Part shown: piece by piece, positions 1 through 64,000 of the stretch
Numbering within the stretch: position 1 is the first letter of the stretch
How the letters are laid out: every line of letters begins with the position of its first letter
From: Gammaproteobacteria bacterium
Lineage (GTDB): Bacteria; Pseudomonadota; Gammaproteobacteria; Burkholderiales; Burkholderiaceae_C
DNA length: 64,000 nt
Direction: 5' to 3'
NCBI GenBank assembly: GCA_025359085.1
Contig: JANYHL010000057.1
Coordinates: 1-64,000, forward strand
Position numbers and translations under genes: made by a program
Notes under the pieces: generated by a model
Database searches by the model: none
Told to the model about the DNA's origin: nothing
The model's input: the letters and a program-made list of their open reading frames with translations, nothing else

Positions 1-607
1 TCGACGTCGATCCGCCCGGCATCAACATCGGCATGTCGTTCAGGCACTGGGGGAACGGGCCGTGCAGCTGGGGCTTGAGCTTTGGCGCACAGAAGAAGCT
101 CATGCTGCTGCTGCCCAGCGGGTGGCTGAAGGCCTTGACACTGATGCGGCGCGGCAGCGGCTCATCTGCAATCACCAAGTCCAACCGGTGCAAGGCCAAT
201 TGCGCCAACAAATCAGGAAACTTGCCTTCGCTGCAGATGAGCTTGACAGGTTCCTTCACCGACAAGGCGGGTTCCAGCAACCGATACACCACCGACTTGG
301 CCACGGAGTCCGCCACCCCGACGCGGAAGTCCAGCACCCGCCGCCCGCCGCGGGCCTGGCGCACGGCGGCCTCCAATTCAGCGCCCAGTGTGAATATCTG
401 CTCGGCATAGTCCAGCGCCAGCCGACCGTCTTCGGTCAGTTCAAGCTGGCGGCCGCTTTTGCGAAAAAGTTTGCGCCCGAGCCACTCTTCGAGCAGCTTG
501 ATCTGGCCGGACAGGGTTTGCGGCGTGGTGTGCAGTTGCTCGCCCGCGCGCATGATGCCCCCAGCCTTGGCCGTGACCCAAAAATAATACAAATGCTTGA
601 AGTTCAT
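1..607 (-). CDS. nhaR: LysR-family transcriptional regulator, NhaR-like (partial, runs off window start)
   Basis: Reverse-strand translation MNFKHLYYFWVTAKAGGIMRAGEQLHTTPQTLSGQIKLLEEWLGRKLFRKSGRQLELTEDG..., typical LysR HTH of NhaR type; no stop before window edge. Confidence 0.8.
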   Translation of the reverse strand, partial: MNFKHLYYFWVTAKAGGIMRAGEQLHTTPQTLSGQIKLLEEWLGRKLFRKSGRQLELTEDGRLALDYAEQIFTLGAELEAAVRQARGGRRVLDFRVGVADSVAKSVVYRLLEPALSVKEPVKLICSEGKFPDLLAQLALHRLDLVIADEPLPRRISVKAFSHPLGSSSMSFFCAPKLKPQLHGPFPQCLNDMPMLMPGGSTS

Positions 608-790
608 GAGGCAGCTCCCGCTTTATCCCTGGGTCTTGCGCTGGCGGGCGCGCGTCACCTGTTCGCCATCCGCCTATATTATTCGTTTTTTTCGAAGTTA
701 AATTGTCATAAATACGACTTTACACGAAGTAATTGGAACTTTATAGTGCCTCTTGTCTCACACCATGTGATTGAAACAGGAGAACAAACT

Positions 791-1339
791 ATGCGACTCA
801 GTACCAAAGGCCGATTTGCCGTCACGGCGATGATTGACGTGGCGCTACGCGAAAAATTGGGTCCGGTCCCCCTGTCCGACATTGCGATGCGGCAGCAAAT
901 TTCGCTTTCCTACCTGGAGCAAATGTTCAGCAAGCTGCGCCAGCACGGCTTGGTGGCCAGCACGCGCGGACCCGGTGGCGGCTATGCGCTCGGGCAGCAA
1001 GCTGACCGCATCACGGTCGCTGACATCATCGGTGCAGTAGAAGACGGTACCGATCCCGGCACCAAAGACATCGTCCGCCACGCCAAGACCGCCGCCACCC
1101 GCCCGGCCAAGGACATGGCACAGGACCTGTGGGATAGCCTGAACACCAAAATGATGGACTATATGCAGTCGGTGACTTTGCGCAGCCTGGCACTCGGGCA
1201 ACTGGCCAAAGGCGTTCGGGTTGAAGAAAAACCGGCACCCAACCGGGGGGTCTTCAAAAAACCCAAACAGGAAACGATGCAGCGCAGTGTGCCCAACTCG
1301 GTTTTTGCACTGGGTCAAGCAGTGCTGGCCCGGGGTTAA
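791..1339 (+). CDS. Rrf2/IscR-like transcriptional regulator lacking the Fe-S cysteines
   Basis: MRLSTKGRFAVTAMIDVALREKLGPVPLSDIAMRQQISLSYLEQMFSKLRQHGLVASTRGPGGGYALG: Rrf2 winged helix. ORF extends upstream but the ATG at 791 fits the family start. Confidence 0.85.
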   Translation: MRLSTKGRFAVTAMIDVALREKLGPVPLSDIAMRQQISLSYLEQMFSKLRQHGLVASTRGPGGGYALGQQADRITVADIIGAVEDGTDPGTKDIVRHAKTAATRPAKDMAQDLWDSLNTKMMDYMQSVTLRSLALGQLAKGVRVEEKPAPNRGVFKKPKQETMQRSVPNSVFALGQAVLARG

Positions 1340-1380
1340 CGCCTTGGGCGTCAGTTCCGCACATCGCTGGAAATAAGTGT

Positions 1381-1746
1381 GAAGCCCACCGATAAGCCGG
1401 ATTCTGTGCATTGAAGTTGCCCTCAATGTGACTGCCATTAATCTGGGCCGTTGGTCGCCCAACGGCTCGGTGCTACCTACCCGCACACTCCGGGGGCCCC
1501 GTCAACGTGTGCCTACTTGGTATTGCTGCGCGTAGAGATTGCCCGTTTCACCCGAACTTAATCGGCTCGTCTCTGTTGCTCTGATCCTCACCTTATAACG
1601 CGCACTTGCGTGCACGCATTTCAGTGGACAGCCGTTAGCTGCTACGCTGCCCTATGCAGTCCGGACGTTCCTCCAGTGCGGTGTTTCCACCCGACGCTTC
1701 TCGCGTCGTCCTTGCGGCTTGCACCAGCGGCAGTCTGGCGGGCTTC
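1381..1746 (-). ncRNA. rnpB: RNase P RNA component (bacterial class A)
   Basis: Reverse complement contains GGAGGAACGTCCGGACTGCATAGGGCAG, GAGATCAGAGCAACAGAGA-type and 3' AGAATCCGGCTTATCGGTGGGCTTC conserved RNase P RNA segments. Confidence 0.95.
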
Positions 1747-1861
1747 ACGCTCGTATTATCGTGGTTGAGCGTGGCTTACAGCCTTGGCTTCTAAACTTAT
1801 ACCCAAAACAATTGATCAAGTGGTTCAAAATAACTGCTCAATCACTTTTTGAGGAGCCCCC

Positions 1862-2779
1862 ATGAAAGCCGACAACATCCTGCAAACCATCGGCAACACG
1901 CCGCACGTGCGCATCAACCGCCTGTTTGGCAACAGCCACCACGTGTGGATCAAGTCCGAGCGCGGCAACCCCGGCGGCTCCATCAAAGACCGGATTGCGC
2001 TGTCCATGGTGGAAGCCGCGGAAAAAAGCGGTGAGCTCAAACCAGGCGCCACCATCATCGAACCCACCTCGGGCAACACCGGCGTCGGTCTGGCGCTGGT
2101 GGCGGCCGTGAAGGGCTACAAACTTATTCTGGTGATGCCCGACAGCATGAGCATCGAGCGCCGCCGCCTGATGCTGGCCTATGGCGCTTCCTTTGACCTG
2201 ACGCCGCGTGAAAAGGGCATGAAAGGTGCCATTGCCCGCGCAGAAGAATTGGTCGCGCAAACACCCGGCAGCTGGATGCCGCAACAATTTGAGAACCCCG
2301 CCAACATCGACGCACATGTGCGCACCACGGCGCAAGAAATTCTGGCCGACTTCCCCGATGGCATCGACGCGCTGATCACCGGTGTCGGCACCGGCGGCCA
2401 CCTCACCGGCGTGGCGCAGGTGCTGAAAGCCAAATGGCCCCAACTCAAGGTATATGCGGTGGAGCCGGTGGCGTCTGCGGTGATCTCGGGCGGCGCGCCC
2501 GGACCGCACCCGATTCAGGGCATTGGCGCGGGTTTCATTCCCAAAAACCTGCACTTGGAGCTGCTCGACGGTGTGATTCAGGTCGATGCCGAACCGGCGC
2601 GCGAATACGCTCGGCGCAGTGCGCGCGAAGAAGGTTTGCTGGTGGGTATTTCCAGTGGCGCCACCTTGGCCGCGATCGCCCAAAAACTGCCAGAACTGCC
2701 GCCCGGCGCCACCGTGCTGGGCTTCAACTACGACACTGGCGAGCGCTACCTGTCGGTCGAAGGCTTCTTACCGGGCTGA
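1862..2779 (+). CDS. cysM: Cysteine synthase B
   Basis: [18 protein letters not shown]...[23 protein letters not shown]-lysine motif, EPTSGNTG motif. Confidence 0.93.
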
Positions 2780-2874
2780 TCTCAGCTGCGCTGCTAGCGT
2801 GCACCGATGGTCCCGGGGCGCCCGTAAAATTGGCGACTTCTGCTTGATAAACACAAGCCTACCTGGCCCACAAG

Positions 2875-4575
2875 ATGATCCGACTCTCCGAGCTCAAGCT
2901 CGCGCTTGACCACACGCCTGAGGACCTGCAGGCCCTCGTCCTGCAAACCCTGGGTATTGCGTCCCCTCAGCTGGCGCAGTGGCAGATTTTCAAGCGCAGT
3001 TTTGATGCCCGCCAGGCCCAGGTGCGGGTGGTGTACATCGTGGATGCAGCGCTGACTGACCCGGCGCAGGAAGGCATTGTGCTGCAGCAGCACGCTGCCA
3101 ACCAGCACGTTCAAGCCACGCCCGACATGGGCTACCGGCTGGTGGCGCACGCCCCGGCGGATCTGGCCGTGCGCCCGGTCGTGGTGGGCTTCGGTCCGTG
3201 TGGCATTTTTGCCGCACTTATCTTGGCGCAAATGGGCTTGCGGCCGATCGTGCTGGAGCGTGGCAAAAAAGTGCGCGAACGCACCCAGGACACCTGGGGC
3301 CTGTGGCGCAAGCATGTGCTGAACCCCGAATCCAACGTGCAGTTTGGCGAAGGCGGCGCCGGCACGTTCTCGGACGGCAAGCTCTACAGCCAGATCAAGG
3401 ACCCGCGTTTTCTTGGCCGCAAAGTGATGCACGAGTTCGTCAAGGCCGGTGCGCCGCCAGAGATTCTGGTGGATGCCCACCCGCATATCGGCACCTTCAA
3501 GTTGGTGAAGGTGGTGGAGAACCTGCGCGAGCAGATCATTGCGCTGGGCGGCGACATCCGCTTTCAACAACGGGTGACAGATGTGTTGATCGAGGGTGAA
3601 GGGGACGAGCGCCAGGTGCGCGGCCTCACCGTGCTGGATCAGTCCAGCGGCCAATCCTACGAATTGGCGACCGAGCAGGCGGTGCTGGCGCTGGGCCACA
3701 GCTCGCGCGACACCTGTACCATGCTGTACCAGCGCGGCGTGGCGATGCAGGCCAAGCCGTTCTCGATCGGATTTCGCATCGAACACCCGCAAAGCGTGAT
3801 TGACCGCGCCCGCTGGGGCCGCCACGCCGGTCACCCCAGCCTGGGCGCCGCCGACTACAAACTGGTGCACCACGCCCACAATGGCCGCTCGGTCTACAGC
3901 TTTTGCATGTGCCCCGGTGGCACCGTGGTGGCGGCCACCTCGGAGCCCGGCCGCGTGGTGACCAACGGCATGAGCCAGTACTCACGCAACGAACGCAACG
4001 CCAACGCCGGCATCGTGGTCGGTATTGACCCGAGCGACTACCCCACCGATGCTGAATCTTTCCATGCCACCCTGGGCGAGCAGGTGCAGGCCCAAGCTGC
4101 GTCCGGCGCGATGTACCATCCGCTGGCCGGCATCGTGCTGCAACGCCAGCTGGAATCGAATGCCTATGTGATGGGCGGCTGCGACTACAACGCGCCGGCG
4201 CAACTGGTGGGCGACTTCCTGGCAGCCAAAGCCTCGACACAAGTGGGTGCCGTAGAGCCGTCCTACCAGCCAGGAGTCACGCTGTGCGATCTGAGCCCGG
4301 CCCTGCCCGGCTACGCCATCGACGCGATCCGGGAAGCGCTACCTGCCTTTGCCCGCAAGATCAAGGGCTTTGACATGCCGGACGCGGTACTCACCGGCGT
4401 CGAAACGCGCACCTCATCGCCCTTGAAAATGCCACGCGGCGATGATTTTCAGAGCATCAATACGAAGGGCTTGTACCCGGCGGGTGAAGGCGCCAGCTAT
4501 GCCGGTGGCATTTTGTCGGCCGGGGTCGACGGCATCAAGGTGGCCGAGGCGGTGGCCAGGCGCTTGCTGGCTTGA
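2875..4575 (+). CDS. FAD-dependent oxidoreductase (COG2509-type dehydrogenase)
   Basis: FGPCGIFAALILAQMGLRPIVLERG nucleotide-binding motif, GEGGAGTFSDGKLYSQIKD, C-terminal GEGASYAGGILSAGVDGIKVAEAV. Confidence 0.85.
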   Translation: MIRLSELKLALDHTPEDLQALVLQTLGIASPQLAQWQIFKRSFDARQAQVRVVYIVDAALTDPAQEGIVLQQHAANQHVQATPDMGYRLVAHAPADLAVRPVVVGFGPCGIFAALILAQMGLRPIVLERGKKVRERTQDTWGLWRKHVLNPESNVQFGEGGAGTFSDGKLYSQIKDPRFLGRKVMHEFVKAGAPPEILVDAHPHIGTFKLVKVVENLREQIIALGGDIRFQQRVTDVLIEGEGDERQVRGLTVLDQSSGQSYELATEQAVLALGHSSRDTCTMLYQRGVAMQAKPFSIGFRIEHPQSVIDRARWGRHAGHPSLGAADYKLVHHAHNGRSVYSFCMCPGGTVVAATSEPGRVVTNGMSQYSRNERNANAGIVVGIDPSDYPTDAESFHATLGEQVQAQAASGAMYHPLAGIVLQRQLESNAYVMGGCDYNAPAQLVGDFLAAKASTQVGAVEPSYQPGVTLCDLSPALPGYAIDAIREALPAFARKIKGFDMPDAVLTGVETRTSSPLKMPRGDDFQSINTKGLYPAGEGASYAGGILSAGVDGIKVAEAVARRLLA

Positions 4576-4615
4576 GTCGGCCCAGGCCCCAGGGGCCTCA
4601 CTCCAACAACAGGGG

Positions 4616-6037
4616 TTAATAGCGTGCGCTGCCCGGCGTTCTCGGAAATGGAATCACATCACGCACATTGGACAAGCCGGTGATGTAGGAGACGGTCCGC
4701 TCGAATCCCAGGCCGAAGCCCGCATGGGGCACCGTGCCGTAACGCCGGAGATCGCGATACCAGCCGTAATGCGCCGGATCGAGCCCGCACTCCACCATGC
4801 GCTTATCGAGCACATCCAAGCGCTCCTCGCGCTGCGAGCCGCCAATGATCTCGCCAATGCCGGGCGCCAGCACGTCCATGGCGGCGACCGTTTTTTCATC
4901 GTCGGACAGGCGCATGTAGAACGCCTTGATTTCCTTCGGGTAGTTCATCAGCACGGTCGGACCGTTGACGTGCTTCTCGGCGATAAAGCGTTCATGCTCG
5001 GATTGCAGGTCGATGCCCCACTTGACGGGATAGTCGAATTTTTCTTTGCTGCTCTCCAGCACCTTGATGGCCTCGGTGTAATCCATGCGCACGAATTCGG
5101 ATTTGACGATGTGTTCGAGTTTCGCAATCAGGCCCTTCTCGACCCGATCCTCGAAAAAGGCCATGTCGTCGGCGCGCTCCGTCAGCACCCGCTTGATGAT
5201 GTACTTCAACAGCGCTTCAGCCAGCGTCGCGTCGTCGGCCAAATCGGCAAAGGCGATTTCAGGCTCGATCATCCAGAATTCGGCCAGGTGGCGCGAGGTG
5301 TTGGAATTCTCGGCGCGAAACGTGGGGCCAAAGGTGTAAACCTTGGACAGCGCCATGCAATAGGTCTCCACGTTGAGCTGGCCGGACACGGTCAGGAACG
5401 CTTCCTTGCCAAAAAAATCCTGTGAAAAATCGATTTTCCCGTCGGTTTTTTTGGGCAGGTTCATCATGTCCAGCGTGGAAACGCGGAACAACTCTCCCGC
5501 GCCCTCGGCGTCCGAGGTGGTGATGATCGGCGTGTTCACCCACAGGAATCCCTGTTCGTCGAAAAAGCGATGAATCGCCGACGCAATGGTGTGGCGCACC
5601 CGGGTGGCGGCGCCGATCACGTTGGTGCGCGGCCGCAAATGGGCAACCTCGCGCAGGAACTCCATGGTGTGGGCTTTCGGTGTGATCGGGTAGGTGTCGG
5701 GATCGTCCACCCAGCCGACCACCGTGATCTTGCTGGCCTGCATTTCAAACGGCTGGCCCTTGGCCGGGGAGGCAACGATCACGCCGGTGGCTTCGACCGC
5801 ACAGCCGGCCGTGAGCCGCTGCACCTCATCGGCGTAGTTGGCCAGCGTGCTCGGCGCCACCACCTGCACCGGATGAAAGCAGGAGCCGTCAGACACATTG
5901 ACGAAGGACAGGCCGGCCTTGGAATCGCGGCGGGTTTTCACCCATCCTTTGATCGTCACCTGGGCCTCGGCGGGCCCGAGGGCGGTTTTGCCGGAGAGGA
6001 CCTCGTGACAGGTGACGGAAGACGAAGAATGAGACAT
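4616..6037 (-). CDS. asnS: Asparaginyl-tRNA synthetase
   Basis: Class II aa[44 protein letters not shown]..., C-terminal [34 protein letters not shown]. Confidence 0.95.
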
Positions 6038-6216
6038 GTAGAAGCCCTGCAAGAATTCGTGGTTGGTTGGTCGATGGTACCGGGTTCGGAGCAGGCAACC
6101 CGCCAGCCGACCACGAAGCCGCCCCTGCTGAAAAACTGGACTGAAATACAGACCTGGCCGGAGTCAGGACCCTGCTGCCAATGCCGTGCCGTCGGCGGGC
6201 CGACGCGGCGCCCGGC

Positions 6217-6660
6217 TTACTTGCCGCTGATGGCCAGTAATTCGACTTCAAACAGCAGCGTGGCGTTGGGCGGGATGGTGCCACCGGCGCCGCGCTCACC
6301 GTAAGCAATGGCTGGCGGGCAAGTCAGCTTGGCTTTGCCGCCAACTTTCATGCGCTGCACGCCTTCGGTCCAGCACTTGATCACGTTGCCCAAGGGGAAT
6401 TCAATCGCCTGGTTGCGCTTGTAAGAGCTGTCAAATTCCTTGCCATCCGGAAAGGTGCCACGGTAGTTGACTTTGACGGTGTCGCTGGCCTTGGGGCTGG
6501 CACCGGTGCCGTCTCTGAGCGAGCGGTACACCAGCCCACTGGCGCTGACCTCCGCACCGGGTTCCTTGGCCGAGGCATCCAGGGTGGCATCGCCGGCGCA
6601 GGCGGCGCTGAAAAAAGACAAGGCAGTGGCCAGAAGGGTCAGGGGGAGTATGGTTTTCAT
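6217..6660 (-). CDS. FKBP-type peptidyl-prolyl cis-trans isomerase, secreted
   Basis: SDTVKVNYRGTFPDGKEFDSSYKRN...KLTCPPAIAYGERGAGGTIPPNATLLFEVELLAI; signal peptide. Confidence 0.9.
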   Translation of the reverse strand: MKTILPLTLLATALSFFSAACAGDATLDASAKEPGAEVSASGLVYRSLRDGTGASPKASDTVKVNYRGTFPDGKEFDSSYKRNQAIEFPLGNVIKCWTEGVQRMKVGGKAKLTCPPAIAYGERGAGGTIPPNATLLFEVELLAISGK

Positions 6661-6828
6661 AAGTTGGAGCAAGGTTGAAGTAAGTGACACACGTCAGATT
6701 CTCGCTGAGACTGACGCGGCCCGCAAAAGCCCCTCCAATCTGTTCGACGGTCGAGCCTTTTGAAGTGCCCATGGAGGAGGGAAAACGCCAGCGCACGGGC
6801 TTCCGCCAAACACTCCATAATTAGAGGA

Positions 6829-6882
6829 AAATCAGGCTCTAGCCCGCGTGAAATAAGCGTTAGTAGCTATTATTATAGTAGC
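6829..6882 (-). repeat. Dispersed intergenic repeat family, copy A
   Basis: AAATCAGGCTCTAGCCCGCGTGAAATAAGCGTTAGTAGCTATTATTATAGTAGC. Confidence 0.75.
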
Positions 6883-6960
6883 AAACGAAAGCTGGGCTGA
6901 AATCCAGATCCGGCCAGGGTCAAGAGGCGGGGCCAGCGCCGTGCCCTTCACTTGCAGCCC

Positions 6961-7590
6961 TCAGCCGGCGCGCTTGAACAGGGCCAGCAGTGAACCGGCC
7001 AGCACGAACAGGCTGCCAAAGGTGCGGTTCATGGCGCGGATATGGGCGGGTGACTTCAACGCCCCGAGCACGCGCGCGGCCAGCGCGGTGTAGCCCGCCA
7101 TCACCACCAGGTCGGTAAAACCCAGCGTGCCGGCAATGATCAGGTACTGCGGCAGCAGCGGTTGCGCCAGGTTCATGAACTGCGGCACCACCGCCAACAA
7201 GAACACCGTGCCCTTGGGATTGACCGCGTTGATCATCAGCGCGCGCAGCACCATCGAGCGGCGACTCACGAGCACGCCCTCCTCGACCTGGGTCACCATC
7301 GGCGTCGCGGGCGCGCGCCACTGCGCAATGCCGAGCCACACCAGATAAGCCACCCCCAGCCACTTCACCACCAGAAAAGCCGTGCTGGAGGTCGCCACCA
7401 GCGCTCCCAGCCCCAGGCTGACCACCACCACCTGCAGCCAGATACCCAGCACCAAGCCAAAGGTGGTGAAGTAACCGCGGCGAAAGCCATGGTTCAGTCC
7501 GGCACTCATGGCCGCCACCGCCCCGGCCCCGGGCGAAATGCTGATCGCCCAGGAAGCCGCAAAAAAGGCGAGCCAGGTGGAAAGTACCAT
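6961..7590 (-). CDS. LysE/RhtB family translocator
   Basis: SISPGAGAVAAMSAGLNHGFRRGYFTTFGLVLGIW; multiple hydrophobic helices. Confidence 0.85.
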   Translation of the reverse strand: MVLSTWLAFFAASWAISISPGAGAVAAMSAGLNHGFRRGYFTTFGLVLGIWLQVVVVSLGLGALVATSSTAFLVVKWLGVAYLVWLGIAQWRAPATPMVTQVEEGVLVSRRSMVLRALMINAVNPKGTVFLLAVVPQFMNLAQPLLPQYLIIAGTLGFTDLVVMAGYTALAARVLGALKSPAHIRAMNRTFGSLFVLAGSLLALFKRAG

Positions 7591-7600
7591 GCTGCCCGGC

Positions 7601-8476
7601 TCAGAGTGGCGCGTTTTGCAAGGCGGCGATGCGCTCTTCAATCGGCGGGTGGGTCGAGAACAGCTTGCCAATGCCGCCGGCAATGCCCATGGCCGCCATG
7701 CTCTTGGGCAGTTCAGCGGGCACCATGCCGCCCAGACGTGCCAGCGCGTTGATCATCGGCTGCTTGCGGTTCATGAGCTGGGCGGCACCGGCATCGGCCC
7801 GGAATTCACGGTGACGCGAGAACCAGGCCACGACGATGGCGGCGGCAAAACCCAGCACGATGTCAAGCACGATGGTGGTGACCATGTAGCCGATGCCGGG
7901 ACCGGAATCGCGGCTATCGCCCTTGCGCAGGAAACCGTCAATGGCATAGGCGATGACGCGGCTCAGGAACACCACAAAAGTATTCATGACCCCTTGAATC
8001 AGGGCCATGGTCACCATGTCGCCATTGGCCACGTGGGCGATTTCATGGCCAATCACGGCCTCGATCTCTTCCCGCGTCATGCCCTGCAGCAAGCCCGTCG
8101 ACACTGCCACCAGCGCCGAGTTTTTGAAGGCACCGGTGGCAAAGGCGTTGGGTGCACCGTCAAAAATACCCACTTCCGGCATCCCGATGCCAGCGGTGTC
8201 CGCCAGTTTGCGCACGGTCTCCACGATCCAGGCTTCGTCCACGTTTTGCGGCTGGCTGATGAGGCGCACACCGGTGGTCCATTTGGCCATCGGCTTGCTG
8301 ATCAACAGTGAAATGATGGCACCGCCAAAACCCATCACCAGGGCGAAACCGAGCAAGGAGCCCAGGTTCAGCCCGCTGGCTGTCAGGTAACGGTTGACCC
8401 CGAGCAAGCTGGCCACGATGCCCAGCACCACCACCACGGCAACATTGGTCAAAACAAACAAAAGAATGCGTTTCAT
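7601..8476 (-). CDS. htpX: Membrane zinc metalloprotease HtpX
   Basis: [19 protein letters not shown]..., [24 protein letters not shown] motif. Confidence 0.95.
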
Positions 8477-8716
8477 GATTTCTTTCAAAGAGGACTCCCA
8501 TCAAGGAGTCAGAGGCACGGATGTTAGGGGCGCGCCGCCCGATTTCAAGACTTTGCGCTGCAATTGCCCATGAAGTTTACGGGCATTGGCCTGCGCTTCA
8601 AAGCAGCGCACCGGTGCTGACTTTGGGCAGACGAAACACGCTGGCATCGATTAAAAAAACATTCATAGCAGGTGCCGGTGGGCGCGGCCCGCTTCAGGCC
8701 GACAGCGCAGTCGCGT

Positions 8717-9781
8717 TTAGCTGATCAATTTCCACGGCAAGGTTTCACCCGCGCGCAAGGGCTTGAGTTCGGCCTCACCCAAGACAAAGCTGTCGGGCAC
8801 AGTCCAGGCCTCGCGTTTCAACGTGATGGTGCCGGTGTTGCGCGGCAGGCCATAAAAATCGGCCCCATGAAAGCTGGCAAAAGCCTCCAACTTGTCCAGC
8901 GCCCCCACGGAATCAAACGCCTCGGCATACATCTCCAGGGCGGCGTGGGCCGTGTAGCAGCCAGCGCAACCGCTGGCGTGCTCTTTCAGGTGGGCCGGAT
9001 GCGGCGCACTGTCGGTGCCCAGAAAAAACTTGCTGGAGCCGCTGGCGGCCGCTTGCAGCAAGGCCTGGCGGTGAACCTCCCGCTTCAACACCGGCAAACA
9101 GTAGTAATGCGGCCGGATGCCGCCGCTAAAAATGGCATTGCGGTTGTAAAGCAAATGATGCGCGGTGAGGGTCGCGGAGGTGAAACGATCCGCCTCGGCA
9201 ACGTACTGCGCAGCCTCTTGGGTGGTGATGTGCTCAAACACAATTTTGAGTTCCGGAAAATCGCGGCGCAGGGGAATCAGCTGCGTATCAATGAACACCG
9301 CCTCGCGGTCAAAAATATCAATCTCGGGCGCGGTGACTTCACCATGCACCAGCAGCAGCATCCCCGCGCGTTGCATCGCTTCCAGCGTTTTGTAGGTTTG
9401 GCGCAGGTCGGTCACGCCGGCATCGCTGTTGGTGGTGGCACCCGCCGGGTAGAGCTTGAGCGCGACCACGCCCGCGTCGCGCGCGCGCTGGATTTCATCG
9501 GCAGGCAGGTTGTCGGTGAGGTAAAGCGTCATCAAGGGTTCAAACTGAACCCCGGCTGGCACCGCGGCCTGGATGCGCGCCCGGTAGGCCAGCGCTTGCG
9601 CCGTCGTCGTTACCGGGGGCCGCAGGTTGGGCATGATGATGGCACGGCCAAACTGGGCGGCGGTGTGCGGCACCACGGTGCGCAGGGCCTCGCCATCACG
9701 CACATGCAGATGCCAGTCGTCGGGTCGGGCCAGGGTGAGGGTGAGAGCTTGCGCTTGGGTCATGGTCGGCATGGTCCCCAA
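8717..9781 (-). CDS. pyrC: Dihydroorotase
   Basis: [41 protein letters not shown]...[14 protein letters not shown]. Confidence 0.94.
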
Positions 9782-10798
9782 TCACCCGACCGAACCAAGC
9801 TCGGGCGGCACCCCATCGGTCGCTTTCTTGTGCCCCTGCGCCAGTAGATAGTGCCACAAGGATTGCGCCGCACTCTTGGCCGCGCGCTCAGCGGAGGGGG
9901 CGGCCCTGTGCCCGCCCAGCTTGCTGCTTTCCTTGACCGAAGGCCGTTCCCGGTAGACCCGCACCTCCATGGTGATCTGCAGACCTTTCAGGTCCGGGGG
10001 CGCGGCACTCACCAGCCTTCGGGCGTACAAATCTTTCTTGACCGCACTGAAAGGCAAAAAGGCGATGCCATGGCCTTCCAGCGCCATCGCCTTCAGGCCT
10101 TCTGCCATGTCGGTCTCATAAACGCGGTCAAAATGAATGGCGGTACCGGACTGTTTGAGGATCAGCTCCACCATCTGCCCCAGGTAGGCGCCCGGCGCGT
10201 AGCCCAGGTAGGGCAAGGGGTGACCGGCGCGCCCCGGCAACTGAAACATCGGCGCGCCGTCTGCATCCGGTTTGACATAAGGCGCCACCACCTCTTCGCC
10301 CAGACTGACCATCTCATAGCGATCGGCATCGAGCTGAAAGGGCTGCGACGGATGATGATAGGCAATCAGCAGGTCGCAACTCCCCTCTACCAGCCGCATG
10401 ACGGCGTCATGCACATTGAGCGCAATCAGGCGGCTCTTGATCGGGCCGAATTGCTGCCGCAAGGCCGTCACCCAGGCCGGAAAAAACGTGAACGCCAGCG
10501 TGTGTGGCACGGCAAATTCGATCACATCCTGCCCCACCGAGGTATGCCCGCGCAGCATGGCGCGCGTGCTTTGCAAGGCCTGCAACACCTCCAGTGACTG
10601 GGCATAGAGCGTTTCACCGGCCGGGGTGAGACGCGTCGGGTAATTGCTACGGTCGACCAGATCGGTGCCAGCCCAGGTTTCAAGCGACTGTATGCGCCGC
10701 GAAAACGCCGGCTGCGTCACGTGGCGCAGCAGTGCGGAGCGACTGAAACTGCGGGTCTCAGCCAAACTGACAAAATCTTCCAGCCATTTGGTGTCCAT
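9782..10798 (-). CDS. LysR-family transcriptional regulator
   Basis: MDTKWLEDFVSLAETRSFSRSALLRHVTQPAFSRRIQSLETWAGTDLVDRSNYPTRLTPAG HTH. Confidence 0.9.
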   Translation of the reverse strand: MDTKWLEDFVSLAETRSFSRSALLRHVTQPAFSRRIQSLETWAGTDLVDRSNYPTRLTPAGETLYAQSLEVLQALQSTRAMLRGHTSVGQDVIEFAVPHTLAFTFFPAWVTALRQQFGPIKSRLIALNVHDAVMRLVEGSCDLLIAYHHPSQPFQLDADRYEMVSLGEEVVAPYVKPDADGAPMFQLPGRAGHPLPYLGYAPGAYLGQMVELILKQSGTAIHFDRVYETDMAEGLKAMALEGHGIAFLPFSAVKKDLYARRLVSAAPPDLKGLQITMEVRVYRERPSVKESSKLGGHRAAPSAERAAKSAAQSLWHYLLAQGHKKATDGVPPELGSVG

Positions 10799-10885
10799 AG
10801 GCGTGAATTATGCGCGAATTGCAGGGGCTCAATCCCGCTGTGTCAGCCAGCGGCAATGAAGGCAGGTCGCCTCGTTGCGCCGCTA

Positions 10886-10955
10886 ATTTGCTATTATTTA
10901 AATAGCTGCTTGCGTAGGACAGCAAAGGGCTAGCGTCGAATTTAATAAAATTTAT
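10886..10955 (+). repeat. Dispersed intergenic repeat family, copy B
   Basis: TTTGCTATTATTTAAATAGCTGCTTGCGTAGGACAGCAAAGGGCTAGCGTCGAATTTAATAAAATTT. Confidence 0.7.
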
Positions 10956-12007
10956 CCGTTAAGGGGCAAGCCGGCGTCCAGGCCGCAAAGGCGCGGGCGC
11001 GGGCCGAGCGGTAAGCGACCCGTGAGCGGATACGCGGGATCGGTATAGCCCGGCGTGGACGGGTGGCCTGGCCTGACCAGGCTATCCACCAGCGCTTCAT
11101 CTTCCTGGGTCACCGCATAGTCCAGCGCGGGCAGGTAGGCTTGCCACTGCGCCAGCGTACGAGGCCCCGCAATGACCGAGCTGACCACCGGGTTGGCCAG
11201 CACCCAGGCCGTGGCGAACTGGGCCAGGCTGATGCCTTGGGTCTCTGCATGCACTTTAAGCTGCTGCGCAATCAGCAATGACTCTTGCCGAAACTCGGTC
11301 TCTGCCATGCGCTTGTCGGCGCGGCCGGCGCGGCTGTCCGGCGCCGGGGTCTGGCCCGGTGGGTACTTGCCGGTGAGCACGCCGCGCGCCACCGGGCTGT
11401 AAGGCGTGACGCCAATGCCATAGTGGGCGCAAGCCGGCAGCACCTCGACTTCCGGCATGCGGTTGAGCAGGTTGTAATAGGGTTGGCACACCACCGGTCC
11501 GGGCATCCCGAGCTGACCGGCCAGACGCATCATCTCGGCCATGCGCCAGCCGCGAAAATTAGAGACGCCCCAGTAGCGGATCTGGCCCGCTCGCAGCATC
11601 GCGTCCAAGGCACGCAGGGGCTCTTCCAGGTTCATGCCGTTGAAGTCACGGTGCAGGTAAAGGATGTCCACGTAGTCCGTTTGCAGGCGAGCCAGCGAAG
11701 AGGCGACTTCGCGCAGCATCCAGCTGCATGAGTAATGACCTTCGTTCACCCGCTCTGACATGCTGTTGCCCAGCTTGGTGGCCACCACCCAGTCATGACG
11801 CCGACCCTTGAGCAGCGCGCCCACCAGGGTCTCCGACCCCCCCTTGCTGTACACGTCTGCCGTGTCGATGTAATTGACGCCGTGCTCGTGGGCAGCGGCC
11901 ACGATGGCCCCGGCCTCGACTTGATCGGTCTGGTCGCCAAACATCATGGTGCCCAGACACAGGGCGGAGACTTGCAGATTGCTTTTGCCGAGGTTGCGGT
12001 ATTGCAT
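10952..12007 (-). CDS. Aldo/keto reductase
   Basis: MQYRNLGKSNLQVSALCLGTMMFG...VNYIDTADVYSKGGSE...YVDILYLHR. Confidence 0.92.
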   Translation of the reverse strand: MQYRNLGKSNLQVSALCLGTMMFGDQTDQVEAGAIVAAAHEHGVNYIDTADVYSKGGSETLVGALLKGRRHDWVVATKLGNSMSERVNEGHYSCSWMLREVASSLARLQTDYVDILYLHRDFNGMNLEEPLRALDAMLRAGQIRYWGVSNFRGWRMAEMMRLAGQLGMPGPVVCQPYYNLLNRMPEVEVLPACAHYGIGVTPYSPVARGVLTGKYPPGQTPAPDSRAGRADKRMAETEFRQESLLIAQQLKVHAETQGISLAQFATAWVLANPVVSSVIAGPRTLAQWQAYLPALDYAVTQEDEALVDSLVRPGHPSTPGYTDPAYPLTGRLPLGPRPRLCGLDAGLPLNG

Positions 12008-12040
12008 GGGGGCCTTTGGGATGGAAGGGGGAAAGTGAAA

Positions 12041-12646
12041 TCAGCGTCGAACCAAAGCGCCATAAGCCTGACGTGTCTCGGGCGACACGCACGCAAGCAA
12101 CTGCGCGTAAGGTGTTTGGTGGCGCATCAGCATCCGCGCCGAGGCCACTGTTTTGGAGCGGCAGAACCAGTGGCAGGTGTGCTGCATCAAGAACAGCTCC
12201 GCCGATACGGTGAAGGCTTTGTTCTTTTGCGTCAGATGGCGGCTGTTCTGGGCCACCTGTTCAATACCCCTGGCATGAATGCTCAGCGCCTGGCGCAGAT
12301 CAAACGTGCTGTCGGGCAGCAGCTTGTCAATCCAGGGAAGCGCCAAGGCCAGGCGACTGACCCGCGTTTGCGCCCCGTCAACGCCCGAAAACTCAATCAC
12401 GAAACGATTGAACTGCTCGCACAGCGTCACCTCCGCCGCGTCCAGCATGTGCCAGATCTGCGCCTGACGTTCGGGGTCGTCCTCGGACAGCGCGCGCAGG
12501 TAACCGTCGGTCAGGCTTTCCATCAGTTTTTCAATCTTGTATTTGCTCAGATAAGTTCCCAGCAAGACAATGCGACGGCCCTGCTCCCGCGATTTGACTC
12601 CATAGGCGCCAGCGGCAAGCAAAGCGAAAAGTACGAGTAGTTCCAT
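12041..12646 (-). CDS. Conserved hypothetical protein with N-terminal membrane segment
   Basis: Intact 201-aa ORF, minus-strand context; no recognised domain. Confidence 0.6.
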   Translation of the reverse strand: MELLVLFALLAAGAYGVKSREQGRRIVLLGTYLSKYKIEKLMESLTDGYLRALSEDDPERQAQIWHMLDAAEVTLCEQFNRFVIEFSGVDGAQTRVSRLALALPWIDKLLPDSTFDLRQALSIHARGIEQVAQNSRHLTQKNKAFTVSAELFLMQHTCHWFCRSKTVASARMLMRHQTPYAQLLACVSPETRQAYGALVRR

Positions 12647-12725
12647 GGCGGGGTGCGGTGATGGTTGAAGGCGGCTTGAGTGTAGTGGCGCTCTGGAGCC
12701 ACCAGAAGTCTAAAATTTACCACTC

Positions 12726-13928
12726 ATGTTTGCCAACACCCTACACCCGTCTTTTCTTCAGAGCTGCAAACAGGCTTCCGGGCTGATCGTCTGGTTGATT
12801 GGCTTTTTTGCCTTTCTGAATGTCTACTCCATGCAGGCGGTGTTGCCCATGGTGATGAACGATTTTCAGGCTTCTCCCGTGCAAGCCGGCGTGACGGTGG
12901 GGGCGACCATCCTGGCGGTGGCGCTAGTTTCCCCCTTCATGGGGATGCTGTCCGACGCGTTCGGACGCAAAATCATTATTTGCGCCTCGATGTTCGTCCT
13001 GACGGTGCCGACGGCCCTGATCCCCCTGGCCGACAGCCTGAACGCGCTGATTGCCCTGCGTTTCCTTCAGGGGCTGGCGATTCCTGGCATCGTGGTGGTC
13101 CTGATTGCCTATATTTCCGAGGAATTCCATGCTGGCGGGGTCGCCCGTATGACCGCCACTTATGTCGGTGGCACGGTCATGGGTGGTTTTTGCGGCCGTT
13201 TTATCACGGGCCATGCGGGTCATTTGTTAGGCTGGCGAGGGGCGTTCCTCACTTTGGCGATCCTGAATTTTATTGGGGCTTTGCTGGTGGTGTGGCTGCT
13301 GCCGCCCTCCCGTTGCTTTGTTCCCAACCGCAATGTGAAAGCGGGGTTGAGCACACTGTGGCGCCACATGCATCACAAGCGACTGATGGCGGCTTGTGCC
13401 GTAGGTTTCTGCGTGCTGTTCTCGCTGGTGGGCACATTCACCTATGTCAACCTGCACTTGGCCTCTGCCCCCTTCTTTCTCTCTTCGGCTGGCCTGGCCA
13501 ATGTTTTCAGCGTCTATCTGGTCGGTGTCTTGGTGACCCCATTGGCCGGACCTTCTATTGTCCGGCTCGGTTTCCTGAAGTCGCTGCTGGCGGCCTTATC
13601 CCTGTCTGCCGCCGGCCTGCTCATGACGCTCTTGCCTTCCTTGACTGCAGTCATCATCGGTCTGACCGTGTGTTCCAGCGGCGTGTTCATTTGCCAGTCC
13701 GCCACCATCAGCGCGATTGCTCAAAACGTCAGCGAGGGACGCTCCTTGGCCACAGGCCTCTACTACATGAGCTATTACGCGGGCGGAGCGGCTGGCACCT
13801 TGGTGGCCGGGCTCGCCTACGAAGCCGGGGGTTGGCCCGGCGCGGTGTTCTCCATCGCACTCATGCAGGGGTTGGCTGGCGTCATCGCGGTTGTCGTTTG
13901 GCGCGCTCCAGCTGCAGGCAACACTTGA
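12726..13928 (+). CDS. MFS transporter
   Basis: 12-TM pattern with SPFMGMLSDAFGRKIIICASM MFS motif. Confidence 0.9.
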   Translation: MFANTLHPSFLQSCKQASGLIVWLIGFFAFLNVYSMQAVLPMVMNDFQASPVQAGVTVGATILAVALVSPFMGMLSDAFGRKIIICASMFVLTVPTALIPLADSLNALIALRFLQGLAIPGIVVVLIAYISEEFHAGGVARMTATYVGGTVMGGFCGRFITGHAGHLLGWRGAFLTLAILNFIGALLVVWLLPPSRCFVPNRNVKAGLSTLWRHMHHKRLMAACAVGFCVLFSLVGTFTYVNLHLASAPFFLSSAGLANVFSVYLVGVLVTPLAGPSIVRLGFLKSLLAALSLSAAGLLMTLLPSLTAVIIGLTVCSSGVFICQSATISAIAQNVSEGRSLATGLYYMSYYAGGAAGTLVAGLAYEAGGWPGAVFSIALMQGLAGVIAVVVWRAPAAGNT

Positions 13929-14055
13929 ATTCACGCTTCTTCGTTGCCTCGCTCATTCGTTTCTTGACCATGCCTGATATCTCCAAACATCCGTTGAAGA
14001 TATAACGCATGAGGCGACAAAAGATTGTCATGAGTTATGGAAAGATCAACAGGAC

Positions 14056-14931
14056 TCAATGCAGTTCTTGCAATGGCGCGGGACGCCATTTCGCCAGTCG
14101 GTTCTCAACCAGCGTCATGGCGTATTCAGCAGCAAGGGCGACGACCATGATGATCACGATGGCGGCATACATGCCTGCCGCGTCAAACGAACCTTTGGCC
14201 ACATTGATGAGCAAACCGATGCCATAGCGGGCACCGACAAATTCACCCACGATGGCGCCCACAATGGCGAAACCAAAACTCACGTGCAGGGAGGCAAATA
14301 TCCAGCTCATGGCGGACGGAATCACCACCGAACGGGTGAGCTGCCAGCCCCTGGCACCCAGAATCTGAGCATTGGCAAGCAGATTGCGGTCAGCCTCCAC
14401 CACGCCCTGGAAGGCGTTGGAAAACACCACAAAGAACACCATGACAAAGGACAAGGCCACTTTGGAAGTCAAGCCCAAACCAAAGATCATGATGAAAATC
14501 GGTGCCAACACCACCCGCGGCACGGAGTTGATGACCTTGATGTAGATCGAGAACACATCGGCCAGCATCCGGTTGCGTCCCAAGGCAATGCCAGCCACGA
14601 TACCGGCGATGGAACCGGAAAAGAAACCAAGTAGGGATTCTTCCATGGTGACCCAGAGGTGGAACCACAATGGTCCTTCCGACGTGCCGTCCACGATCCA
14701 TTCAACCAGGCGCATGACGATGGCCGACGGGCTTGAGAAAAAGAAGGGATCCAATAGCTTGAACTTGACAGCCAATTCCCAGCCCCCCAAAAAGAAGACG
14801 AGGATAAAGTAACGCCAAAAATAGACAGCAAATTTGCGCTGGCGCGTCGCTTTGGCAGCCTTGGCTTCAATTTCTGCGTCAGAGGTGCCAGGCTGAAAAA
14901 TGGCGCCTGCGGTAATAGTTGCATTAGTCAT
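14056..14931 (-). CDS. ABC transporter permease (nitrate/sulfonate/taurine type)
   Basis: TM protein with EADRNLLANAQILGARGWQLTRSVVIPSAMSWIFASLHVSFGFAIVGAIVGEF (EAA loop). Confidence 0.9.
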   Translation of the reverse strand: MTNATITAGAIFQPGTSDAEIEAKAAKATRQRKFAVYFWRYFILVFFLGGWELAVKFKLLDPFFFSSPSAIVMRLVEWIVDGTSEGPLWFHLWVTMEESLLGFFSGSIAGIVAGIALGRNRMLADVFSIYIKVINSVPRVVLAPIFIMIFGLGLTSKVALSFVMVFFVVFSNAFQGVVEADRNLLANAQILGARGWQLTRSVVIPSAMSWIFASLHVSFGFAIVGAIVGEFVGARYGIGLLINVAKGSFDAAGMYAAIVIIMVVALAAEYAMTLVENRLAKWRPAPLQELH

Positions 14932-14940
14932 GTTGACTCC

Positions 14941-15759
14941 TTAGGCCACCAAGGCTTCTTCACGGGCCACCCCACGCTGCACCTCGTCGCGCAGATCTTC
15001 CCAAATGGTGCGAGAAATGTCGATAAAGCGTTTGTCGTAGCGGATATCGCTCACGATGCGGGGACGAGGGAGATCGACGGGGTACACCGACTTGACCGTG
15101 GCGGGTCCCGCAGTGAGCACATAAACCTTGTCAGCCAGGGCGACGGCCTCTTCAAGGTCATGTGTGACAAAAACCACGGAGGCCTTGGCCTGCGACCACA
15201 GGCGCAGAAGCTCCTCATGCATCAAGGCGCGGGTCTGCACATCCAGCGCTGAAAATGGCTCATCCATCAACAAAATTTGCGGTTCATTGATGAAGGTCTG
15301 TGCCAACGAGACGCGTTTTCGCATACCGCCGGAGAGTTGATGGGGATACTTTGATTCGTGACCAGAAAGATTCACACGCGCCAGCCACTCACGCGCTTTG
15401 ACGTAGGCCTGTTCTTGGGGCATACCGCGAAACAGCGGTCCCGCAACCACATTGTCAATCACACTTCGCCATGGGAAAAGTGCATCCGTCTGGAAAGCAA
15501 AGCCGATGCGTGGATGGATGCCTGTGACCGGGGCGCCCATCACCCGAACCTCCCCTGCCGAGGGCTTGGCCAGACCAGTGACCAGGTTCAAGGTGGTGGA
15601 TTTTCCGCAACCGGTCGGGCCGACCACCGCGACAAACTCACCACGCGTAACGGACATGTTGAAGTCCCGCAAGGCGGTCATGGATTTTCCGTCCGGGGTA
15701 AGAAAACGGCGACTGACGTTGATTAACTCAATCGCCGGGCTATCGTTGTGATCGGTCAT
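14941..15759 (-). CDS. ABC transporter ATP-binding protein (nitrate/sulfonate/taurine type)
   Basis: Walker A GPTGCGKST, LSGGMRKRVSLAQ signature, LLMDEPFSALD. Confidence 0.93.
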   Translation of the reverse strand: MTDHNDSPAIELINVSRRFLTPDGKSMTALRDFNMSVTRGEFVAVVGPTGCGKSTTLNLVTGLAKPSAGEVRVMGAPVTGIHPRIGFAFQTDALFPWRSVIDNVVAGPLFRGMPQEQAYVKAREWLARVNLSGHESKYPHQLSGGMRKRVSLAQTFINEPQILLMDEPFSALDVQTRALMHEELLRLWSQAKASVVFVTHDLEEAVALADKVYVLTAGPATVKSVYPVDLPRPRIVSDIRYDKRFIDISRTIWEDLRDEVQRGVAREEALVA

Positions 15760-15772
15760 TGCTTGCTCCAGC

Positions 15773-16783
15773 TTACTTCGCGTTCTTCACGAACTCCGTG
15801 GTGTAGGTCTTCGACAAATCTACGGTCTTGCCTTTGACATTCTTCGAGAACGCAGACAACACGGAGAGAACAGTTTCTGGACCTCCCGCGGGCATCACGC
15901 CATCGGCGGTGAACATCGCCTTGCCGTCAGCCAGGGCCTTGACGTAGCCTTCTTTATCACCCGCGTAGAAATCCTTGGGCATCTTGTCGGCAATCTCGGC
16001 TGCACTGTGCGTGCTGATGTACTTCAGCGTTTTCACGAAAGCATTCGCCAATTTTTGTACCGTCGGCTTGTTTTTCTCGACCCAATCGGTGGGCATGTAC
16101 AGCGACGCTGCAGGATAGGTACCGCCCAGCGCCTGTTTGGTCTTCTCCACAGTTCGCATATCCACCAGAATGCGGGCCTCGCCCGTCTTGAGCATGCGCG
16201 AGATGGTGGGCTCAGTGGTCATGCCGGCCTGAATCTTGTCCTGGGTCATTGCGGCGATAAAGGTCGTCCCCGCGCCCACCGGTATGGTCGAGAATTCGCC
16301 CAGCGGAACGCCCGCCTTGACCATCAGGTACTGCGAGAGAAAATTGGTGGAAGAGCCCAAGCCGGTGACGCCCAGGCTTTTGCCACGCAGGTCAGCCATG
16401 GATTTAATTTCAGGGTGTTTGGTGGACACCAGTTCAACTTCACCGGGGGCTTGGCTGAACTGCACCACGGATTCAACGTATTTGCCTTTGGTCTGCAAAT
16501 CAACACAGTGGTCGTAGAAGCCCACCACACCTTGCACCGCGCCTGCCAGCATTTCATTTTCGGCATCCACGCCAGAGCCTTCGTTCAGCAACTCAACGTC
16601 CAGCCCTTCAGCCTTGAAATATCCCAAGCCTTCCGCCAGTTTGGCCGGCAAATAAATGTGCTTTTCATAGCCGCCAACCATAATGATCACTTTGTCGGCG
16701 GCCACGGCAGCGCAGGACGCGAGAACAACAGTGGCAAGGGCCAAGGCCTTGAAGAGCCGGGTCGGGTTTGAATTGAGTTTCAT
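15773..16783 (-). CDS. ABC transporter substrate-binding protein (NMT1/THI5-like)
   Basis: Signal peptide, VIIMVGGYEKHIYLPAKLAEGLGYFKAEGLDVELL; operonic with permease and ATPase. Confidence 0.88.
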   Translation of the reverse strand: MKLNSNPTRLFKALALATVVLASCAAVAADKVIIMVGGYEKHIYLPAKLAEGLGYFKAEGLDVELLNEGSGVDAENEMLAGAVQGVVGFYDHCVDLQTKGKYVESVVQFSQAPGEVELVSTKHPEIKSMADLRGKSLGVTGLGSSTNFLSQYLMVKAGVPLGEFSTIPVGAGTTFIAAMTQDKIQAGMTTEPTISRMLKTGEARILVDMRTVEKTKQALGGTYPAASLYMPTDWVEKNKPTVQKLANAFVKTLKYISTHSAAEIADKMPKDFYAGDKEGYVKALADGKAMFTADGVMPAGGPETVLSVLSAFSKNVKGKTVDLSKTYTTEFVKNAK

Positions 16784-16934
16784 GGGTGCTCCTGAGTTGA
16801 TGGGGTAGCGGACGATAGATGCGGCCTGCTTTCAGTCCGCTTTCAATTATCGAAACCTAGGGAAAGTACTGAGTCGTTTCTACAGGTCTATGATTTGCCA
16901 TCATTTTTTTGCCATCTCCCTGCAACTGCACACC

Positions 16935-17609
16935 ATGCGAATCCTGGTAGTCGAAGACAACACTGAATTGGCGCAATGGCTGGGGCGCACCTTGCGCAAA
17001 GAGCAATACACCGTAGACTGCATCGACAACGGCGCGGATGCTGACTTCGCCCTGAAGTCTGAAAACTACAACTTGGTCATCCTCGATCTCGCCTTACCCA
17101 GGCTGGATGGAAAAGAAGTGTTGCGACGCCTGCGGGCACGCCATGACCAGACGCCGGTGCTGATCCTGACCGCCAACAACACGATCCAGAGCCGGGTCAG
17201 TGAACTTGACCAGGGCGCAGACGACTACATGGCCAAGCCCTTTGAGATCGAAGAACTCGAAGCGCGTATCCGCATGCTCTTGCGGCGATCTTCAGGCCAC
17301 ACCACCCCCCTGATTGCCTGCGGCAATCTGAGCTACAACACCAACACGCGCGAATTCCAGATTTCCCAGCAGCCCATGGCGCTGACGCCCCGAGAGCGCG
17401 CGGTGCTGGAGATGCTGCTACGCAAATCGGGCACCAGCGTCACCAAACAAGCGTTGGCCCAAAGCCTGTTTTCCTTAAGCGAGGATGCGTCCACCGATGC
17501 CATCGAGATCTACGTACACCGCTTGCGCAAAAAACTGGAACACAGCTCCGCGCAGATCATGACATTGCGTGGATTGGGCTACCTGCTGCGCCAAGCGGAT
17601 AATGACTAG
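16935..17609 (+). CDS. OmpR-family response regulator (TctD-like)
   Basis: MRILVVEDNTELAQWLGRTLRKEQ...VILDLALPRLDG..., C-terminal winged helix VHRLRKKLE. Confidence 0.92.
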   Translation: MRILVVEDNTELAQWLGRTLRKEQYTVDCIDNGADADFALKSENYNLVILDLALPRLDGKEVLRRLRARHDQTPVLILTANNTIQSRVSELDQGADDYMAKPFEIEELEARIRMLLRRSSGHTTPLIACGNLSYNTNTREFQISQQPMALTPRERAVLEMLLRKSGTSVTKQALAQSLFSLSEDASTDAIEIYVHRLRKKLEHSSAQIMTLRGLGYLLRQADND

Positions 17610-18975
17610 CAGCCTTCGAAGGCAGTTGCTGGCCTGGGTTTTATTGCCCTTGATGTGCGCCGTCGCAGTGGATACCTGGCTCGCATACAAAAGTTCCGTG
17701 GCTACGGCGTCGGTCGTGCAGGACCGCTTGCTGCTGGGCTCGGCACGAATGATTGCAGAGCAGATCAGCTTTGAAGACGGTTCATTTCAGCACCAGATAC
17801 CGCCAGCCGCGCTGGATCTCTTCCAGTCAAAGGAGTCTGATCGAATTTTCTATCGCGTGACCACGGGTTCGGGCCAGCTTCTAGCCGGCTATACAGATTT
17901 GCCGGTGCCCAGGCTGACATTTTCAGCCGATTCATCCTACTTTTTTGGTGCCACCATGCGAGGTGAAGCCGTGAGAGTAGTTGCTTTCTTTCAGCCTGTC
18001 ATTGGCAATCCATCGGCCCTGCCGGTGGTCGTGGAAGTGGCGCAAACAACCCATGGTCACGCGCAACTGACGTCTAAACTGTGGCTGCATGCGGTGGGGC
18101 AGCAGTTGCTGATATTGGCCCTGGCCACCATCTTCATTCTGTATGGCCTGCATCGCGGCCTGCAACCCTTGACTCGTTTGCACCAGGATGTCCGCTCACG
18201 CAAAGAGGGTTCCTTACAGCTTCTGCAGACCGACCGAATTCCGACTGAATTAGCGCCCTTGGTGGATTCATTCAATGACTACATCCAGCGACTGGAGAGC
18301 TATACCAACCTTCGCAGCACCTTCATCCAGAATGCGGCACATCAACTGCGTACCCCACTTGCCGTATTGAACACCCAAATCAGCGATGCTCTGCGCGCTG
18401 AAAACAAGGAAAGCGGCGAAAGGTCGATGGTTGCGGCACGCAGGACGCTCCAGCAAACCGGGCGCCTGGTCAACCAGTTTTTGAGTCTGTCTTCTGCGGA
18501 AGCCTATGTCGCCACCAAGACGCGGATGTCAACTCAGGAGTGCTGCGACATCGTCCAGAGGGTTTTGGAAGATCTTGCCGTTCAGGCCCACAGCAAGAAT
18601 ATCGATTTGGGCTTTGAGCGCATCGGCGCCGACGCTGTCATAGCAACTGATCCGGCTGCATTGCGCGAAATCGCAGTCAACATCATCGACAACGCCATTC
18701 GGTACACGCAAGCTCACGGCGTGGTTACCGTGCGGGTGCAGTCAGCCGAGGGGAAAATTTCTCTGGCTGTTGAAGACAATGGACCGGGTGTACCTTTCGA
18801 GAGCCAGGAAAAAATATTTCAGCGCTTCTACCGCATGGGCGGTGCAGACTCAACGGGTAGTGGCCTCGGTCTTGCCATCGTCAAAGAGCTCGCGTCCCAA
18901 TGCGGGTGCACGGTACGTGTGGACACACCGCCCCATGGGCGCAGAGGTCTTTTAATAATGATTGATTTCTTCTGA
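17602..18975 (+). CDS. Sensor histidine kinase (TctE-like)
   Basis: NAAHQLRTPLAVLNTQ H-box, NIIDNAIRYT N-box, DNGPGVP and GSGLGLAIVKEL G-boxes; overlaps response regulator stop. Confidence 0.92.
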   Translation: MTSSLRRQLLAWVLLPLMCAVAVDTWLAYKSSVATASVVQDRLLLGSARMIAEQISFEDGSFQHQIPPAALDLFQSKESDRIFYRVTTGSGQLLAGYTDLPVPRLTFSADSSYFFGATMRGEAVRVVAFFQPVIGNPSALPVVVEVAQTTHGHAQLTSKLWLHAVGQQLLILALATIFILYGLHRGLQPLTRLHQDVRSRKEGSLQLLQTDRIPTELAPLVDSFNDYIQRLESYTNLRSTFIQNAAHQLRTPLAVLNTQISDALRAENKESGERSMVAARRTLQQTGRLVNQFLSLSSAEAYVATKTRMSTQECCDIVQRVLEDLAVQAHSKNIDLGFERIGADAVIATDPAALREIAVNIIDNAIRYTQAHGVVTVRVQSAEGKISLAVEDNGPGVPFESQEKIFQRFYRMGGADSTGSGLGLAIVKELASQCGCTVRVDTPPHGRRGLLIMIDFF

Positions 18976-19338
18976 GAATGCCCCTCGCTGGGTTCCAGCA
19001 GCGCATCTGGGCTGATTGCCCAGGACGCAGAAAAACAGTGCTCGGTATCTCCACCCAAGCGGCTAACGCCTGCGTTTAGATGTTTCTTCCACGCCACGTT
19101 CCCTGCTGCGACCAAGACAACTTTCAGTGCCCGCAAGGGCAAGACTCCTGTGTCAGGTGCAATGCGCCTGACTATTTGAAACAAGGGTAAACCCTACTGT
19201 TGAACGCCACAGTTGGCGCTGAAGCGATGGGTACATATCATCGGCAGCGTTTCCGCGTTGGGTTCGCTGATTGGCTATGCCCCACGTGAATCGGAACGCC
19301 CAACCTTCTTTATCACCCCGTTCAAGGCCCTAGCCATC

Positions 19339-20685
19339 ATGTCAAAGACGTCCACGCGCAAGCCACTCTACAAATCACTTTATGTTCAGGTCCTGTTCGC
19401 CGTCACCATTGGCGTGTTGCTGGGCCACTTCTCCCCGGATCTGGGTACACAGATGAAACCTTTGGGTGACGGTTTCATCAAGTTGATCAAGATGATCATC
19501 GCGCCTATCATCTTCTGTACCGTGGTGGTCGGCATTGCCGGCATGGAAGACATGAAGAAGGTGGGCAAGACAGGGGGTTTGGCGCTTCTCTATTTCGAAG
19601 TGATGTCTACCTTGGCCCTGCTCGTAGGTTTACTCGTCGTCAATGTAGTGCAGCCTGGCACCGGAATGCATGTGGATCCTTTGTCACTGGACACCAAGGG
19701 AATTACCGCTTACACGGCACCCGGCAAGATGCAAGGCTCTGTGGATTTTCTGCTCAATGTCATTCCGTCCTCGGTGGTAGACGCATTTGCCAAGGGTGAG
19801 ATCCTGCAGGTTCTGTTGTTCTCCGTATTGTTTGGCTTTGCACTGCATAAATTCGGCGGACGCGGCACGATGGTGTTTGACTTCATTGAGAAGTTTTCCC
19901 ACGTTTTATTCGACATTGTCGGCATCATCATGAAGGTCGCTCCGATTGGTGCCTTCGGTGCCATGGCGTTCACGATCGGGAAATACGGTCTGGGATCGCT
20001 GTTTTCTCTGGGCAAGCTCATGGGCGCGTTTTACCTGACCTGCCTGATCTTTGTTTTCGGGATATTGGGCATCGTCAGCCGTCTGAATGGTTTCAGCGTG
20101 TTCAAGTTTGTGCGCTATATCAAGGAAGAATTACTGATCGTTCTGGGCACCTCGTCTTCAGAATCGGTGTTGCCCCGCATGATGGAAAAGATGGAAAACC
20201 TGGGTGCGCGCAAGTCGGTGGTCGGGTTGGTGATTCCAACTGGTTACTCCTTCAACCTCGACGGCACGTCAATTTACCTGACCATGGCCGCGGTATTCAT
20301 CGCTCAAGCCACGGATACTCCGATGACGCTGGTGCAGCAAGCGACGCTGTTGGCCGTGCTGCTGCTGACGTCCAAGGGCGCCGCAGGTGTCACGGGCAGC
20401 GGGTTTATCGTGCTGGCAGCGACCTTGTCCGCTGTGGGCGGCGTACCAGTGGCGGGCTTGGCGCTTATTCTTGGGATTGACCGCTTTATGTCAGAGGCGC
20501 GCGCGTTGACCAACTTGGTGGGCAACGGTGTGGCAACGCTGGTGGTGGCGAAATGGACTGGGGATCTGGACATGAATCGCTTGCACCAGGGATTGGACAA
20601 CCCCACCATGCTGGAGTCGCAGGAGCCGGAGGCGATTTTGGACTTGCAGGTCTCGCACATGAATGTGATGAAGGCCAAGACCTGA
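19339..20685 (+). CDS. dctA: C4-dicarboxylate transporter DctA
   Basis: [24 protein letters not shown]...[55 protein letters not shown]. Confidence 0.95.
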
Positions 20686-20799
20686 AACGGTTCAATTTAT
20701 GGCTGAATAAAGGCGGTTTCCTCTGCAGGAGATCGCCCTTATTGGTTCATACGAACCATAATTTACGACTGAGATGTACCGCCAACACAGGCAAAAAAT

Positions 20800-20990
20800 C
20801 ACTCCGAACTCTGCTGGAGCGCCCACATCTGCGCATAACGGCCATTCAATACCAACAACGCTGCATACGAGCCACGCATCAATGATGCGCCCAGCGTCCA
20901 TCACCTTGGCGATACGCGCCGCCCACGCGATGGCCTCGTCGCGCGAAGACAGTTCCAACACGGTGAAGCCGCCATCGAGCGTGGGCGCTC
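20800..20990 (-). pseudogene. Chimeric remnant: YCII-domain fragment fused to a frameshifted C-terminus of an ATM1-like ABC transporter
   Basis: Minus frame GGFTVLELSSRDEAIAWAARIA (YCII-like) runs into KVMDAGRIID; a shifted frame then reads RGSYAALLVLNGRYAQMWALQQSS, matching VMEAGRIIERGSHAELLAAGGRYAEMWALQQSAE of the transporter at 26465-28288. Confidence 0.7.
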
Positions 20991-21001
20991 AAGGATAGAG
21001 G

Positions 21002-21478
21002 TCACGTTTGCCAAGACTGCCACCTAGCAACGTATTCGTTGAGAACCTCCAATTGCTTGGAGGGAAACTCGTGTTGGACCCATTTCTCTTTGTAGGTAAC
21101 AAGACCATGCTCGGCGAGCACACTCGCGGCGGCTGACTGCACGGCCAGACCAAACTCAAGCGGATGGCAGGAGAACTCGACCAGCAACTGACCTTCGGAG
21201 TCAGGGAGATTGCTCCAGAGTTCGGAAAACTTTAAGAGGCGAATCTTGATCTCGGTTGGCGTGACTCGGTTGACGCTCCAACGGTACTCGCCTGGTTCTT
21301 CATCAAACCCGAAGGAAACGCTTGCGAAGCCAGCCAAGACCGAACATGCACCGAGGACTAGAGTGGCCAGGGCATCAGAGAGATACGACGCCGAGAGTTC
21401 GCACTCGAGTTCTTCGGACGTGACTTTGCACCGAGACCACCCGGCGCCAACGAGCTGATAGTCGATGGAGAGCTTCAT
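21002..21478 (-). CDS. Hypothetical protein, integron cassette ORF (distal; attC not recognisable after its stop)
   Basis: Minus-strand ORF preceded by candidate attC 21482-21562. Confidence 0.65.
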   Translation of the reverse strand: MKLSIDYQLVGAGWSRCKVTSEELECELSASYLSDALATLVLGACSVLAGFASVSFGFDEEPGEYRWSVNRVTPTEIKIRLLKFSELWSNLPDSEGQLLVEFSCHPLEFGLAVQSAAASVLAEHGLVTYKEKWVQHEFPSKQLEVLNEYVARWQSWQT

Positions 21479-21481
21479 GAC

Positions 21482-21562
21482 CGCTAACGTTGCCGCTAAC
21501 CGGCCCGAAACGGCGGCGCAACGCGCCGCTGTTGGGGGTCCGTGTTCATCGGCGGGTTAGAC
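21482..21562 (-). repeat. Candidate attC recombination site (cassette 3)
   Basis: R'' GTCTAAC (minus) overlaps the stop of the 21557-22117 ORF; core CTAAC at 21484-21488; internal CGGCGGCGCaaCGCGCCGCTG hairpin. Confidence 0.65.
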
Positions 21563-22117
21563 CTGTGCTTGCGTAAGACGAATATCGACTTCTCGGTCGA
21601 CGTATTTCCATTCCTCTGACGCACGCAGTTCGGAAAGCAGCATGTTGAACTCAACCTCATGAATTGGCGCGTATTCGAACCAATTCAGAAAATCGAACGG
21701 TTCACTTTCTGAGAGGTCGCGGCAGTGGTGGAGCTTGCGCGCTACTGCAGGCAAGTATTGAAGCCCGATTTGGACGTGCTTCGACTGTTCGAAAACGCTC
21801 CGGCGTTCGTCTTGCGTGAGCTCCCACCAAGCTGCGTTCTTCCGGATCGGTATTAGCGCAGCGAACGTTGCTTCTGGGCGCGCCAGACCTTGCTGCTTCG
21901 CTACAATTTCATTCTTCTCTGCGCGCATGACATATCGTTCATTGCTGGTTATTCCACGAAGTATCCAGGGTGCATTGGTTTCAGATTGCACCTCTGAAGC
22001 GGATACGACGTTGAGCCTTTTGGCTTCAGGCAGTGGCTCGCCAACTCTGGTTTCGGCCCTGACAATCCGCCAAGGGCCAATGTCTGCGCCGACGAATGCA
22101 AATAATCGTGTATTCAT
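21557..22117 (-). CDS. Chlorite dismutase-superfamily-like protein, integron cassette ORF
   Basis: WILRGITSNERYVMRAEK...ALIPIRKNAAWWELTQDERRSVFE...LQYLPAVARKLHHCRDLSESEPFDFLNWFEYAPIHEVEFNMLLSELRASEEWKYVDREVDIRL. Confidence 0.65.
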   Translation of the reverse strand: MNTRLFAFVGADIGPWRIVRAETRVGEPLPEAKRLNVVSASEVQSETNAPWILRGITSNERYVMRAEKNEIVAKQQGLARPEATFAALIPIRKNAAWWELTQDERRSVFEQSKHVQIGLQYLPAVARKLHHCRDLSESEPFDFLNWFEYAPIHEVEFNMLLSELRASEEWKYVDREVDIRLTQAQV

Positions 22118-22136
22118 TTCAACCTTTCGTGTTGAG

Positions 22137-22199
22137 GTCTAACGTTTGAAATCAGGGGACGCCAGCTTGCTGGCGGTCCCCTGGATTGAATTGTTAGAC
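22137..22199 (-). repeat. attC recombination site (63 bp, well conserved)
   Basis: GTCTAAC...GTTAGAC perfect consensus ends flanking AGGGGACGCCAGC-TTG-CTGGCGGTCCCCT hairpin; overlaps stop of the 22194-22895 ORF. Confidence 0.88.
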
Positions 22200-22895
22200 G
22201 GCAGCATTTGAACGGACCCCATATTTTTGGAAGTGTTGTTCCATCATTTCGTCTCCGCCAAAGTCCCGCTGTAGTAGCCGAAGTCTTTGAAGGTTTTTGT
22301 CGTCCCCTTCATAGGGGATGTCCGTCCAACCTCTCGGAAGTCCGACGGACTCTTCAATGTCTTCAATTGTCCAGCCAAGTGCGGCAAGACCTTTCTCTGT
22401 GAAGATTGCTCGCGGATCAACGTACGCCCAGAAGTCTCGATAGCAACGTTCAATTACCTTTAGTACCTCTACGAAATATTCCTCAGCAAGTCTTGTGACC
22501 TCTCCAGCCGGAGCCTTTTCTAGCCCGCCGATGTCCACAAAATACGACAGGTGCTTTACTTCGCCGTTACGCATTGTTCCTGTGTGTCCTACCGGTATTT
22601 CTCCAACTTTTTGCAAGTAATTTCTAAGGTTTACGAAATATTTGGCGAGATCATTTGACCTCAATCCTTCTTGCTCTCGTGCGTACCAAGAATCGAAATC
22701 TGGATACTTTGACATTACGGCCTGAAGAGAAAATGTGATGCTTCTCGCTGCGGATGTGAATGCGCTTAGGACGTATGAGAATTCGTGATAGCGCCCTTGA
22801 ACCGATTTCAGCATTTCAAGAAAGTAATCGGCCTCTCCAACTTTTTGCGCGACGATGTAGAAGCCTTTGGACGGGAATTGAAACTTTTCAGTCAC
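22194..22895 (-). CDS. Hypothetical alpha-helical protein, integron cassette ORF
   Basis: Intact 233-aa ORF between attC core sites at 22193-22199 and 22915-22921. Confidence 0.7.
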   Translation of the reverse strand: MTEKFQFPSKGFYIVAQKVGEADYFLEMLKSVQGRYHEFSYVLSAFTSAARSITFSLQAVMSKYPDFDSWYAREQEGLRSNDLAKYFVNLRNYLQKVGEIPVGHTGTMRNGEVKHLSYFVDIGGLEKAPAGEVTRLAEEYFVEVLKVIERCYRDFWAYVDPRAIFTEKGLAALGWTIEDIEESVGLPRGWTDIPYEGDDKNLQRLRLLQRDFGGDEMMEQHFQKYGVRSNAAV

Positions 22896-22921
22896 CTCAA
22901 ATTTCCTTTGGCCGTTCTAAC

Positions 22922-24440
22922 GAATGAAAGGGATTTCCCCGTCCCGAGCAAGCCGCGCCCCGTGGGGGTTGCGGTTTACGGCAACTGAGTGCCAAGATGG
23001 AGAGGCAAATCTTTTCATCAACTCACTTGAGAGGGGAAATCATGGCTATCGTAACCGTTGGAATCGATCTCGCCAAGAACGTCTTTGCAGTGCACGGCGT
23101 CGATGAGTTCGGCAAACCTGTGTTGGTGCGCCCGGAGGTGCCCCGCGCCAAACTTCTGGAGCTCATCGCCAATCTGCCACCCTGCCTGATCGGCATGGAA
23201 GCGTGCTCCGGCGCCCACCACTGGGCCCGAGAGTTCGCCAGGTTCGGGCACACCGTGCGTATGATGGCGCCGAAGTTCGTTGTGCCCTATCGCATGAGCG
23301 GCAAGCGCGGAAAGAACGATGCGGCCGACGCGGCAGCAATCTGCGAAGCCGTTACACGGCCCAACATGCGCTTTGTGCCTGCCAAAAGCATCGAGCAGCA
23401 GTCGCGCCTGTTTGTGCACCGTGCGCGCCAGGGCTATGTGGAGCAGCGCACCGCGCTTATCAACCGCATTCGAGGCTTGTTGTCCGAACTTGGCATCGTG
23501 CTGCCGCTCAAAGCCGCCACCGTGCGCCGTGAAGCACACCAGCATCTGGAGGACCTGCCAGGATGGTGCAACACCGTGGTGGGCGATGCTCTGAGTGAAC
23601 TCACTCGCCTGGACGAACGCATTACCCAGTACGATAAATACATCGCCCAGTCAGCTAAGGACGATGCACAGGCCAGACGGCTCATGCAGCTCGGTGGCAT
23701 TGGTCCGGTCACTGCCAGCGCCATTGTCGCCACCGTGGGGAAAGGCCACGACTTCAGTTGCGGACGTCAGTTCTGTGCTTGGCTGGGCTTGGTTCCAGGT
23801 CAATACAGCTCGGGTGGCAAGCAGCGCCTGGGCCGCATTACCAAGGCCGGTGACCCGTACTTGCGCACCCTGTTGATCTTGGGTGGCAAAGCCGTGCTGG
23901 CGGCAGCCAAAAATAAGACCGATCCAGTGAGCCGCTGGGCGATTTCAGTACAGGAGAGACGCGGCTATTGGAAAGCCGTGGTGGCTATCGCGGCAAAGAA
24001 TGCGCGCATGTGTTGGGCCATGCTGCAGCGCGGCGAGGCGTTCAAGATGCCTGCGTAATCAGGTCAATGTGGCAGTATTTGAAATCGAAGTTGTTGATGT
24101 CACCGTGTGATGACTTGTCGTTGATGAGTGAAAGGTTTAGACCTGCGCCGGGGAATGCTCGTTTAGCTCAAGGAGGTCAACTGGGTTGGGCAACCAATTC
24201 TGAGCCTCGACTAACGAATGGAGCCCTCGGCGCGCGTCTTTCATCAGGGTCCGCTGCAAGCAAAGCAGCCTCGAATGACCGTTTGTAGTTTCGCCGTCCA
24301 CATGCCTTGCGCTCTATAGGCAACGACCGATAGCACGGGAGATACAGAGGGAGAAAGGGATTCAGGTTTCGTGGTCAATCGCTGCGCGATTCAACCACGA
24401 TGGAATTCTGTTTGACAAAGGTAGGGAAGCCCTTGTAGTT
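22922..24440 (+). mobile_element. IS110-family element, IS1111-like group, inserted in an attC site
   Basis: Transposase plus candidate subterminal inverted repeats AAGGGATTTCCCC (22928-22940) and GTAGGGAAGCCCTT (24421-24434); attC core remnants on both sides. Exact ends approximate. Confidence 0.7.
23043..24058 (+). CDS. IS110-family transposase (DEDD/Tnp20 type)
   Basis: VGIDLAKNVFAVHGVDE...GMEACSGAHHWAREFARFGHTVRMMAPKFVVPY...KNDAADAAAICEAV...LMQLGGIGPVTASAIVATVG...FCAWLGLVPGQYSSGGKQRLGRITKAGDPYLRTLL. Confidence 0.95.
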
Positions 24441-24499
24441 TGAGGTAACCGGCCTCGCGCGCTTTATGCGCGAGGTCGGTGTTGACCGAGAGGTTAGCC
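24435..24499 (-). repeat. Part of an attC site truncated by the IS110 element
   Basis: Minus GGCTAAC overlaps the stop codon of the 24494-25216 ORF, followed by CCGACCTCGCGC-ATAAA-GCGCGCGAGGCCGG hairpin; opposite core GTTAGAA lies across the IS at 22915-22921. Confidence 0.6.
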
Positions 24500-25216
24500 A
24501 TCACCGTCTTTCCTTTGCACTCGTGATGGCAACTTTGTGGTACACGACTGAAGTGATTCGGCTGCTTGTTCGATGAGAGCTGATAGCTCGGAAACCGCTT
24601 GTGCCTCTTTATCTGCACTAACAGGTACCTTGAAATACCTAAGTCCTGCAACCTCAATGCGGTCACGTTCGTGAACGAACAGCCTATGCACTGAGAGAGA
24701 CATGAGCGGCGCATCTGCACGAGTGTCGACTGGCCGAACGAAGGGGAATACCTGCCCTTTTTCACCTTCTTTTGCATTACGCACCGTCAGAACTAGCGAC
24801 GGTCCAAGCACGCCGTTGGCTTGGCTTTGGCTAAAGTTACGCGGATACGCCTCCACACCCTTCTGGTTTTGGGCTGAGAGATTTCCGATCTCCACTTCCA
24901 CCGATCTTCCCGCAGGAACAGTCGATGCCACAACAAATATTGCCGTCATGTCGTTAAAGGCGGCACGGCTGAAGTAAAGCGTGTTGTTGTTATACATCGC
25001 CTCAGCAAGTGCGTCCGCATCATTGGCGCGAGGGAATGTTAGACAGAATACATTTCCGAAGCGGTGCTGCCCGTTCCACAGTTGTTGTTTTCCGGAAAAC
25101 CTCGCCTCCAGAAACTTAGAAGATAGTTGAAAGGATTGCTGCGCCGACACCGTACTTGTTTCAACTAAGGCCATGGCGGCTGAAAAGACGAGTAGGAACG
25201 AGTGGGGAATTTTCAT
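24494..25216 (-). CDS. Hypothetical secreted protein, first integron cassette ORF
   Basis: MKIPHSFLLVFSAAMALVETSTVSAQQ signal peptide; stop overlaps attC core; cassette boundary GTTAGCC at 25243-25249 (minus) upstream. Confidence 0.7.
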   Translation of the reverse strand: MKIPHSFLLVFSAAMALVETSTVSAQQSFQLSSKFLEARFSGKQQLWNGQHRFGNVFCLTFPRANDADALAEAMYNNNTLYFSRAAFNDMTAIFVVASTVPAGRSVEVEIGNLSAQNQKGVEAYPRNFSQSQANGVLGPSLVLTVRNAKEGEKGQVFPFVRPVDTRADAPLMSLSVHRLFVHERDRIEVAGLRYFKVPVSADKEAQAVSELSALIEQAAESLQSCTTKLPSRVQRKDGDG

Positions 25217-25354
25217 GGCGGCGGTCGCGTGGTGGTTGTGATGGCTAACGTAATGTAGATGGCAAAAGCCGGTCGATACATCCAGCCGTTGACGATACAT
25301 CTTCTATACAAAAACCCTGCAAACCGCTTGCAGCATGGTTACTTGACTCATATA

Positions 25355-25370
25355 CTGTATTTATATACAG
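25355..25370 (+). promoter_or_regulatory. LexA (SOS) box in the intI promoter
   Basis: CTGTATTTATATACAG = CTG-N10-CAG, 13 bp before the intI ATG; TTGACT at 25343-25348 as possible -35. Confidence 0.75.
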
Positions 25371-25383
25371 GTATAAATTTTTC

Positions 25384-26298
25384 ATGAAACCCGGCACTCC
25401 TCCGTTGAAATCGGCCCGCTTGCTCGATCAGGTGCAAGAGCGGGTTCGTTACCTGCACTATAGCCTCAAGACCGAAAAGGCTTATCTTTATTGGATACGT
25501 TTTTTTATTCGCTGGAATGCTGCCCAAGGGTCAGGTATGCGACACCCGCGCGACATGGGCGTGACGGAAGTTGAGGCCTTCCTCACCATGATGGCCACCG
25601 AACGCAAGGCATCTGCTTCCACCCATAACCAGGCACTGAGTGCGTTGTTGTTTCTTTATCGCGAAGTGCTCAATATCGATTTGCCGTGGTTAAACAACAT
25701 TGGGCGGCCGCAACAAACCAAACGCATTCCATCCGTGTTGACGAAAGACGAAGTTGCTGGTCTTCTGGCCCAAATGGATGGCATTGCCGCGCTGCTGGCA
25801 AAGCTGCTGTACGGCACGGGCATGCGCTTGATGGAGGGAATCCGCCTTCGGATCAAGGATGTGGATTTTGACCGCCACGTCATCATCGTTCGCGAGGCCA
25901 AAGGTGGCAAGGATAGCGTGGTCATGCTGCCGCATTCGCTGGCACCGACCTTGCGTTTGCAAATGCTGGCGGCGCGGGCGCAGTGGGAGGCAGACCGCCA
26001 AGCGCAGCGCGGCGGTGTAGAAACCCCGCACGCGCCGGAGCAGAAATACCCCCAGGTGGGCAATACGTGGGGGTGGTTCTGGATGTTTCCATCGCCAACG
26101 CTTTCAATTGACCCACGCAGTGGTGTCGAACGGCGGCACCATTTGTTTGAAGAGCGGCTACAACGGGCGCTCAAGAAGGCCGTGCCACTGGCTGGCATTC
26201 ACAAACCAGTTTCAGTCCACATCCTTCGCCATTCATTTGCCACCCACCTTCTGCAAGCTGGCACCGACATCCGCACGGTGCAAGATAGCCTGGTGTGA
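25384..26298 (+). pseudogene. intI: Integron integrase (IntI family tyrosine recombinase), 3'-truncated
   Basis: YLHYSLKTEKAYLYWIRFFIRW...; IntI-specific insertion GVERRHHLFEERLQRALKKAV; HILRHSFATHLLQAGTDIRTVQDSLV* ends before the GH and Tyr catalytic motifs. Confidence 0.88.
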
Positions 26299-26365
26299 TG
26301 AATGACCGCTCCCGCCGCCCTTCGCAGCAGCCCCAAACTTGTTACGTGATCCCAGAACGCGACCC

Positions 26366-26444
26366 GCAGAGATTGGGGCATGGGTCCCCGCCGATTTCTG
26401 GGCATTTGACAGCATGAGGCGGGGGGCCATGCCCCAATCTCTGC
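26366..26444. repeat. 27-bp inverted repeat with 25-nt loop (strong hairpin)
   Basis: GCAGAGATTGGGGCATGGGTCCCCGCC ... GGCGGGGGGCCATGCCCCAATCTCTGC, 25/27 complementary. Confidence 0.85.
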
Positions 26445-26464
26445 CACCAAAGCCATGACTTGCG

Positions 26465-28288
26465 TCACTCAGCCGACTGCTGCAACGCCCACATCTCCGC
26501 ATACCTCCCACCCGCTGCCAACAATTCCGCATGCGAACCCCGCTCAATAATCCGCCCCGCCTCCATCACCAGAATCTCATGCGCGTCCACCACCGTGGAC
26601 AAGCGGTGCGCAATCACCAGCGTGGTCTTGTTCTGCGCCACACTTTGCAGCTCGGCCTGGATGGCGCGCTCGTTGGCGGAGTCCAGCGCTGACGTGGCTT
26701 CGTCGAAGATCAATATCGGCGGGTTTTTCAGCAGGGTGCGGGCAATCGCCACGCGCTGTTTTTCGCCGCCCGAGAGTTTGAGCCCGCGCTCGCCCACCAT
26801 GGTGTCGTAGCCCTTGGGCGTGGCGTTGATGAAATTGTGAATGTGGGCGCTGCGGGCCGCATCGATCACTTGCGCGCGCGTGGCGCCGGGTTTGCCGTAA
26901 GCGATGTTGTATTCCACCGTGTCGTTGAACAGCACGGTGTCCTGCGGCACGATGCCGATCGCTTGCCGCACCGACGCTTGGGTGACTTGCTTGATGTCCT
27001 GCCCGGCAATCAATATTTGGCCTTGCTGTACATCATAAAAACGGAACAAGAGCCGCGCCAACGTGGACTTACCGGAGCCCGAGGGGCCGACCACCGCCAC
27101 GGTTTTGCCGCTTGGTATCTCGAAGCTGATGTCATGCAGGATCGGCCGCGCCGCCTCATAGGCGAAGTTGACGTGGCTAAACGTCACGTTAGCGCCATCC
27201 ACCCTGAGCGGCTGCGCACCCGGCAGGTCGGCAATTTCGCGCTCGCGCTCCATCAGGGTGAACATCTTGTCCAGGTCGGTCAGGCTTTGCTTGATCTCGC
27301 GGTACAGCACGCCCAAAAACCCGAGCGGAATGTAGAGCTGGATCATGAACGCGTTGACCATCACCAGGTCACCCAGCGTCATGTGGCCGTCGACCACGCC
27401 TTGCGTCGCGCGCCACAGCATGGCGACCAGGCCGGTGGCGATGATGAGCTGCTGGCCGGTGTTGAGCAAGCTCAACGTGCGCTGGCTCTTGAGGGCTGCC
27501 AGGCGGTAATTCTTCAGGTTTTCGTCGTAACGGTGGGCCTCGAACTCTTCGTTGTTGAAGTACTTGACGGTCTCGAAGTTCAACAGCGAGTCGATGGCCC
27601 GACTGTGCGCTTTGGAGTCGAGTTCGTTCATGACCTTGCGAAACTGGGTGCGCCACTCGGTCACGGTCACGGTGAAGCTGATGTAGAACACCAGCGCAAT
27701 GATGGTGATCAGGGCAAACCAGATGTCAAACTTGACCGCCAGGTAGGTCAGCACCATGGTCACTTCGATCAGCGTCGGGATGATGCTGTAGAGCGAATAC
27801 GAAATCAGCGAATTGACCGCGCGCGTGCCGCGCTCGATGTCGCGCGTCAGGCCGCCGGTCTGGCGTTCCAGGTGAAAGCGCAAGCTCAGGGCGTGCAAAT
27901 GGCGAAACACTTGCAGCGAGATCGTGCGCGACGCGCCCTCGGTGGCTTTGGCAAACACCAGCTCGCGCAACTCGGCGAACAAGGTGGTGGACAGGCGCAG
28001 CAAGCCATAGGCCAGCAGCAAGGCCGCTGGCACCACCAGCAAGGCGGTGGCGTCGATGCCGCCCTTGGGGTTCATGGTGTCGATCAGTTGCTTGAGCAGC
28101 AAGGGCACGCTCACGTTGGCTGTTTTGGCCGCCACCATGAACGCCAATGCGGCCATCACGCGCCATTTGTACTCCCACAGATAAGGGAACAGGCGCCTGA
28201 GCGTCGCCCAGTCAGAACGGGTGGGGGCAGGAACGGGCGCTGCAGGGGCGCCGTGGTCGGCGGAGGAATGGTGGCGCATGGGGGACAA
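26465..28288 (-). CDS. ATM1-type ABC transporter (fused permease and ATP-binding)
   Basis: Six-TM domain with LRDIERGTRAV-like motif; Walker A VGPSGSGKST, LSGGEKQRVAIART, ILIFDEATSALD. Confidence 0.92.
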   Translation of the reverse strand: MSPMRHHSSADHGAPAAPVPAPTRSDWATLRRLFPYLWEYKWRVMAALAFMVAAKTANVSVPLLLKQLIDTMNPKGGIDATALLVVPAALLLAYGLLRLSTTLFAELRELVFAKATEGASRTISLQVFRHLHALSLRFHLERQTGGLTRDIERGTRAVNSLISYSLYSIIPTLIEVTMVLTYLAVKFDIWFALITIIALVFYISFTVTVTEWRTQFRKVMNELDSKAHSRAIDSLLNFETVKYFNNEEFEAHRYDENLKNYRLAALKSQRTLSLLNTGQQLIIATGLVAMLWRATQGVVDGHMTLGDLVMVNAFMIQLYIPLGFLGVLYREIKQSLTDLDKMFTLMEREREIADLPGAQPLRVDGANVTFSHVNFAYEAARPILHDISFEIPSGKTVAVVGPSGSGKSTLARLLFRFYDVQQGQILIAGQDIKQVTQASVRQAIGIVPQDTVLFNDTVEYNIAYGKPGATRAQVIDAARSAHIHNFINATPKGYDTMVGERGLKLSGGEKQRVAIARTLLKNPPILIFDEATSALDSANERAIQAELQSVAQNKTTLVIAHRLSTVVDAHEILVMEAGRIIERGSHAELLAAGGRYAEMWALQQSAE

Positions 28289-28308
28289 TCTGAAAAACTA
28301 CCTCGATT

Positions 28309-28752
28309 GTGCCCATGTCTTCCTCCTTAAGCCGAAACACCGCCCACAGCCGCACACCCAGCGTCCAGTTACCGACCGACCAGGAGCTGGTGCTCAAGGT
28401 CATCCCCATGCCGGGTGACTGCAACGCCAATGGCGACATTTTTGGCGGCTGGGTCATGGCGCACGTCGATCTGGCCGGCTCGGTGGTGCCGGCGCGTTAC
28501 GCCGGCGGGCGCATGGCGACGGTGGCCGTGAATGAGTTTGTGTTCAAGCACCCGGTGCGGGTAGGCGATATTCTGTCGTTCTTCGCCAAGCTGACCCGCA
28601 TCGGCCGCACCTCGATCACAGTCAAGGTTGAGGTCTTTGCCGAACGGTTTGGCTCGCAGGGTGAATACACCAAGGTGACCGAAGCGTCACTCACTTATGT
28701 GGCGATTGACGAGACGGGCCAGCCGCGAGAAGTGCCAAAAAGACCAGTTTGA
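28309..28752 (+). CDS. Acyl-CoA thioesterase (YciA-like hotdog)
   Basis: MPGDCNANGDIFGGWVMAHVDLAGSVVPARYAGGRMATVAVNEFVFKHPVRVGDILSF. Confidence 0.9.
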   Translation: MPMSSSLSRNTAHSRTPSVQLPTDQELVLKVIPMPGDCNANGDIFGGWVMAHVDLAGSVVPARYAGGRMATVAVNEFVFKHPVRVGDILSFFAKLTRIGRTSITVKVEVFAERFGSQGEYTKVTEASLTYVAIDETGQPREVPKRPV

Positions 28753-28824
28753 ATTTGCTATATTTATTATAGCTATAAACACATATATGACGCGGGCTAG
28801 CGGCTTATTTTCCTTAAATTTTCC
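28753..28824 (+). repeat. Dispersed intergenic repeat family, copy C
   Basis: TTTGCTATATTTATTATAGCTATAAACACATATATGACGCGGGCTAGCGGCTTATTTTCCTTAAATTTTC. Confidence 0.75.
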
Positions 28825-29022
28825 GTGAACGCCCGATCCGGCTCATCGCCAAGCCCGCGCCTGTAGACGGGTTTCTGCAATTATCCGCAGTCGCCTGTCG
28901 TTTGCCCGACAGCGTGTCAGCCAAAAACCATGTCGATTTTCCAGCCTATGACCGATCTAACCGGAAGGCCAGGAAAGCTCTGAGTCATCCGCCACCCATT
29001 GGAATAGAGGGAAAGCAGGTCA

Positions 29023-29511
29023 CTAGGAGACGATATAGGCGCCGGAGCCAGTCGACAGCAATTTGCCGTCGGCGCCCAAAAACTCCATCCGGGTCGACGC
29101 CACCCGCGAGCCCAGCCGCATGACTTCAGCCCGCAATTCAAAGTACTCACCAATGCCGGGACGCAGGTAGTCGATGCGAAGGTCGATGGTGCCGAGCTTG
29201 CCAAACCGGTGCAGCCGTTGGAGGGGCGTCTCGTCCATATGGCGTGCGCCCAGGGCGGCCATCACGGCCAGGCCGCCCATGGCGTCGAGGCCAGCGCTGA
29301 TAACGCCGCCGTGAAGCCGGTTGAAACTGAAGTGGCCAACCAAGTCAGGTTTCATGTCGATGCGGGCCCGCACCTGGTTCGGCTTGAGCGACGTGATCTT
29401 CAAACCGAGTACCTGGTTGAAAACAATCATTTCCTCAAAGATTTTTTTCAGTCCGGTGACGAATTCGTCTTCGAACTCAACCTCGGGTTCAACTTGAATG
29501 TGTTTGGTCAT
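29023..29511 (-). CDS. PaaI-family thioesterase
   Basis: GHFSFNRLHGGVISAGLDAMGGLAVMAAL hotdog signature. Confidence 0.85.
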   Translation of the reverse strand: MTKHIQVEPEVEFEDEFVTGLKKIFEEMIVFNQVLGLKITSLKPNQVRARIDMKPDLVGHFSFNRLHGGVISAGLDAMGGLAVMAALGARHMDETPLQRLHRFGKLGTIDLRIDYLRPGIGEYFELRAEVMRLGSRVASTRMEFLGADGKLLSTGSGAYIVS

Positions 29512-29521
29512 ACCCTGATTT

Positions 29522-30688
29522 TCACAGACCGAGCTGACGCGAGGCCAACTCTTTCATGATTTCCTCGGTACCGCCGCCAATCATCATGACCTTGACCTCG
29601 CGGTAGATGCGCTCGCAAGCGGTGCCGCGCATGAAGCCCATGCCACCCAGAATCTGCACGCCCTGGTCGGCGCAGAACTGCATCGTCTGCGTCGCGTGGT
29701 TCTTCAGCAGGCAGACCTGCGCGACCCACTCCGCGCCCTTCGCGCTTTTGTCACCCGAGTCCGCCCGGCTTGAGACGGTATCCAACCAGGCGCGGGTGGA
29801 TTCGATGCGCATCTTCATGTCCATCAGCTTGTGGCGAATTACCTGATGGTCCACCAACGCGGTGCCAAAGGTCTTGCGCTGGCGCGCCCAGGCCAGTGCC
29901 TCATCAAAACAGCACTCTGAAAAACCCAGCGCCATCGCCGCCATGGACAGACGCTCGCCATTGAAATTGCTCAGGATCATCTTGAAGCCGGCACCTTCCT
30001 CGCCGACCAGATAGCGGGCGGGCACACGCACGCCGTCAAGGCGCAGCTGCGCCGTGTCGGAGCACAGCCAGCCCATTTTTTTCAAGGGGCTGCGCGACAA
30101 GCCTGCTGCATCGCCCGGCACCATCAGCATCGAGATGCCGCCCGGGCCTTGGTCTTTCAGGCCGGTACGCACCGCCACGGTGAACCAGTCGGCGCGCATG
30201 CCCGACGTAATGAAGGTCTTGTCGCCATCCACCACATACTCGTCGCCGTCCAGCCGCGCCGTGGTGCGCAGCGCCGACACATCAGTGCCGCCGCCCGGCT
30301 CGGTGATGGCCAGCGCTGCAATTTTTTCTCCGCGCAACACCGATGGCACCACCTCCTGCTGCAACGCGGCGCTGCCGTGCCGGATCAACGGCGGCAAACC
30401 AATGTTGTGGCTGAACAGACCGGCCATCAGCCCGCCGCTGCCGCCAAACCGCGCCAGCGCGACCGTCATGGCATTGCGCAAGCGCCACGGACTGGGCGCG
30501 CCGCCCAGGGCCTCCGGGTAGCCCAGCGCCAGCCAGCCCAGCTCGGCGGCCTGGCGGTACAAGTGGCGCGGGAACTCACCCGCCTCTTCCCAATCGTTGA
30601 TATGCGGGGCGATCTCGGTCAAAGCAAAACGGCGCGCGGCGTCTTCGAGCAGACGGACATCTTCATCCAGAATTTCGGGCATCGACAT
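29522..30688 (-). CDS. Acyl-CoA dehydrogenase
   Basis: ALAITEPGGGTDVSALRTTARLDGDEYVVDGDKTFITSG...QILGGMGFMRGTACERIYREVKVMMIGGGTEEIMKEL. Confidence 0.93.
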   Translation of the reverse strand: MSMPEILDEDVRLLEDAARRFALTEIAPHINDWEEAGEFPRHLYRQAAELGWLALGYPEALGGAPSPWRLRNAMTVALARFGGSGGLMAGLFSHNIGLPPLIRHGSAALQQEVVPSVLRGEKIAALAITEPGGGTDVSALRTTARLDGDEYVVDGDKTFITSGMRADWFTVAVRTGLKDQGPGGISMLMVPGDAAGLSRSPLKKMGWLCSDTAQLRLDGVRVPARYLVGEEGAGFKMILSNFNGERLSMAAMALGFSECCFDEALAWARQRKTFGTALVDHQVIRHKLMDMKMRIESTRAWLDTVSSRADSGDKSAKGAEWVAQVCLLKNHATQTMQFCADQGVQILGGMGFMRGTACERIYREVKVMMIGGGTEEIMKELASRQLGL

Positions 30689-30871
30689 GGCTTTCCTTAA
30701 AGCTATATTTTTAGAATGAAACAACAACTAGCGGCCTGCGTTGGGTGTCTGACGTAGCGAAGTTAAGGAGGAGGCACGGGCGAAGCCCGAAGCCGGGGGA
30801 CATTCGCGGAGTCAGACAACCAGCGCGCGCTGCGGGTTAAAGTAAAGCAACAGCCCTTCACGGCGATCGGC

Positions 30872-31756
30872 TCAGCTTGATAGCACCTTGGGCAGCTGGA
30901 CGCGGTGAAAACCATTGAACGGCTTGATGGCCGCGCGCTGCAATACTTCTTTGGCAGCCACCCGCATCGGCCAGCCCATGCGCACCTGCGGGCGCGCGCC
31001 GTCGATGCGCAGCGTGCTGCCGCTGATAAAAGCCGCCGCCGGGCTGAGCAGAAAAACAATAGCGGCTGACACTTCGGCTTCGGTGCCAAAGCGACCCAGG
31101 GGAATGGTTTGGGTCATCTCGCGCAACATCGGCCCCATCTCGGGCGGGTAATGGTCCAGGCCACTGGAAGCGATGTAACCCGGCGCCACCGCATTGACCC
31201 GCACCCCGCGCCCGGCCCATTCCAGGGCTGCGGTTTCCGTGAAGCTGACCATGCCGGCGCGCGCCGCGCCGCTGTGGCCCATGCCGGGCATGGCGCCCCA
31301 CATGTCCGCCACCATATTGACAACACTGCCGCCGTGCTTGGCCATCGACTGCACAAAACATTCGCGCGCCATCAAGAAGCCCCCGGTCAGATTGGTGCTG
31401 AGCACCGCCTCCCAGCCCTTGGCACTGATGGCTTCCAGCGGCATCATGTACTGGCCCCCGGCGTTGTTGACCAAGCCGTCAATGCGGCCCTGCGCGGCCA
31501 CCACGGCCGCCACCGTCTGCTTGACCGCGGGCTCCTGCCGGATGTCGCAGACATGAAAGCTGGCAACGCCGCCATCCTGGTAAATCTCATCGACCACGCT
31601 TTGCAACTTGTCCGCCTTGCGCCCGATCAGCACCGCATGCGCGCCCAGCGCCGCCACCTCATGCGCCACGCAGCGGCCAATACCGGAGCCCCCGCCAGTG
31701 ACGAGTATCACCTGGCCCGCAAACAGACCGGGCGCGTAAACAGATTGATAGTTCAT
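30872..31756 (-). CDS. SDR family oxidoreductase (DECR-like)
   Basis: VILVTGGGSGIGRCVAHEVAALGA; NNAGGQYMMPLEAI. Confidence 0.9.
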   Translation of the reverse strand: MNYQSVYAPGLFAGQVILVTGGGSGIGRCVAHEVAALGAHAVLIGRKADKLQSVVDEIYQDGGVASFHVCDIRQEPAVKQTVAAVVAAQGRIDGLVNNAGGQYMMPLEAISAKGWEAVLSTNLTGGFLMARECFVQSMAKHGGSVVNMVADMWGAMPGMGHSGAARAGMVSFTETAALEWAGRGVRVNAVAPGYIASSGLDHYPPEMGPMLREMTQTIPLGRFGTEAEVSAAIVFLLSPAAAFISGSTLRIDGARPQVRMGWPMRVAAKEVLQRAAIKPFNGFHRVQLPKVLSS

Positions 31757-32463
31757 CGGGATTCCTTTAAAAACAAAGCCATGGCGGCGTCGGTCAATTC
31801 ATCCAGCGACGCACCTTTTTTTTCATCAAACCACTGCACGGACCAGTTCAACGCCCCCAGAATCAGCAACCGGGACAACTTGACCGGGGCACACAAATGG
31901 CCGCTCGCTTGCAGCGCTTCGAGCACCGGCGTCCACGCTGATTCATAGGCTACTTGCAGCTGGGCCAGCGCCGCACGCTGGCGCACATTCAAAGACCGGT
32001 GCTCATACAGCATGACCGGCACAAAGTCATTGCCCGGCCCCAGCAGCGTGTCAAAGTGAGCGCGAATCAGGCGCCGGAGTTGCAGCAGGGATGCACTGGC
32101 CGCAGGCACTGCACCCGCCGCCGCACGGGAACCCGCCTCTGCGCCCTGCAGTGCCTCGGCCTGGCGCGCCAGGGCCGAGCGCATGCCCTCCTCCATCACC
32201 GCCAACAGCAGCGCGTCCTTGCTTTTAAAGTGATAAAACGGCGAGCCGCTGTGCATGCCAACCGCGGCCGCAATGTCACGCGTGCTGGTGGCGTCAAAGC
32301 CTTTTTCGCGAAACAGCCGGGCGGCGGCAGTGAGCAACTGATGACGCCGATTGCCGTCGTCGCGCTCATCCTCGGTCTTGCGCGGGCGCCCGCGGGCGCG
32401 CTTGGGGAGCAGGTCGGTCAGCGGACCCAAAACAGGCTTGAAGGGAAGAGCATGTGCAGTCAT
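31753..32463 (-). CDS. TetR/AcrR family regulator
   Basis: LLTAAARLFREKGFDATSTRDIAAAVGMHSGSPFYHFKSKDALLLAVMEEG HTH; start overlaps SDR. Confidence 0.9.
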   Translation of the reverse strand: MTAHALPFKPVLGPLTDLLPKRARGRPRKTEDERDDGNRRHQLLTAAARLFREKGFDATSTRDIAAAVGMHSGSPFYHFKSKDALLLAVMEEGMRSALARQAEALQGAEAGSRAAAGAVPAASASLLQLRRLIRAHFDTLLGPGNDFVPVMLYEHRSLNVRQRAALAQLQVAYESAWTPVLEALQASGHLCAPVKLSRLLILGALNWSVQWFDEKKGASLDELTDAAMALFLKESR

Positions 32464-32489
32464 TGCCGCGCAGCATAGCCAACTTGGTT

Positions 32490-32521
32490 ATTTTTAGCAA
32501 GCGCTTGCTTTGTAAAAATAA
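32490..32521. promoter_or_regulatory. Palindromic operator candidate upstream of TetR gene
   Basis: TATTTTTAGCAAGCGCTTGCTTTGTAAAAATA; perfect core AGCAAGCGCTTGCT at 32496-32509. Confidence 0.6.
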
Positions 32522-32631
32522 AAGAATTAATTCGCCCTGGTCCAGCGGATGGGTGCCGTCCCGGCGGCAGCACGCCTGCGCTGATGCAGGATAAAGTGCT
32601 CGCCAGCTGTCATTTTTTGGGCGGCATTGTT

Positions 32632-32698
32632 TAACAAATTGATAGCAATAGGCGCTTGTTTGACGCGGGCTAGAGCCTGATTCTATCTAAATTTTTGA
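32632..32698 (+). repeat. Dispersed intergenic repeat family, copy D
   Basis: TTGATAGCAATAGGCGCTTGTTTGACGCGGGCTAGAGCCTGATTCTATCTAAATTTTTGAG. Confidence 0.75.
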
Positions 32699-32847
32699 GA
32701 AATCCGGCTTGCCCCTTTCCAGGAACGCGCGACTCGATGCAGCCTCGGGGCACAGGCCCAGATTGACGCAGGGCATGGAAAACGCAGCGTTGTCCCCGGC
32801 CTCAACCAAATCACCATGAAACAGCCGGAGAGTGCCGCTGCTGCGCA

Positions 32848-33699
32848 TTATTCTTTGTAATAAACCAGCTGATGCGTGGTGACCAGCAAGCTGCCAGCGG
32901 CATTCCAGAGTTGCCCGGCATGATCAAAAAAACCGTTGCAATAACCCTGCCCGCGCGCCTGCGCCAGCAGGAAACCGGTGCCGGTCTCGGCCAGTTGTTC
33001 CGGCCCGGCATGAAAATAAACGGTGAGCGACACCGTGCCGGCCGGCACCAGCAGCGCCCGGCGCAACCAGACGCGCGGAAAAAATCCGTCCGCCATGGCC
33101 ACCAGGGACGTGAAGTCCAGCGGGCGCGCCGGCTCGTCGCGAATCCAGAGCTGCGTCAGGCTGGCCTGCTGCGGGTCGGCACTGGCGGCCCCCCCATCCC
33201 AGTGAGAGGGGAGCGGACCGGTAATTGACCGCATGTCGTAGCGCGAAAGCCAGGCCAGCGCGCCCGGCGGTGGGGCCAGACGGGCCAGCGCCTCGGCCCG
33301 GGGCAGCTCGGGACAGGGAAGGTCACTGGCGCTCCAGGTGTCGCGCCGCAAAGCGGTGATGGCGGTGCCCGTCAACGCCACAATGTCCACCCCATTGGCA
33401 TCGGTTTGGCGCAAGCTCAGGATCCAATGCTGGGTCGACCGATTGGTCCGCACCGGCGTGGCCACGACTTTGAATCCACCTGGCGACAGGCCATTGCTGT
33501 AGTTGACCGTCAAGGCCACCGGGTCGCCCAAACGGGCAGGATGCGTCATGACGGCGTTCAGGGCAATCGCCGCTGTCACGCCGCCGAAGGGCCCCACCAT
33601 GTTCCACCAGGCGGGGCTGGTTTGGCCCAAAAATTGGTCGGGTGCCGCGTCAAAGTCCGGCCTCAAAACCAGCGCCGTGTCAAAAGGGTGTGAGCTCAT
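32848..33699 (-). CDS. Thioesterase family protein (TesB-like double hotdog)
   Basis: GQTSPAWWNMVGPFGGVTAAIALNAVMTHPARLGDPVALTVNYSNGLSPGGFKVVATPVRTNRSTQHW. Confidence 0.82.
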   Translation of the reverse strand: MSSHPFDTALVLRPDFDAAPDQFLGQTSPAWWNMVGPFGGVTAAIALNAVMTHPARLGDPVALTVNYSNGLSPGGFKVVATPVRTNRSTQHWILSLRQTDANGVDIVALTGTAITALRRDTWSASDLPCPELPRAEALARLAPPPGALAWLSRYDMRSITGPLPSHWDGGAASADPQQASLTQLWIRDEPARPLDFTSLVAMADGFFPRVWLRRALLVPAGTVSLTVYFHAGPEQLAETGTGFLLAQARGQGYCNGFFDHAGQLWNAAGSLLVTTHQLVYYKE

Positions 33700-33933
33700 G
33701 GGCCGCAGTATGGCAGCCCCCGCGGTGGCCGAGCGTCATCTGGGTGACGACGGGTTTTGCTAGGCGGTTGGCCCCTGCGGCCATGGGTCGGGCAATGCGC
33801 GTAGACGAGACTTTTGGGTTTGGTGCCTGTTGAACTTCGTTACATCTGAAACGCCTTCTGCGTCACCTTCCCCCTAGAGTCGCACGTTGTAAATCTACCA
33901 GCCGTCAATCAGGCTTATCAACCGGAGTATCCA

Positions 33934-34434
33934 ATGGAAATGAATCAACCCACGAACCGCATTCACCCCTTGATGGCGGGCGCAGCCGTGTCCGTCATGC
34001 TTGTGAGCCTACTGGGCATTGCAGCCATCACTGGCGTGTTACCGAATTCGCGTGCCACTGTTGCGCAAACTACGCCGATGACCGCACAGGCTCCCACCGT
34101 CGCACCGATAGCTGCACCCGCGCAGCAAGTCGTGCCTCCAGTCGCTGTTGCTCCGGCAATTCGCGATAAAGGCGCCATGCGCAAAACTGTCGTGCATCAT
34201 CATGCGGTCCAGCACGCACAGGCCCAGTCCAGCCCACCGTACTCCCAGGCACCTGTGTACCAGCAACCCGCACCTGTTGCACAAAATAGCCCGATTGGCA
34301 TCGGCATCGGCGCGGTGGTCGGTGGATTGCTGGGCAACCAGGTCGGTGGCGGCAATGGCAAGACCTTGGCCACCGTGGCCGGGGCTGTGGGTGGCGGATA
34401 TCTTGGCAATGAAATTGCCAAGCGAAATCCATAA
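33934..34434 (+). CDS. Glycine-zipper 2TM domain membrane protein
   Basis: C-terminal GIGIGAVVGGLLGNQVGGGNGKTLATVAGAVGGGYLGNEIAKRNP. Confidence 0.85.
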   Translation: MEMNQPTNRIHPLMAGAAVSVMLVSLLGIAAITGVLPNSRATVAQTTPMTAQAPTVAPIAAPAQQVVPPVAVAPAIRDKGAMRKTVVHHHAVQHAQAQSSPPYSQAPVYQQPAPVAQNSPIGIGIGAVVGGLLGNQVGGGNGKTLATVAGAVGGGYLGNEIAKRNP

Positions 34435-34483
34435 GGTTTGGGGTGCACAGTAATTGGTCAATGGCCAAAATTGGTTTTGACGA

Positions 34484-34512
34484 AAAAAAGGCCACTGTTA
34501 TGTGGCCTTTTT
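34484..34512. terminator. Bidirectional intrinsic terminator between convergent genes
   Basis: AAAAAGGCCAC-TGTTAT-GTGGCCTTTTT. Confidence 0.85.
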
Positions 34513-34527
34513 CAACTGACTTAGCGA

Positions 34528-35724
34528 TTAAACGCGCTCGAAAATACCCGCTGCGCCCTGCCCCATGCCTATGCACATGGAGAGCATGCCGTACTTGCCC
34601 TGCGTGCGCTGCAGCGCATGGATCAGCGTGGCCGCACGGATGGCGCCGGTCGCCCCGAGCGGGTGGCCCAAGGAAATGGCGCCGCCCATCGGGTTGACGC
34701 GGGCCTGATCGAGGCCCAAGGTGTTGATCACCGCCAGCGACTGCGCAGCGAAGGCTTCGTTGAGTTCAATCCAGTCGATGTCGTTGAGCGTCAAGCCGGC
34801 GTAGCGCAGCGCCGCTGGAATGGCCTCGATCGGGCCAATGCCCATGATCTCGGGCGGCACGCCTTTGACCGCACAGCTGACAAACCGCGCCAACGGCTTC
34901 AAGCCAAATTGCTTGACCGCTTTCTCGCTGGCCAAAATCAGGGCACCGGCGCCGTCCGAGGTTTGCGAGCTGTTGCCCGCGGTGACCGAACCACGCGCGG
35001 CAAACGGCGTCTTGAGCTTGGCCAGGCCTTCGAGCGAGGTGTCGGCGCGCGCACCTTCGTCCACGCTCACCGTGCGCTTCTTCTCGATCACGCCGCCGGT
35101 CGCCAGATTGGGCGCGCGGTCGGTCACTTCAATCGGTGTCGTCTCGGCGGCAAAAAAACCGGCTGCTTGCGCCGCCAGCGCGCGCTGGTGCGATTGCAGC
35201 GCAAACGCGTCCTGCGCCTCACGGCTGATCTTCCATTGGGTTGCCACTTTCTCGGCGGTCAGGCCCATGCCGTAGGCAATGCCGACGTTCTCGTCATTGG
35301 CAAACATCAGCGGCGAGAAAGACGGCGCATTGCCGCCCATCGGCACCATGCTCATGCTTTCGACGCCCGCGGCAATCATCACCTCGGCTTCACCGACGCG
35401 AATGCGGTCCGCCGCCATCTGGATCGCGGACAGGCCGGAGGCGCAAAAGCGGTTGATGGTGACCCCCCCGACGCTGGTGGGCAGGCCCGCCAGCACAGCA
35501 GCGGTTCGCGCAATGTTCAGGCCCTGCTGGCCTTCGGGCATGGCACAGCCGCAGATCAGATCTTCAATCATGTCGGGGTCGAGCGAGGGCACCTGCGCCA
35601 GCGCCGACTGCAAGACCTTGACCAGCAGATCATCCGGGCGGGTGTTGCGGAAAAACCCGCGATGCGAACGCCCGATGGGCGAACGCGTGGCGGCAACGAT
35701 ATAGGCTTCTTGCATTTGTTTCAT
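34528..35724 (-). CDS. Acetyl-CoA C-acyltransferase (thiolase, FadA-like)
   Basis: AYIVAATRSPIGRSHRGFFRNTRPDDLL...NRFCASGLSAIQMAADRIRVGEAEVMIAAGVESMSMVPMGG...GGAISLGHPLGATGAIR. Confidence 0.93.
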   Translation of the reverse strand: MKQMQEAYIVAATRSPIGRSHRGFFRNTRPDDLLVKVLQSALAQVPSLDPDMIEDLICGCAMPEGQQGLNIARTAAVLAGLPTSVGGVTINRFCASGLSAIQMAADRIRVGEAEVMIAAGVESMSMVPMGGNAPSFSPLMFANDENVGIAYGMGLTAEKVATQWKISREAQDAFALQSHQRALAAQAAGFFAAETTPIEVTDRAPNLATGGVIEKKRTVSVDEGARADTSLEGLAKLKTPFAARGSVTAGNSSQTSDGAGALILASEKAVKQFGLKPLARFVSCAVKGVPPEIMGIGPIEAIPAALRYAGLTLNDIDWIELNEAFAAQSLAVINTLGLDQARVNPMGGAISLGHPLGATGAIRAATLIHALQRTQGKYGMLSMCIGMGQGAAGIFERV

Positions 35725-35891
35725 ATAAATCTTTCGGGTCAATTCATTAATTGAGCTTTGTTCGTGACTGGGAGAGCGTAGCGAGCGGTCATCAGGCTAG
35801 GCGGACGGAGCGCAGGAACCGCAACGTACTGCCTGTACGTGAGGATTCCGAGCACCGCCCAACGACGCATGGTGACCGCACAGTAGCTCTA

Positions 35892-38291
35892 TCAGTTACG
35901 AACCGGCTTGCCGGTGGACATCATGCCCATGATGCGTTCTTGCGTCTTGGGGTGGGTCAGCAGCGAGCAGAAGGCCTGACGCTCCAGCGTCATCAGGTAC
36001 TCCTCGCTCACCAGGCTACCCGCATCCACATCGCCGCCGCACACCACGTTGGCGATCAGGCTGGCGATATGAAAATCGTGCGCACTGATGAATCCGCCGT
36101 CGCGCATATTGACCAGCGATCCCTTCATCGTGGCGACGCCACTGCGTCCCGCCACGGCGAACAAACGCTTGTGCGGCGCCCGGTAGCCCGAGTTGAACAT
36201 TGCTTTGGCCTCGTTGATGGCCACATACAGCAACTCGTCCTTGTGCGGCACGACCACGTCGCTCTCGAGCACATAACCGAGCTTGCGAGACTCCAGCGCG
36301 CTGGTTCCCACCTTGGCCATGGCCGCGGCGATGAAGCCTTCGGTCAGGAAGGGCAACAAGTCCTTGCCGGTCGATGCCGCCGCATTCTCGGCGGCGCGCC
36401 GGGCGATGTAGGTCAGGCCGCCGCCACCGGGCACCAGGCCGACGCCGACTTCAACCAGGCCGATATAACTCTCCATCGCCACCACGCGCTTGGCCGAATA
36501 GGCTGCCAGTTCGCAGCCACCACCAAGCGCCAGTCCACGCACCGCCGATACCACGGGCACGTTGGCATAGCGCAACTTGAGCATGGCCTCCTGCATTTCA
36601 AGCTCAGCACCATCAATCGCCTTGGCGCCACCCATCATGAAGGCGGGCAGCATGGCTTGCAGGTCGGCGCCGGCTGAGAACAGTTCGTCATCAGACCAGA
36701 TCACCAGACCCTGGTAGCTGGCTTCGGCCAGTTCCAAGCCCTTGAGCAGGCCCTCGATGACGGCGGGGCCAATGGCGTGCATCTTGGTCTTGATGCTGGC
36801 AATCACCACGTCGTCTTTGATCGTCCACAGGCGAATCGCCTCGTCTTCAAACAGGGTCTTGCCCGCAGTTTTGGCATTGGGCGCATCAGCACCCAGCACG
36901 CTCTCGGGGAAATGCTGGCGCGTGTACACCGGCAGGTTGCGCGGCAGCACGAACTGAGCCGTCGTCGGGTTCCACGAACCGCGCAAAGTGTGCACCCCAC
37001 CGGCTTCTGCCACCGGGCCTTTAAAGACCCAATCGGGCAGCGGTGCCTTGCACAAGGCTTTGCCGGCGTCGATGTCCTCTTTGATCATGTTGGCCACGTT
37101 GAGCCAACCGGCTTCTTGCCACAACTCGAACGGACCCTGCTTCATGCCAAAGCCCCAGCGCATGCAGAAGTCGACGTCGCGCGCGTTGTCGGCAATGGCT
37201 TCCAAGTGCACCGCAGCGTAATGAAAGGCGTTGCGCAAAATGGCCCACAGGAATTGGCCTTGCGCGCCTTCGCTGTCACGTAGCAGTTTCAGCCGTTCGG
37301 CAGCCGGTTTTTTCAGCATGCGCGCATACACTTCATCGGCCTTCTGGCCACCAGGCACGTACTCTTTGGACGCCCCATCAAAGCGCAATACATCGCGACC
37401 GACTTTCTTGAAAAAACCGGCTTTGGTTTTTTGGCCCAGGTTGCCCATTTCCAGCAAGGTCTGGAGCACCGCTGGCGTGGCAAAACTCTCATAGAACGGG
37501 TCTGTTTCGAGCGTCAAGGTGTCCTGCAGGGTCTTGATCACGTGCGTCATCGTGTCGAGCCCCACCACGTCGGCGGTGCGGAAGGTGCCGGAGCTGGCGC
37601 GGCCCAGCTTCTTGCCGGTCAGGTCGTCGACCACGTCATAGCTCAGACCAAAATTCTCGACTTCTTTCATGGTCAGCAACATGCCGGCGACGCCGACGCG
37701 GTTGGCGATGAAGTTGGGGGAATCCTTGGCCCGCACCACACCCTTGCCCAGGTTGCTGGTGACAAAGGCTTCCAGGTCGTCCAGGATCTGCGGCTGCGTC
37801 GTGGGCGTGTTGATCAACTCCACCAGCATCATGTAGCGCGGCGGGTTGAAGAAGTGAATGCCGCAAAAGCGCGGCTTGATTTCTTCCGGCAACACTTCAC
37901 TGAGCTTGGTGATCGACAGGCCCGAGGTGTTGGACGCGACGATGGCGTGCGGCGCCAAAAAGGGGGCTATTTTTTTGTACAGATCGAGCTTCCAGTCCAT
38001 GCGCTCGGCAATCGCTTCAATCACCAGGTCGCAGTCTTTCAGCAGCTCCAGGTGTTCTTCGTAGTTGGCCTGCTGAATCAGGTCGGCATCGCCGACCACG
38101 CCGAGCGGCGCCGGTTTGAGCTTCTTCAGGCCGTCAATGGCGCGCGTGACGATGCCATTTTTCGGGCCTTCTTTGGCGGGCAGGTCAAACAGCACCACCG
38201 GTACTTTGCAATTGACCAAATGGGCGGCAATTTGCGCACCCATCACGCCGGCACCGAGCACAGCGACTTTTTTGACTTGGAATCTTGACAT
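35892..38291 (-). CDS. 3-hydroxyacyl-CoA dehydrogenase / enoyl-CoA hydratase (FadB/FadN-like)
   Basis: VKKVAVLGAGVMGAQIAAHLVNCKVPVVLFDL; HFFNPPRYMMLVELI; C-terminal crotonase GLALGGGCELAAYSAKRVVAMESYIGLVEVGVGLVPGGGG. Confidence 0.93.
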   Translation of the reverse strand: MSRFQVKKVAVLGAGVMGAQIAAHLVNCKVPVVLFDLPAKEGPKNGIVTRAIDGLKKLKPAPLGVVGDADLIQQANYEEHLELLKDCDLVIEAIAERMDWKLDLYKKIAPFLAPHAIVASNTSGLSITKLSEVLPEEIKPRFCGIHFFNPPRYMMLVELINTPTTQPQILDDLEAFVTSNLGKGVVRAKDSPNFIANRVGVAGMLLTMKEVENFGLSYDVVDDLTGKKLGRASSGTFRTADVVGLDTMTHVIKTLQDTLTLETDPFYESFATPAVLQTLLEMGNLGQKTKAGFFKKVGRDVLRFDGASKEYVPGGQKADEVYARMLKKPAAERLKLLRDSEGAQGQFLWAILRNAFHYAAVHLEAIADNARDVDFCMRWGFGMKQGPFELWQEAGWLNVANMIKEDIDAGKALCKAPLPDWVFKGPVAEAGGVHTLRGSWNPTTAQFVLPRNLPVYTRQHFPESVLGADAPNAKTAGKTLFEDEAIRLWTIKDDVVIASIKTKMHAIGPAVIEGLLKGLELAEASYQGLVIWSDDELFSAGADLQAMLPAFMMGGAKAIDGAELEMQEAMLKLRYANVPVVSAVRGLALGGGCELAAYSAKRVVAMESYIGLVEVGVGLVPGGGGLTYIARRAAENAAASTGKDLLPFLTEGFIAAAMAKVGTSALESRKLGYVLESDVVVPHKDELLYVAINEAKAMFNSGYRAPHKRLFAVAGRSGVATMKGSLVNMRDGGFISAHDFHIASLIANVVCGGDVDAGSLVSEEYLMTLERQAFCSLLTHPKTQERIMGMMSTGKPVRN

Positions 38292-38302
38292 TTATTTAAT
38301 CT

Positions 38303-38374
38303 CCGTTCGGGCTGAGCTTGTCGAAGCCCTTGAATGTGTTCATAAATGCCCTTCGACAAGCTCAGGGCGAACGG
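38303..38374. repeat. Palindromic intergenic repeat
   Basis: CCGTTCGGGCTGAGCTTGTCGAAGCCC ... GCCCTTCGACAAGCTCAGGGCGAACGG inverted arms. Confidence 0.85.
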
Positions 38375-38382
38375 TTAATTGA

Positions 38383-38817
38383 TTACGGGACGCGCGTCCA
38401 GGTTTGGGTTCGATAGAAGAACGCGATGTAGCCGCGCACCTGGAGCTGCTTGCCACCGTCCATCGGCGTCAGACGCAAGGTGTAGTCCTTGCCGTTGTCC
38501 GGGTCCAGTATCTTGCCCCCTTCCCAAACATCCTTGCCATCGGTTTTTTTGCCGCCCCGGATGATCTCCAGCCCGAGCACCGGCTTGTTTTTGCGCTCAT
38601 CGGTGCATTTGTCGCAGACATCGTCCTGCTTGGTATCCTTGCGCAGGAGCTTCTCAATCCGGCCGGAGAGCACGCCAGCGTTATCGCTGATACGCACCTC
38701 GGATGACACCTCACCGGTTTTGTCATCCACCGTGCGCCAGACGCCCACGGGCGTCATCTGGGCCAGAACGGGCAGTGTCAGGGCACTGATAAGAATGGCG
38801 GCTATCGATTTATGCAA
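38383..38817 (-). CDS. DUF2147 domain-containing secreted protein
   Basis: Signal peptide; GVWRTVDDKTGEVSSEVRISDNAGVLSGRIEKLL...GKILDPDNGKDYTLRLTPMDGGKQLQVRGYIAFFYRTQTW. Confidence 0.88.
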   Translation of the reverse strand: MHKSIAAILISALTLPVLAQMTPVGVWRTVDDKTGEVSSEVRISDNAGVLSGRIEKLLRKDTKQDDVCDKCTDERKNKPVLGLEIIRGGKKTDGKDVWEGGKILDPDNGKDYTLRLTPMDGGKQLQVRGYIAFFYRTQTWTRVP

Positions 38818-38877
38818 AATGATCTCTCCTCAACGGTGGGACTTAGAGACCCCGCTCGCGCGGGGTCCACGCTACTG

Positions 38878-40674
38878 TCAGGCCAGGGCAGCATCCGTAT
38901 CCATCAACACCTTGCTGCCGGCGCGTGCCGTGCGCATCAGTGTTGCGGTTTCGGGGAACAGTTTGGCAAAGTAGAAGCGCGCTGTCTGCACCTTGGCCAA
39001 GTAGAAGGGGTCGGCGTTGCCCGCGGCAATTTCACGCAGCGCTACTTGCGCCATGCGAGCCCAGAGGTAACCAAACACCAGGTGCCCGGTCACGCGCAGG
39101 TAGTCCACCGCTGCCGCACCCACTTCGTCGGCATTCTGGAAACCCTTGAAACCAATTTCGGTGGTGAACTTGGTCATCTGGTCGCCCAGAATGGCAATCG
39201 GGGTGATGAATTCGGCCATCTTTTCGTTGACGCCTTCTTCGGCCACCAGCTGACCGATGAGCTTGCCAAACTTGCGCAAGGTGGCGCCGTTGTTGCCCAG
39301 GATCTTGCGCCCCAGCAAATCGAGCGACTGGATGGTGTTGGTGCCTTCGTAAATCATGTTGATGCGGTTGTCGCGCGCATACTGCTCCATGCCCCATTCT
39401 TTGATATAGCCGTGGCCACCAAACACCTGCAGGCAGGCGTTGGTGGAGATATGGCCGTTATCCGTGATGAAGGCTTTAACAATCGGGGTCAGCATGGCCA
39501 GCATTTCGCCGGCGTCCTTGCGGATCTTTTCATCGGGGTGGCTGTGTTCTTTTTCCAGCAACATGGCGCTGTAGCACAACAAGGCGCGACCGCCCTCGGC
39601 GTAGGCCTTGGCCGTGAGCAGCATCTTGCGCACGTCCGGATGCACGATGATCGGATCGGCCGGCTTGTCCTTGGCCTTGATGCCGGTAAGTGAGCGCATC
39701 TGGATGCGATCCTTGGCGTAGGCCAGGGCGTTTTGGTAGGCGACTTCGGTCTGACCGAGCGACTGGTTGCCGACCCCGAGGCGGGCCGCGTTCATCATCA
39801 CAAACATGGCCTGCATGCCCTTGTTGGGTTGCCCCACCAAGGTGCCGACCGCATTGTCAAGCACCAGCTGCGCCGTGGCGTTGCCACGGATGCCCATTTT
39901 GTGCTCCAGGCCGCCACAATAAATGCCGTTGCGCGCGCCCACCGAGCCGTCCTGATTGACCAGGAATTTTGGCACGATGAACAGACTCACGCCCTTGATG
40001 CCGACCGGCGCATCGGGCAGCCGGGCCAACACCAGATGGATGATGTTGCTGGCCATGTCATTTTCACCGGCGCTGATAAATATCTTTTCACCACTGATTT
40101 TGTAGGTGCCGTCGGCCTGCGGCTCAGCCTTGCTGCGCATCAGGCCCAGGTCAGTGCCGCAATGCGCTTCGGTCAGGCACATGGTGCCCAGCCACTCGCC
40201 ACTGGTCATTTTGTGCAGATAAGTCTGCTTTTGCGCTTCGGTGCCGTGCGCGTGCAAGGCAGCATAGGCGCCGTGCGTCAGCCCCGGGTACATGGCCCAG
40301 GACTGGTTGGCACTGTTGAGCATTTCATAAAAACACTGGTTCAAGATGTGCGGCAAACCCTGACCACCGTATTCCGGTTCGCAGGCCAGCGCAGCCCAAC
40401 CGCCTTCAACGTACTTCTTGTAAGCCTCCTTGAAACCGGTGGGCGTGGTGACCTCATGCGTCACCGGGTCTAGCTTGCAGCCCTCGGCATCACCACTCTG
40501 ATTGAGTGGGAAAGCGACCTCAGCGGCAAATTTACCGCCTTCTTCCAGCACGGCGTTGATGGTGTCAACATCGATATCGGCGTGTTTCGGGATAGCCGTC
40601 AAATCGTCAACGACATGGAGCAGTTCGTGCATGACAAACTGCATGTCGCGCAGCGGGGGGGTATAGCTAGGCAT
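38878..40674 (-). CDS. Acyl-CoA dehydrogenase (long form with C-terminal domain)
   Basis: YTPPLRDMQFVMHELLHVVDDL...MCLTEAHCGTDLGLMRSKAEPQADGTYKISGEKIFISAGENDM...QVFGGHGYIKEWGMEQYARDNRINMIYEGTNTIQSLDLLGRKI. Confidence 0.93.
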   Translation of the reverse strand: MPSYTPPLRDMQFVMHELLHVVDDLTAIPKHADIDVDTINAVLEEGGKFAAEVAFPLNQSGDAEGCKLDPVTHEVTTPTGFKEAYKKYVEGGWAALACEPEYGGQGLPHILNQCFYEMLNSANQSWAMYPGLTHGAYAALHAHGTEAQKQTYLHKMTSGEWLGTMCLTEAHCGTDLGLMRSKAEPQADGTYKISGEKIFISAGENDMASNIIHLVLARLPDAPVGIKGVSLFIVPKFLVNQDGSVGARNGIYCGGLEHKMGIRGNATAQLVLDNAVGTLVGQPNKGMQAMFVMMNAARLGVGNQSLGQTEVAYQNALAYAKDRIQMRSLTGIKAKDKPADPIIVHPDVRKMLLTAKAYAEGGRALLCYSAMLLEKEHSHPDEKIRKDAGEMLAMLTPIVKAFITDNGHISTNACLQVFGGHGYIKEWGMEQYARDNRINMIYEGTNTIQSLDLLGRKILGNNGATLRKFGKLIGQLVAEEGVNEKMAEFITPIAILGDQMTKFTTEIGFKGFQNADEVGAAAVDYLRVTGHLVFGYLWARMAQVALREIAAGNADPFYLAKVQTARFYFAKLFPETATLMRTARAGSKVLMDTDAALA

Positions 40675-40676
40675 GG

Positions 40677-41393
40677 TTACTTATCTTTCAGGTTGCGGTG
40701 AGATGCGGGGGTACGCGGTGATGCGCTGGCGCCAGACTTGCCGTAGCGCGAGATAATGTTTTCAAAGCCGATGTTGGCACGCTCAACGGCGCCGGGTAAG
40801 CCCAAAAAACGCGCCTCGAAATGCAGGGCCAGAATGAGCCCATGAATCTCAAAAGCCATTTGATGCGCTTCGGTATCGGGCTTGATGTGGCCGACTTCCC
40901 GGGCCTGTTCAACGGCGCGATCTACCGCCGCCAACCAGATGTTGACCGAATTCACCAGCGCGTCGCGCACTGGCCCGGGTCGATCATCAAATTCCACGGC
41001 ACCGCTGATAAAGATGCAACCGGATTGAATCTCCACGGACACACGCTTCATCCAGTTCGCAAAAAGTGCCCGTACGCGCGGCAGACCCCGATCGGCCTGC
41101 ATGGACGGCTCAAAAACATGGGCATAAAAGCTCTCGAAGTGCGCCCGAATAACAGAGATCTGCAGCTCTTCACGCGATCCGAAATGGGCAAAGACGCCCG
41201 ATTTACTCATCCGGGTCACCTCGGCCAGGGCACCAATGCTCAGACCTTCCAGCCCGATCTCTGCGGCCAAGCCCAAGGCGGCGTCAACAATGGCTTGCTT
41301 GGTTTGCTGGCCTTTTTGCAGGGCCGACCCAGCGCCCGCACCCAAGCGGCGGCTGGAAGATGCAGAGGGGGCAAGTGATTGTTTAGGTGTCAT
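40677..41393 (-). CDS. TetR/AcrR family regulator
   Basis: IVDAALGLAAEIGLEGLSIGALAEVTRMSKSGVFAHFGSREELQISVI. Confidence 0.9.
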   Translation of the reverse strand: MTPKQSLAPSASSSRRLGAGAGSALQKGQQTKQAIVDAALGLAAEIGLEGLSIGALAEVTRMSKSGVFAHFGSREELQISVIRAHFESFYAHVFEPSMQADRGLPRVRALFANWMKRVSVEIQSGCIFISGAVEFDDRPGPVRDALVNSVNIWLAAVDRAVEQAREVGHIKPDTEAHQMAFEIHGLILALHFEARFLGLPGAVERANIGFENIISRYGKSGASASPRTPASHRNLKDK

Positions 41394-41403
41394 GGCGCAA
41401 AAA

Positions 41404-41417
41404 AGAACGATCGTTCT
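41404..41417. promoter_or_regulatory. Perfect 14-bp palindrome, candidate TetR autoregulatory operator
   Basis: AGAACGATCGTTCT 11 bp upstream of the TetR start. Confidence 0.7.
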
Positions 41418-41649
41418 ATTTTGCAGCAATTCGGTTCGCAGCGGATCAGAAAAACCTCAACTAGAGAGATTTTTCTAGTAAGAGCAAGGGTTTACCCGCA
41501 AAAACAAGCGCTTATTGGGCGCCACCGGCTGCTGTTGTGCGCCCAAACCCTCAATACCCAAGGTCTCGAGGTCACTTTTTTTCAGTCACTTCGGCGCCGT
41601 CTTGCCGACCCGACCCTAAGGGACAAACTTCACGGTAGCGTGGACTGGT

Positions 41650-42399
41650 TCAGAGCATCAGGGCCAGGCTGGCTTCGAGGTGCTCGCACGGCAATCGCTT
41701 GAAATGGGAGCGCGCAAAGCGCTGCAGGCGTCCGACGACAAAAGCAATCAGGACGGACGCGCGCACCTGGGTATCCAGACTGGGCGTGGCCGAACCACTC
41801 AACTCGGCACCTGCGCGCAGACTTTGTTTGAGACCGGACTCGATTTTATCGAAAAATTGGTTCATGCGCTGTTGCAGGCGCTCGTTCTCGAACACCAGCG
41901 CATCGCCCACCATGACGCGGGTCATGCCAGGGTTTTTTTCGGCAAATTGCAGCAGCATGGTGACCACCTGTGCGGCCTGGCGCACGCCGGACTGGGCGAC
42001 TGCCTCGACATCCAGCGCTGGACCCGTCCCGGCGGGTGCCAAGGTCGGCAGGACGGGCGAACTTTGGCGTTCGGCAATTTGGTTGACCAGCGAAAACACC
42101 GAGTGTTCAATGAACTCAATCAGACCCTCAAACATCTGTGCCTTGCTGGCAAAGTGTCGGTACAGCGCGGCCTCGCTGACTTCGAGACGCGCTGCCAGGG
42201 CGGCGGTCGTGATGCGCTCGGCGCCGGGCTGCTCCAGCATCTGCGCCAGGGCCTGCAAGATCTGCTCCCGTCGCTCGCCCGGCCTCAGCCGCTTGCGCGT
42301 TGGAACGGCCGGTTCACGCTGGCCCACGCTTGGGAAAGAGAGCAGGGAGGAGGTTAATTCAGCGTCAGACATGGGCACAGGGTGATGGATTGAATCCAT
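41650..42399 (-). CDS. slmA: Nucleoid occlusion factor SlmA
   Basis: RREQILQALAQMLEQPGAERITTAALAARLEVSEAALYRHFASKAQMFEGLIEFIEHSV...EKNPGMTRVMVGDALVFENERLQQRMNQFFDKIESGLKQ. Confidence 0.9.
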   Translation of the reverse strand: MDSIHHPVPMSDAELTSSLLSFPSVGQREPAVPTRKRLRPGERREQILQALAQMLEQPGAERITTAALAARLEVSEAALYRHFASKAQMFEGLIEFIEHSVFSLVNQIAERQSSPVLPTLAPAGTGPALDVEAVAQSGVRQAAQVVTMLLQFAEKNPGMTRVMVGDALVFENERLQQRMNQFFDKIESGLKQSLRAGAELSGSATPSLDTQVRASVLIAFVVGRLQRFARSHFKRLPCEHLEASLALML

Positions 42400-42611
42400 T
42401 TTCGCATAGCGCTACCAAGGGTTTTTGCGGGGGTGACGTTCAGGCCGGAAAGACCAGGGTGAAACAAGCACCGCGCGCTGCCCACGACACAACCCACGAT
42501 CCCCGTGATGCACACGGGTGGCGTCGCGCCAACGCCGACTTTTATCGCTTGAAAATGACTCCGCTTAAACTCCTAATGATGCACTTTGTAGTTGAATCCG
42601 CGAATAAAACG

Positions 42612-42655
42612 GGACGCTAGCCCGCGTGGAATAAGCCTATGCAGCTATAAATTCA
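42612..42655 (-). repeat. Dispersed intergenic repeat family, copy E
   Basis: GGACGCTAGCCCGCGTGGAATAAGCCTATGCAGCTATAAATTC. Confidence 0.7.
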
Positions 42656-42696
42656 GGATAAACCGGCGCAAGCAATCCCGCACGGCGAGGTGCAAA

Positions 42697-43461
42697 CTAC
42701 AGCAGCGCGTCGTGCAAGGCCACATATTCCTGTGTGAGCTTGTGGCTCGGTTCCAGAAAGATCATCGGCCGGGACTGCTCGTGCGACTCTCGAATCTTGA
42801 CCGAGGAACTCAGGTAGGGCTGCAACACCGGCAGGCCTTCGTCAATCAGCGCCTGCACCAGGCGCTGCGGCAGGTTGGCGCGCGGCTGAAACTGGTTGAC
42901 GATGATGCCCTCGACCTGCAGGTCGGCATTGTGGTCGGCCTTGATCTCCTGCACGTTCTCCAGCAGCGTGTAAAGCGCCCGGCGCGAAAAATCGTCGCAA
43001 TCAAATGGAATCAGGCAGCCCTGCGCCGCCGTCAGGGCCGAGCGGGTGTAGAAGTTGAGCGCTGGTGGCGTGTCGATGTAGATCTGGTCGTAATCAGCGG
43101 CCAAAGCGACAAGCGCGTCGCGCAACTTGTAAATCTTGTGGCGCGATTCGAGCTTGCCATGCAGTTCATCGAGCAGCGCGTGCGAGGGCATCAGGTCCAG
43201 TCCCTCCCAGCGGGTGTTGACGATGAAATCGCCCGGCGGCTTGTCGCGGATGGTGAACTTCAGGCTTTGCTCAAAGAACTCGGCCACGTTGGGTTGCTTG
43301 GCGGTGGCCTCATCGCCGAGCAGGTAGCGGGTCGAGTTGCCCTGCGAGTCGAGGTCGATCACCAAAGTGCGCAAGCCCTGCCAGGCACTGATGGCCGCCA
43401 GATTGCAGGTGATGGTGGACTTGCCGACGCCCCCTTTTTGGTTGAACACGACATGCTGCAT
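42697..43461 (-). CDS. ParA family ATPase
   Basis: MQHVVFNQKGGVGKSTITCNLAAISAWQGLRTLVIDLDSQGNSTRYLLG deviant Walker A. Confidence 0.92.
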   Translation of the reverse strand: MQHVVFNQKGGVGKSTITCNLAAISAWQGLRTLVIDLDSQGNSTRYLLGDEATAKQPNVAEFFEQSLKFTIRDKPPGDFIVNTRWEGLDLMPSHALLDELHGKLESRHKIYKLRDALVALAADYDQIYIDTPPALNFYTRSALTAAQGCLIPFDCDDFSRRALYTLLENVQEIKADHNADLQVEGIIVNQFQPRANLPQRLVQALIDEGLPVLQPYLSSSVKIRESHEQSRPMIFLEPSHKLTQEYVALHDALL

Positions 43462-43506
43462 AACAAGCGCCCGTTTGAGTTGTGATGACGCCTAGTTTAA
43501 GACCTG

Positions 43507-45042
43507 CTAAGCCGAACGCAGCGCCCGGCGGTACTGCATCGCCTCGGCTACATGCGTCACCTGGGTGGTGCGGGCAGCGGCCAGGTCGGCGATGGTACGC
43601 GCCACTTTCAGGGCCCGGTGCGTACTGCGTGCCGACCAGCCCAGGCGGGCCGCGGCCATGTTGAGAAACTGGGCGGCAGCCTCGTCGAGCAACAAGTGGT
43701 GGTCTATTTCCTGGCCCTGCAGCGCCTGATTGGCCTTGCCTTGGCGCGCCATGGCGCGCTCGCGCGCCGCGGTGCAGCGGGCGCGGATGTCGGCGGTGGC
43801 CTCGCCCGCGCTCGCCTGCAGCAACTCCGCCGCCGGCAAGGCCGGTACCTCCACATGCAGGTCAATCCGATCCACCAGCGGGCCGCTCAGCTTGCTCTGG
43901 TAGCGCGCCACCTGGTCCGGCGTGCAACGGCAGACCTTTTGCGCCGAGCCGAGGTAGCCGCAGGGGCAGGGATTCATGGCGCCAATCAATTGAAAACGGG
44001 CCGGAAATTCGGCGCGTCGGGCCGCGCGTGAAATCGTGATGACACCCGACTCCAGCGGCTCGCGCAGCGCCTCCAGCGCCGCGCGCGGGAACTCAGGCAA
44101 TTCATCCAGAAACAGCACACCATGATGCGCCAGTGAAATCTCGCCGGGCCGCGGTGGCGAGCCGCCCCCCACCAGCGCCACGGCACTGGCGGTGTGGTGC
44201 GGGCTGCAGGTGGGCCGCTGCGCCCAGCGCTCCAGCGAGAAGCGCCCGCCCAAACTGGCCACGGCCGCGCTTTGCAGCGCCTCCTCGGTCGTCATGGCCG
44301 GCAGCAGGCCGGCAAAGCGTTGCGCCAGCATCGACTTGCCCGAGCCCGGTGGCCCCATCAGCAGCAGACTGTGCCCGCCCGCTGCTGCAATCTCCAGCGC
44401 GCGTTTGGCGCCCAGTTGACCCTTGACATCGGCCAGATCCAGGTATCGGACAACCTCGCCCTGGGGTGCGGCCCGGACGCGCGACCAGCCGGGCGCGGGC
44501 CCTGCTGGTGGCGTCTGGGCGTCTTGCGGTAAAAAATGCTGCACCACGTCGAGCAGATGGCGTGCGCTATAGACCTGCGCATCCGGCACCAGCGCGGCTT
44601 CTTCGGCGCTGCCCGGCGGCAACACCAGTTGCGTCACCACCCCGCTGGCGTGCAAAGCCAGGCTCATGGCCAGGGCGCCGCGCACCGGGCGCAGCTCGCC
44701 CGACAGCGACAACTCGCCGGCAAACTCATAGCCGGCCAGCCGCGCCGCGTCGATCTGGCCACTGGCGGCCAGAATGCCCAGTGCAATCGGCAGATCAAAA
44801 CGACCGGAGTCTTTCGGCAGGTCAGCGGGCGCCAGATTGACCGTGATGCGCTTGTTGTTCGGAAACTCCAGCCCCGAGTTTTGAATCGCCGAACGCACCC
44901 GCTCGCGCGCCTCTTTCACCTCGACATCGGCCAGACCGACCAGCGTGAAGCTGGGCAGGCCATTGGCCAGATGCACTTCCACGGTCACCGCCGCGGCCTC
45001 CAGGCCAAGCAGGGTACGGCTTTGCACCAAAGATAAACTCAT
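43507..45042 (-). CDS. comM: YifB/ComM family Mg-chelatase-like AAA ATPase
   Basis: MSLSLVQSRTLLGLEAAAVTVEVHLANGLPSFTLVGLADVEVKEARERVRSAIQNSGLEFPNNKRITVNLAPADLPKDSGRFDLPIALGIL; Walker A GPPGSGKS. Confidence 0.93.
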   Translation of the reverse strand: MSLSLVQSRTLLGLEAAAVTVEVHLANGLPSFTLVGLADVEVKEARERVRSAIQNSGLEFPNNKRITVNLAPADLPKDSGRFDLPIALGILAASGQIDAARLAGYEFAGELSLSGELRPVRGALAMSLALHASGVVTQLVLPPGSAEEAALVPDAQVYSARHLLDVVQHFLPQDAQTPPAGPAPGWSRVRAAPQGEVVRYLDLADVKGQLGAKRALEIAAAGGHSLLLMGPPGSGKSMLAQRFAGLLPAMTTEEALQSAAVASLGGRFSLERWAQRPTCSPHHTASAVALVGGGSPPRPGEISLAHHGVLFLDELPEFPRAALEALREPLESGVITISRAARRAEFPARFQLIGAMNPCPCGYLGSAQKVCRCTPDQVARYQSKLSGPLVDRIDLHVEVPALPAAELLQASAGEATADIRARCTAARERAMARQGKANQALQGQEIDHHLLLDEAAAQFLNMAAARLGWSARSTHRALKVARTIADLAAARTTQVTHVAEAMQYRRALRSA

Positions 45043-45241
45043 CCGGATTCCTTCCCAAAAGGGTGCGCCAAAGTTTGTTGAGCGCTCACCCATGCGCACC
45101 AAGGCAGTGCCACCTGTTTTTTTATACAGATATCTTAACGCAGCCGCGACGAACCGGTTTACGGGGGCAGCACCGCAGACAAGCGGAAGTTGGCACGGAC
45201 CGTGCATAGAGATCTCATCCCTTAACTCTCTGGAGCACTTT

Positions 45242-46150
45242 ATGAAGCTGAAAAGAAACAATGCCCTCATCCTGAGCACACTGCTTGTCAGCGCCGCCGC
45301 GATAGCGCAAACCGCCACACCTGCGCCGGCCGCCGCAGCCGCGCCTGCGTCACCTTTGACGGAAAACCTCGGACTGGTAAGTCAATACGTGTTTCGTGGT
45401 TTGACCCAAACCAACGGCCAACCTGCGTTTCAGGGCGGCCTGGATTATGCCCATCCGTCAGGCTTTTATGTCGGTACTTGGCTCTCAAATATTAGTTGGT
45501 TCACCGACCAGAATGCCGGCGTCAAGAGCGCGCCGGTGGCGCTTTCTTCCCCGGCCAGCGTCGGCGCTCCCTACACGCCCGGGGCAAGCAACGCGGCCAG
45601 TTTGGAATGGGATATGTACGGTGGCTACAAAAATACATTCGCCACTGACTGGAACTACGATGTCGGCATCATCCAGTACTACTATCCGGGCCGCTATGAC
45701 AGCGTTGGCGCATACCGGCAGCCCAACACGACGGAGGTTTATGGCGCAATCGGCTACAAGTGGTTAAGTCTGAAATATTCCAAGGCAATCAGCTCCTATA
45801 CCTTTGGTGTCAATGAAAGCAAAGGGGCGGACTACATCGATTTGTCGGCGGCAGTGCCCTTGGGCGAAAGCGGCGTGAGTTTGCAAGCCCATGTTGGCCA
45901 CCAGCGCTATCCGGGCAATCCCAATGTCGGCTACTGGGGTGGCTCCGGCGGCAACAACAGCTACTTCGACTACACGGACTACAAACTGGGGCTGACCAAG
46001 GAATACCAAGGTTTCAATTTTGGCCTCGCCTGGACCTATGCGGACACCAAAGATACCGCGCCGGACAACGACACGACCACCTACATGAACGCATTTGGCA
46101 AGAACATTGGAGGTAATCGAGTGGCCTTGTCAGTGACCAAGACCTTTTGA
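45242..46150 (+). CDS. TorF-family putative porin
   Basis: Signal peptide; LTENLGLVSQYVFRGLTQTNGQPAFQGGLDYAHPSGFYVGTWLSNISWF; C-terminal aromatic F. Confidence 0.88.
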   Translation: MKLKRNNALILSTLLVSAAAIAQTATPAPAAAAAPASPLTENLGLVSQYVFRGLTQTNGQPAFQGGLDYAHPSGFYVGTWLSNISWFTDQNAGVKSAPVALSSPASVGAPYTPGASNAASLEWDMYGGYKNTFATDWNYDVGIIQYYYPGRYDSVGAYRQPNTTEVYGAIGYKWLSLKYSKAISSYTFGVNESKGADYIDLSAAVPLGESGVSLQAHVGHQRYPGNPNVGYWGGSGGNNSYFDYTDYKLGLTKEYQGFNFGLAWTYADTKDTAPDNDTTTYMNAFGKNIGGNRVALSVTKTF

Positions 46151-46162
46151 GCCGAAAAGTAA

Positions 46163-46543
<381 letters not shown>

Positions 46544-46585
46544 GCGCTGCCAGCACCTCACACCCCACCTGATGAGAGAACTACC

Positions 46586-48136
46586 ATGAAAAAATTACTT
46601 GCCTCCCTCACCCTGGGCTTCTGCCTGTTGGCCGGCAGCACCGCCGCACTGGCACAAACCCCGGCTGCCGAGCCCGCAGCGGCTCCCATCGCCGCCGCCT
46701 CGGCGGATGTCAAGCCCGCTGACACGGCGGCACCGGCTGCTGGGGCCGTCGCTGCCGCAGCCACGCCGGCCGCCGCAGCGGCCGTTGCCGCCCCGGCCCC
46801 GATGCCCAACAAGGGCGACACCGCCTGGATGATGGTCTCCACCTTGCTGGTGATCCTGATGACGGTGCCGGGTCTGGCGCTGTTTTACGGCGGGCTGGTG
46901 CGCTCTAAAAACATGCTGTCGGTGCTGATGCAGGTGCTGGTGACGTTCTCGCTGATCGTCGTGTTGTGGTTCATCTATGGCTACAGCCTGGCGTTCACCG
47001 AGGGCAACGCCTTCGTCGGCGGCTTTGACCGGCTGTTCATGAAAGGCATCTGGGACAACGTGGCGGGCACCTTTGCCAACGCGGCTACATTCAGCAAGGG
47101 GGTGGTGATTCCCGAGATCGTGTTTGCCGCTTTCCAGGCTACTTTTGCCGGTATCACTTGCACCCTGATCGTCGGCGCCTTTGCCGAACGCATGAAGTTC
47201 TCGGCCGTGCTGATGTTCTCGGCGCTTTGGTTCACCTTCAGCTACGCCCCGATCGCCCACATGGTGTGGTTCTGGATGGGTCCTGACGCCTATGGCACCA
47301 AGGAGGTGGTGGACGCGATGAACGCCAAAGCCGGCTACGTCTGGCAATCGGGCGCGCTTGACTTTGCGGGTGGCACGGTGGTGCACATCAACGCGGCGGT
47401 GGCCGGTTTGGTCGGCGCCTTCATGGTCGGCAAACGCATTGGCTACGGCAAGGAATCCATGGCCCCGCACAGCCTGACCTTGACCATGGTGGGCGCCTCC
47501 CTGCTGTGGGTCGGTTGGTTCGGCTTCAATGCCGGCTCGGCCCTGGAAGCCAACGGCTTTGCCGCGCTGGCTTTCATCAACACCTTCGGCGCCACGGCGG
47601 CCGCGGTGCTGGCCTGGTCTGTGGGCGAAGCGTTGATGCGCGGCAAGGCCTCCATTCTGGGGGCGGCCTCGGGCGCGGTGGCGGGCCTGGTCGCCATCAC
47701 ACCGGCCGCTGGCAATGTGGGCGTCGGCGGTGCCCTGGTGATTGGCACGGTGGCCGGCTTTGCCTGCCTGTGGGGTGTCAATGGCCTGAAGAAACTGCTC
47801 GGTGCCGATGACTCACTCGATGTGTTTGGCGTGCACGGTGTCGGCGGTGTCGTCGGTGCGCTGCTGACCGGCGTCTTCAACTCGCCCGCCCTGGGTGGGC
47901 CCGGCTATGTGGCCGACTGGGTCACCGCCACCATGGTGACCAGTGCCGACTACTCGATTGCAGCGCAGGTCTGGATTCAGGCCAAGGCGGTGTTGACCAC
48001 CATCGTCTGGTCGGGCGTGGTGTCCCTCGTTGCCTACAAGATCGTTGACCTGACCATCGGTCTGCGGGTGAGCGAAGAAGACGAGCGCGAAGGCCTCGAC
48101 ATTACCTCGCACGGCGAGACCGCTTACAGCCGCTGA
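46586..48136 (+). CDS. amtB: Ammonium transporter with Ala/Pro-rich N-terminal extension
   Basis: DTAWMMVSTLLVILMTVPGLALFYGGLVRSKNMLSVLMQ; immediately downstream of glnK. Confidence 0.95.
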   Translation: MKKLLASLTLGFCLLAGSTAALAQTPAAEPAAAPIAAASADVKPADTAAPAAGAVAAAATPAAAAAVAAPAPMPNKGDTAWMMVSTLLVILMTVPGLALFYGGLVRSKNMLSVLMQVLVTFSLIVVLWFIYGYSLAFTEGNAFVGGFDRLFMKGIWDNVAGTFANAATFSKGVVIPEIVFAAFQATFAGITCTLIVGAFAERMKFSAVLMFSALWFTFSYAPIAHMVWFWMGPDAYGTKEVVDAMNAKAGYVWQSGALDFAGGTVVHINAAVAGLVGAFMVGKRIGYGKESMAPHSLTLTMVGASLLWVGWFGFNAGSALEANGFAALAFINTFGATAAAVLAWSVGEALMRGKASILGAASGAVAGLVAITPAAGNVGVGGALVIGTVAGFACLWGVNGLKKLLGADDSLDVFGVHGVGGVVGALLTGVFNSPALGGPGYVADWVTATMVTSADYSIAAQVWIQAKAVLTTIVWSGVVSLVAYKIVDLTIGLRVSEEDEREGLDITSHGETAYSR

Positions 48137-48151
48137 ACCGGATCGCGCAGC

Positions 48152-48186
48152 AAGCCCCCCGAGCCAGCGGCTCGGGGGGCTTTTTT
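48152..48186 (+). terminator. Intrinsic terminator after amtB
   Basis: AAGCCCCCCGAGCC-AGC-GGCTCGGGGGGCTTTTTT. Confidence 0.92.
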
Positions 48187-48325
48187 GCATGGTTGATGGG
48201 CGTTTTCTGGCGTTACGACTAAGATTCAGGACCGGCAGCGCTTCTTCATCCAGGGGAACTCTGCAACGCAGGGCACAATCTCCGCTCTGACGACAGCGCT
48301 GAAAATGGAGAGCGAGCAGGGTCTT

Positions 48326-49279
48326 ATGGGCTTAATCAAGAGCAACTGGCAAACCATCACCCCCCAACCCTGCCTGCTGGGCGAATCGCCGTTTTGGCAT
48401 CCGCACGAGCAACGGCTGTACTGGGTCGATACTGCGGGCCGCAAGATCCTGCGCACCCAGCCCGGCCAGGACGTGATTGAGACCTGGGCCATGCCGAGCG
48501 AGCCTGGCTGCATCGCCCCGGCCGCCAACGGCGGCTTGGTGCTGGCGCTGCGCCACGGTGTGTTTCGCGCGCGCGAATGGGGTGGGCCGCTGCAATCCAT
48601 CGCCACGCTCGATTACAACCCGACGCAAATGCGCGCCAATGATGGCAAGTGTGATGCGTTCGGACGTTTCTGGATTGGCACGCTGGACGAAACGCGGGTG
48701 GCGCGCAATGCCGCGCTCTATTCGATGGATTGCCGCGCGGGTGCCACGCCGCAGATCGAGCGCCAGCTCGATCAAACCGTGTTGCCCGCCAGCACCGCCA
48801 ACGGCCTGGCCTGGAGCCCGGATGACCGCACTCTGTACTGGGCCGACACCCCCAGCCACACGATTCACGCTTGGGACTACGACCTGAGCCGCAATCGCCT
48901 GACGGGGCAGCGCACTTTCGCTCAGTTCGCGCCCAAGCCACCGGGCTGGCAGTTTGACCGGGCCGACGACAACGCGGGCTACCTGGGCCGCCCGGATGGC
49001 GCGGCCGTCGATGTGCAGGGCAACTACTGGGTCGCCATGTACGAGGGGCGGCGCGTCTGCCAGCTGGCGAGCGACGGCACGTTGTTGGCCGAATTTGTCA
49101 CACCAGCGCAATGCCCGACCATGCCCTGCTTTGGCGGCGAGGACTTGCAGACGCTGTATCTCACCACGGCGCGCCAGGGCCGCAGCGCGGCCGAGCTGGC
49201 CCACTTGCCCGAGTCGGGCTGCGTGCTGGCCATGCGCGTCCCGGTGCCGGGCCTGCCGGTCAACTTCTTCGTCGATTAA
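48326..49279 (+). CDS. SMP-30/gluconolactonase/LRE family protein
   Basis: LGESPFWHPHEQRLYWVDTAGRKILR...NDGKCDAFGRFWIGTLDE...TANGLAWSPDDRTLYWADTPSHTIHAWDYD; in-frame start also at 48305. Confidence 0.9.
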   Translation: MGLIKSNWQTITPQPCLLGESPFWHPHEQRLYWVDTAGRKILRTQPGQDVIETWAMPSEPGCIAPAANGGLVLALRHGVFRAREWGGPLQSIATLDYNPTQMRANDGKCDAFGRFWIGTLDETRVARNAALYSMDCRAGATPQIERQLDQTVLPASTANGLAWSPDDRTLYWADTPSHTIHAWDYDLSRNRLTGQRTFAQFAPKPPGWQFDRADDNAGYLGRPDGAAVDVQGNYWVAMYEGRRVCQLASDGTLLAEFVTPAQCPTMPCFGGEDLQTLYLTTARQGRSAAELAHLPESGCVLAMRVPVPGLPVNFFVD

Positions 49280-49331
49280 GCGTTACCCTTAGCGTCATTG
49301 CCCACCCCGCCACTCTTCAAGCCCGCACCCC

Positions 49332-50507
49332 ATGGACTCACTACTGCATCAGATCACAGAGCGCGTTCGCGCCGCCGCTGCCGAGCGCACCCCGCTGCGC
49401 CTGCGCGCGGGCGGCAGCAAAGACTTCTACGGCCAGGCACTGCACGGCGAGTTGCTCGACCTCAGTGGTTTGGCCGGCATCCTCAGTTACGAGCCCAGCG
49501 AACTGGTGGTGACCGTGCGCGCGGGCACGCCGCTGGGCGAACTGGAAACCGCGCTGGCGCAACAAGGCCAGTGCCTGGCTTTTGAGCCGCCGCGCTTTGC
49601 CGGGGCCGGGGCCAGCACCGCCGGCGCCACCGTGGGCGGCATGGTGGCGGCCGGCCTGAGCGGCCCGGCCCGGGCCAGCGTCGGTGGCGTGCGCGACTAT
49701 GTGCTGGGCGTCAAGCTGCTCAACGGACGCGCCGAGTTGCTGACTTTTGGCGGCCAGGTGATCAAAAACGTGGCCGGCTATGACGTCTCGCGCCTGATGG
49801 TGGGCGCCCTGGGAACACTGGGTGTGCTGACCGAAATTTCACTCAAGGTGCTGCCGCTGGCGCCGGCCGAGGTGACCTTGATGGCCAGCAACATCACGCA
49901 GCCCGCCGCCCTGGCTTTGCTGCAGCGCTGGGGCGGCCAGCCGCTGCCTTTGAATGCCAGCTGCTGGGTGCGAGACGACAGCGTCAGCCCGGCGCGTGAC
50001 ACCTTGTTTGTGCGCCTGCGCGGCGCGGCCGCTGCGGTGGCGGCGGCAGCGCCGCGCCTGCTGGCGGACTTGCAAGCCGCCGGTGGCGATGCCGCGCGTC
50101 TGGACAACGCGCAGGCCGGTCCCGACTGGGACGCCTGTCGTGATCAAACCCTGCCGTTCTTCACACCGCGCGCGCCCGACCTGGGCCTGTGGCGCCTGTC
50201 GCTTCCCGCCACCGCGCCTGCGCTGGCCTTGCCGTATGCGCCCTTGATCGAGTGGCATGGCGGCCTGCGCTGGTTGTGGGCACCCCTGGCGGCGCAAACG
50301 CAATTGCGCCAAGCGGCGACCGAGGCGGGAGGCAATGCTACTCTTTTCAGAGCACCTCAAGAAGGTAACACGGGGGCTAGCGCCCGTTTTCATCCCTTGA
50401 GTCCGGTGCTGGTGCAGATTCACCAGCGCTTGCAGGCCGAGTTTGACCCGGCTGGTATCTTCAACCCTGGCCGGATGTACCCCGATGCAAACCCAACTCG
50501 CCCCTGA
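49332..50507 (+). CDS. glcE: Glycolate oxidase subunit GlcE
   Basis: FAD-binding YEPSELVVTVRAGTPLGELETALAQQGQCLAFEPPRFAGAGASTAGATVGGMVAAGLSGPARASVGGVRDYVLG; AEFDPAGIFNPGRMY. Confidence 0.92.
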   Translation: MDSLLHQITERVRAAAAERTPLRLRAGGSKDFYGQALHGELLDLSGLAGILSYEPSELVVTVRAGTPLGELETALAQQGQCLAFEPPRFAGAGASTAGATVGGMVAAGLSGPARASVGGVRDYVLGVKLLNGRAELLTFGGQVIKNVAGYDVSRLMVGALGTLGVLTEISLKVLPLAPAEVTLMASNITQPAALALLQRWGGQPLPLNASCWVRDDSVSPARDTLFVRLRGAAAAVAAAAPRLLADLQAAGGDAARLDNAQAGPDWDACRDQTLPFFTPRAPDLGLWRLSLPATAPALALPYAPLIEWHGGLRWLWAPLAAQTQLRQAATEAGGNATLFRAPQEGNTGASARFHPLSPVLVQIHQRLQAEFDPAGIFNPGRMYPDANPTRP

Positions 50508-51753
50508 ATACCAAGGCACGCCCGACGGCCTGGCCGCCGAAGCGATCCTGCGCAAGTGCGTGCACTGCGGTTTTTGCACCGCGACCTGCCCGACCTACCA
50601 GTTGCTCGGCGATGAACTCGACGGCCCGCGCGGGCGCATCTACCTGATCAAGCAGGTGCTCGAAGGCGCCACGCCGACGCGCAAAACCCAGCTCCACCTG
50701 GACCGCTGCCTAACCTGCCGTTCGTGCGAAAGCACCTGCCCGAGCGGCGTGCAATACGGCCAGCTGCTCGACATCGGACGCAAGCTGGTCGATGCCCAAG
50801 TGCCGCGCCCGGCCGGTGAGCGTGCCCTGCGCTGGGCGCTGAAAGAAGGCCTGCCATCACCGCTGTTCGCCCCCGCCATGGCGCTGGGGCAGCTGGTGCG
50901 CCCCTTGTTGCCCGCCGCCCTGCAAGCCAAGGTGCCCGCCAAACAAAACGCGGGTGCCTGGCCGACGCGCGGCCACGCGCGCCAGGTGCTGCTGCTGGCG
51001 GGTTGTGTGCAACCGGCCATGGCGCCCAACATCAACAACGCCACCGCCCGCGTGTTCGATGCGGCCGGTGTCCAATGCGTGATCGCGCCAAAAGCCGCTT
51101 GCTGTGGGGCGGTCAAATTTCACCTGAACGACCAGGACGGTGGCAAGGCCGAGATGCGCGCCAATATCGACGCCTGGTGGCCGTATCTGGACGGCCACAA
51201 CGGCCAGGCCGGGGTAGAGGCGATCCTGATGAATGTGTCGGGCTGTGGCGCCACGGTCAAAGAATACGGCCACATCCTGCGCGACGACCCGGCCTATGCG
51301 GCGAAGGCCGCCCGCATCAGCGCCCTGACGCAGGACGTGAGCGAATGGCTGCCCGAGCTGAGCGAAAAATTGCGCCGTCAAGTCTCCCCGCAAGCTGCCC
51401 AGCAGGCCGGCGCCCTGGCGTTTCATCCGCCCTGCACGCTGCAGCATGGCCAGCAGCTGCGCGGCGGCGTTGAGCGTTACCTCGGTGAGCTGGGCTTCAA
51501 CATCAAAGTCACCGGCTTCGAGGCGCACCTGTGCTGTGGCTCGGCCGGTACTTATTCGGTGCTGAACCCGGATTTGTCCCATCAGTTGCTTGAGCGCAAG
51601 CTCGGCCACCTGAACACCACCTTTGGCGCGGCACCCCCGGATGTGATCGTCTCGGCCAACATCGGCTGCATCACGCACCTGCAAAGCGGCACCGCTCTGC
51701 CGGTGCGCCACTGGATCGAAGTGCTGGACCAGGCGCTGCATGACGCACCCTGA
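50485..51753 (+). CDS. glcF: Glycolate oxidase iron-sulfur subunit GlcF
   Basis: CVHCGFCTATCPTYQLLGDELDGPRGRIYLIKQVLEG...CLTCRSCESTCPSGVQYG two 4Fe-4S motifs; overlaps glcE. Confidence 0.93.
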   Translation: MQTQLAPEYQGTPDGLAAEAILRKCVHCGFCTATCPTYQLLGDELDGPRGRIYLIKQVLEGATPTRKTQLHLDRCLTCRSCESTCPSGVQYGQLLDIGRKLVDAQVPRPAGERALRWALKEGLPSPLFAPAMALGQLVRPLLPAALQAKVPAKQNAGAWPTRGHARQVLLLAGCVQPAMAPNINNATARVFDAAGVQCVIAPKAACCGAVKFHLNDQDGGKAEMRANIDAWWPYLDGHNGQAGVEAILMNVSGCGATVKEYGHILRDDPAYAAKAARISALTQDVSEWLPELSEKLRRQVSPQAAQQAGALAFHPPCTLQHGQQLRGGVERYLGELGFNIKVTGFEAHLCCGSAGTYSVLNPDLSHQLLERKLGHLNTTFGAAPPDVIVSANIGCITHLQSGTALPVRHWIEVLDQALHDAP

Positions 51754-51755
51754 AC

Positions 51756-51824
51756 AAGCTATAAAATATATAGCTGCTTACGCAGATACTACGCGGGTTA
51801 GAGCCCTATTTCTTTAAATTTTCA
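51756..51824 (+). repeat. Dispersed intergenic repeat family, copy F
   Basis: AAGCTATAAAATATATAGCTGCTTACGCAGATACTACGCGGGTTAGAGCCCTATTTCTTTAAATTTTCAG. Confidence 0.8.
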
Positions 51825-51915
51825 GCAAAGACAGCAGGCGTAGCGAGCAGGCCGCAGGCCACCCAGCGCTGGGGTCGGCGCGGGCCCGGCAGGGTCGCCT
51901 TGCGACTCGCTTTTG

Positions 51916-52806
51916 TCAATGCGAGCGAATCATCGTGCCAAAGGCCTGATCGGTCAAAATCTCCAGCAGCAACACATGGGGCACCCGGCCGTCAATAATA
52001 TGCACCGAATTGACGCCGCTCCTGGCGGCATCGAGCGCACCACTGATCTTGGGCAGCATGCCGCCGCTGATGGTGCCGTCGGCAAACAAGTCATCAATCT
52101 GGCGCGCACTCAGGTTGGTCAGCAACTTACCCGCTTTGTCGAGCACGCCGCTGATGTTGGTGAGCATCATCAGTTTCTCTGCCCTGAGCACGGTGGCGAG
52201 CTTGGCAGCCACCACGTCGGCATTGATGTTGTAACTCTCGTTGTTTTCACCAAAACCAATCGGGCTGATGACCGGGATGAAGGCGTCGTCCTGCAGCGCC
52301 TTGACGACGCTCGGGTCAATGCTGACGATGTCACCGACCTGACCCAGGTCGTGCTCGATGCTGGAGTCGGTGTTGTCCCGCATTTTCAGCTTTTGCGCCC
52401 GAATCATGCCGCCATCGCGCCCGGTCAGGCCCACCGCCTTGCCCCCCGCCTGGTTGATCAGGCCCACGATGTCTTGCTGCACTTCGCCTCCCAGCACCCA
52501 CTCGACAATTTCCATGGTTTCAACATCGGTCACGCGCATGCCCTGGATGAACTCCCCTTTTTTGCCCAAACGCTTCAAGGCAGCTTCAATCTGGGGCCCG
52601 CCGCCATGCACCACCACCGGATTGATGCCAACCAGCTTGAGCAGCACCACGTCTTCCGCAAAATCGGCCAGCAAGGCCGGGTCGGTCATGGCGTTGCCCC
52701 CATACTTGATAACCATGGTCTTGCCATGGAACTTGCGGATATAAGGCAACGCTTGGGCCAGAATCTCGGCTTTGTCACGCGGGGGGATGTTGCTAACGTC
52801 GGTCAT
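51916..52806 (-). CDS. argB: Acetylglutamate kinase
   Basis: [66 protein letters not shown]. Confidence 0.95.
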
Positions 52807-52881
52807 GGGGTGGTGTGGCCTGTGGCTAAAAAGTCGGTCTGAAAATTGTGCCGCAGGCCGCGCCTGGCAACCGCTGCGGCC

Positions 52882-53262
52882 TCAACGCTTGACGGTGAAA
52901 TCTTCTTTGGTTTTGCCGTCAACCAGCAAGGCCGTCAACCAGCGCGGCGTCAAACCGCGGCCGCTCCAGCCCTCGCCGTTGGGGCCGAAGTACTTGGCCG
53001 CCACCGGCCCCGCCACTTTCTTGGCAACACCGGCAGCCTTGTCAGCCGCCCTGCCCTTGGTGGTTTTAATGGTTTTGATGGCTTTGACTTTACCCTTGGC
53101 CCCGCGCGCCTTGCCCGGCTGCAAATCCTTCAGGGTGATACCAAAAGCCTGCATCTTGACCAAAATATCCTGCACCGTTTTGCCAAATTCCCGGGCCTTG
53201 ATCTCAGCGGCCTGTTTTTGCAGTTTCTCTATCTGACTTTGAAGCTCGATTAAATCGCTCAT
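52882..53262 (-). CDS. H-NS histone family protein
   Basis: LQSQIEKLQKQAAEIKAREFGKTVQDI coiled coil plus YFGPNGEGWSGRGLTPRWLTALL DNA-binding motif. Confidence 0.88.
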   Translation of the reverse strand: MSDLIELQSQIEKLQKQAAEIKAREFGKTVQDILVKMQAFGITLKDLQPGKARGAKGKVKAIKTIKTTKGRAADKAAGVAKKVAGPVAAKYFGPNGEGWSGRGLTPRWLTALLVDGKTKEDFTVKR

Positions 53263-53554
53263 ACTGAATCCTTTTTTATTAAAAATATGAACATCCCTGT
53301 CAGGGCGGTTTCGACTGGCTATTATTCAAAAATATTTGAATAGCTCACATTATCTATTCAAACATCCTTTCAGCCCAGTACAGTGATGACTTTAATTTCC
53401 GACAGTTAATACCAAGCGTCCCGAAATTTAATATCCTGCGCCGAATGAGATATTCCCAGAATATTTGGAAAAAACAATTTAAAACGGCACTTGAAGATTT
53501 CAGATCACGGTTTCAAGACGGGTCGGGTTTGCATTGATCAATGGAGCAAGCAAC

Positions 53555-55552
53555 TCAAAAATGAATCCCCCGCATCATCTGCTGCAGGGCGACCGCCTCT
53601 GGCGACAAGTGCTGCTTGACCACTTTGTCGCCCGGCTTTGCCCCTTTGGCGGCGCCGGAGTCGGGAAACATCCGGAAGCTGGTGTTCATGGCGATTTGCG
53701 CCACCCGCGGCAGCACGGCATGCAAAATCTGGCCGGTAATGCCCAACCGGGTGGCAACGCGCACTGGTTTGAAAATACAGGCTTCGGCAATCATGTCGGC
53801 GGCTTCTTCGGGCGCCAGCGTGGGCACGTTGTTGTAGAGACCGGTCGGCGCAATCATGGGGGTGCGCACCAAGGGCATGTTGATGGTGGTAAAGGTCACG
53901 CCCTGGTCGGCAAATTCGCTGGAGGCGCAGCGCGCCCAGGCTTCCAGCGCCGCTTTGGAAGCCACATAAGCGCTGAAGCGCGGTGCGTTGGTGAGCACGC
54001 CAATGGAGCTGATATTGACGACATGGCCGTGGTGCTTGGCCACCATGCCCGGCAGCAGGCCCATGGTGACGCGCAGACAGCCAAAATAATTGAGCTGCAT
54101 GGTGCGCTCAAAATCATGGAAGCGGTCGTAGCTTGACTCAATGGCACGGCGGATGGAGCGCCCCGCATTGTTGATCAGGAAATCCACGCCGCCATGGTCC
54201 TCGAGAAGCGGTTTGATAAACCGGTCGCAGTCGGTCATGTCGGCAATGTCCACTGCATACGAAACGAAACTGTAGCCTTTGGCCTTGGCCTCCTGGCAGG
54301 CTGCTTCCAGTTTGTCGACATCCCGCCCACAGATGATGGTGATGGCTCCGGCCTCGGCGAACTTGTGCGCAGTCGCCAGGCCGATACCCGATGAGCCCCC
54401 GGTAATCAATACCACCTTGCCCGCCACCGTGCCGCGCAGGGTATGGTCAATGTGCAGAGCGGGGTCGAGATGACGCTCCCAATAGTCCCACAGGCGCCAG
54501 GCGTAGTCATTCAGGTTGGGGCACGCAACGCCTGAACCTTTGAGCGCGGCAAGCGTGTCGCGGCAATCAAACCGCGTCGGGTAATTCACAAACGTGAGCA
54601 GGTCTTCGGGCAGGCCCAGGTCTTTCATGATGGCCTGGCGCACCCGGCGCACCGGGGCCAGCGCCATCAGTCCCTTGGTGAGGCTGCGCGGAATAAACCC
54701 GAGCAAGGCGGCGTTGACGAACAGATTCATCTTGGGGGCGTGCGCGGCACGGCTGAAAATGTCGAGCACGTCGCCCACTCGGTAGCCCACCGGGTCCACC
54801 AAGTGGTAGCATTTTCCGGAGATTCCCTTTTGGTGACTGATCACGTCCAGTGCGTCCACCACAAAGTCCACCGGCACAATATTGACGCGCCCACCTTCCA
54901 GGCCCACCGAAGGCAGCCAGGGGGGCAACAACTGACGCATGCGTTGAATCAGCTTGAAAAAATAGTAGGGGCCGTCGATCTTGTCCATCTCCCCGGTGCT
55001 GCTGTCGCCCACCACCATGGCCGGCCGGTACACCGACCACGGCACTTTGCACTCCTGGCGCACGATTTTCTCACTCTCATGCTTGGTCCGAAAATAAGGG
55101 TGCTCATAGTTCTCGGCCTCCTCAAACATGTCCTCGCGGAACACGCCCTCGTACAAACCAGCGGCCGCAATTGAGCTGACAACATGAAAGTGCGCAGCAT
55201 GAAGGACGCCGGCCAGTTCCACCGTGTTGCGGGTACCATCAACGTTGACGGCGATCTGGCTGGCTTCAACCGCGCCCAGGTCATAGATGGCGGCCAGATG
55301 GTAGAAATGGTCAATCTGACCTTTCAACAGCTTGATGACATCGCCCGACAGACCCAGCTTTTTGGCGGTCAGGTCACCAAACACCGGCACCGTGCGCGCC
55401 GCGCTGGCACCCCAGTATTTGCGCAGGCCCGCCACCTTGCCCTCACTCTCCTGACGAATCAGAAAGTGCACCACTGAGCCTTTGCGCTCCAGCAGCTTCT
55501 TGACGAGACGTTTGCCAATGAATCCGGTGGCACCGGTAACAAAATACTGCAT
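53555..55552 (-). CDS. Two-domain SDR protein homologous to Marinobacter-type fatty acyl-CoA reductase
   Basis: MQYFVTGATGFIGKRLVKKLL...FREDMFEEAENYEHPYFRTKHESEKIVRQECKVPWSVYRPAMVVGDSSTGEMDKIDGPYYFFKLIQ...KVVLITGGSSGIGLATA...NNAGRSIRRAIESSYDRFHDFERTMQLNYFG. Confidence 0.82.
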   Translation of the reverse strand: MQYFVTGATGFIGKRLVKKLLERKGSVVHFLIRQESEGKVAGLRKYWGASAARTVPVFGDLTAKKLGLSGDVIKLLKGQIDHFYHLAAIYDLGAVEASQIAVNVDGTRNTVELAGVLHAAHFHVVSSIAAAGLYEGVFREDMFEEAENYEHPYFRTKHESEKIVRQECKVPWSVYRPAMVVGDSSTGEMDKIDGPYYFFKLIQRMRQLLPPWLPSVGLEGGRVNIVPVDFVVDALDVISHQKGISGKCYHLVDPVGYRVGDVLDIFSRAAHAPKMNLFVNAALLGFIPRSLTKGLMALAPVRRVRQAIMKDLGLPEDLLTFVNYPTRFDCRDTLAALKGSGVACPNLNDYAWRLWDYWERHLDPALHIDHTLRGTVAGKVVLITGGSSGIGLATAHKFAEAGAITIICGRDVDKLEAACQEAKAKGYSFVSYAVDIADMTDCDRFIKPLLEDHGGVDFLINNAGRSIRRAIESSYDRFHDFERTMQLNYFGCLRVTMGLLPGMVAKHHGHVVNISSIGVLTNAPRFSAYVASKAALEAWARCASSEFADQGVTFTTINMPLVRTPMIAPTGLYNNVPTLAPEEAADMIAEACIFKPVRVATRLGITGQILHAVLPRVAQIAMNTSFRMFPDSGAAKGAKPGDKVVKQHLSPEAVALQQMMRGIHF

Positions 55553-55760
55553 GAAAGCCTCCAATTAGATCGCCTATTCTGGCTGAACTTGGACCAATAT
55601 CCATTCAGCATAAACCCGCGCCCGGCTAGAGCCAACGCCTTAGAAAATTAGGATGTCCCATCTACACGCGGCATCAACCAGCCTTTACAGTGCCGCCCAT
55701 GCACTAAATTTCCCTAGTGCAATCTGATTTAAACGATTCAACCCCCATCTGGAGTATTTC

Positions 55761-56363
55761 ATGGTCAAAAAACTGAAAAAAATAACCCCCCAAAAGAAAA
55801 CCAGCATACCGCTCAAGGTCTCAGTGAAGGATTCAGCCCAGCAAATCTGGCAGGCGGGTCTGGGCGCTTTCAACAAGGCCCAGGCCGAAGGCTCCAAGGC
55901 CTTTGAAGCCCTGGTTAAGGAAGGCGTGAGTTTGCAGCGCAAGACACAGTCCGTTGCCGAAGAAAAAATATCGGAAGCCACCAGCAAGATGTCCACCATG
56001 GCCACCGACATTTCGTCCAAGGCCTCCGGCCAGTGGGACAAGCTGGAAAACATTTTTGAAGAACGCGTGGCCAAAGCACTGAACAAGCTGGGCGTGCCAT
56101 CCGCCAAAGACGTCAATGCCCTGATCGCCCGCATTGAGGAGCTCAACAAGAGCGTGCAAAAACTCTCAACCAAAGGTTCGGCACCCAAAACTGCTGCAAA
56201 AACCGCTGTCAAAACTGCGCCTGCCAAGGCCGTCAAGACCGCCGCCAAGCCGGTTGCCAAACCTGCCGTTAAAGCGGCGCCCAAGCCCGTGCTCAAACGC
56301 GCGGCACCGGCACGCAAAGCAGCGATGGTCGAAACGGTTCAAGCCGCTGCAGCGCAAGCCTGA
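55761..56363 (+). CDS. Phasin family protein with Lys/Ala/Pro-rich tail (PhaF/PhaI-like)
   Basis: KDSAQQIWQAGLGAFNKAQAEGSKAFEALVKEGVSLQRKTQS; histone H1-like KTAAKTAVKTAPAKAVKTAAKPVAKPAVKAAPKP tail. Confidence 0.88.
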   Translation: MVKKLKKITPQKKTSIPLKVSVKDSAQQIWQAGLGAFNKAQAEGSKAFEALVKEGVSLQRKTQSVAEEKISEATSKMSTMATDISSKASGQWDKLENIFEERVAKALNKLGVPSAKDVNALIARIEELNKSVQKLSTKGSAPKTAAKTAVKTAPAKAVKTAAKPVAKPAVKAAPKPVLKRAAPARKAAMVETVQAAAAQA

Positions 56364-56429
56364 TCGCAGGGCGTCGTGAAAGCACTGAGGCCGCTGATGC
56401 GGCCGGTGCCGACAAAATGACTTCTCGGG

Positions 56430-56453
56430 AGGGCGCTTAGGCGCCCTTTTTTT
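56430..56453 (+). terminator. Intrinsic terminator after phasin gene
   Basis: AGGGCGC-TTAG-GCGCCCTTTTTTT. Confidence 0.85.
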
Positions 56454-56585
56454 CGACTTTTGAAACCGACCGTGCTCCACGAATCGAAGAAGCTCTGCCC
56501 CCGGCTGATTAACAACTAAATAGGACTACCGCTCTTGTTGCGTTGCAGCAAATTTTCATATCCATCACCCCTACACTTTGCGCTT

Positions 56586-57848
56586 ATGAAACTGAAAACA
56601 TCTCGCCCGCCAAGAATCGCGCTGGCATTGGCGGGTGGTGGTCCGCTGGGTGCCATTTACGAAATCGGCGCGCTGTGTGCGCTGCAGGAGTGCCTGAACG
56701 GCATCGACTTCACCAAATTGCAGCACTATGTTGGCGTATCCGCTGGCGGCTTCATTGCCGCCGGCCTGGCCAATGGCATCACGCCGCAGGAGCTGTGTGC
56801 GTCATTTATCGAGAGCGACAACGAGACGTCCGAGAAATCCGATACATTCGATCCGTCCTGGCTGTTGGAGCCCGCCTATGGCGAGTTTGCCCGTCGCGCC
56901 CTCATGTTCCCCGGTTTGTTGCTCTCGGCCCTGTGGCATTTCACAGCCGGGCGAAAATCGTTCATCCGGGCGCTGGAGCGGCTTAGTCCCGGCCTGCCTA
57001 CCGGGATTTTTTCCAACGAGCAAATCCATGTTGAACTGGCCCGGCTGTACGCGCGCGAGGGGCGCACCAACGACTTCCGCCAGCTCAAAACCCAGCTCAC
57101 CCTGGTGGCCACCAATCTGGACAGCAGCGTGGCGGTGCCTTTTGGTCGCCCGGGCTGGGACCACGTGCCGATCTCCAAAGCGGTGCAAGCCAGTGCGGCA
57201 CTGCCGGGCCTGTTTCCACCGGTGGAAATTGATGACAACTACTATGTTGACGGTGCGTTGAAAAAGACCATGCACGCCTCCGTGGCGCTGGCCGGTGGCG
57301 TGGACCTGATGCTGTGCCTGAACCCGCTGGTGCCGTTTGATGCCACAGCACCCCAGGTCGCCAAAGTCATGCAACGTGGTCTGTCACCTGAAAAGCACCA
57401 CATCCCGCGCATCATCGACGGTGGCCTGCCCGCCGTGCTGAGCCAGGCGTTTCGCTCCATGATCCACTCCCGCCTGAGCCTGGGCATGCAGCACTACCAG
57501 CACCTCTACCCCAACACCGACATCATCCTGATCGAGCCCGACCACCGCGACCCTGAGATGTATCTGGCCAATACCTTCAGCTACGCCCAACGCCGCAACC
57601 TGGCCGAGCACGCGTACCAGCAAACGCGCCAGATGCTGCGCTCCAACAAAACCGGACTCTCTGAAAAATTGTGGCGTCACGGCATCAGCCTGCATCATGA
57701 AGCACTGGACGACCCCAAACGGCACCTCAGTGCGCCCCTCAAGCCTGCCAGCCAGGTGGGGCGCGCCATTGCGAATCTGCAGGAAATCATGGACGATCTG
57801 GGCCATGTCGTGCGCTCGGTGTCACACCAGTCGAAGCCTTCATGGTGA
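56586..57848 (+). CDS. Patatin-like phospholipase
   Basis: IALALAGGGPLGAIYEIGALCALQECL; GVSAGGFIAAGLANG GXSXG; DGALKKTMHASVAL. Confidence 0.9.
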   Translation: MKLKTSRPPRIALALAGGGPLGAIYEIGALCALQECLNGIDFTKLQHYVGVSAGGFIAAGLANGITPQELCASFIESDNETSEKSDTFDPSWLLEPAYGEFARRALMFPGLLLSALWHFTAGRKSFIRALERLSPGLPTGIFSNEQIHVELARLYAREGRTNDFRQLKTQLTLVATNLDSSVAVPFGRPGWDHVPISKAVQASAALPGLFPPVEIDDNYYVDGALKKTMHASVALAGGVDLMLCLNPLVPFDATAPQVAKVMQRGLSPEKHHIPRIIDGGLPAVLSQAFRSMIHSRLSLGMQHYQHLYPNTDIILIEPDHRDPEMYLANTFSYAQRRNLAEHAYQQTRQMLRSNKTGLSEKLWRHGISLHHEALDDPKRHLSAPLKPASQVGRAIANLQEIMDDLGHVVRSVSHQSKPSW

Positions 57849-58504
57849 AAAAAGCGCCACGACGCACCGCTGAGCGGATTCTGGAGGTCACGTTGGAGTT
57901 GTTCAACCGCTTTGGCGAACCCAATGTCTCCACCACCCTGATCTCGGCCGAACTGGGGATCAGCCCGGGCAACCTGTACTACCACTACCCGGCCAAAGAC
58001 GAGCTCATCAACTCGCTGTTTGACCGCTACGAGCGCGCCTTGAACGAGCTGCTCAACGCCAGCGATGGGGTGCGCGACGTGGAAGACGCCTGGTTCTTCA
58101 TGCACAGTCTGTTTGAATTGATCTGGCAGTACCGGTTTTTATACCGCGACCTCAATGACTTGCTGAGCAAGAACCGGCGACTCGAAACCCATTTCCAAGC
58201 GGTCCTGAAAAACAAGACCCGGGCCGTCAAAGCCTTGCTGGATGGCATGAGCCGAACGGGCGCCGTGCGTATTGATTCCCGTGAGGTTGAAGCCACCGCC
58301 ACCAGCATGGTGGTAGTGCTGACCTACTGGCTGAGTTTTGAATACGTGCGTGACCCGCGCCGCGCCCTCGAGCCGGAAAACGCGCAAGCCGCGTTGCTGC
58401 GCGGTGCGCACCACGTTTTGAACCTGCTGGTGCCTTATCTGGAGCCCGGCCAGCGCCTGCATTTGCTGCAATTGGTGGGCGCCTACAATCACGGCGAGAA
58501 ATAA
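57842..58504 (+). CDS. TetR/AcrR family regulator
   Basis: RILEVTLELFNRFGEPNVSTTLISAELGISPGNLYYHYPAKDELINSLFDRYE; overlaps patatin stop. Confidence 0.9.
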   Translation: MVKKAPRRTAERILEVTLELFNRFGEPNVSTTLISAELGISPGNLYYHYPAKDELINSLFDRYERALNELLNASDGVRDVEDAWFFMHSLFELIWQYRFLYRDLNDLLSKNRRLETHFQAVLKNKTRAVKALLDGMSRTGAVRIDSREVEATATSMVVVLTYWLSFEYVRDPRRALEPENAQAALLRGAHHVLNLLVPYLEPGQRLHLLQLVGAYNHGEK

Positions 58505-58545
58505 GAAAAAAGAAAAGCCGGGCACACCGGCCACAGGAGACCCAA

Positions 58546-59319
58546 ATGGCCCAATGGACCGCTTTCCCGTTCGCGGGTGATTATGTTTTTACCGCTGCCA
58601 GCGTTAAAAAAAACTGGGAGCGACTGCATCTGGGCGACGCCGAGCCCCTGCCCAAAGATGCCAAAGTGCTGCAAGCCTGGGCGCTGTTTCACAACGGTGA
58701 ATTCCAGAAGGCCCGGGAGATGGGGCTGAAAATCGGCGGTGCCGGCCTCACCGTTGCCAACAAGGCCGCCTGCATTTATGCCACCTACCTGGAACAACAA
58801 GAAAAAGCCCGGCTCGACCTGTACATGGATGTGGCCCGACGCGCCAGTGCCCAAGCCGCAGAAGACCCCGCCAACTTCAACGCCTTGTACTGGCAAGCTT
58901 ATGCACTGGGTCGCTACAGCCAGGGCATCAGCGTCGCCAAGGCGCTGGCTCAGGGTCTGGGCAGCAAGGTCAAAAAAAAACTGGAACACGTCATCACCAT
59001 CGAGCCCAAACACGCCGATGCGCGCATCGCCCTGGGCTCGTTTCATGCTGAGGTGATTGACAAGGTGGGCTCACTGATTGGCGGCATGACTTACGGGGCC
59101 AAAAAAGACATCGGCCTGCGGCTGTTCCAGGAAGCCCTGAATCTCAACTTTCAATCTGCCATTGGCATGATCGAATACGCCAACGCCATGCTCATGCTCG
59201 ACGGCGACAAGATGATGAAAGAGGCCACCCGGCTGTACCAGCAAGCCGCCGCGGCCAAGCCGATCGATGCGATGGAGCGACTGGATGTGGAGATGGCCCG
59301 AGTAGAACTGGCAGACTGA
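58546..59319 (+). CDS. Hypothetical protein, TPR-like
   Basis: Intact 257-aa ORF with repeated helical segments (ALFHNGEFQKAREMG..., RLFQEALNLNFQSAIGMIEYANAMLML). Confidence 0.75.
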   Translation: MAQWTAFPFAGDYVFTAASVKKNWERLHLGDAEPLPKDAKVLQAWALFHNGEFQKAREMGLKIGGAGLTVANKAACIYATYLEQQEKARLDLYMDVARRASAQAAEDPANFNALYWQAYALGRYSQGISVAKALAQGLGSKVKKKLEHVITIEPKHADARIALGSFHAEVIDKVGSLIGGMTYGAKKDIGLRLFQEALNLNFQSAIGMIEYANAMLMLDGDKMMKEATRLYQQAAAAKPIDAMERLDVEMARVELAD

Positions 59320-59435
59320 AAATTTGAAGTTCATTTGCCCCTGAGCGCGCCCCCTGGCGCCCGGCAAACAGCGGCCTTGAAGATTTTCAAGCAGTCGGGT
59401 TTTGCGACAATGGGCGGTTTTCTTAGAATACCTAT

Positions 59436-59505
59436 TAATTTAAGCATTTTGAGGCTCCAGCCCCCGTGTTAGCTGCGCAAGCAGCTACTATATCTATAGT
59501 AAATA
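59436..59505 (-). repeat. Dispersed intergenic repeat family, copy G
   Basis: TTTAAGCATTTTGAGGCTCCAGCCCCCGTGTTAGCTGCGCAAGCAGCTACTATATCTATAGTAA. Confidence 0.75.
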
Positions 59506-59531
59506 AAAATCCAAATACAAGGCTGATCGCC

Positions 59532-60443
59532 ATGAAAATTCTTCTTTTTGGCCGGGGTGGCCAAGTCGGCTGGGAACTGCAACGCAGTCTGTCGGTGCTG
59601 GGCGAGCTGGTCGCGCTGGACTTTGACCCGGCCCACAACCCGGCCGGCTTGTGCGGCGACTTCAGCAATCTGCCCGGGCTGGCTGAAACCATCCGCCGCG
59701 TCCAGCCCGACGTGATTGTCAATGCCGCTGCCCACACTGCGGTGGACAAGGCCGAGGCCGAGCCCGAGCTGGCCCGCGCCGTGAACACACTCGCTCCCGG
59801 CGTGCTGGCCAGCGAGGCGCAAAAACTGGGTGCCTGGTTGGTGCACTACTCCACCGACTATGTGTTTGACGGTAGCGGCCAGCAGCCCTGGCGCGAGTCG
59901 GATCGCACCGGTCCCTTGAGCGTCTATGGGCAAACCAAGCTCGAAGGCGAGCACGCCGTGGCCACCTGCGCCAAACACCTGATTTTCCGCACCAGCTGGG
60001 TCTATGGCGCCCGCGGGGGCAACTTCGCCAAGACCATGCTGCGCCTTGCCGGTGAGCGCGAAACATTGACGGTGATTGACGACCAGATCGGCGCGCCGAC
60101 CTCAGCCGAACTGCTGGCTGACGTCACGGCGCATGCCCTGCGGGCGGCCCTGCACCAGCCCGGGTTGGCGGGCCTGTACCACTGCGTGGCAGGCGGCGAA
60201 ACCAGTTGGCATGGCTACGCGCGATACGTGCTGGGCCAGGCACAGGCGCTGGGCTGGCAGCTCAAAGCGGGGCCGGATCAAATCACCCCCACGGTGAGCG
60301 CCCACTACCCGACGCCGGCGCGTCGACCCTTGAATTCACGCCTGGACACGGCCCGGCTGCAAGCCGCTTTCGGGCTGTTCCTGCCCCCCTGGCAGCAAGG
60401 CGTGGCGCGGATGTTGACCGAAACCCTCAGCCCGCCCCTTTAG
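59532..60443 (+). CDS. rfbD: dTDP-4-dehydrorhamnose reductase
   Basis: [30 protein letters not shown]...[26 protein letters not shown]...STDYVFDG. Confidence 0.93.
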
Positions 60444-60451
60444 CGCACCTC

Positions 60452-61471
60452 ATGGCCATGATTTTTGTCACCGGCGGTGCCGGCTATATCGGCTCGCACA
60501 CCTGCGTCGAACTGCTCGCTGCAGGTCATGACGTCACCGTCTTTGACAACTTCTGCAACAGCCAACCCGAAGCCTTGACGCGGGTGCAGCGCATTACCGA
60601 CCGAAGCCCACGCCTGGTGCAAGGCGACATTCGTGACCGGGCGGCGCTGGTGGCCGCTTTGGCGCAAAGCGGCGCCACCGCCGTGATCCACTTCGCCGGG
60701 CTCAAGGCCGTCGGCGAATCGGTGCAACAGCCGCTGGCCTATTACGACAACAACGTGGTGGGAACGCTGCGATTGCTCGAAGCCATGACGGAATGTGAGG
60801 TCAAAACCCTGGTGTTCAGCTCCTCCGCCACCGTCTACGGCGAGCCACAGCGCCTGCCGTTGACCGAAGACCATCCGCTCTCAAGCACCAACCCGTATGG
60901 CCAGACCAAACTGGTGATCGAAAACATGCTGCGCGACCTGTACCGCAGCGACCCGGCCTGGCGCATCAGCTTGCTGCGCTATTTCAACCCGGTCGGTGCG
61001 CACGCCAGCGGCCTGATCGGTGAAGACCCGCAGGGCACGCCCAATAACCTGCTGCCCTTTGTGGCCCAGGTCGCGGTCGGGCGGCGCGCGTTTCTGAATG
61101 TTTGGGGTGACGATTACCCCACGCCTGATGGCACCGGTGTGCGCGACTATATTCATGTGGTTGATCTAGCGCTGGGCCACCTCAAGGCACTGGAGCGACT
61201 GCAACAGCACACCGAATGCCAGGCCCTCAACCTGGGCACCGGCGTCGGTTACAGTGTGCTTGACATGGTGCGCGTCTTTGAACAGGCCAGCGGCCAGCCG
61301 GTCCCCTACCAGGTGGCGCCGCGCCGCGCCGGTGACATTGCCGCGTGCTACGCTGATCCCGCCTTGGCATTCTCGTTGCTGGGTTGGCGTGCCGAGCGCG
61401 GACTCGACGCCATGTGCCGAGACACCTGGCGCTGGCAAAGCAACAACCCCAATGGCTATAAACCAGCCTGA
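60452..61471 (+). CDS. galE: UDP-glucose 4-epimerase
   Basis: [37 protein letters not shown]...[31 protein letters not shown]. Confidence 0.94.
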
Positions 61472-62617
61472 ATGGCAATCATCAAGGAAAAAATGAAAAA
61501 AAAGAGCAAAACGATGACCAAAGGGATGATTCTGGCCGCCGGACAAGGGACGCGGGTGCGCCCCCTGACCCTGGACCTGCCCAAACCGATGGTGCCGATT
61601 CTGGGCAAACCGGTGATGGAATACCTGATTGAGCACCTGGCGCGCCACGGCATCACCGAGATCATGGTCAACGTGGCCTGGCACCACCAGAAAATTGAAG
61701 AGTATTTTGGCGACGGCAGTCGTTGGGGCGTGGAGATTGGCTATGCCTATGAGGGCATCCGCGACCATGGTGACATCCTGCCGCGACCGATGGGCTCGGC
61801 CGGGGGGATGCGCCGCATCCAGGACTTTGGTGGTTTTTTTGATCAGACCACGCTGGTGCTGTGCGCCGATGCCCTGATCGACCTCGACATCACTGCGGCC
61901 ATTGCGGAACACAAGGCCAAAGGCGCCATCGCCAGCGTGGTGGCGATGGATGTGCCGCTGGCCGAAGTGCAGGCCTATGGCATTGTGGTGGCGGCGCCGG
62001 ACGGTCGCATTGAGGCATTTCAGGAAAAACCAGCGCCTGCCGAGGCCCAATCCACGCTGGCCAGCACCGGCATCTATCTTTTTGAACCCGAGGTGCTGAA
62101 CCTGGTACCTTCGAACACGATTTACGACATCGGCTCGCAGTTGTTCCCGCAACTGGTTGAGCAGAAGCTGGCGTTTTATGTCCAGAACCGGCCCTTCAAC
62201 TGGATCGACATTGGCCGGGTCAGCGACTACTGGTCGGTGTTGCAGCGCGTGCTGCGCGGTGAAATCGAGCAGATGAAGATGCCCGGGCATGAAGTCAAGC
62301 CCGGCATCTGGGTCGGGCTCAACACCAATATTGCCTGGGACCAGGTGACGATCGAAGGGCCGGTTTACATTGGCGCCAGCGTGCGCATTGAACCCGGCGC
62401 CTGTATCACCGGGCCGGCCTGGATTGGGCATGGCAGCCACATTCGGACCGGCGCCAAGGTGGTGCGCAGCATCTTGTTTGAGTACACCCGGATTGCCGCC
62501 GACATGCGGTTCACCGAAATGATTGTCTCGCCCGACTACTGCGTTGATCGCCACGGCGAGACCTTGTACCGTGGCGACGACACCGCCCAGCTGCGCTGGG
62601 GCGATGCCCGCGCCTGA
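61472..62617 (+). CDS. Nucleotidyltransferase family / NDP-sugar synthase
   Basis: KGMILAAGQGTRVRPLTLDLPKPMVPILGKPVMEYLIEHL; C-terminal hexapeptide-like region. Start may be 61514. Confidence 0.88.
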   Translation: MAIIKEKMKKKSKTMTKGMILAAGQGTRVRPLTLDLPKPMVPILGKPVMEYLIEHLARHGITEIMVNVAWHHQKIEEYFGDGSRWGVEIGYAYEGIRDHGDILPRPMGSAGGMRRIQDFGGFFDQTTLVLCADALIDLDITAAIAEHKAKGAIASVVAMDVPLAEVQAYGIVVAAPDGRIEAFQEKPAPAEAQSTLASTGIYLFEPEVLNLVPSNTIYDIGSQLFPQLVEQKLAFYVQNRPFNWIDIGRVSDYWSVLQRVLRGEIEQMKMPGHEVKPGIWVGLNTNIAWDQVTIEGPVYIGASVRIEPGACITGPAWIGHGSHIRTGAKVVRSILFEYTRIAADMRFTEMIVSPDYCVDRHGETLYRGDDTAQLRWGDARA

Positions 62618-62652
62618 GCGCCACCACCCTTCCCCTCATTCTTGACCTTGAC

Positions 62653-64000
62653 ATGACAACTACTGTATTGATCCAGCCGGTTATTCTCTCTGGTGGCTCG
62701 GGCACGCGCCTGTGGCCGCTCTCGCGTGAAAAATATCCCAAGCAACTGCTGCCGCTGATGGGCGCCGACTCGCTGCTGCAGGCCACCGTGCGCCGCGTGG
62801 ACGGCATTGCCAACGCCGAACTGGCGCCACCGATGGTGGTGTGCAACGAGGAATACCGCTTTGTCATCGCCGAGCAACTGCGCCTGCTCGGCAAGCCGGG
62901 CACCATCGTTCTCGAACCTTTTGGACGAAATACGGCTCCAGCCCTTACCCTGTCTGCCTTAGCTGCTATTAAAAATAATTCAGACCCGGTCTTGCTGGTG
63001 ATGCCCGCCGACCACGTCATCACCGACCTTGCCGCGTTTCAACGCGGGGTCAGCCAGGGTGCCCAGCTCGCCGCCGAGGGCGCGGTGGTCACCTTTGGCA
63101 TCACGCCCGATGCACCCGAAACCGGCTACGGCTACATCCAGTGCGGCGCCGCCTACGCGGGAATACAAGGAGTGCAAGACAGCAACGCCTGCCTGATTGC
63201 CCGCTTTGTCGAAAAGCCCGACCTCGCCACCGCGCAAACTTATCTGGCAGCGGGCGCTTATGTGTGGAACAGCGGCCTGTTCATGCTGCGCGCGTCGGTC
63301 TGGCTGGCCGCCATGAAGAGCTGCCGCCCTGACATTCTGGCTGCCTGCCAGTCGGCCTGGGAGCAAGGCACCACCGATGGCGAATTTGTACGCGTCGGCA
63401 AAGAGGCTTTTGCCCAGTGCCCAAGCGACTCGATCGATTACGCGGTGATGGAGCGCCTGGCGGCTGGCGCAGCAGGCCCGGCCGCGACTGCGCCCGGACT
63501 GCCGACCGGGGTGGTGATTCCCTTGACCGCCGGTTGGTCCGACGTTGGCGCCTGGGATGCCCTGTGGCAGGTGTTACCCAAAGATGCCTGCGGCAATGTC
63601 AGCCAGGGCGATGTGATGCTGCAAGATTGCGAGAACACGCTGGCATTGTCCGAGGGTCGCTTGATCGCCTGCGTGGGCGTCAGTGATCTGGTGGTGGTGG
63701 AAACGGCGGACGCCATTCTGGTGGCGCACAAAGACAAGACGCAGGACGTGAAGAAAATCGTCGACCGCCTCAGACAACAGGGCCGCCCTGAGGGCACCAT
63801 TCACCGCAAGGTATTCCGGCCCTGGGGCTGGTACGACGGCGTCGACGCTGGCGAGCGCTTTCAGGTCAAGCGCATTGTGGTCAAACCGGGCGGCACGCTG
63901 TCACTGCAAATGCACCACCACCGCGCCGAGCACTGGATTGTGGTCAGCGGCACCGCCCGGGTCACCTGCGGCGACAATGCCTTCTTGTTGTCCGAAAACC
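62653..64000 (+). CDS. manC: Mannose-1-phosphate guanylyltransferase/mannose-6-phosphate isomerase (partial, runs off window end)
   Basis: MTTTVLIQPVILSGGSGTRLWPLSREKYPKQLLPL...LLVMPADHVI...RPWGWYDGVDAGERFQVKRIVVKPGGTLSLQMHHHRAEHWIVVSGTARVTCG. Confidence 0.92.
   Translation, partial: MTTTVLIQPVILSGGSGTRLWPLSREKYPKQLLPLMGADSLLQATVRRVDGIANAELAPPMVVCNEEYRFVIAEQLRLLGKPGTIVLEPFGRNTAPALTLSALAAIKNNSDPVLLVMPADHVITDLAAFQRGVSQGAQLAAEGAVVTFGITPDAPETGYGYIQCGAAYAGIQGVQDSNACLIARFVEKPDLATAQTYLAAGAYVWNSGLFMLRASVWLAAMKSCRPDILAACQSAWEQGTTDGEFVRVGKEAFAQCPSDSIDYAVMERLAAGAAGPAATAPGLPTGVVIPLTAGWSDVGAWDALWQVLPKDACGNVSQGDVMLQDCENTLALSEGRLIACVGVSDLVVVETADAILVAHKDKTQDVKKIVDRLRQQGRPEGTIHRKVFRPWGWYDGVDAGERFQVKRIVVKPGGTLSLQMHHHRAEHWIVVSGTARVTCGDNAFLLSEN

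What the first reader, a model, noticed from the sequence alone, without database searches (positions are those of the whole stretch)
20999..26298. Degenerate chromosomal integron: truncated IntI, divergent cassette array, both outer ends lost
Seen: an IntI-type integrase on + with minus-strand ORFs diverging from it (24494-25216, 22194-22895, 21557-22117, 21002-21478). For three of the four, the stop codon lies inside a GTTA core (24493, 22193, 21556), as expected when cassette ORFs read into attC. The integrase lost its catalytic end and the last cassette (21002-21478) shows no R'' at its stop, so both outer boundaries look eroded. The array is probably frozen unless integrase is supplied in trans.
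Basis: partly seen in the sequence, partly recalled or inferred. Interest (0 to 1): 0.75.

Follow-up and report, generated by a model that had tools for sequence, protein, structure and literature searches.

The report
Dead chromosomal integron with inserted IS
This is a worn-out gene-capturing platform (an integron) in a Rhodoferax-type bacterium: its integrase has lost the end that cuts DNA, a guide-RNA insertion sequence sits in one of its cassette sites, and both edges are broken, which is a common fate for such platforms and so largely ordinary.

Summary
The locus is a degenerate sedentary chromosomal integron of the Comamonadaceae type in a Rhodoferax genome. The 304-aa IntI clears the NCBIfam integron-integrase cutoff but stops at model position 286/315, before the last catalytic His and Tyr. 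It groups with Comamonadaceae IntI, not Xer. attI (core exactly 138 bp upstream of the ATG) and a LexA box are intact. A covariance model built only from relatives' attCs finds attC2 (E=2.5e-13) and attC3 (E=1.5e-5) as the top two hits in 64 kb.

Cassette 4 has lost its last residues and its attC. Beyond it lie a YCII-gene fragment and the 3' remnant of an ABC-transporter gene that relatives keep whole; truncated intI abuts a dispersed palindromic repeat. Cassette 3 (chlorite dismutase) matches, including its attC, the passenger of a Tn3-family plasmid transposon at 97.5% nt. The assembly holds a second, integrase-less cassette array, and no other intI was found. About 18 of 30 Rhodoferax intI loci are broken. 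New member of a known kind; modest interest.

The parts
25384..26298 (+). Truncated integron integrase intI (304 aa). Homology to intact IntI ends at about codon 303 (near 26292); the stop TGA 26296-26298 lies in non-intI flank. Lost: ~30 C-terminal residues with the last catalytic His and Tyr. Also R178S, L218P, T280I at family-invariant positions.
   Evidence: (TIGR02249 374.9 bits vs cutoff 265, model 1-286/315)
25355..25370 (+). LexA-box-like operator CTGTATTTATATACAG just upstream of intI; same position in most related intI genes
25243..25383 (-). attI region: recombination core GGCTAAC (25243-25249), TAACGTA exactly 138 bp upstream of the intI ATG as in most related platforms; homology to relatives' platforms stops at 25246
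24494..25216 (-). Cassette 1 ORF (240 aa, no family match); its 5' core GTTAGCC (25243-25249) is complementary to its own attC R'' GGCTAAC (24493-24499)
24439..24499 (-). 5' part of attC1 (R'' to L'); the matching R' (GTTAGAA) is at 22915-22921, on the other side of the inserted IS
   Evidence: (partial model hit 24438-24489)
22922..24438 (+). Complete IS1111-attC-type insertion sequence inside attC1 (ends +-1-2 bp); copies in L069, L060 (two), L072, L031 and L035 show the same end(s) at the same attC position
22997..24058 (+). IS110/IS1111 DEDD transposase (353 aa), open frame
   Evidence: NF033542, 350.9 bits vs cutoff 140
24161..24221 (+). Putative seekRNA guide segments in the downstream non-coding region: GTTTAGCTCAA (24161-24171, top-strand complement) and GACTAACGAATGG (24209-24221, matches left flank plus IS end); both differ along with the target in a plasmid relative
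   Evidence: family organisation from PMC11187229
22194..22895 (-). Cassette 2 ORF (233 aa, function unknown; 32% identical homologs on alphaproteobacterial plasmids)
22137..22199 (-). attC2, 63 bp, complete, R''/R' fully complementary
21557..22117 (-). Cassette 3 ORF: chlorite dismutase family (186 aa), 96.8% aa identical to the passenger of a Tn3-family plasmid transposon
21482..21562 (-). attC3, R' imperfect (GTTAGCG); the same attC follows the gene in the transposon, where homology ends at the core crossover point (21487)
21002..21478 (-). Cassette 4 ORF, 3' end lost: homology to an intact cassette (L236) ends at codon ~154 (21019); no attC follows
20906..21016 (-). Fragment of a YCII-type gene fused between cassette 4 and the ABC-gene remnant (left junction debris; extent approximate)
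   Evidence: PF03795, E=0.0041, below Pfam's curated cutoff
20797..20905 (-). 3' remnant of ABC-transporter gene 1, which relatives keep whole beside ABC gene 2
26314..26450 (+). Dispersed palindromic (REP-like) repeat abutting the truncated intI; also abuts truncated intI fragments in L054 and L201

Best explanation
It is a decayed sedentary chromosomal integron. Originally, SOS-inducible IntI (LexA-box promoter) captured cassettes at attI; four cassettes remain, transcribed away from intI. An IS1111-attC element, guided by its own RNA, inserted beside the R' core of attC1. Separate deletions or rearrangements removed the far end of the array from within cassette 4 onward, along with most of a neighbouring ABC-transporter gene, and the last ~30 codons of intI, joining it to a dispersed repeat. 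IntI without its tyrosine cannot cleave, so the array is fixed in cis. attC2 is structurally complete and attC3 nearly so; they could still be used by an integrase in trans, but none was found in this genome. Shown: anatomy, family membership, truncations, IS position, junction partners. Inferred: order of events, catalytic inactivity, any residual cassette expression, use in trans.
For: IntI family membership and truncation. attI core at -138 and LexA box shared with relatives, with platform homology ending at the cassette boundary. attC covariance hits from a model that excluded the window. Cassette 5' core and own R'' complementary in cassettes 1 and 3 and nearly so in 2. IS copies at the same attC position in other integrons. 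Cassette 3 shared with a transposon over its length including attC. Cassette 4 shared with another genome, 5' cassette boundary included and 3' end missing here. ABC-gene synteny in relatives. Substitutions at invariant IntI residues. No other intI in the assembly.
Against: R' of attC3 pairs with its R'' at only 5 of 7 positions. attC1 is seen only as two parts; its partial model hit alone is not significant (E=0.16). No convincing cassette promoter Pc was found. The assembly is a 149-contig draft at 97% completeness, so an intact intI outside it cannot be excluded. Cassettes 1, 2 and 4 have no assigned function.
Confidence: 0.93

Rival explanations
1. The integron was moved to this place by recombination between copies of the dispersed palindromic repeat, rather than decaying in place: intI-repeat units exist at different loci in relatives.
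For: intI fragments abut this repeat in the window, L054 (beside an mtfA-like gene) and L201 (another locus); the intI-repeat junction aligns between L054 and L201. This genome's own copy of the L054 flank (contig C30) has the repeat but no intI. dctA and the ABC gene lie 2.3 Mb apart in G063 but are neighbours here.
Against: The intI break differs between the window (codon ~303) and L054 (codon 228). In several relatives the repeat lies beside the ABC gene without intI, so it belongs to that locus. No donor locus with the missing intI end was found.
Confidence: 0.35
2. The cassettes near intI and the second array on contig C49 are two halves of one original array split by a rearrangement.
For: C49 holds attCs at 730-798, 1285-1349, 1864-1951 and weaker ones at 2765-2849 and 3719-3804, all on one strand, with no intI. 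The window array is cut on its distal side.
Against: C49 is cut by the contig end at its proximal side, so its upstream neighbour is unknown. No sequence links the two arrays.
Confidence: 0.25
3. Not an integron: a Xer or phage recombinase pseudogene beside unrelated minus-strand genes with chance GTTA motifs.
For: Tyrosine recombinases share folds, and cassettes 1, 2 and 4 have no known function.
Against: IntI-specific family match above cutoff and IntI clade; attC covariance hits; attI core at the conserved offset; cassettes 3 and 4 found elsewhere with matching cassette boundaries.
Confidence: 0.01

Closest known systems
Sedentary chromosomal integrons of Comamonadaceae (Rhodoferax, Polaromonas and relatives)
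   Same: IntI 78-86% identical to the nearer ones; attI core at -138; LexA box; divergent cassettes; related attCs
   Different: IntI truncated, distal array end lost, IS in attC1, platform set in a disrupted ABC-transporter locus
Degenerate integrons with inactivated intI (Xanthomonas, PMC12444791; survey PMC2426708)
   Same: intI truncated or absent while cassettes persist; nearly one third of intI genes are pseudogenes in the survey
   Different: Different lineage and locus; here about 18 of 30 genus loci are broken
IS1111-attC insertion sequences (ISKpn4, ISPst6, ISPa25; PMC11187229)
   Same: DEDD transposase, downstream non-coding region, insertion at one end of an attC
   Different: A Comamonadaceae branch; a relative on pPNAP04 has guide-like segment and target changed together
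Class 1 integron (IntI1)
   Same: 57.5% IntI identity over 303 residues
   Different: Chromosomal; no 3' conserved segment or resistance cassettes seen; integrase dead
Tn3-family plasmid transposon carrying chlorite dismutase and cupin genes (pMOL28, pDSM1084, p138R)
   Same: Carries the cassette 3 gene with the same attC, 97.5% nt
   Different: No integrase there; the cassettes travel as transposon passengers

Membership tests
Chromosomal integron | Integron-integrase gene with the IntI-specific region | tested here: met
   TIGR02249 374.9 bits vs cutoff 265; best solved match is Vibrio IntI4 (2a3v) E=5.5e-68; clade separate from own Xer with 100/99 support
Chromosomal integron | Functional integrase with complete catalytic residues | tested here: not met
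   Last ~30 residues incl. LLGH and Tyr missing: this is a remnant, not an active integron
Chromosomal integron | attI beside intI | tested here: met
   Core TAACGTA at -138, as in most relatives; platform homology ends there
Chromosomal integron | Array of at least two attC sites | tested here: met
   attC2 E=2.5e-13, attC3 E=1.5e-5; attC1 in two parts around an IS
Chromosomal integron | Cassette promoter Pc | tested here: inconclusive
   One weak sigma-70-like match on the cassette strand inside intI (25910-25882), no more than shuffles give
Chromosomal integron | Chromosomal setting | tested here: met
   Flanked by dctA and ABC-transporter genes with chromosomal synteny in relatives
IS1111-attC group | IS110/IS1111 DEDD transposase | tested here: met
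   NF033542 350.9 bits; PF01548 and PF02371
IS1111-attC group | Fixed insertion position at one end of attC | tested here: met
   Same junctions in several other integrons
IS1111-attC group | Guide RNA from the downstream non-coding region | tested here: inconclusive
   Guide-like segments match targets and change with them by sequence; RNA not measurable here
IS1111-attC group | Subterminal inverted repeats | tested here: inconclusive
   Imperfect GGGATTTCCCC / GGGAAGCCC near the ends, read by eye
Xer or phage integrase | Groups with XerC/XerD or phage integrases | tested here: not met
   Own-genome Xer proteins fall outside the IntI clade; Xer models far below cutoff; no phage integrases were put in the tree

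The most novel reading that the evidence does not exclude
Chromosomal integrons of Comamonadaceae are the source of the chlorite-dismutase (and probably cupin) passenger cassettes of a Tn3-family transposon now on broad-host-range plasmids, some in clinical isolates. The transposon would have captured an attC-bounded two-cassette block, making a mobile integrase-less array.
Probability: 0.45. Interest if true: 0.45.

Novelty: new member of a known kind. Interest (0 to 1): 0.3.

Why it matters
It documents how a chromosomal integron ends: integrase truncation, a guide-RNA insertion sequence inside an attC, and loss of both outer edges, while single attCs stay intact. It links a chlorite-dismutase cassette in an environmental chromosome to a plasmid-borne transposon, a traceable example of cassette traffic, and offers a natural pair (window IS and pPNAP04 IS) for testing guide-RNA retargeting of IS1111 elements.

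Tried and rejected
Tn6048 as the name of the cassette 3 transposon: rejected; the papers describe Tn6048 as a metal-response (mmf) element without this gene. A bias towards keeping the 5' end of intI in the genus: rejected as largely a query artefact, because the window query lacks the C-terminus; with a full-length query several 'N-terminal-only' loci show internal deletions with both ends kept. Rfam: nothing above chance for the region or the palindromic repeat. Function of cassettes 1, 2 and 4: Pfam, NCBIfam, PADLOC and PHROGs gave nothing convincing. The strict attC scan in relatives missed many attCs, so the covariance model rests on 12 sites. The missing intI end was sought elsewhere in the genome and not found. 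Contig C49 was not linked to any other contig by its terminal attC.

Full report
Setting. The window is contig C70 of a 149-contig, 97%-complete genome in the genus that the retrieved records call Rhodoferax. intI occurs once; other hits in the genome are Xer-like proteins.

Integrase. The ORF 25384-26298 matches TIGR02249 integron integrase (374.9 bits, cutoff 265) but only over model positions 1-286 of 315. Its best solved relative is the Vibrio integrase 2a3v, E=5.5e-68, against 5.7e-11 for XerD. In a tree of 35 proteins it sits with Rhodoferax and Polaromonas IntI (100/99), apart from the genome's own Xer proteins (100/99). Homologs continue LLGHSDVSTTMIYTH after the point where the window reads DSLV-stop, so the last catalytic histidine and the tyrosine are gone. 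Three further substitutions hit residues invariant in 49 of 49 relatives (R178S, L218P, T280I). The 98%-identical copy in L054 keeps the first two, so these two arose after the two copies diverged.

Platform. Upstream of intI the core TAACGTA lies 138 bp before the ATG, exactly as in most related platforms, and a LexA box overlaps the promoter region. DNA homology with relatives' platforms ends at 25246, the expected attI/cassette crossover.

Array. Cassettes 1 to 4 are ORFs 24494-25216, 22194-22895, 21557-22117 and 21002-21478, all minus strand. A covariance model from 12 attCs of other genomes, the window excluded, finds attC2 (E=2.5e-13) and attC3 (E=1.5e-5) as the top two hits of the 64 kb, and part of attC1 (E=0.16). 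attC1 is split by an IS of about 1517 bp (22922-24438). Other copies in L069, L060, L072, L031 and L035 share its end(s) and its position in attC. Its transposase is a full-length IS110-family protein. The non-coding region downstream, where IS1111 elements encode a seekRNA (PMC11187229), holds GTTTAGCTCAA and GACTAACGAATGG. These fit the attC target, and in the pPNAP04 relative both the segment (GAATAAAGAATGG) and the flank (ATAAA) are changed together. This is sequence evidence only.

Cassette traffic. Cassette 3 is a chlorite dismutase (Pfam and PDB matches). It matches plasmid copies at 97.5% nt from 22132 to 21487, i.e. almost the whole cassette with its attC. There it is a passenger of a Tn3-family transposon with a resolvase, a toxin-antitoxin pair and a cupin gene, the latter also followed by an attC-like site. 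Cassette 4 has a homolog in L236 with the same 5' boundary (GTTAGCGGTCATG or nearly so) and an attC-type R'' at its stop; the window copy diverges after codon 154 and has none.

Edges. In relatives the ABC-transporter gene 26465-28288 has a second ABC gene beside it. In the window that second gene survives only as 20797-20905, followed by a YCII-like fragment (E=0.0041, below curated cutoff), then cassette 4. On the other side intI runs into a palindromic repeat (26314-26450) that is dispersed in the genus and lies beside this ABC gene in relatives without intI. intI fragments abut the same repeat in L054 and L201. Whether the repeat drove the rearrangement is open.

Second array. The same model finds attCs on contig C49 (730-798, 1285-1349, 1864-1951; weaker 2765-2849, 3719-3804), all on one strand with no integrase found, near an MFS gene and purM. 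Its cassettes include BrnT and TumE-type toxin genes. The contig starts inside an attC-like hairpin, so its proximal side is unknown.

Genus pattern. A search seeded with this IntI hit 33 of 90 genus genomes. Of 30 loci checked with a full-length query the script scored 12 intact; one of these (L192) has an in-frame internal deletion, leaving 11, with one more (L011) cut by a contig end. About 18 are frameshifted, internally deleted or truncated (some could be assembly artefacts or contig-edge effects). intI pseudogenes are known to be common (PMC2426708; PMC12444791).

Verdict. Ordinary in kind; the shared chlorite-dismutase cassette and the co-varying IS guide are the points worth keeping.

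Noticed in passing
L242 (G000:C49) 1-3804: Second attC array (at least four cassettes incl. BrnT and TumE-type toxin genes) without integrase in the same genome, next to an MFS gene and purM.
   Followed up: partly
window 26314-26450: Palindromic REP-like repeat dispersed through Rhodoferax genomes, strong hairpin (z -6.7), not in Rfam; several intI fragments end right beside it.
   Followed up: partly
L218, L219, L222: Tn3-family plasmid transposon whose chlorite-dismutase and cupin genes are each followed by attC-like sites, so its passengers look like gene cassettes; not noted in the papers read.
   Followed up: partly
L220 4001-5517 (pPNAP04): IS relative whose putative guide and left target flank are both changed from CTAAC to ATAAA: apparent natural retargeting away from attC.
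   Followed up: partly
window 12690-20721: About 8 kb (MFS, ABC uptake system, two-component system, dctA) absent from the corresponding place in relatives such as G077; in G063 dctA lies 2.3 Mb away from the ABC gene.
   Followed up: no
L010, L041: Integrons of other genomes lie next to genes that surround the C49 array here (purM; the region at C49 7.3-10.9 kb), hinting at a shared chromosomal neighbourhood for these platforms.
   Followed up: no
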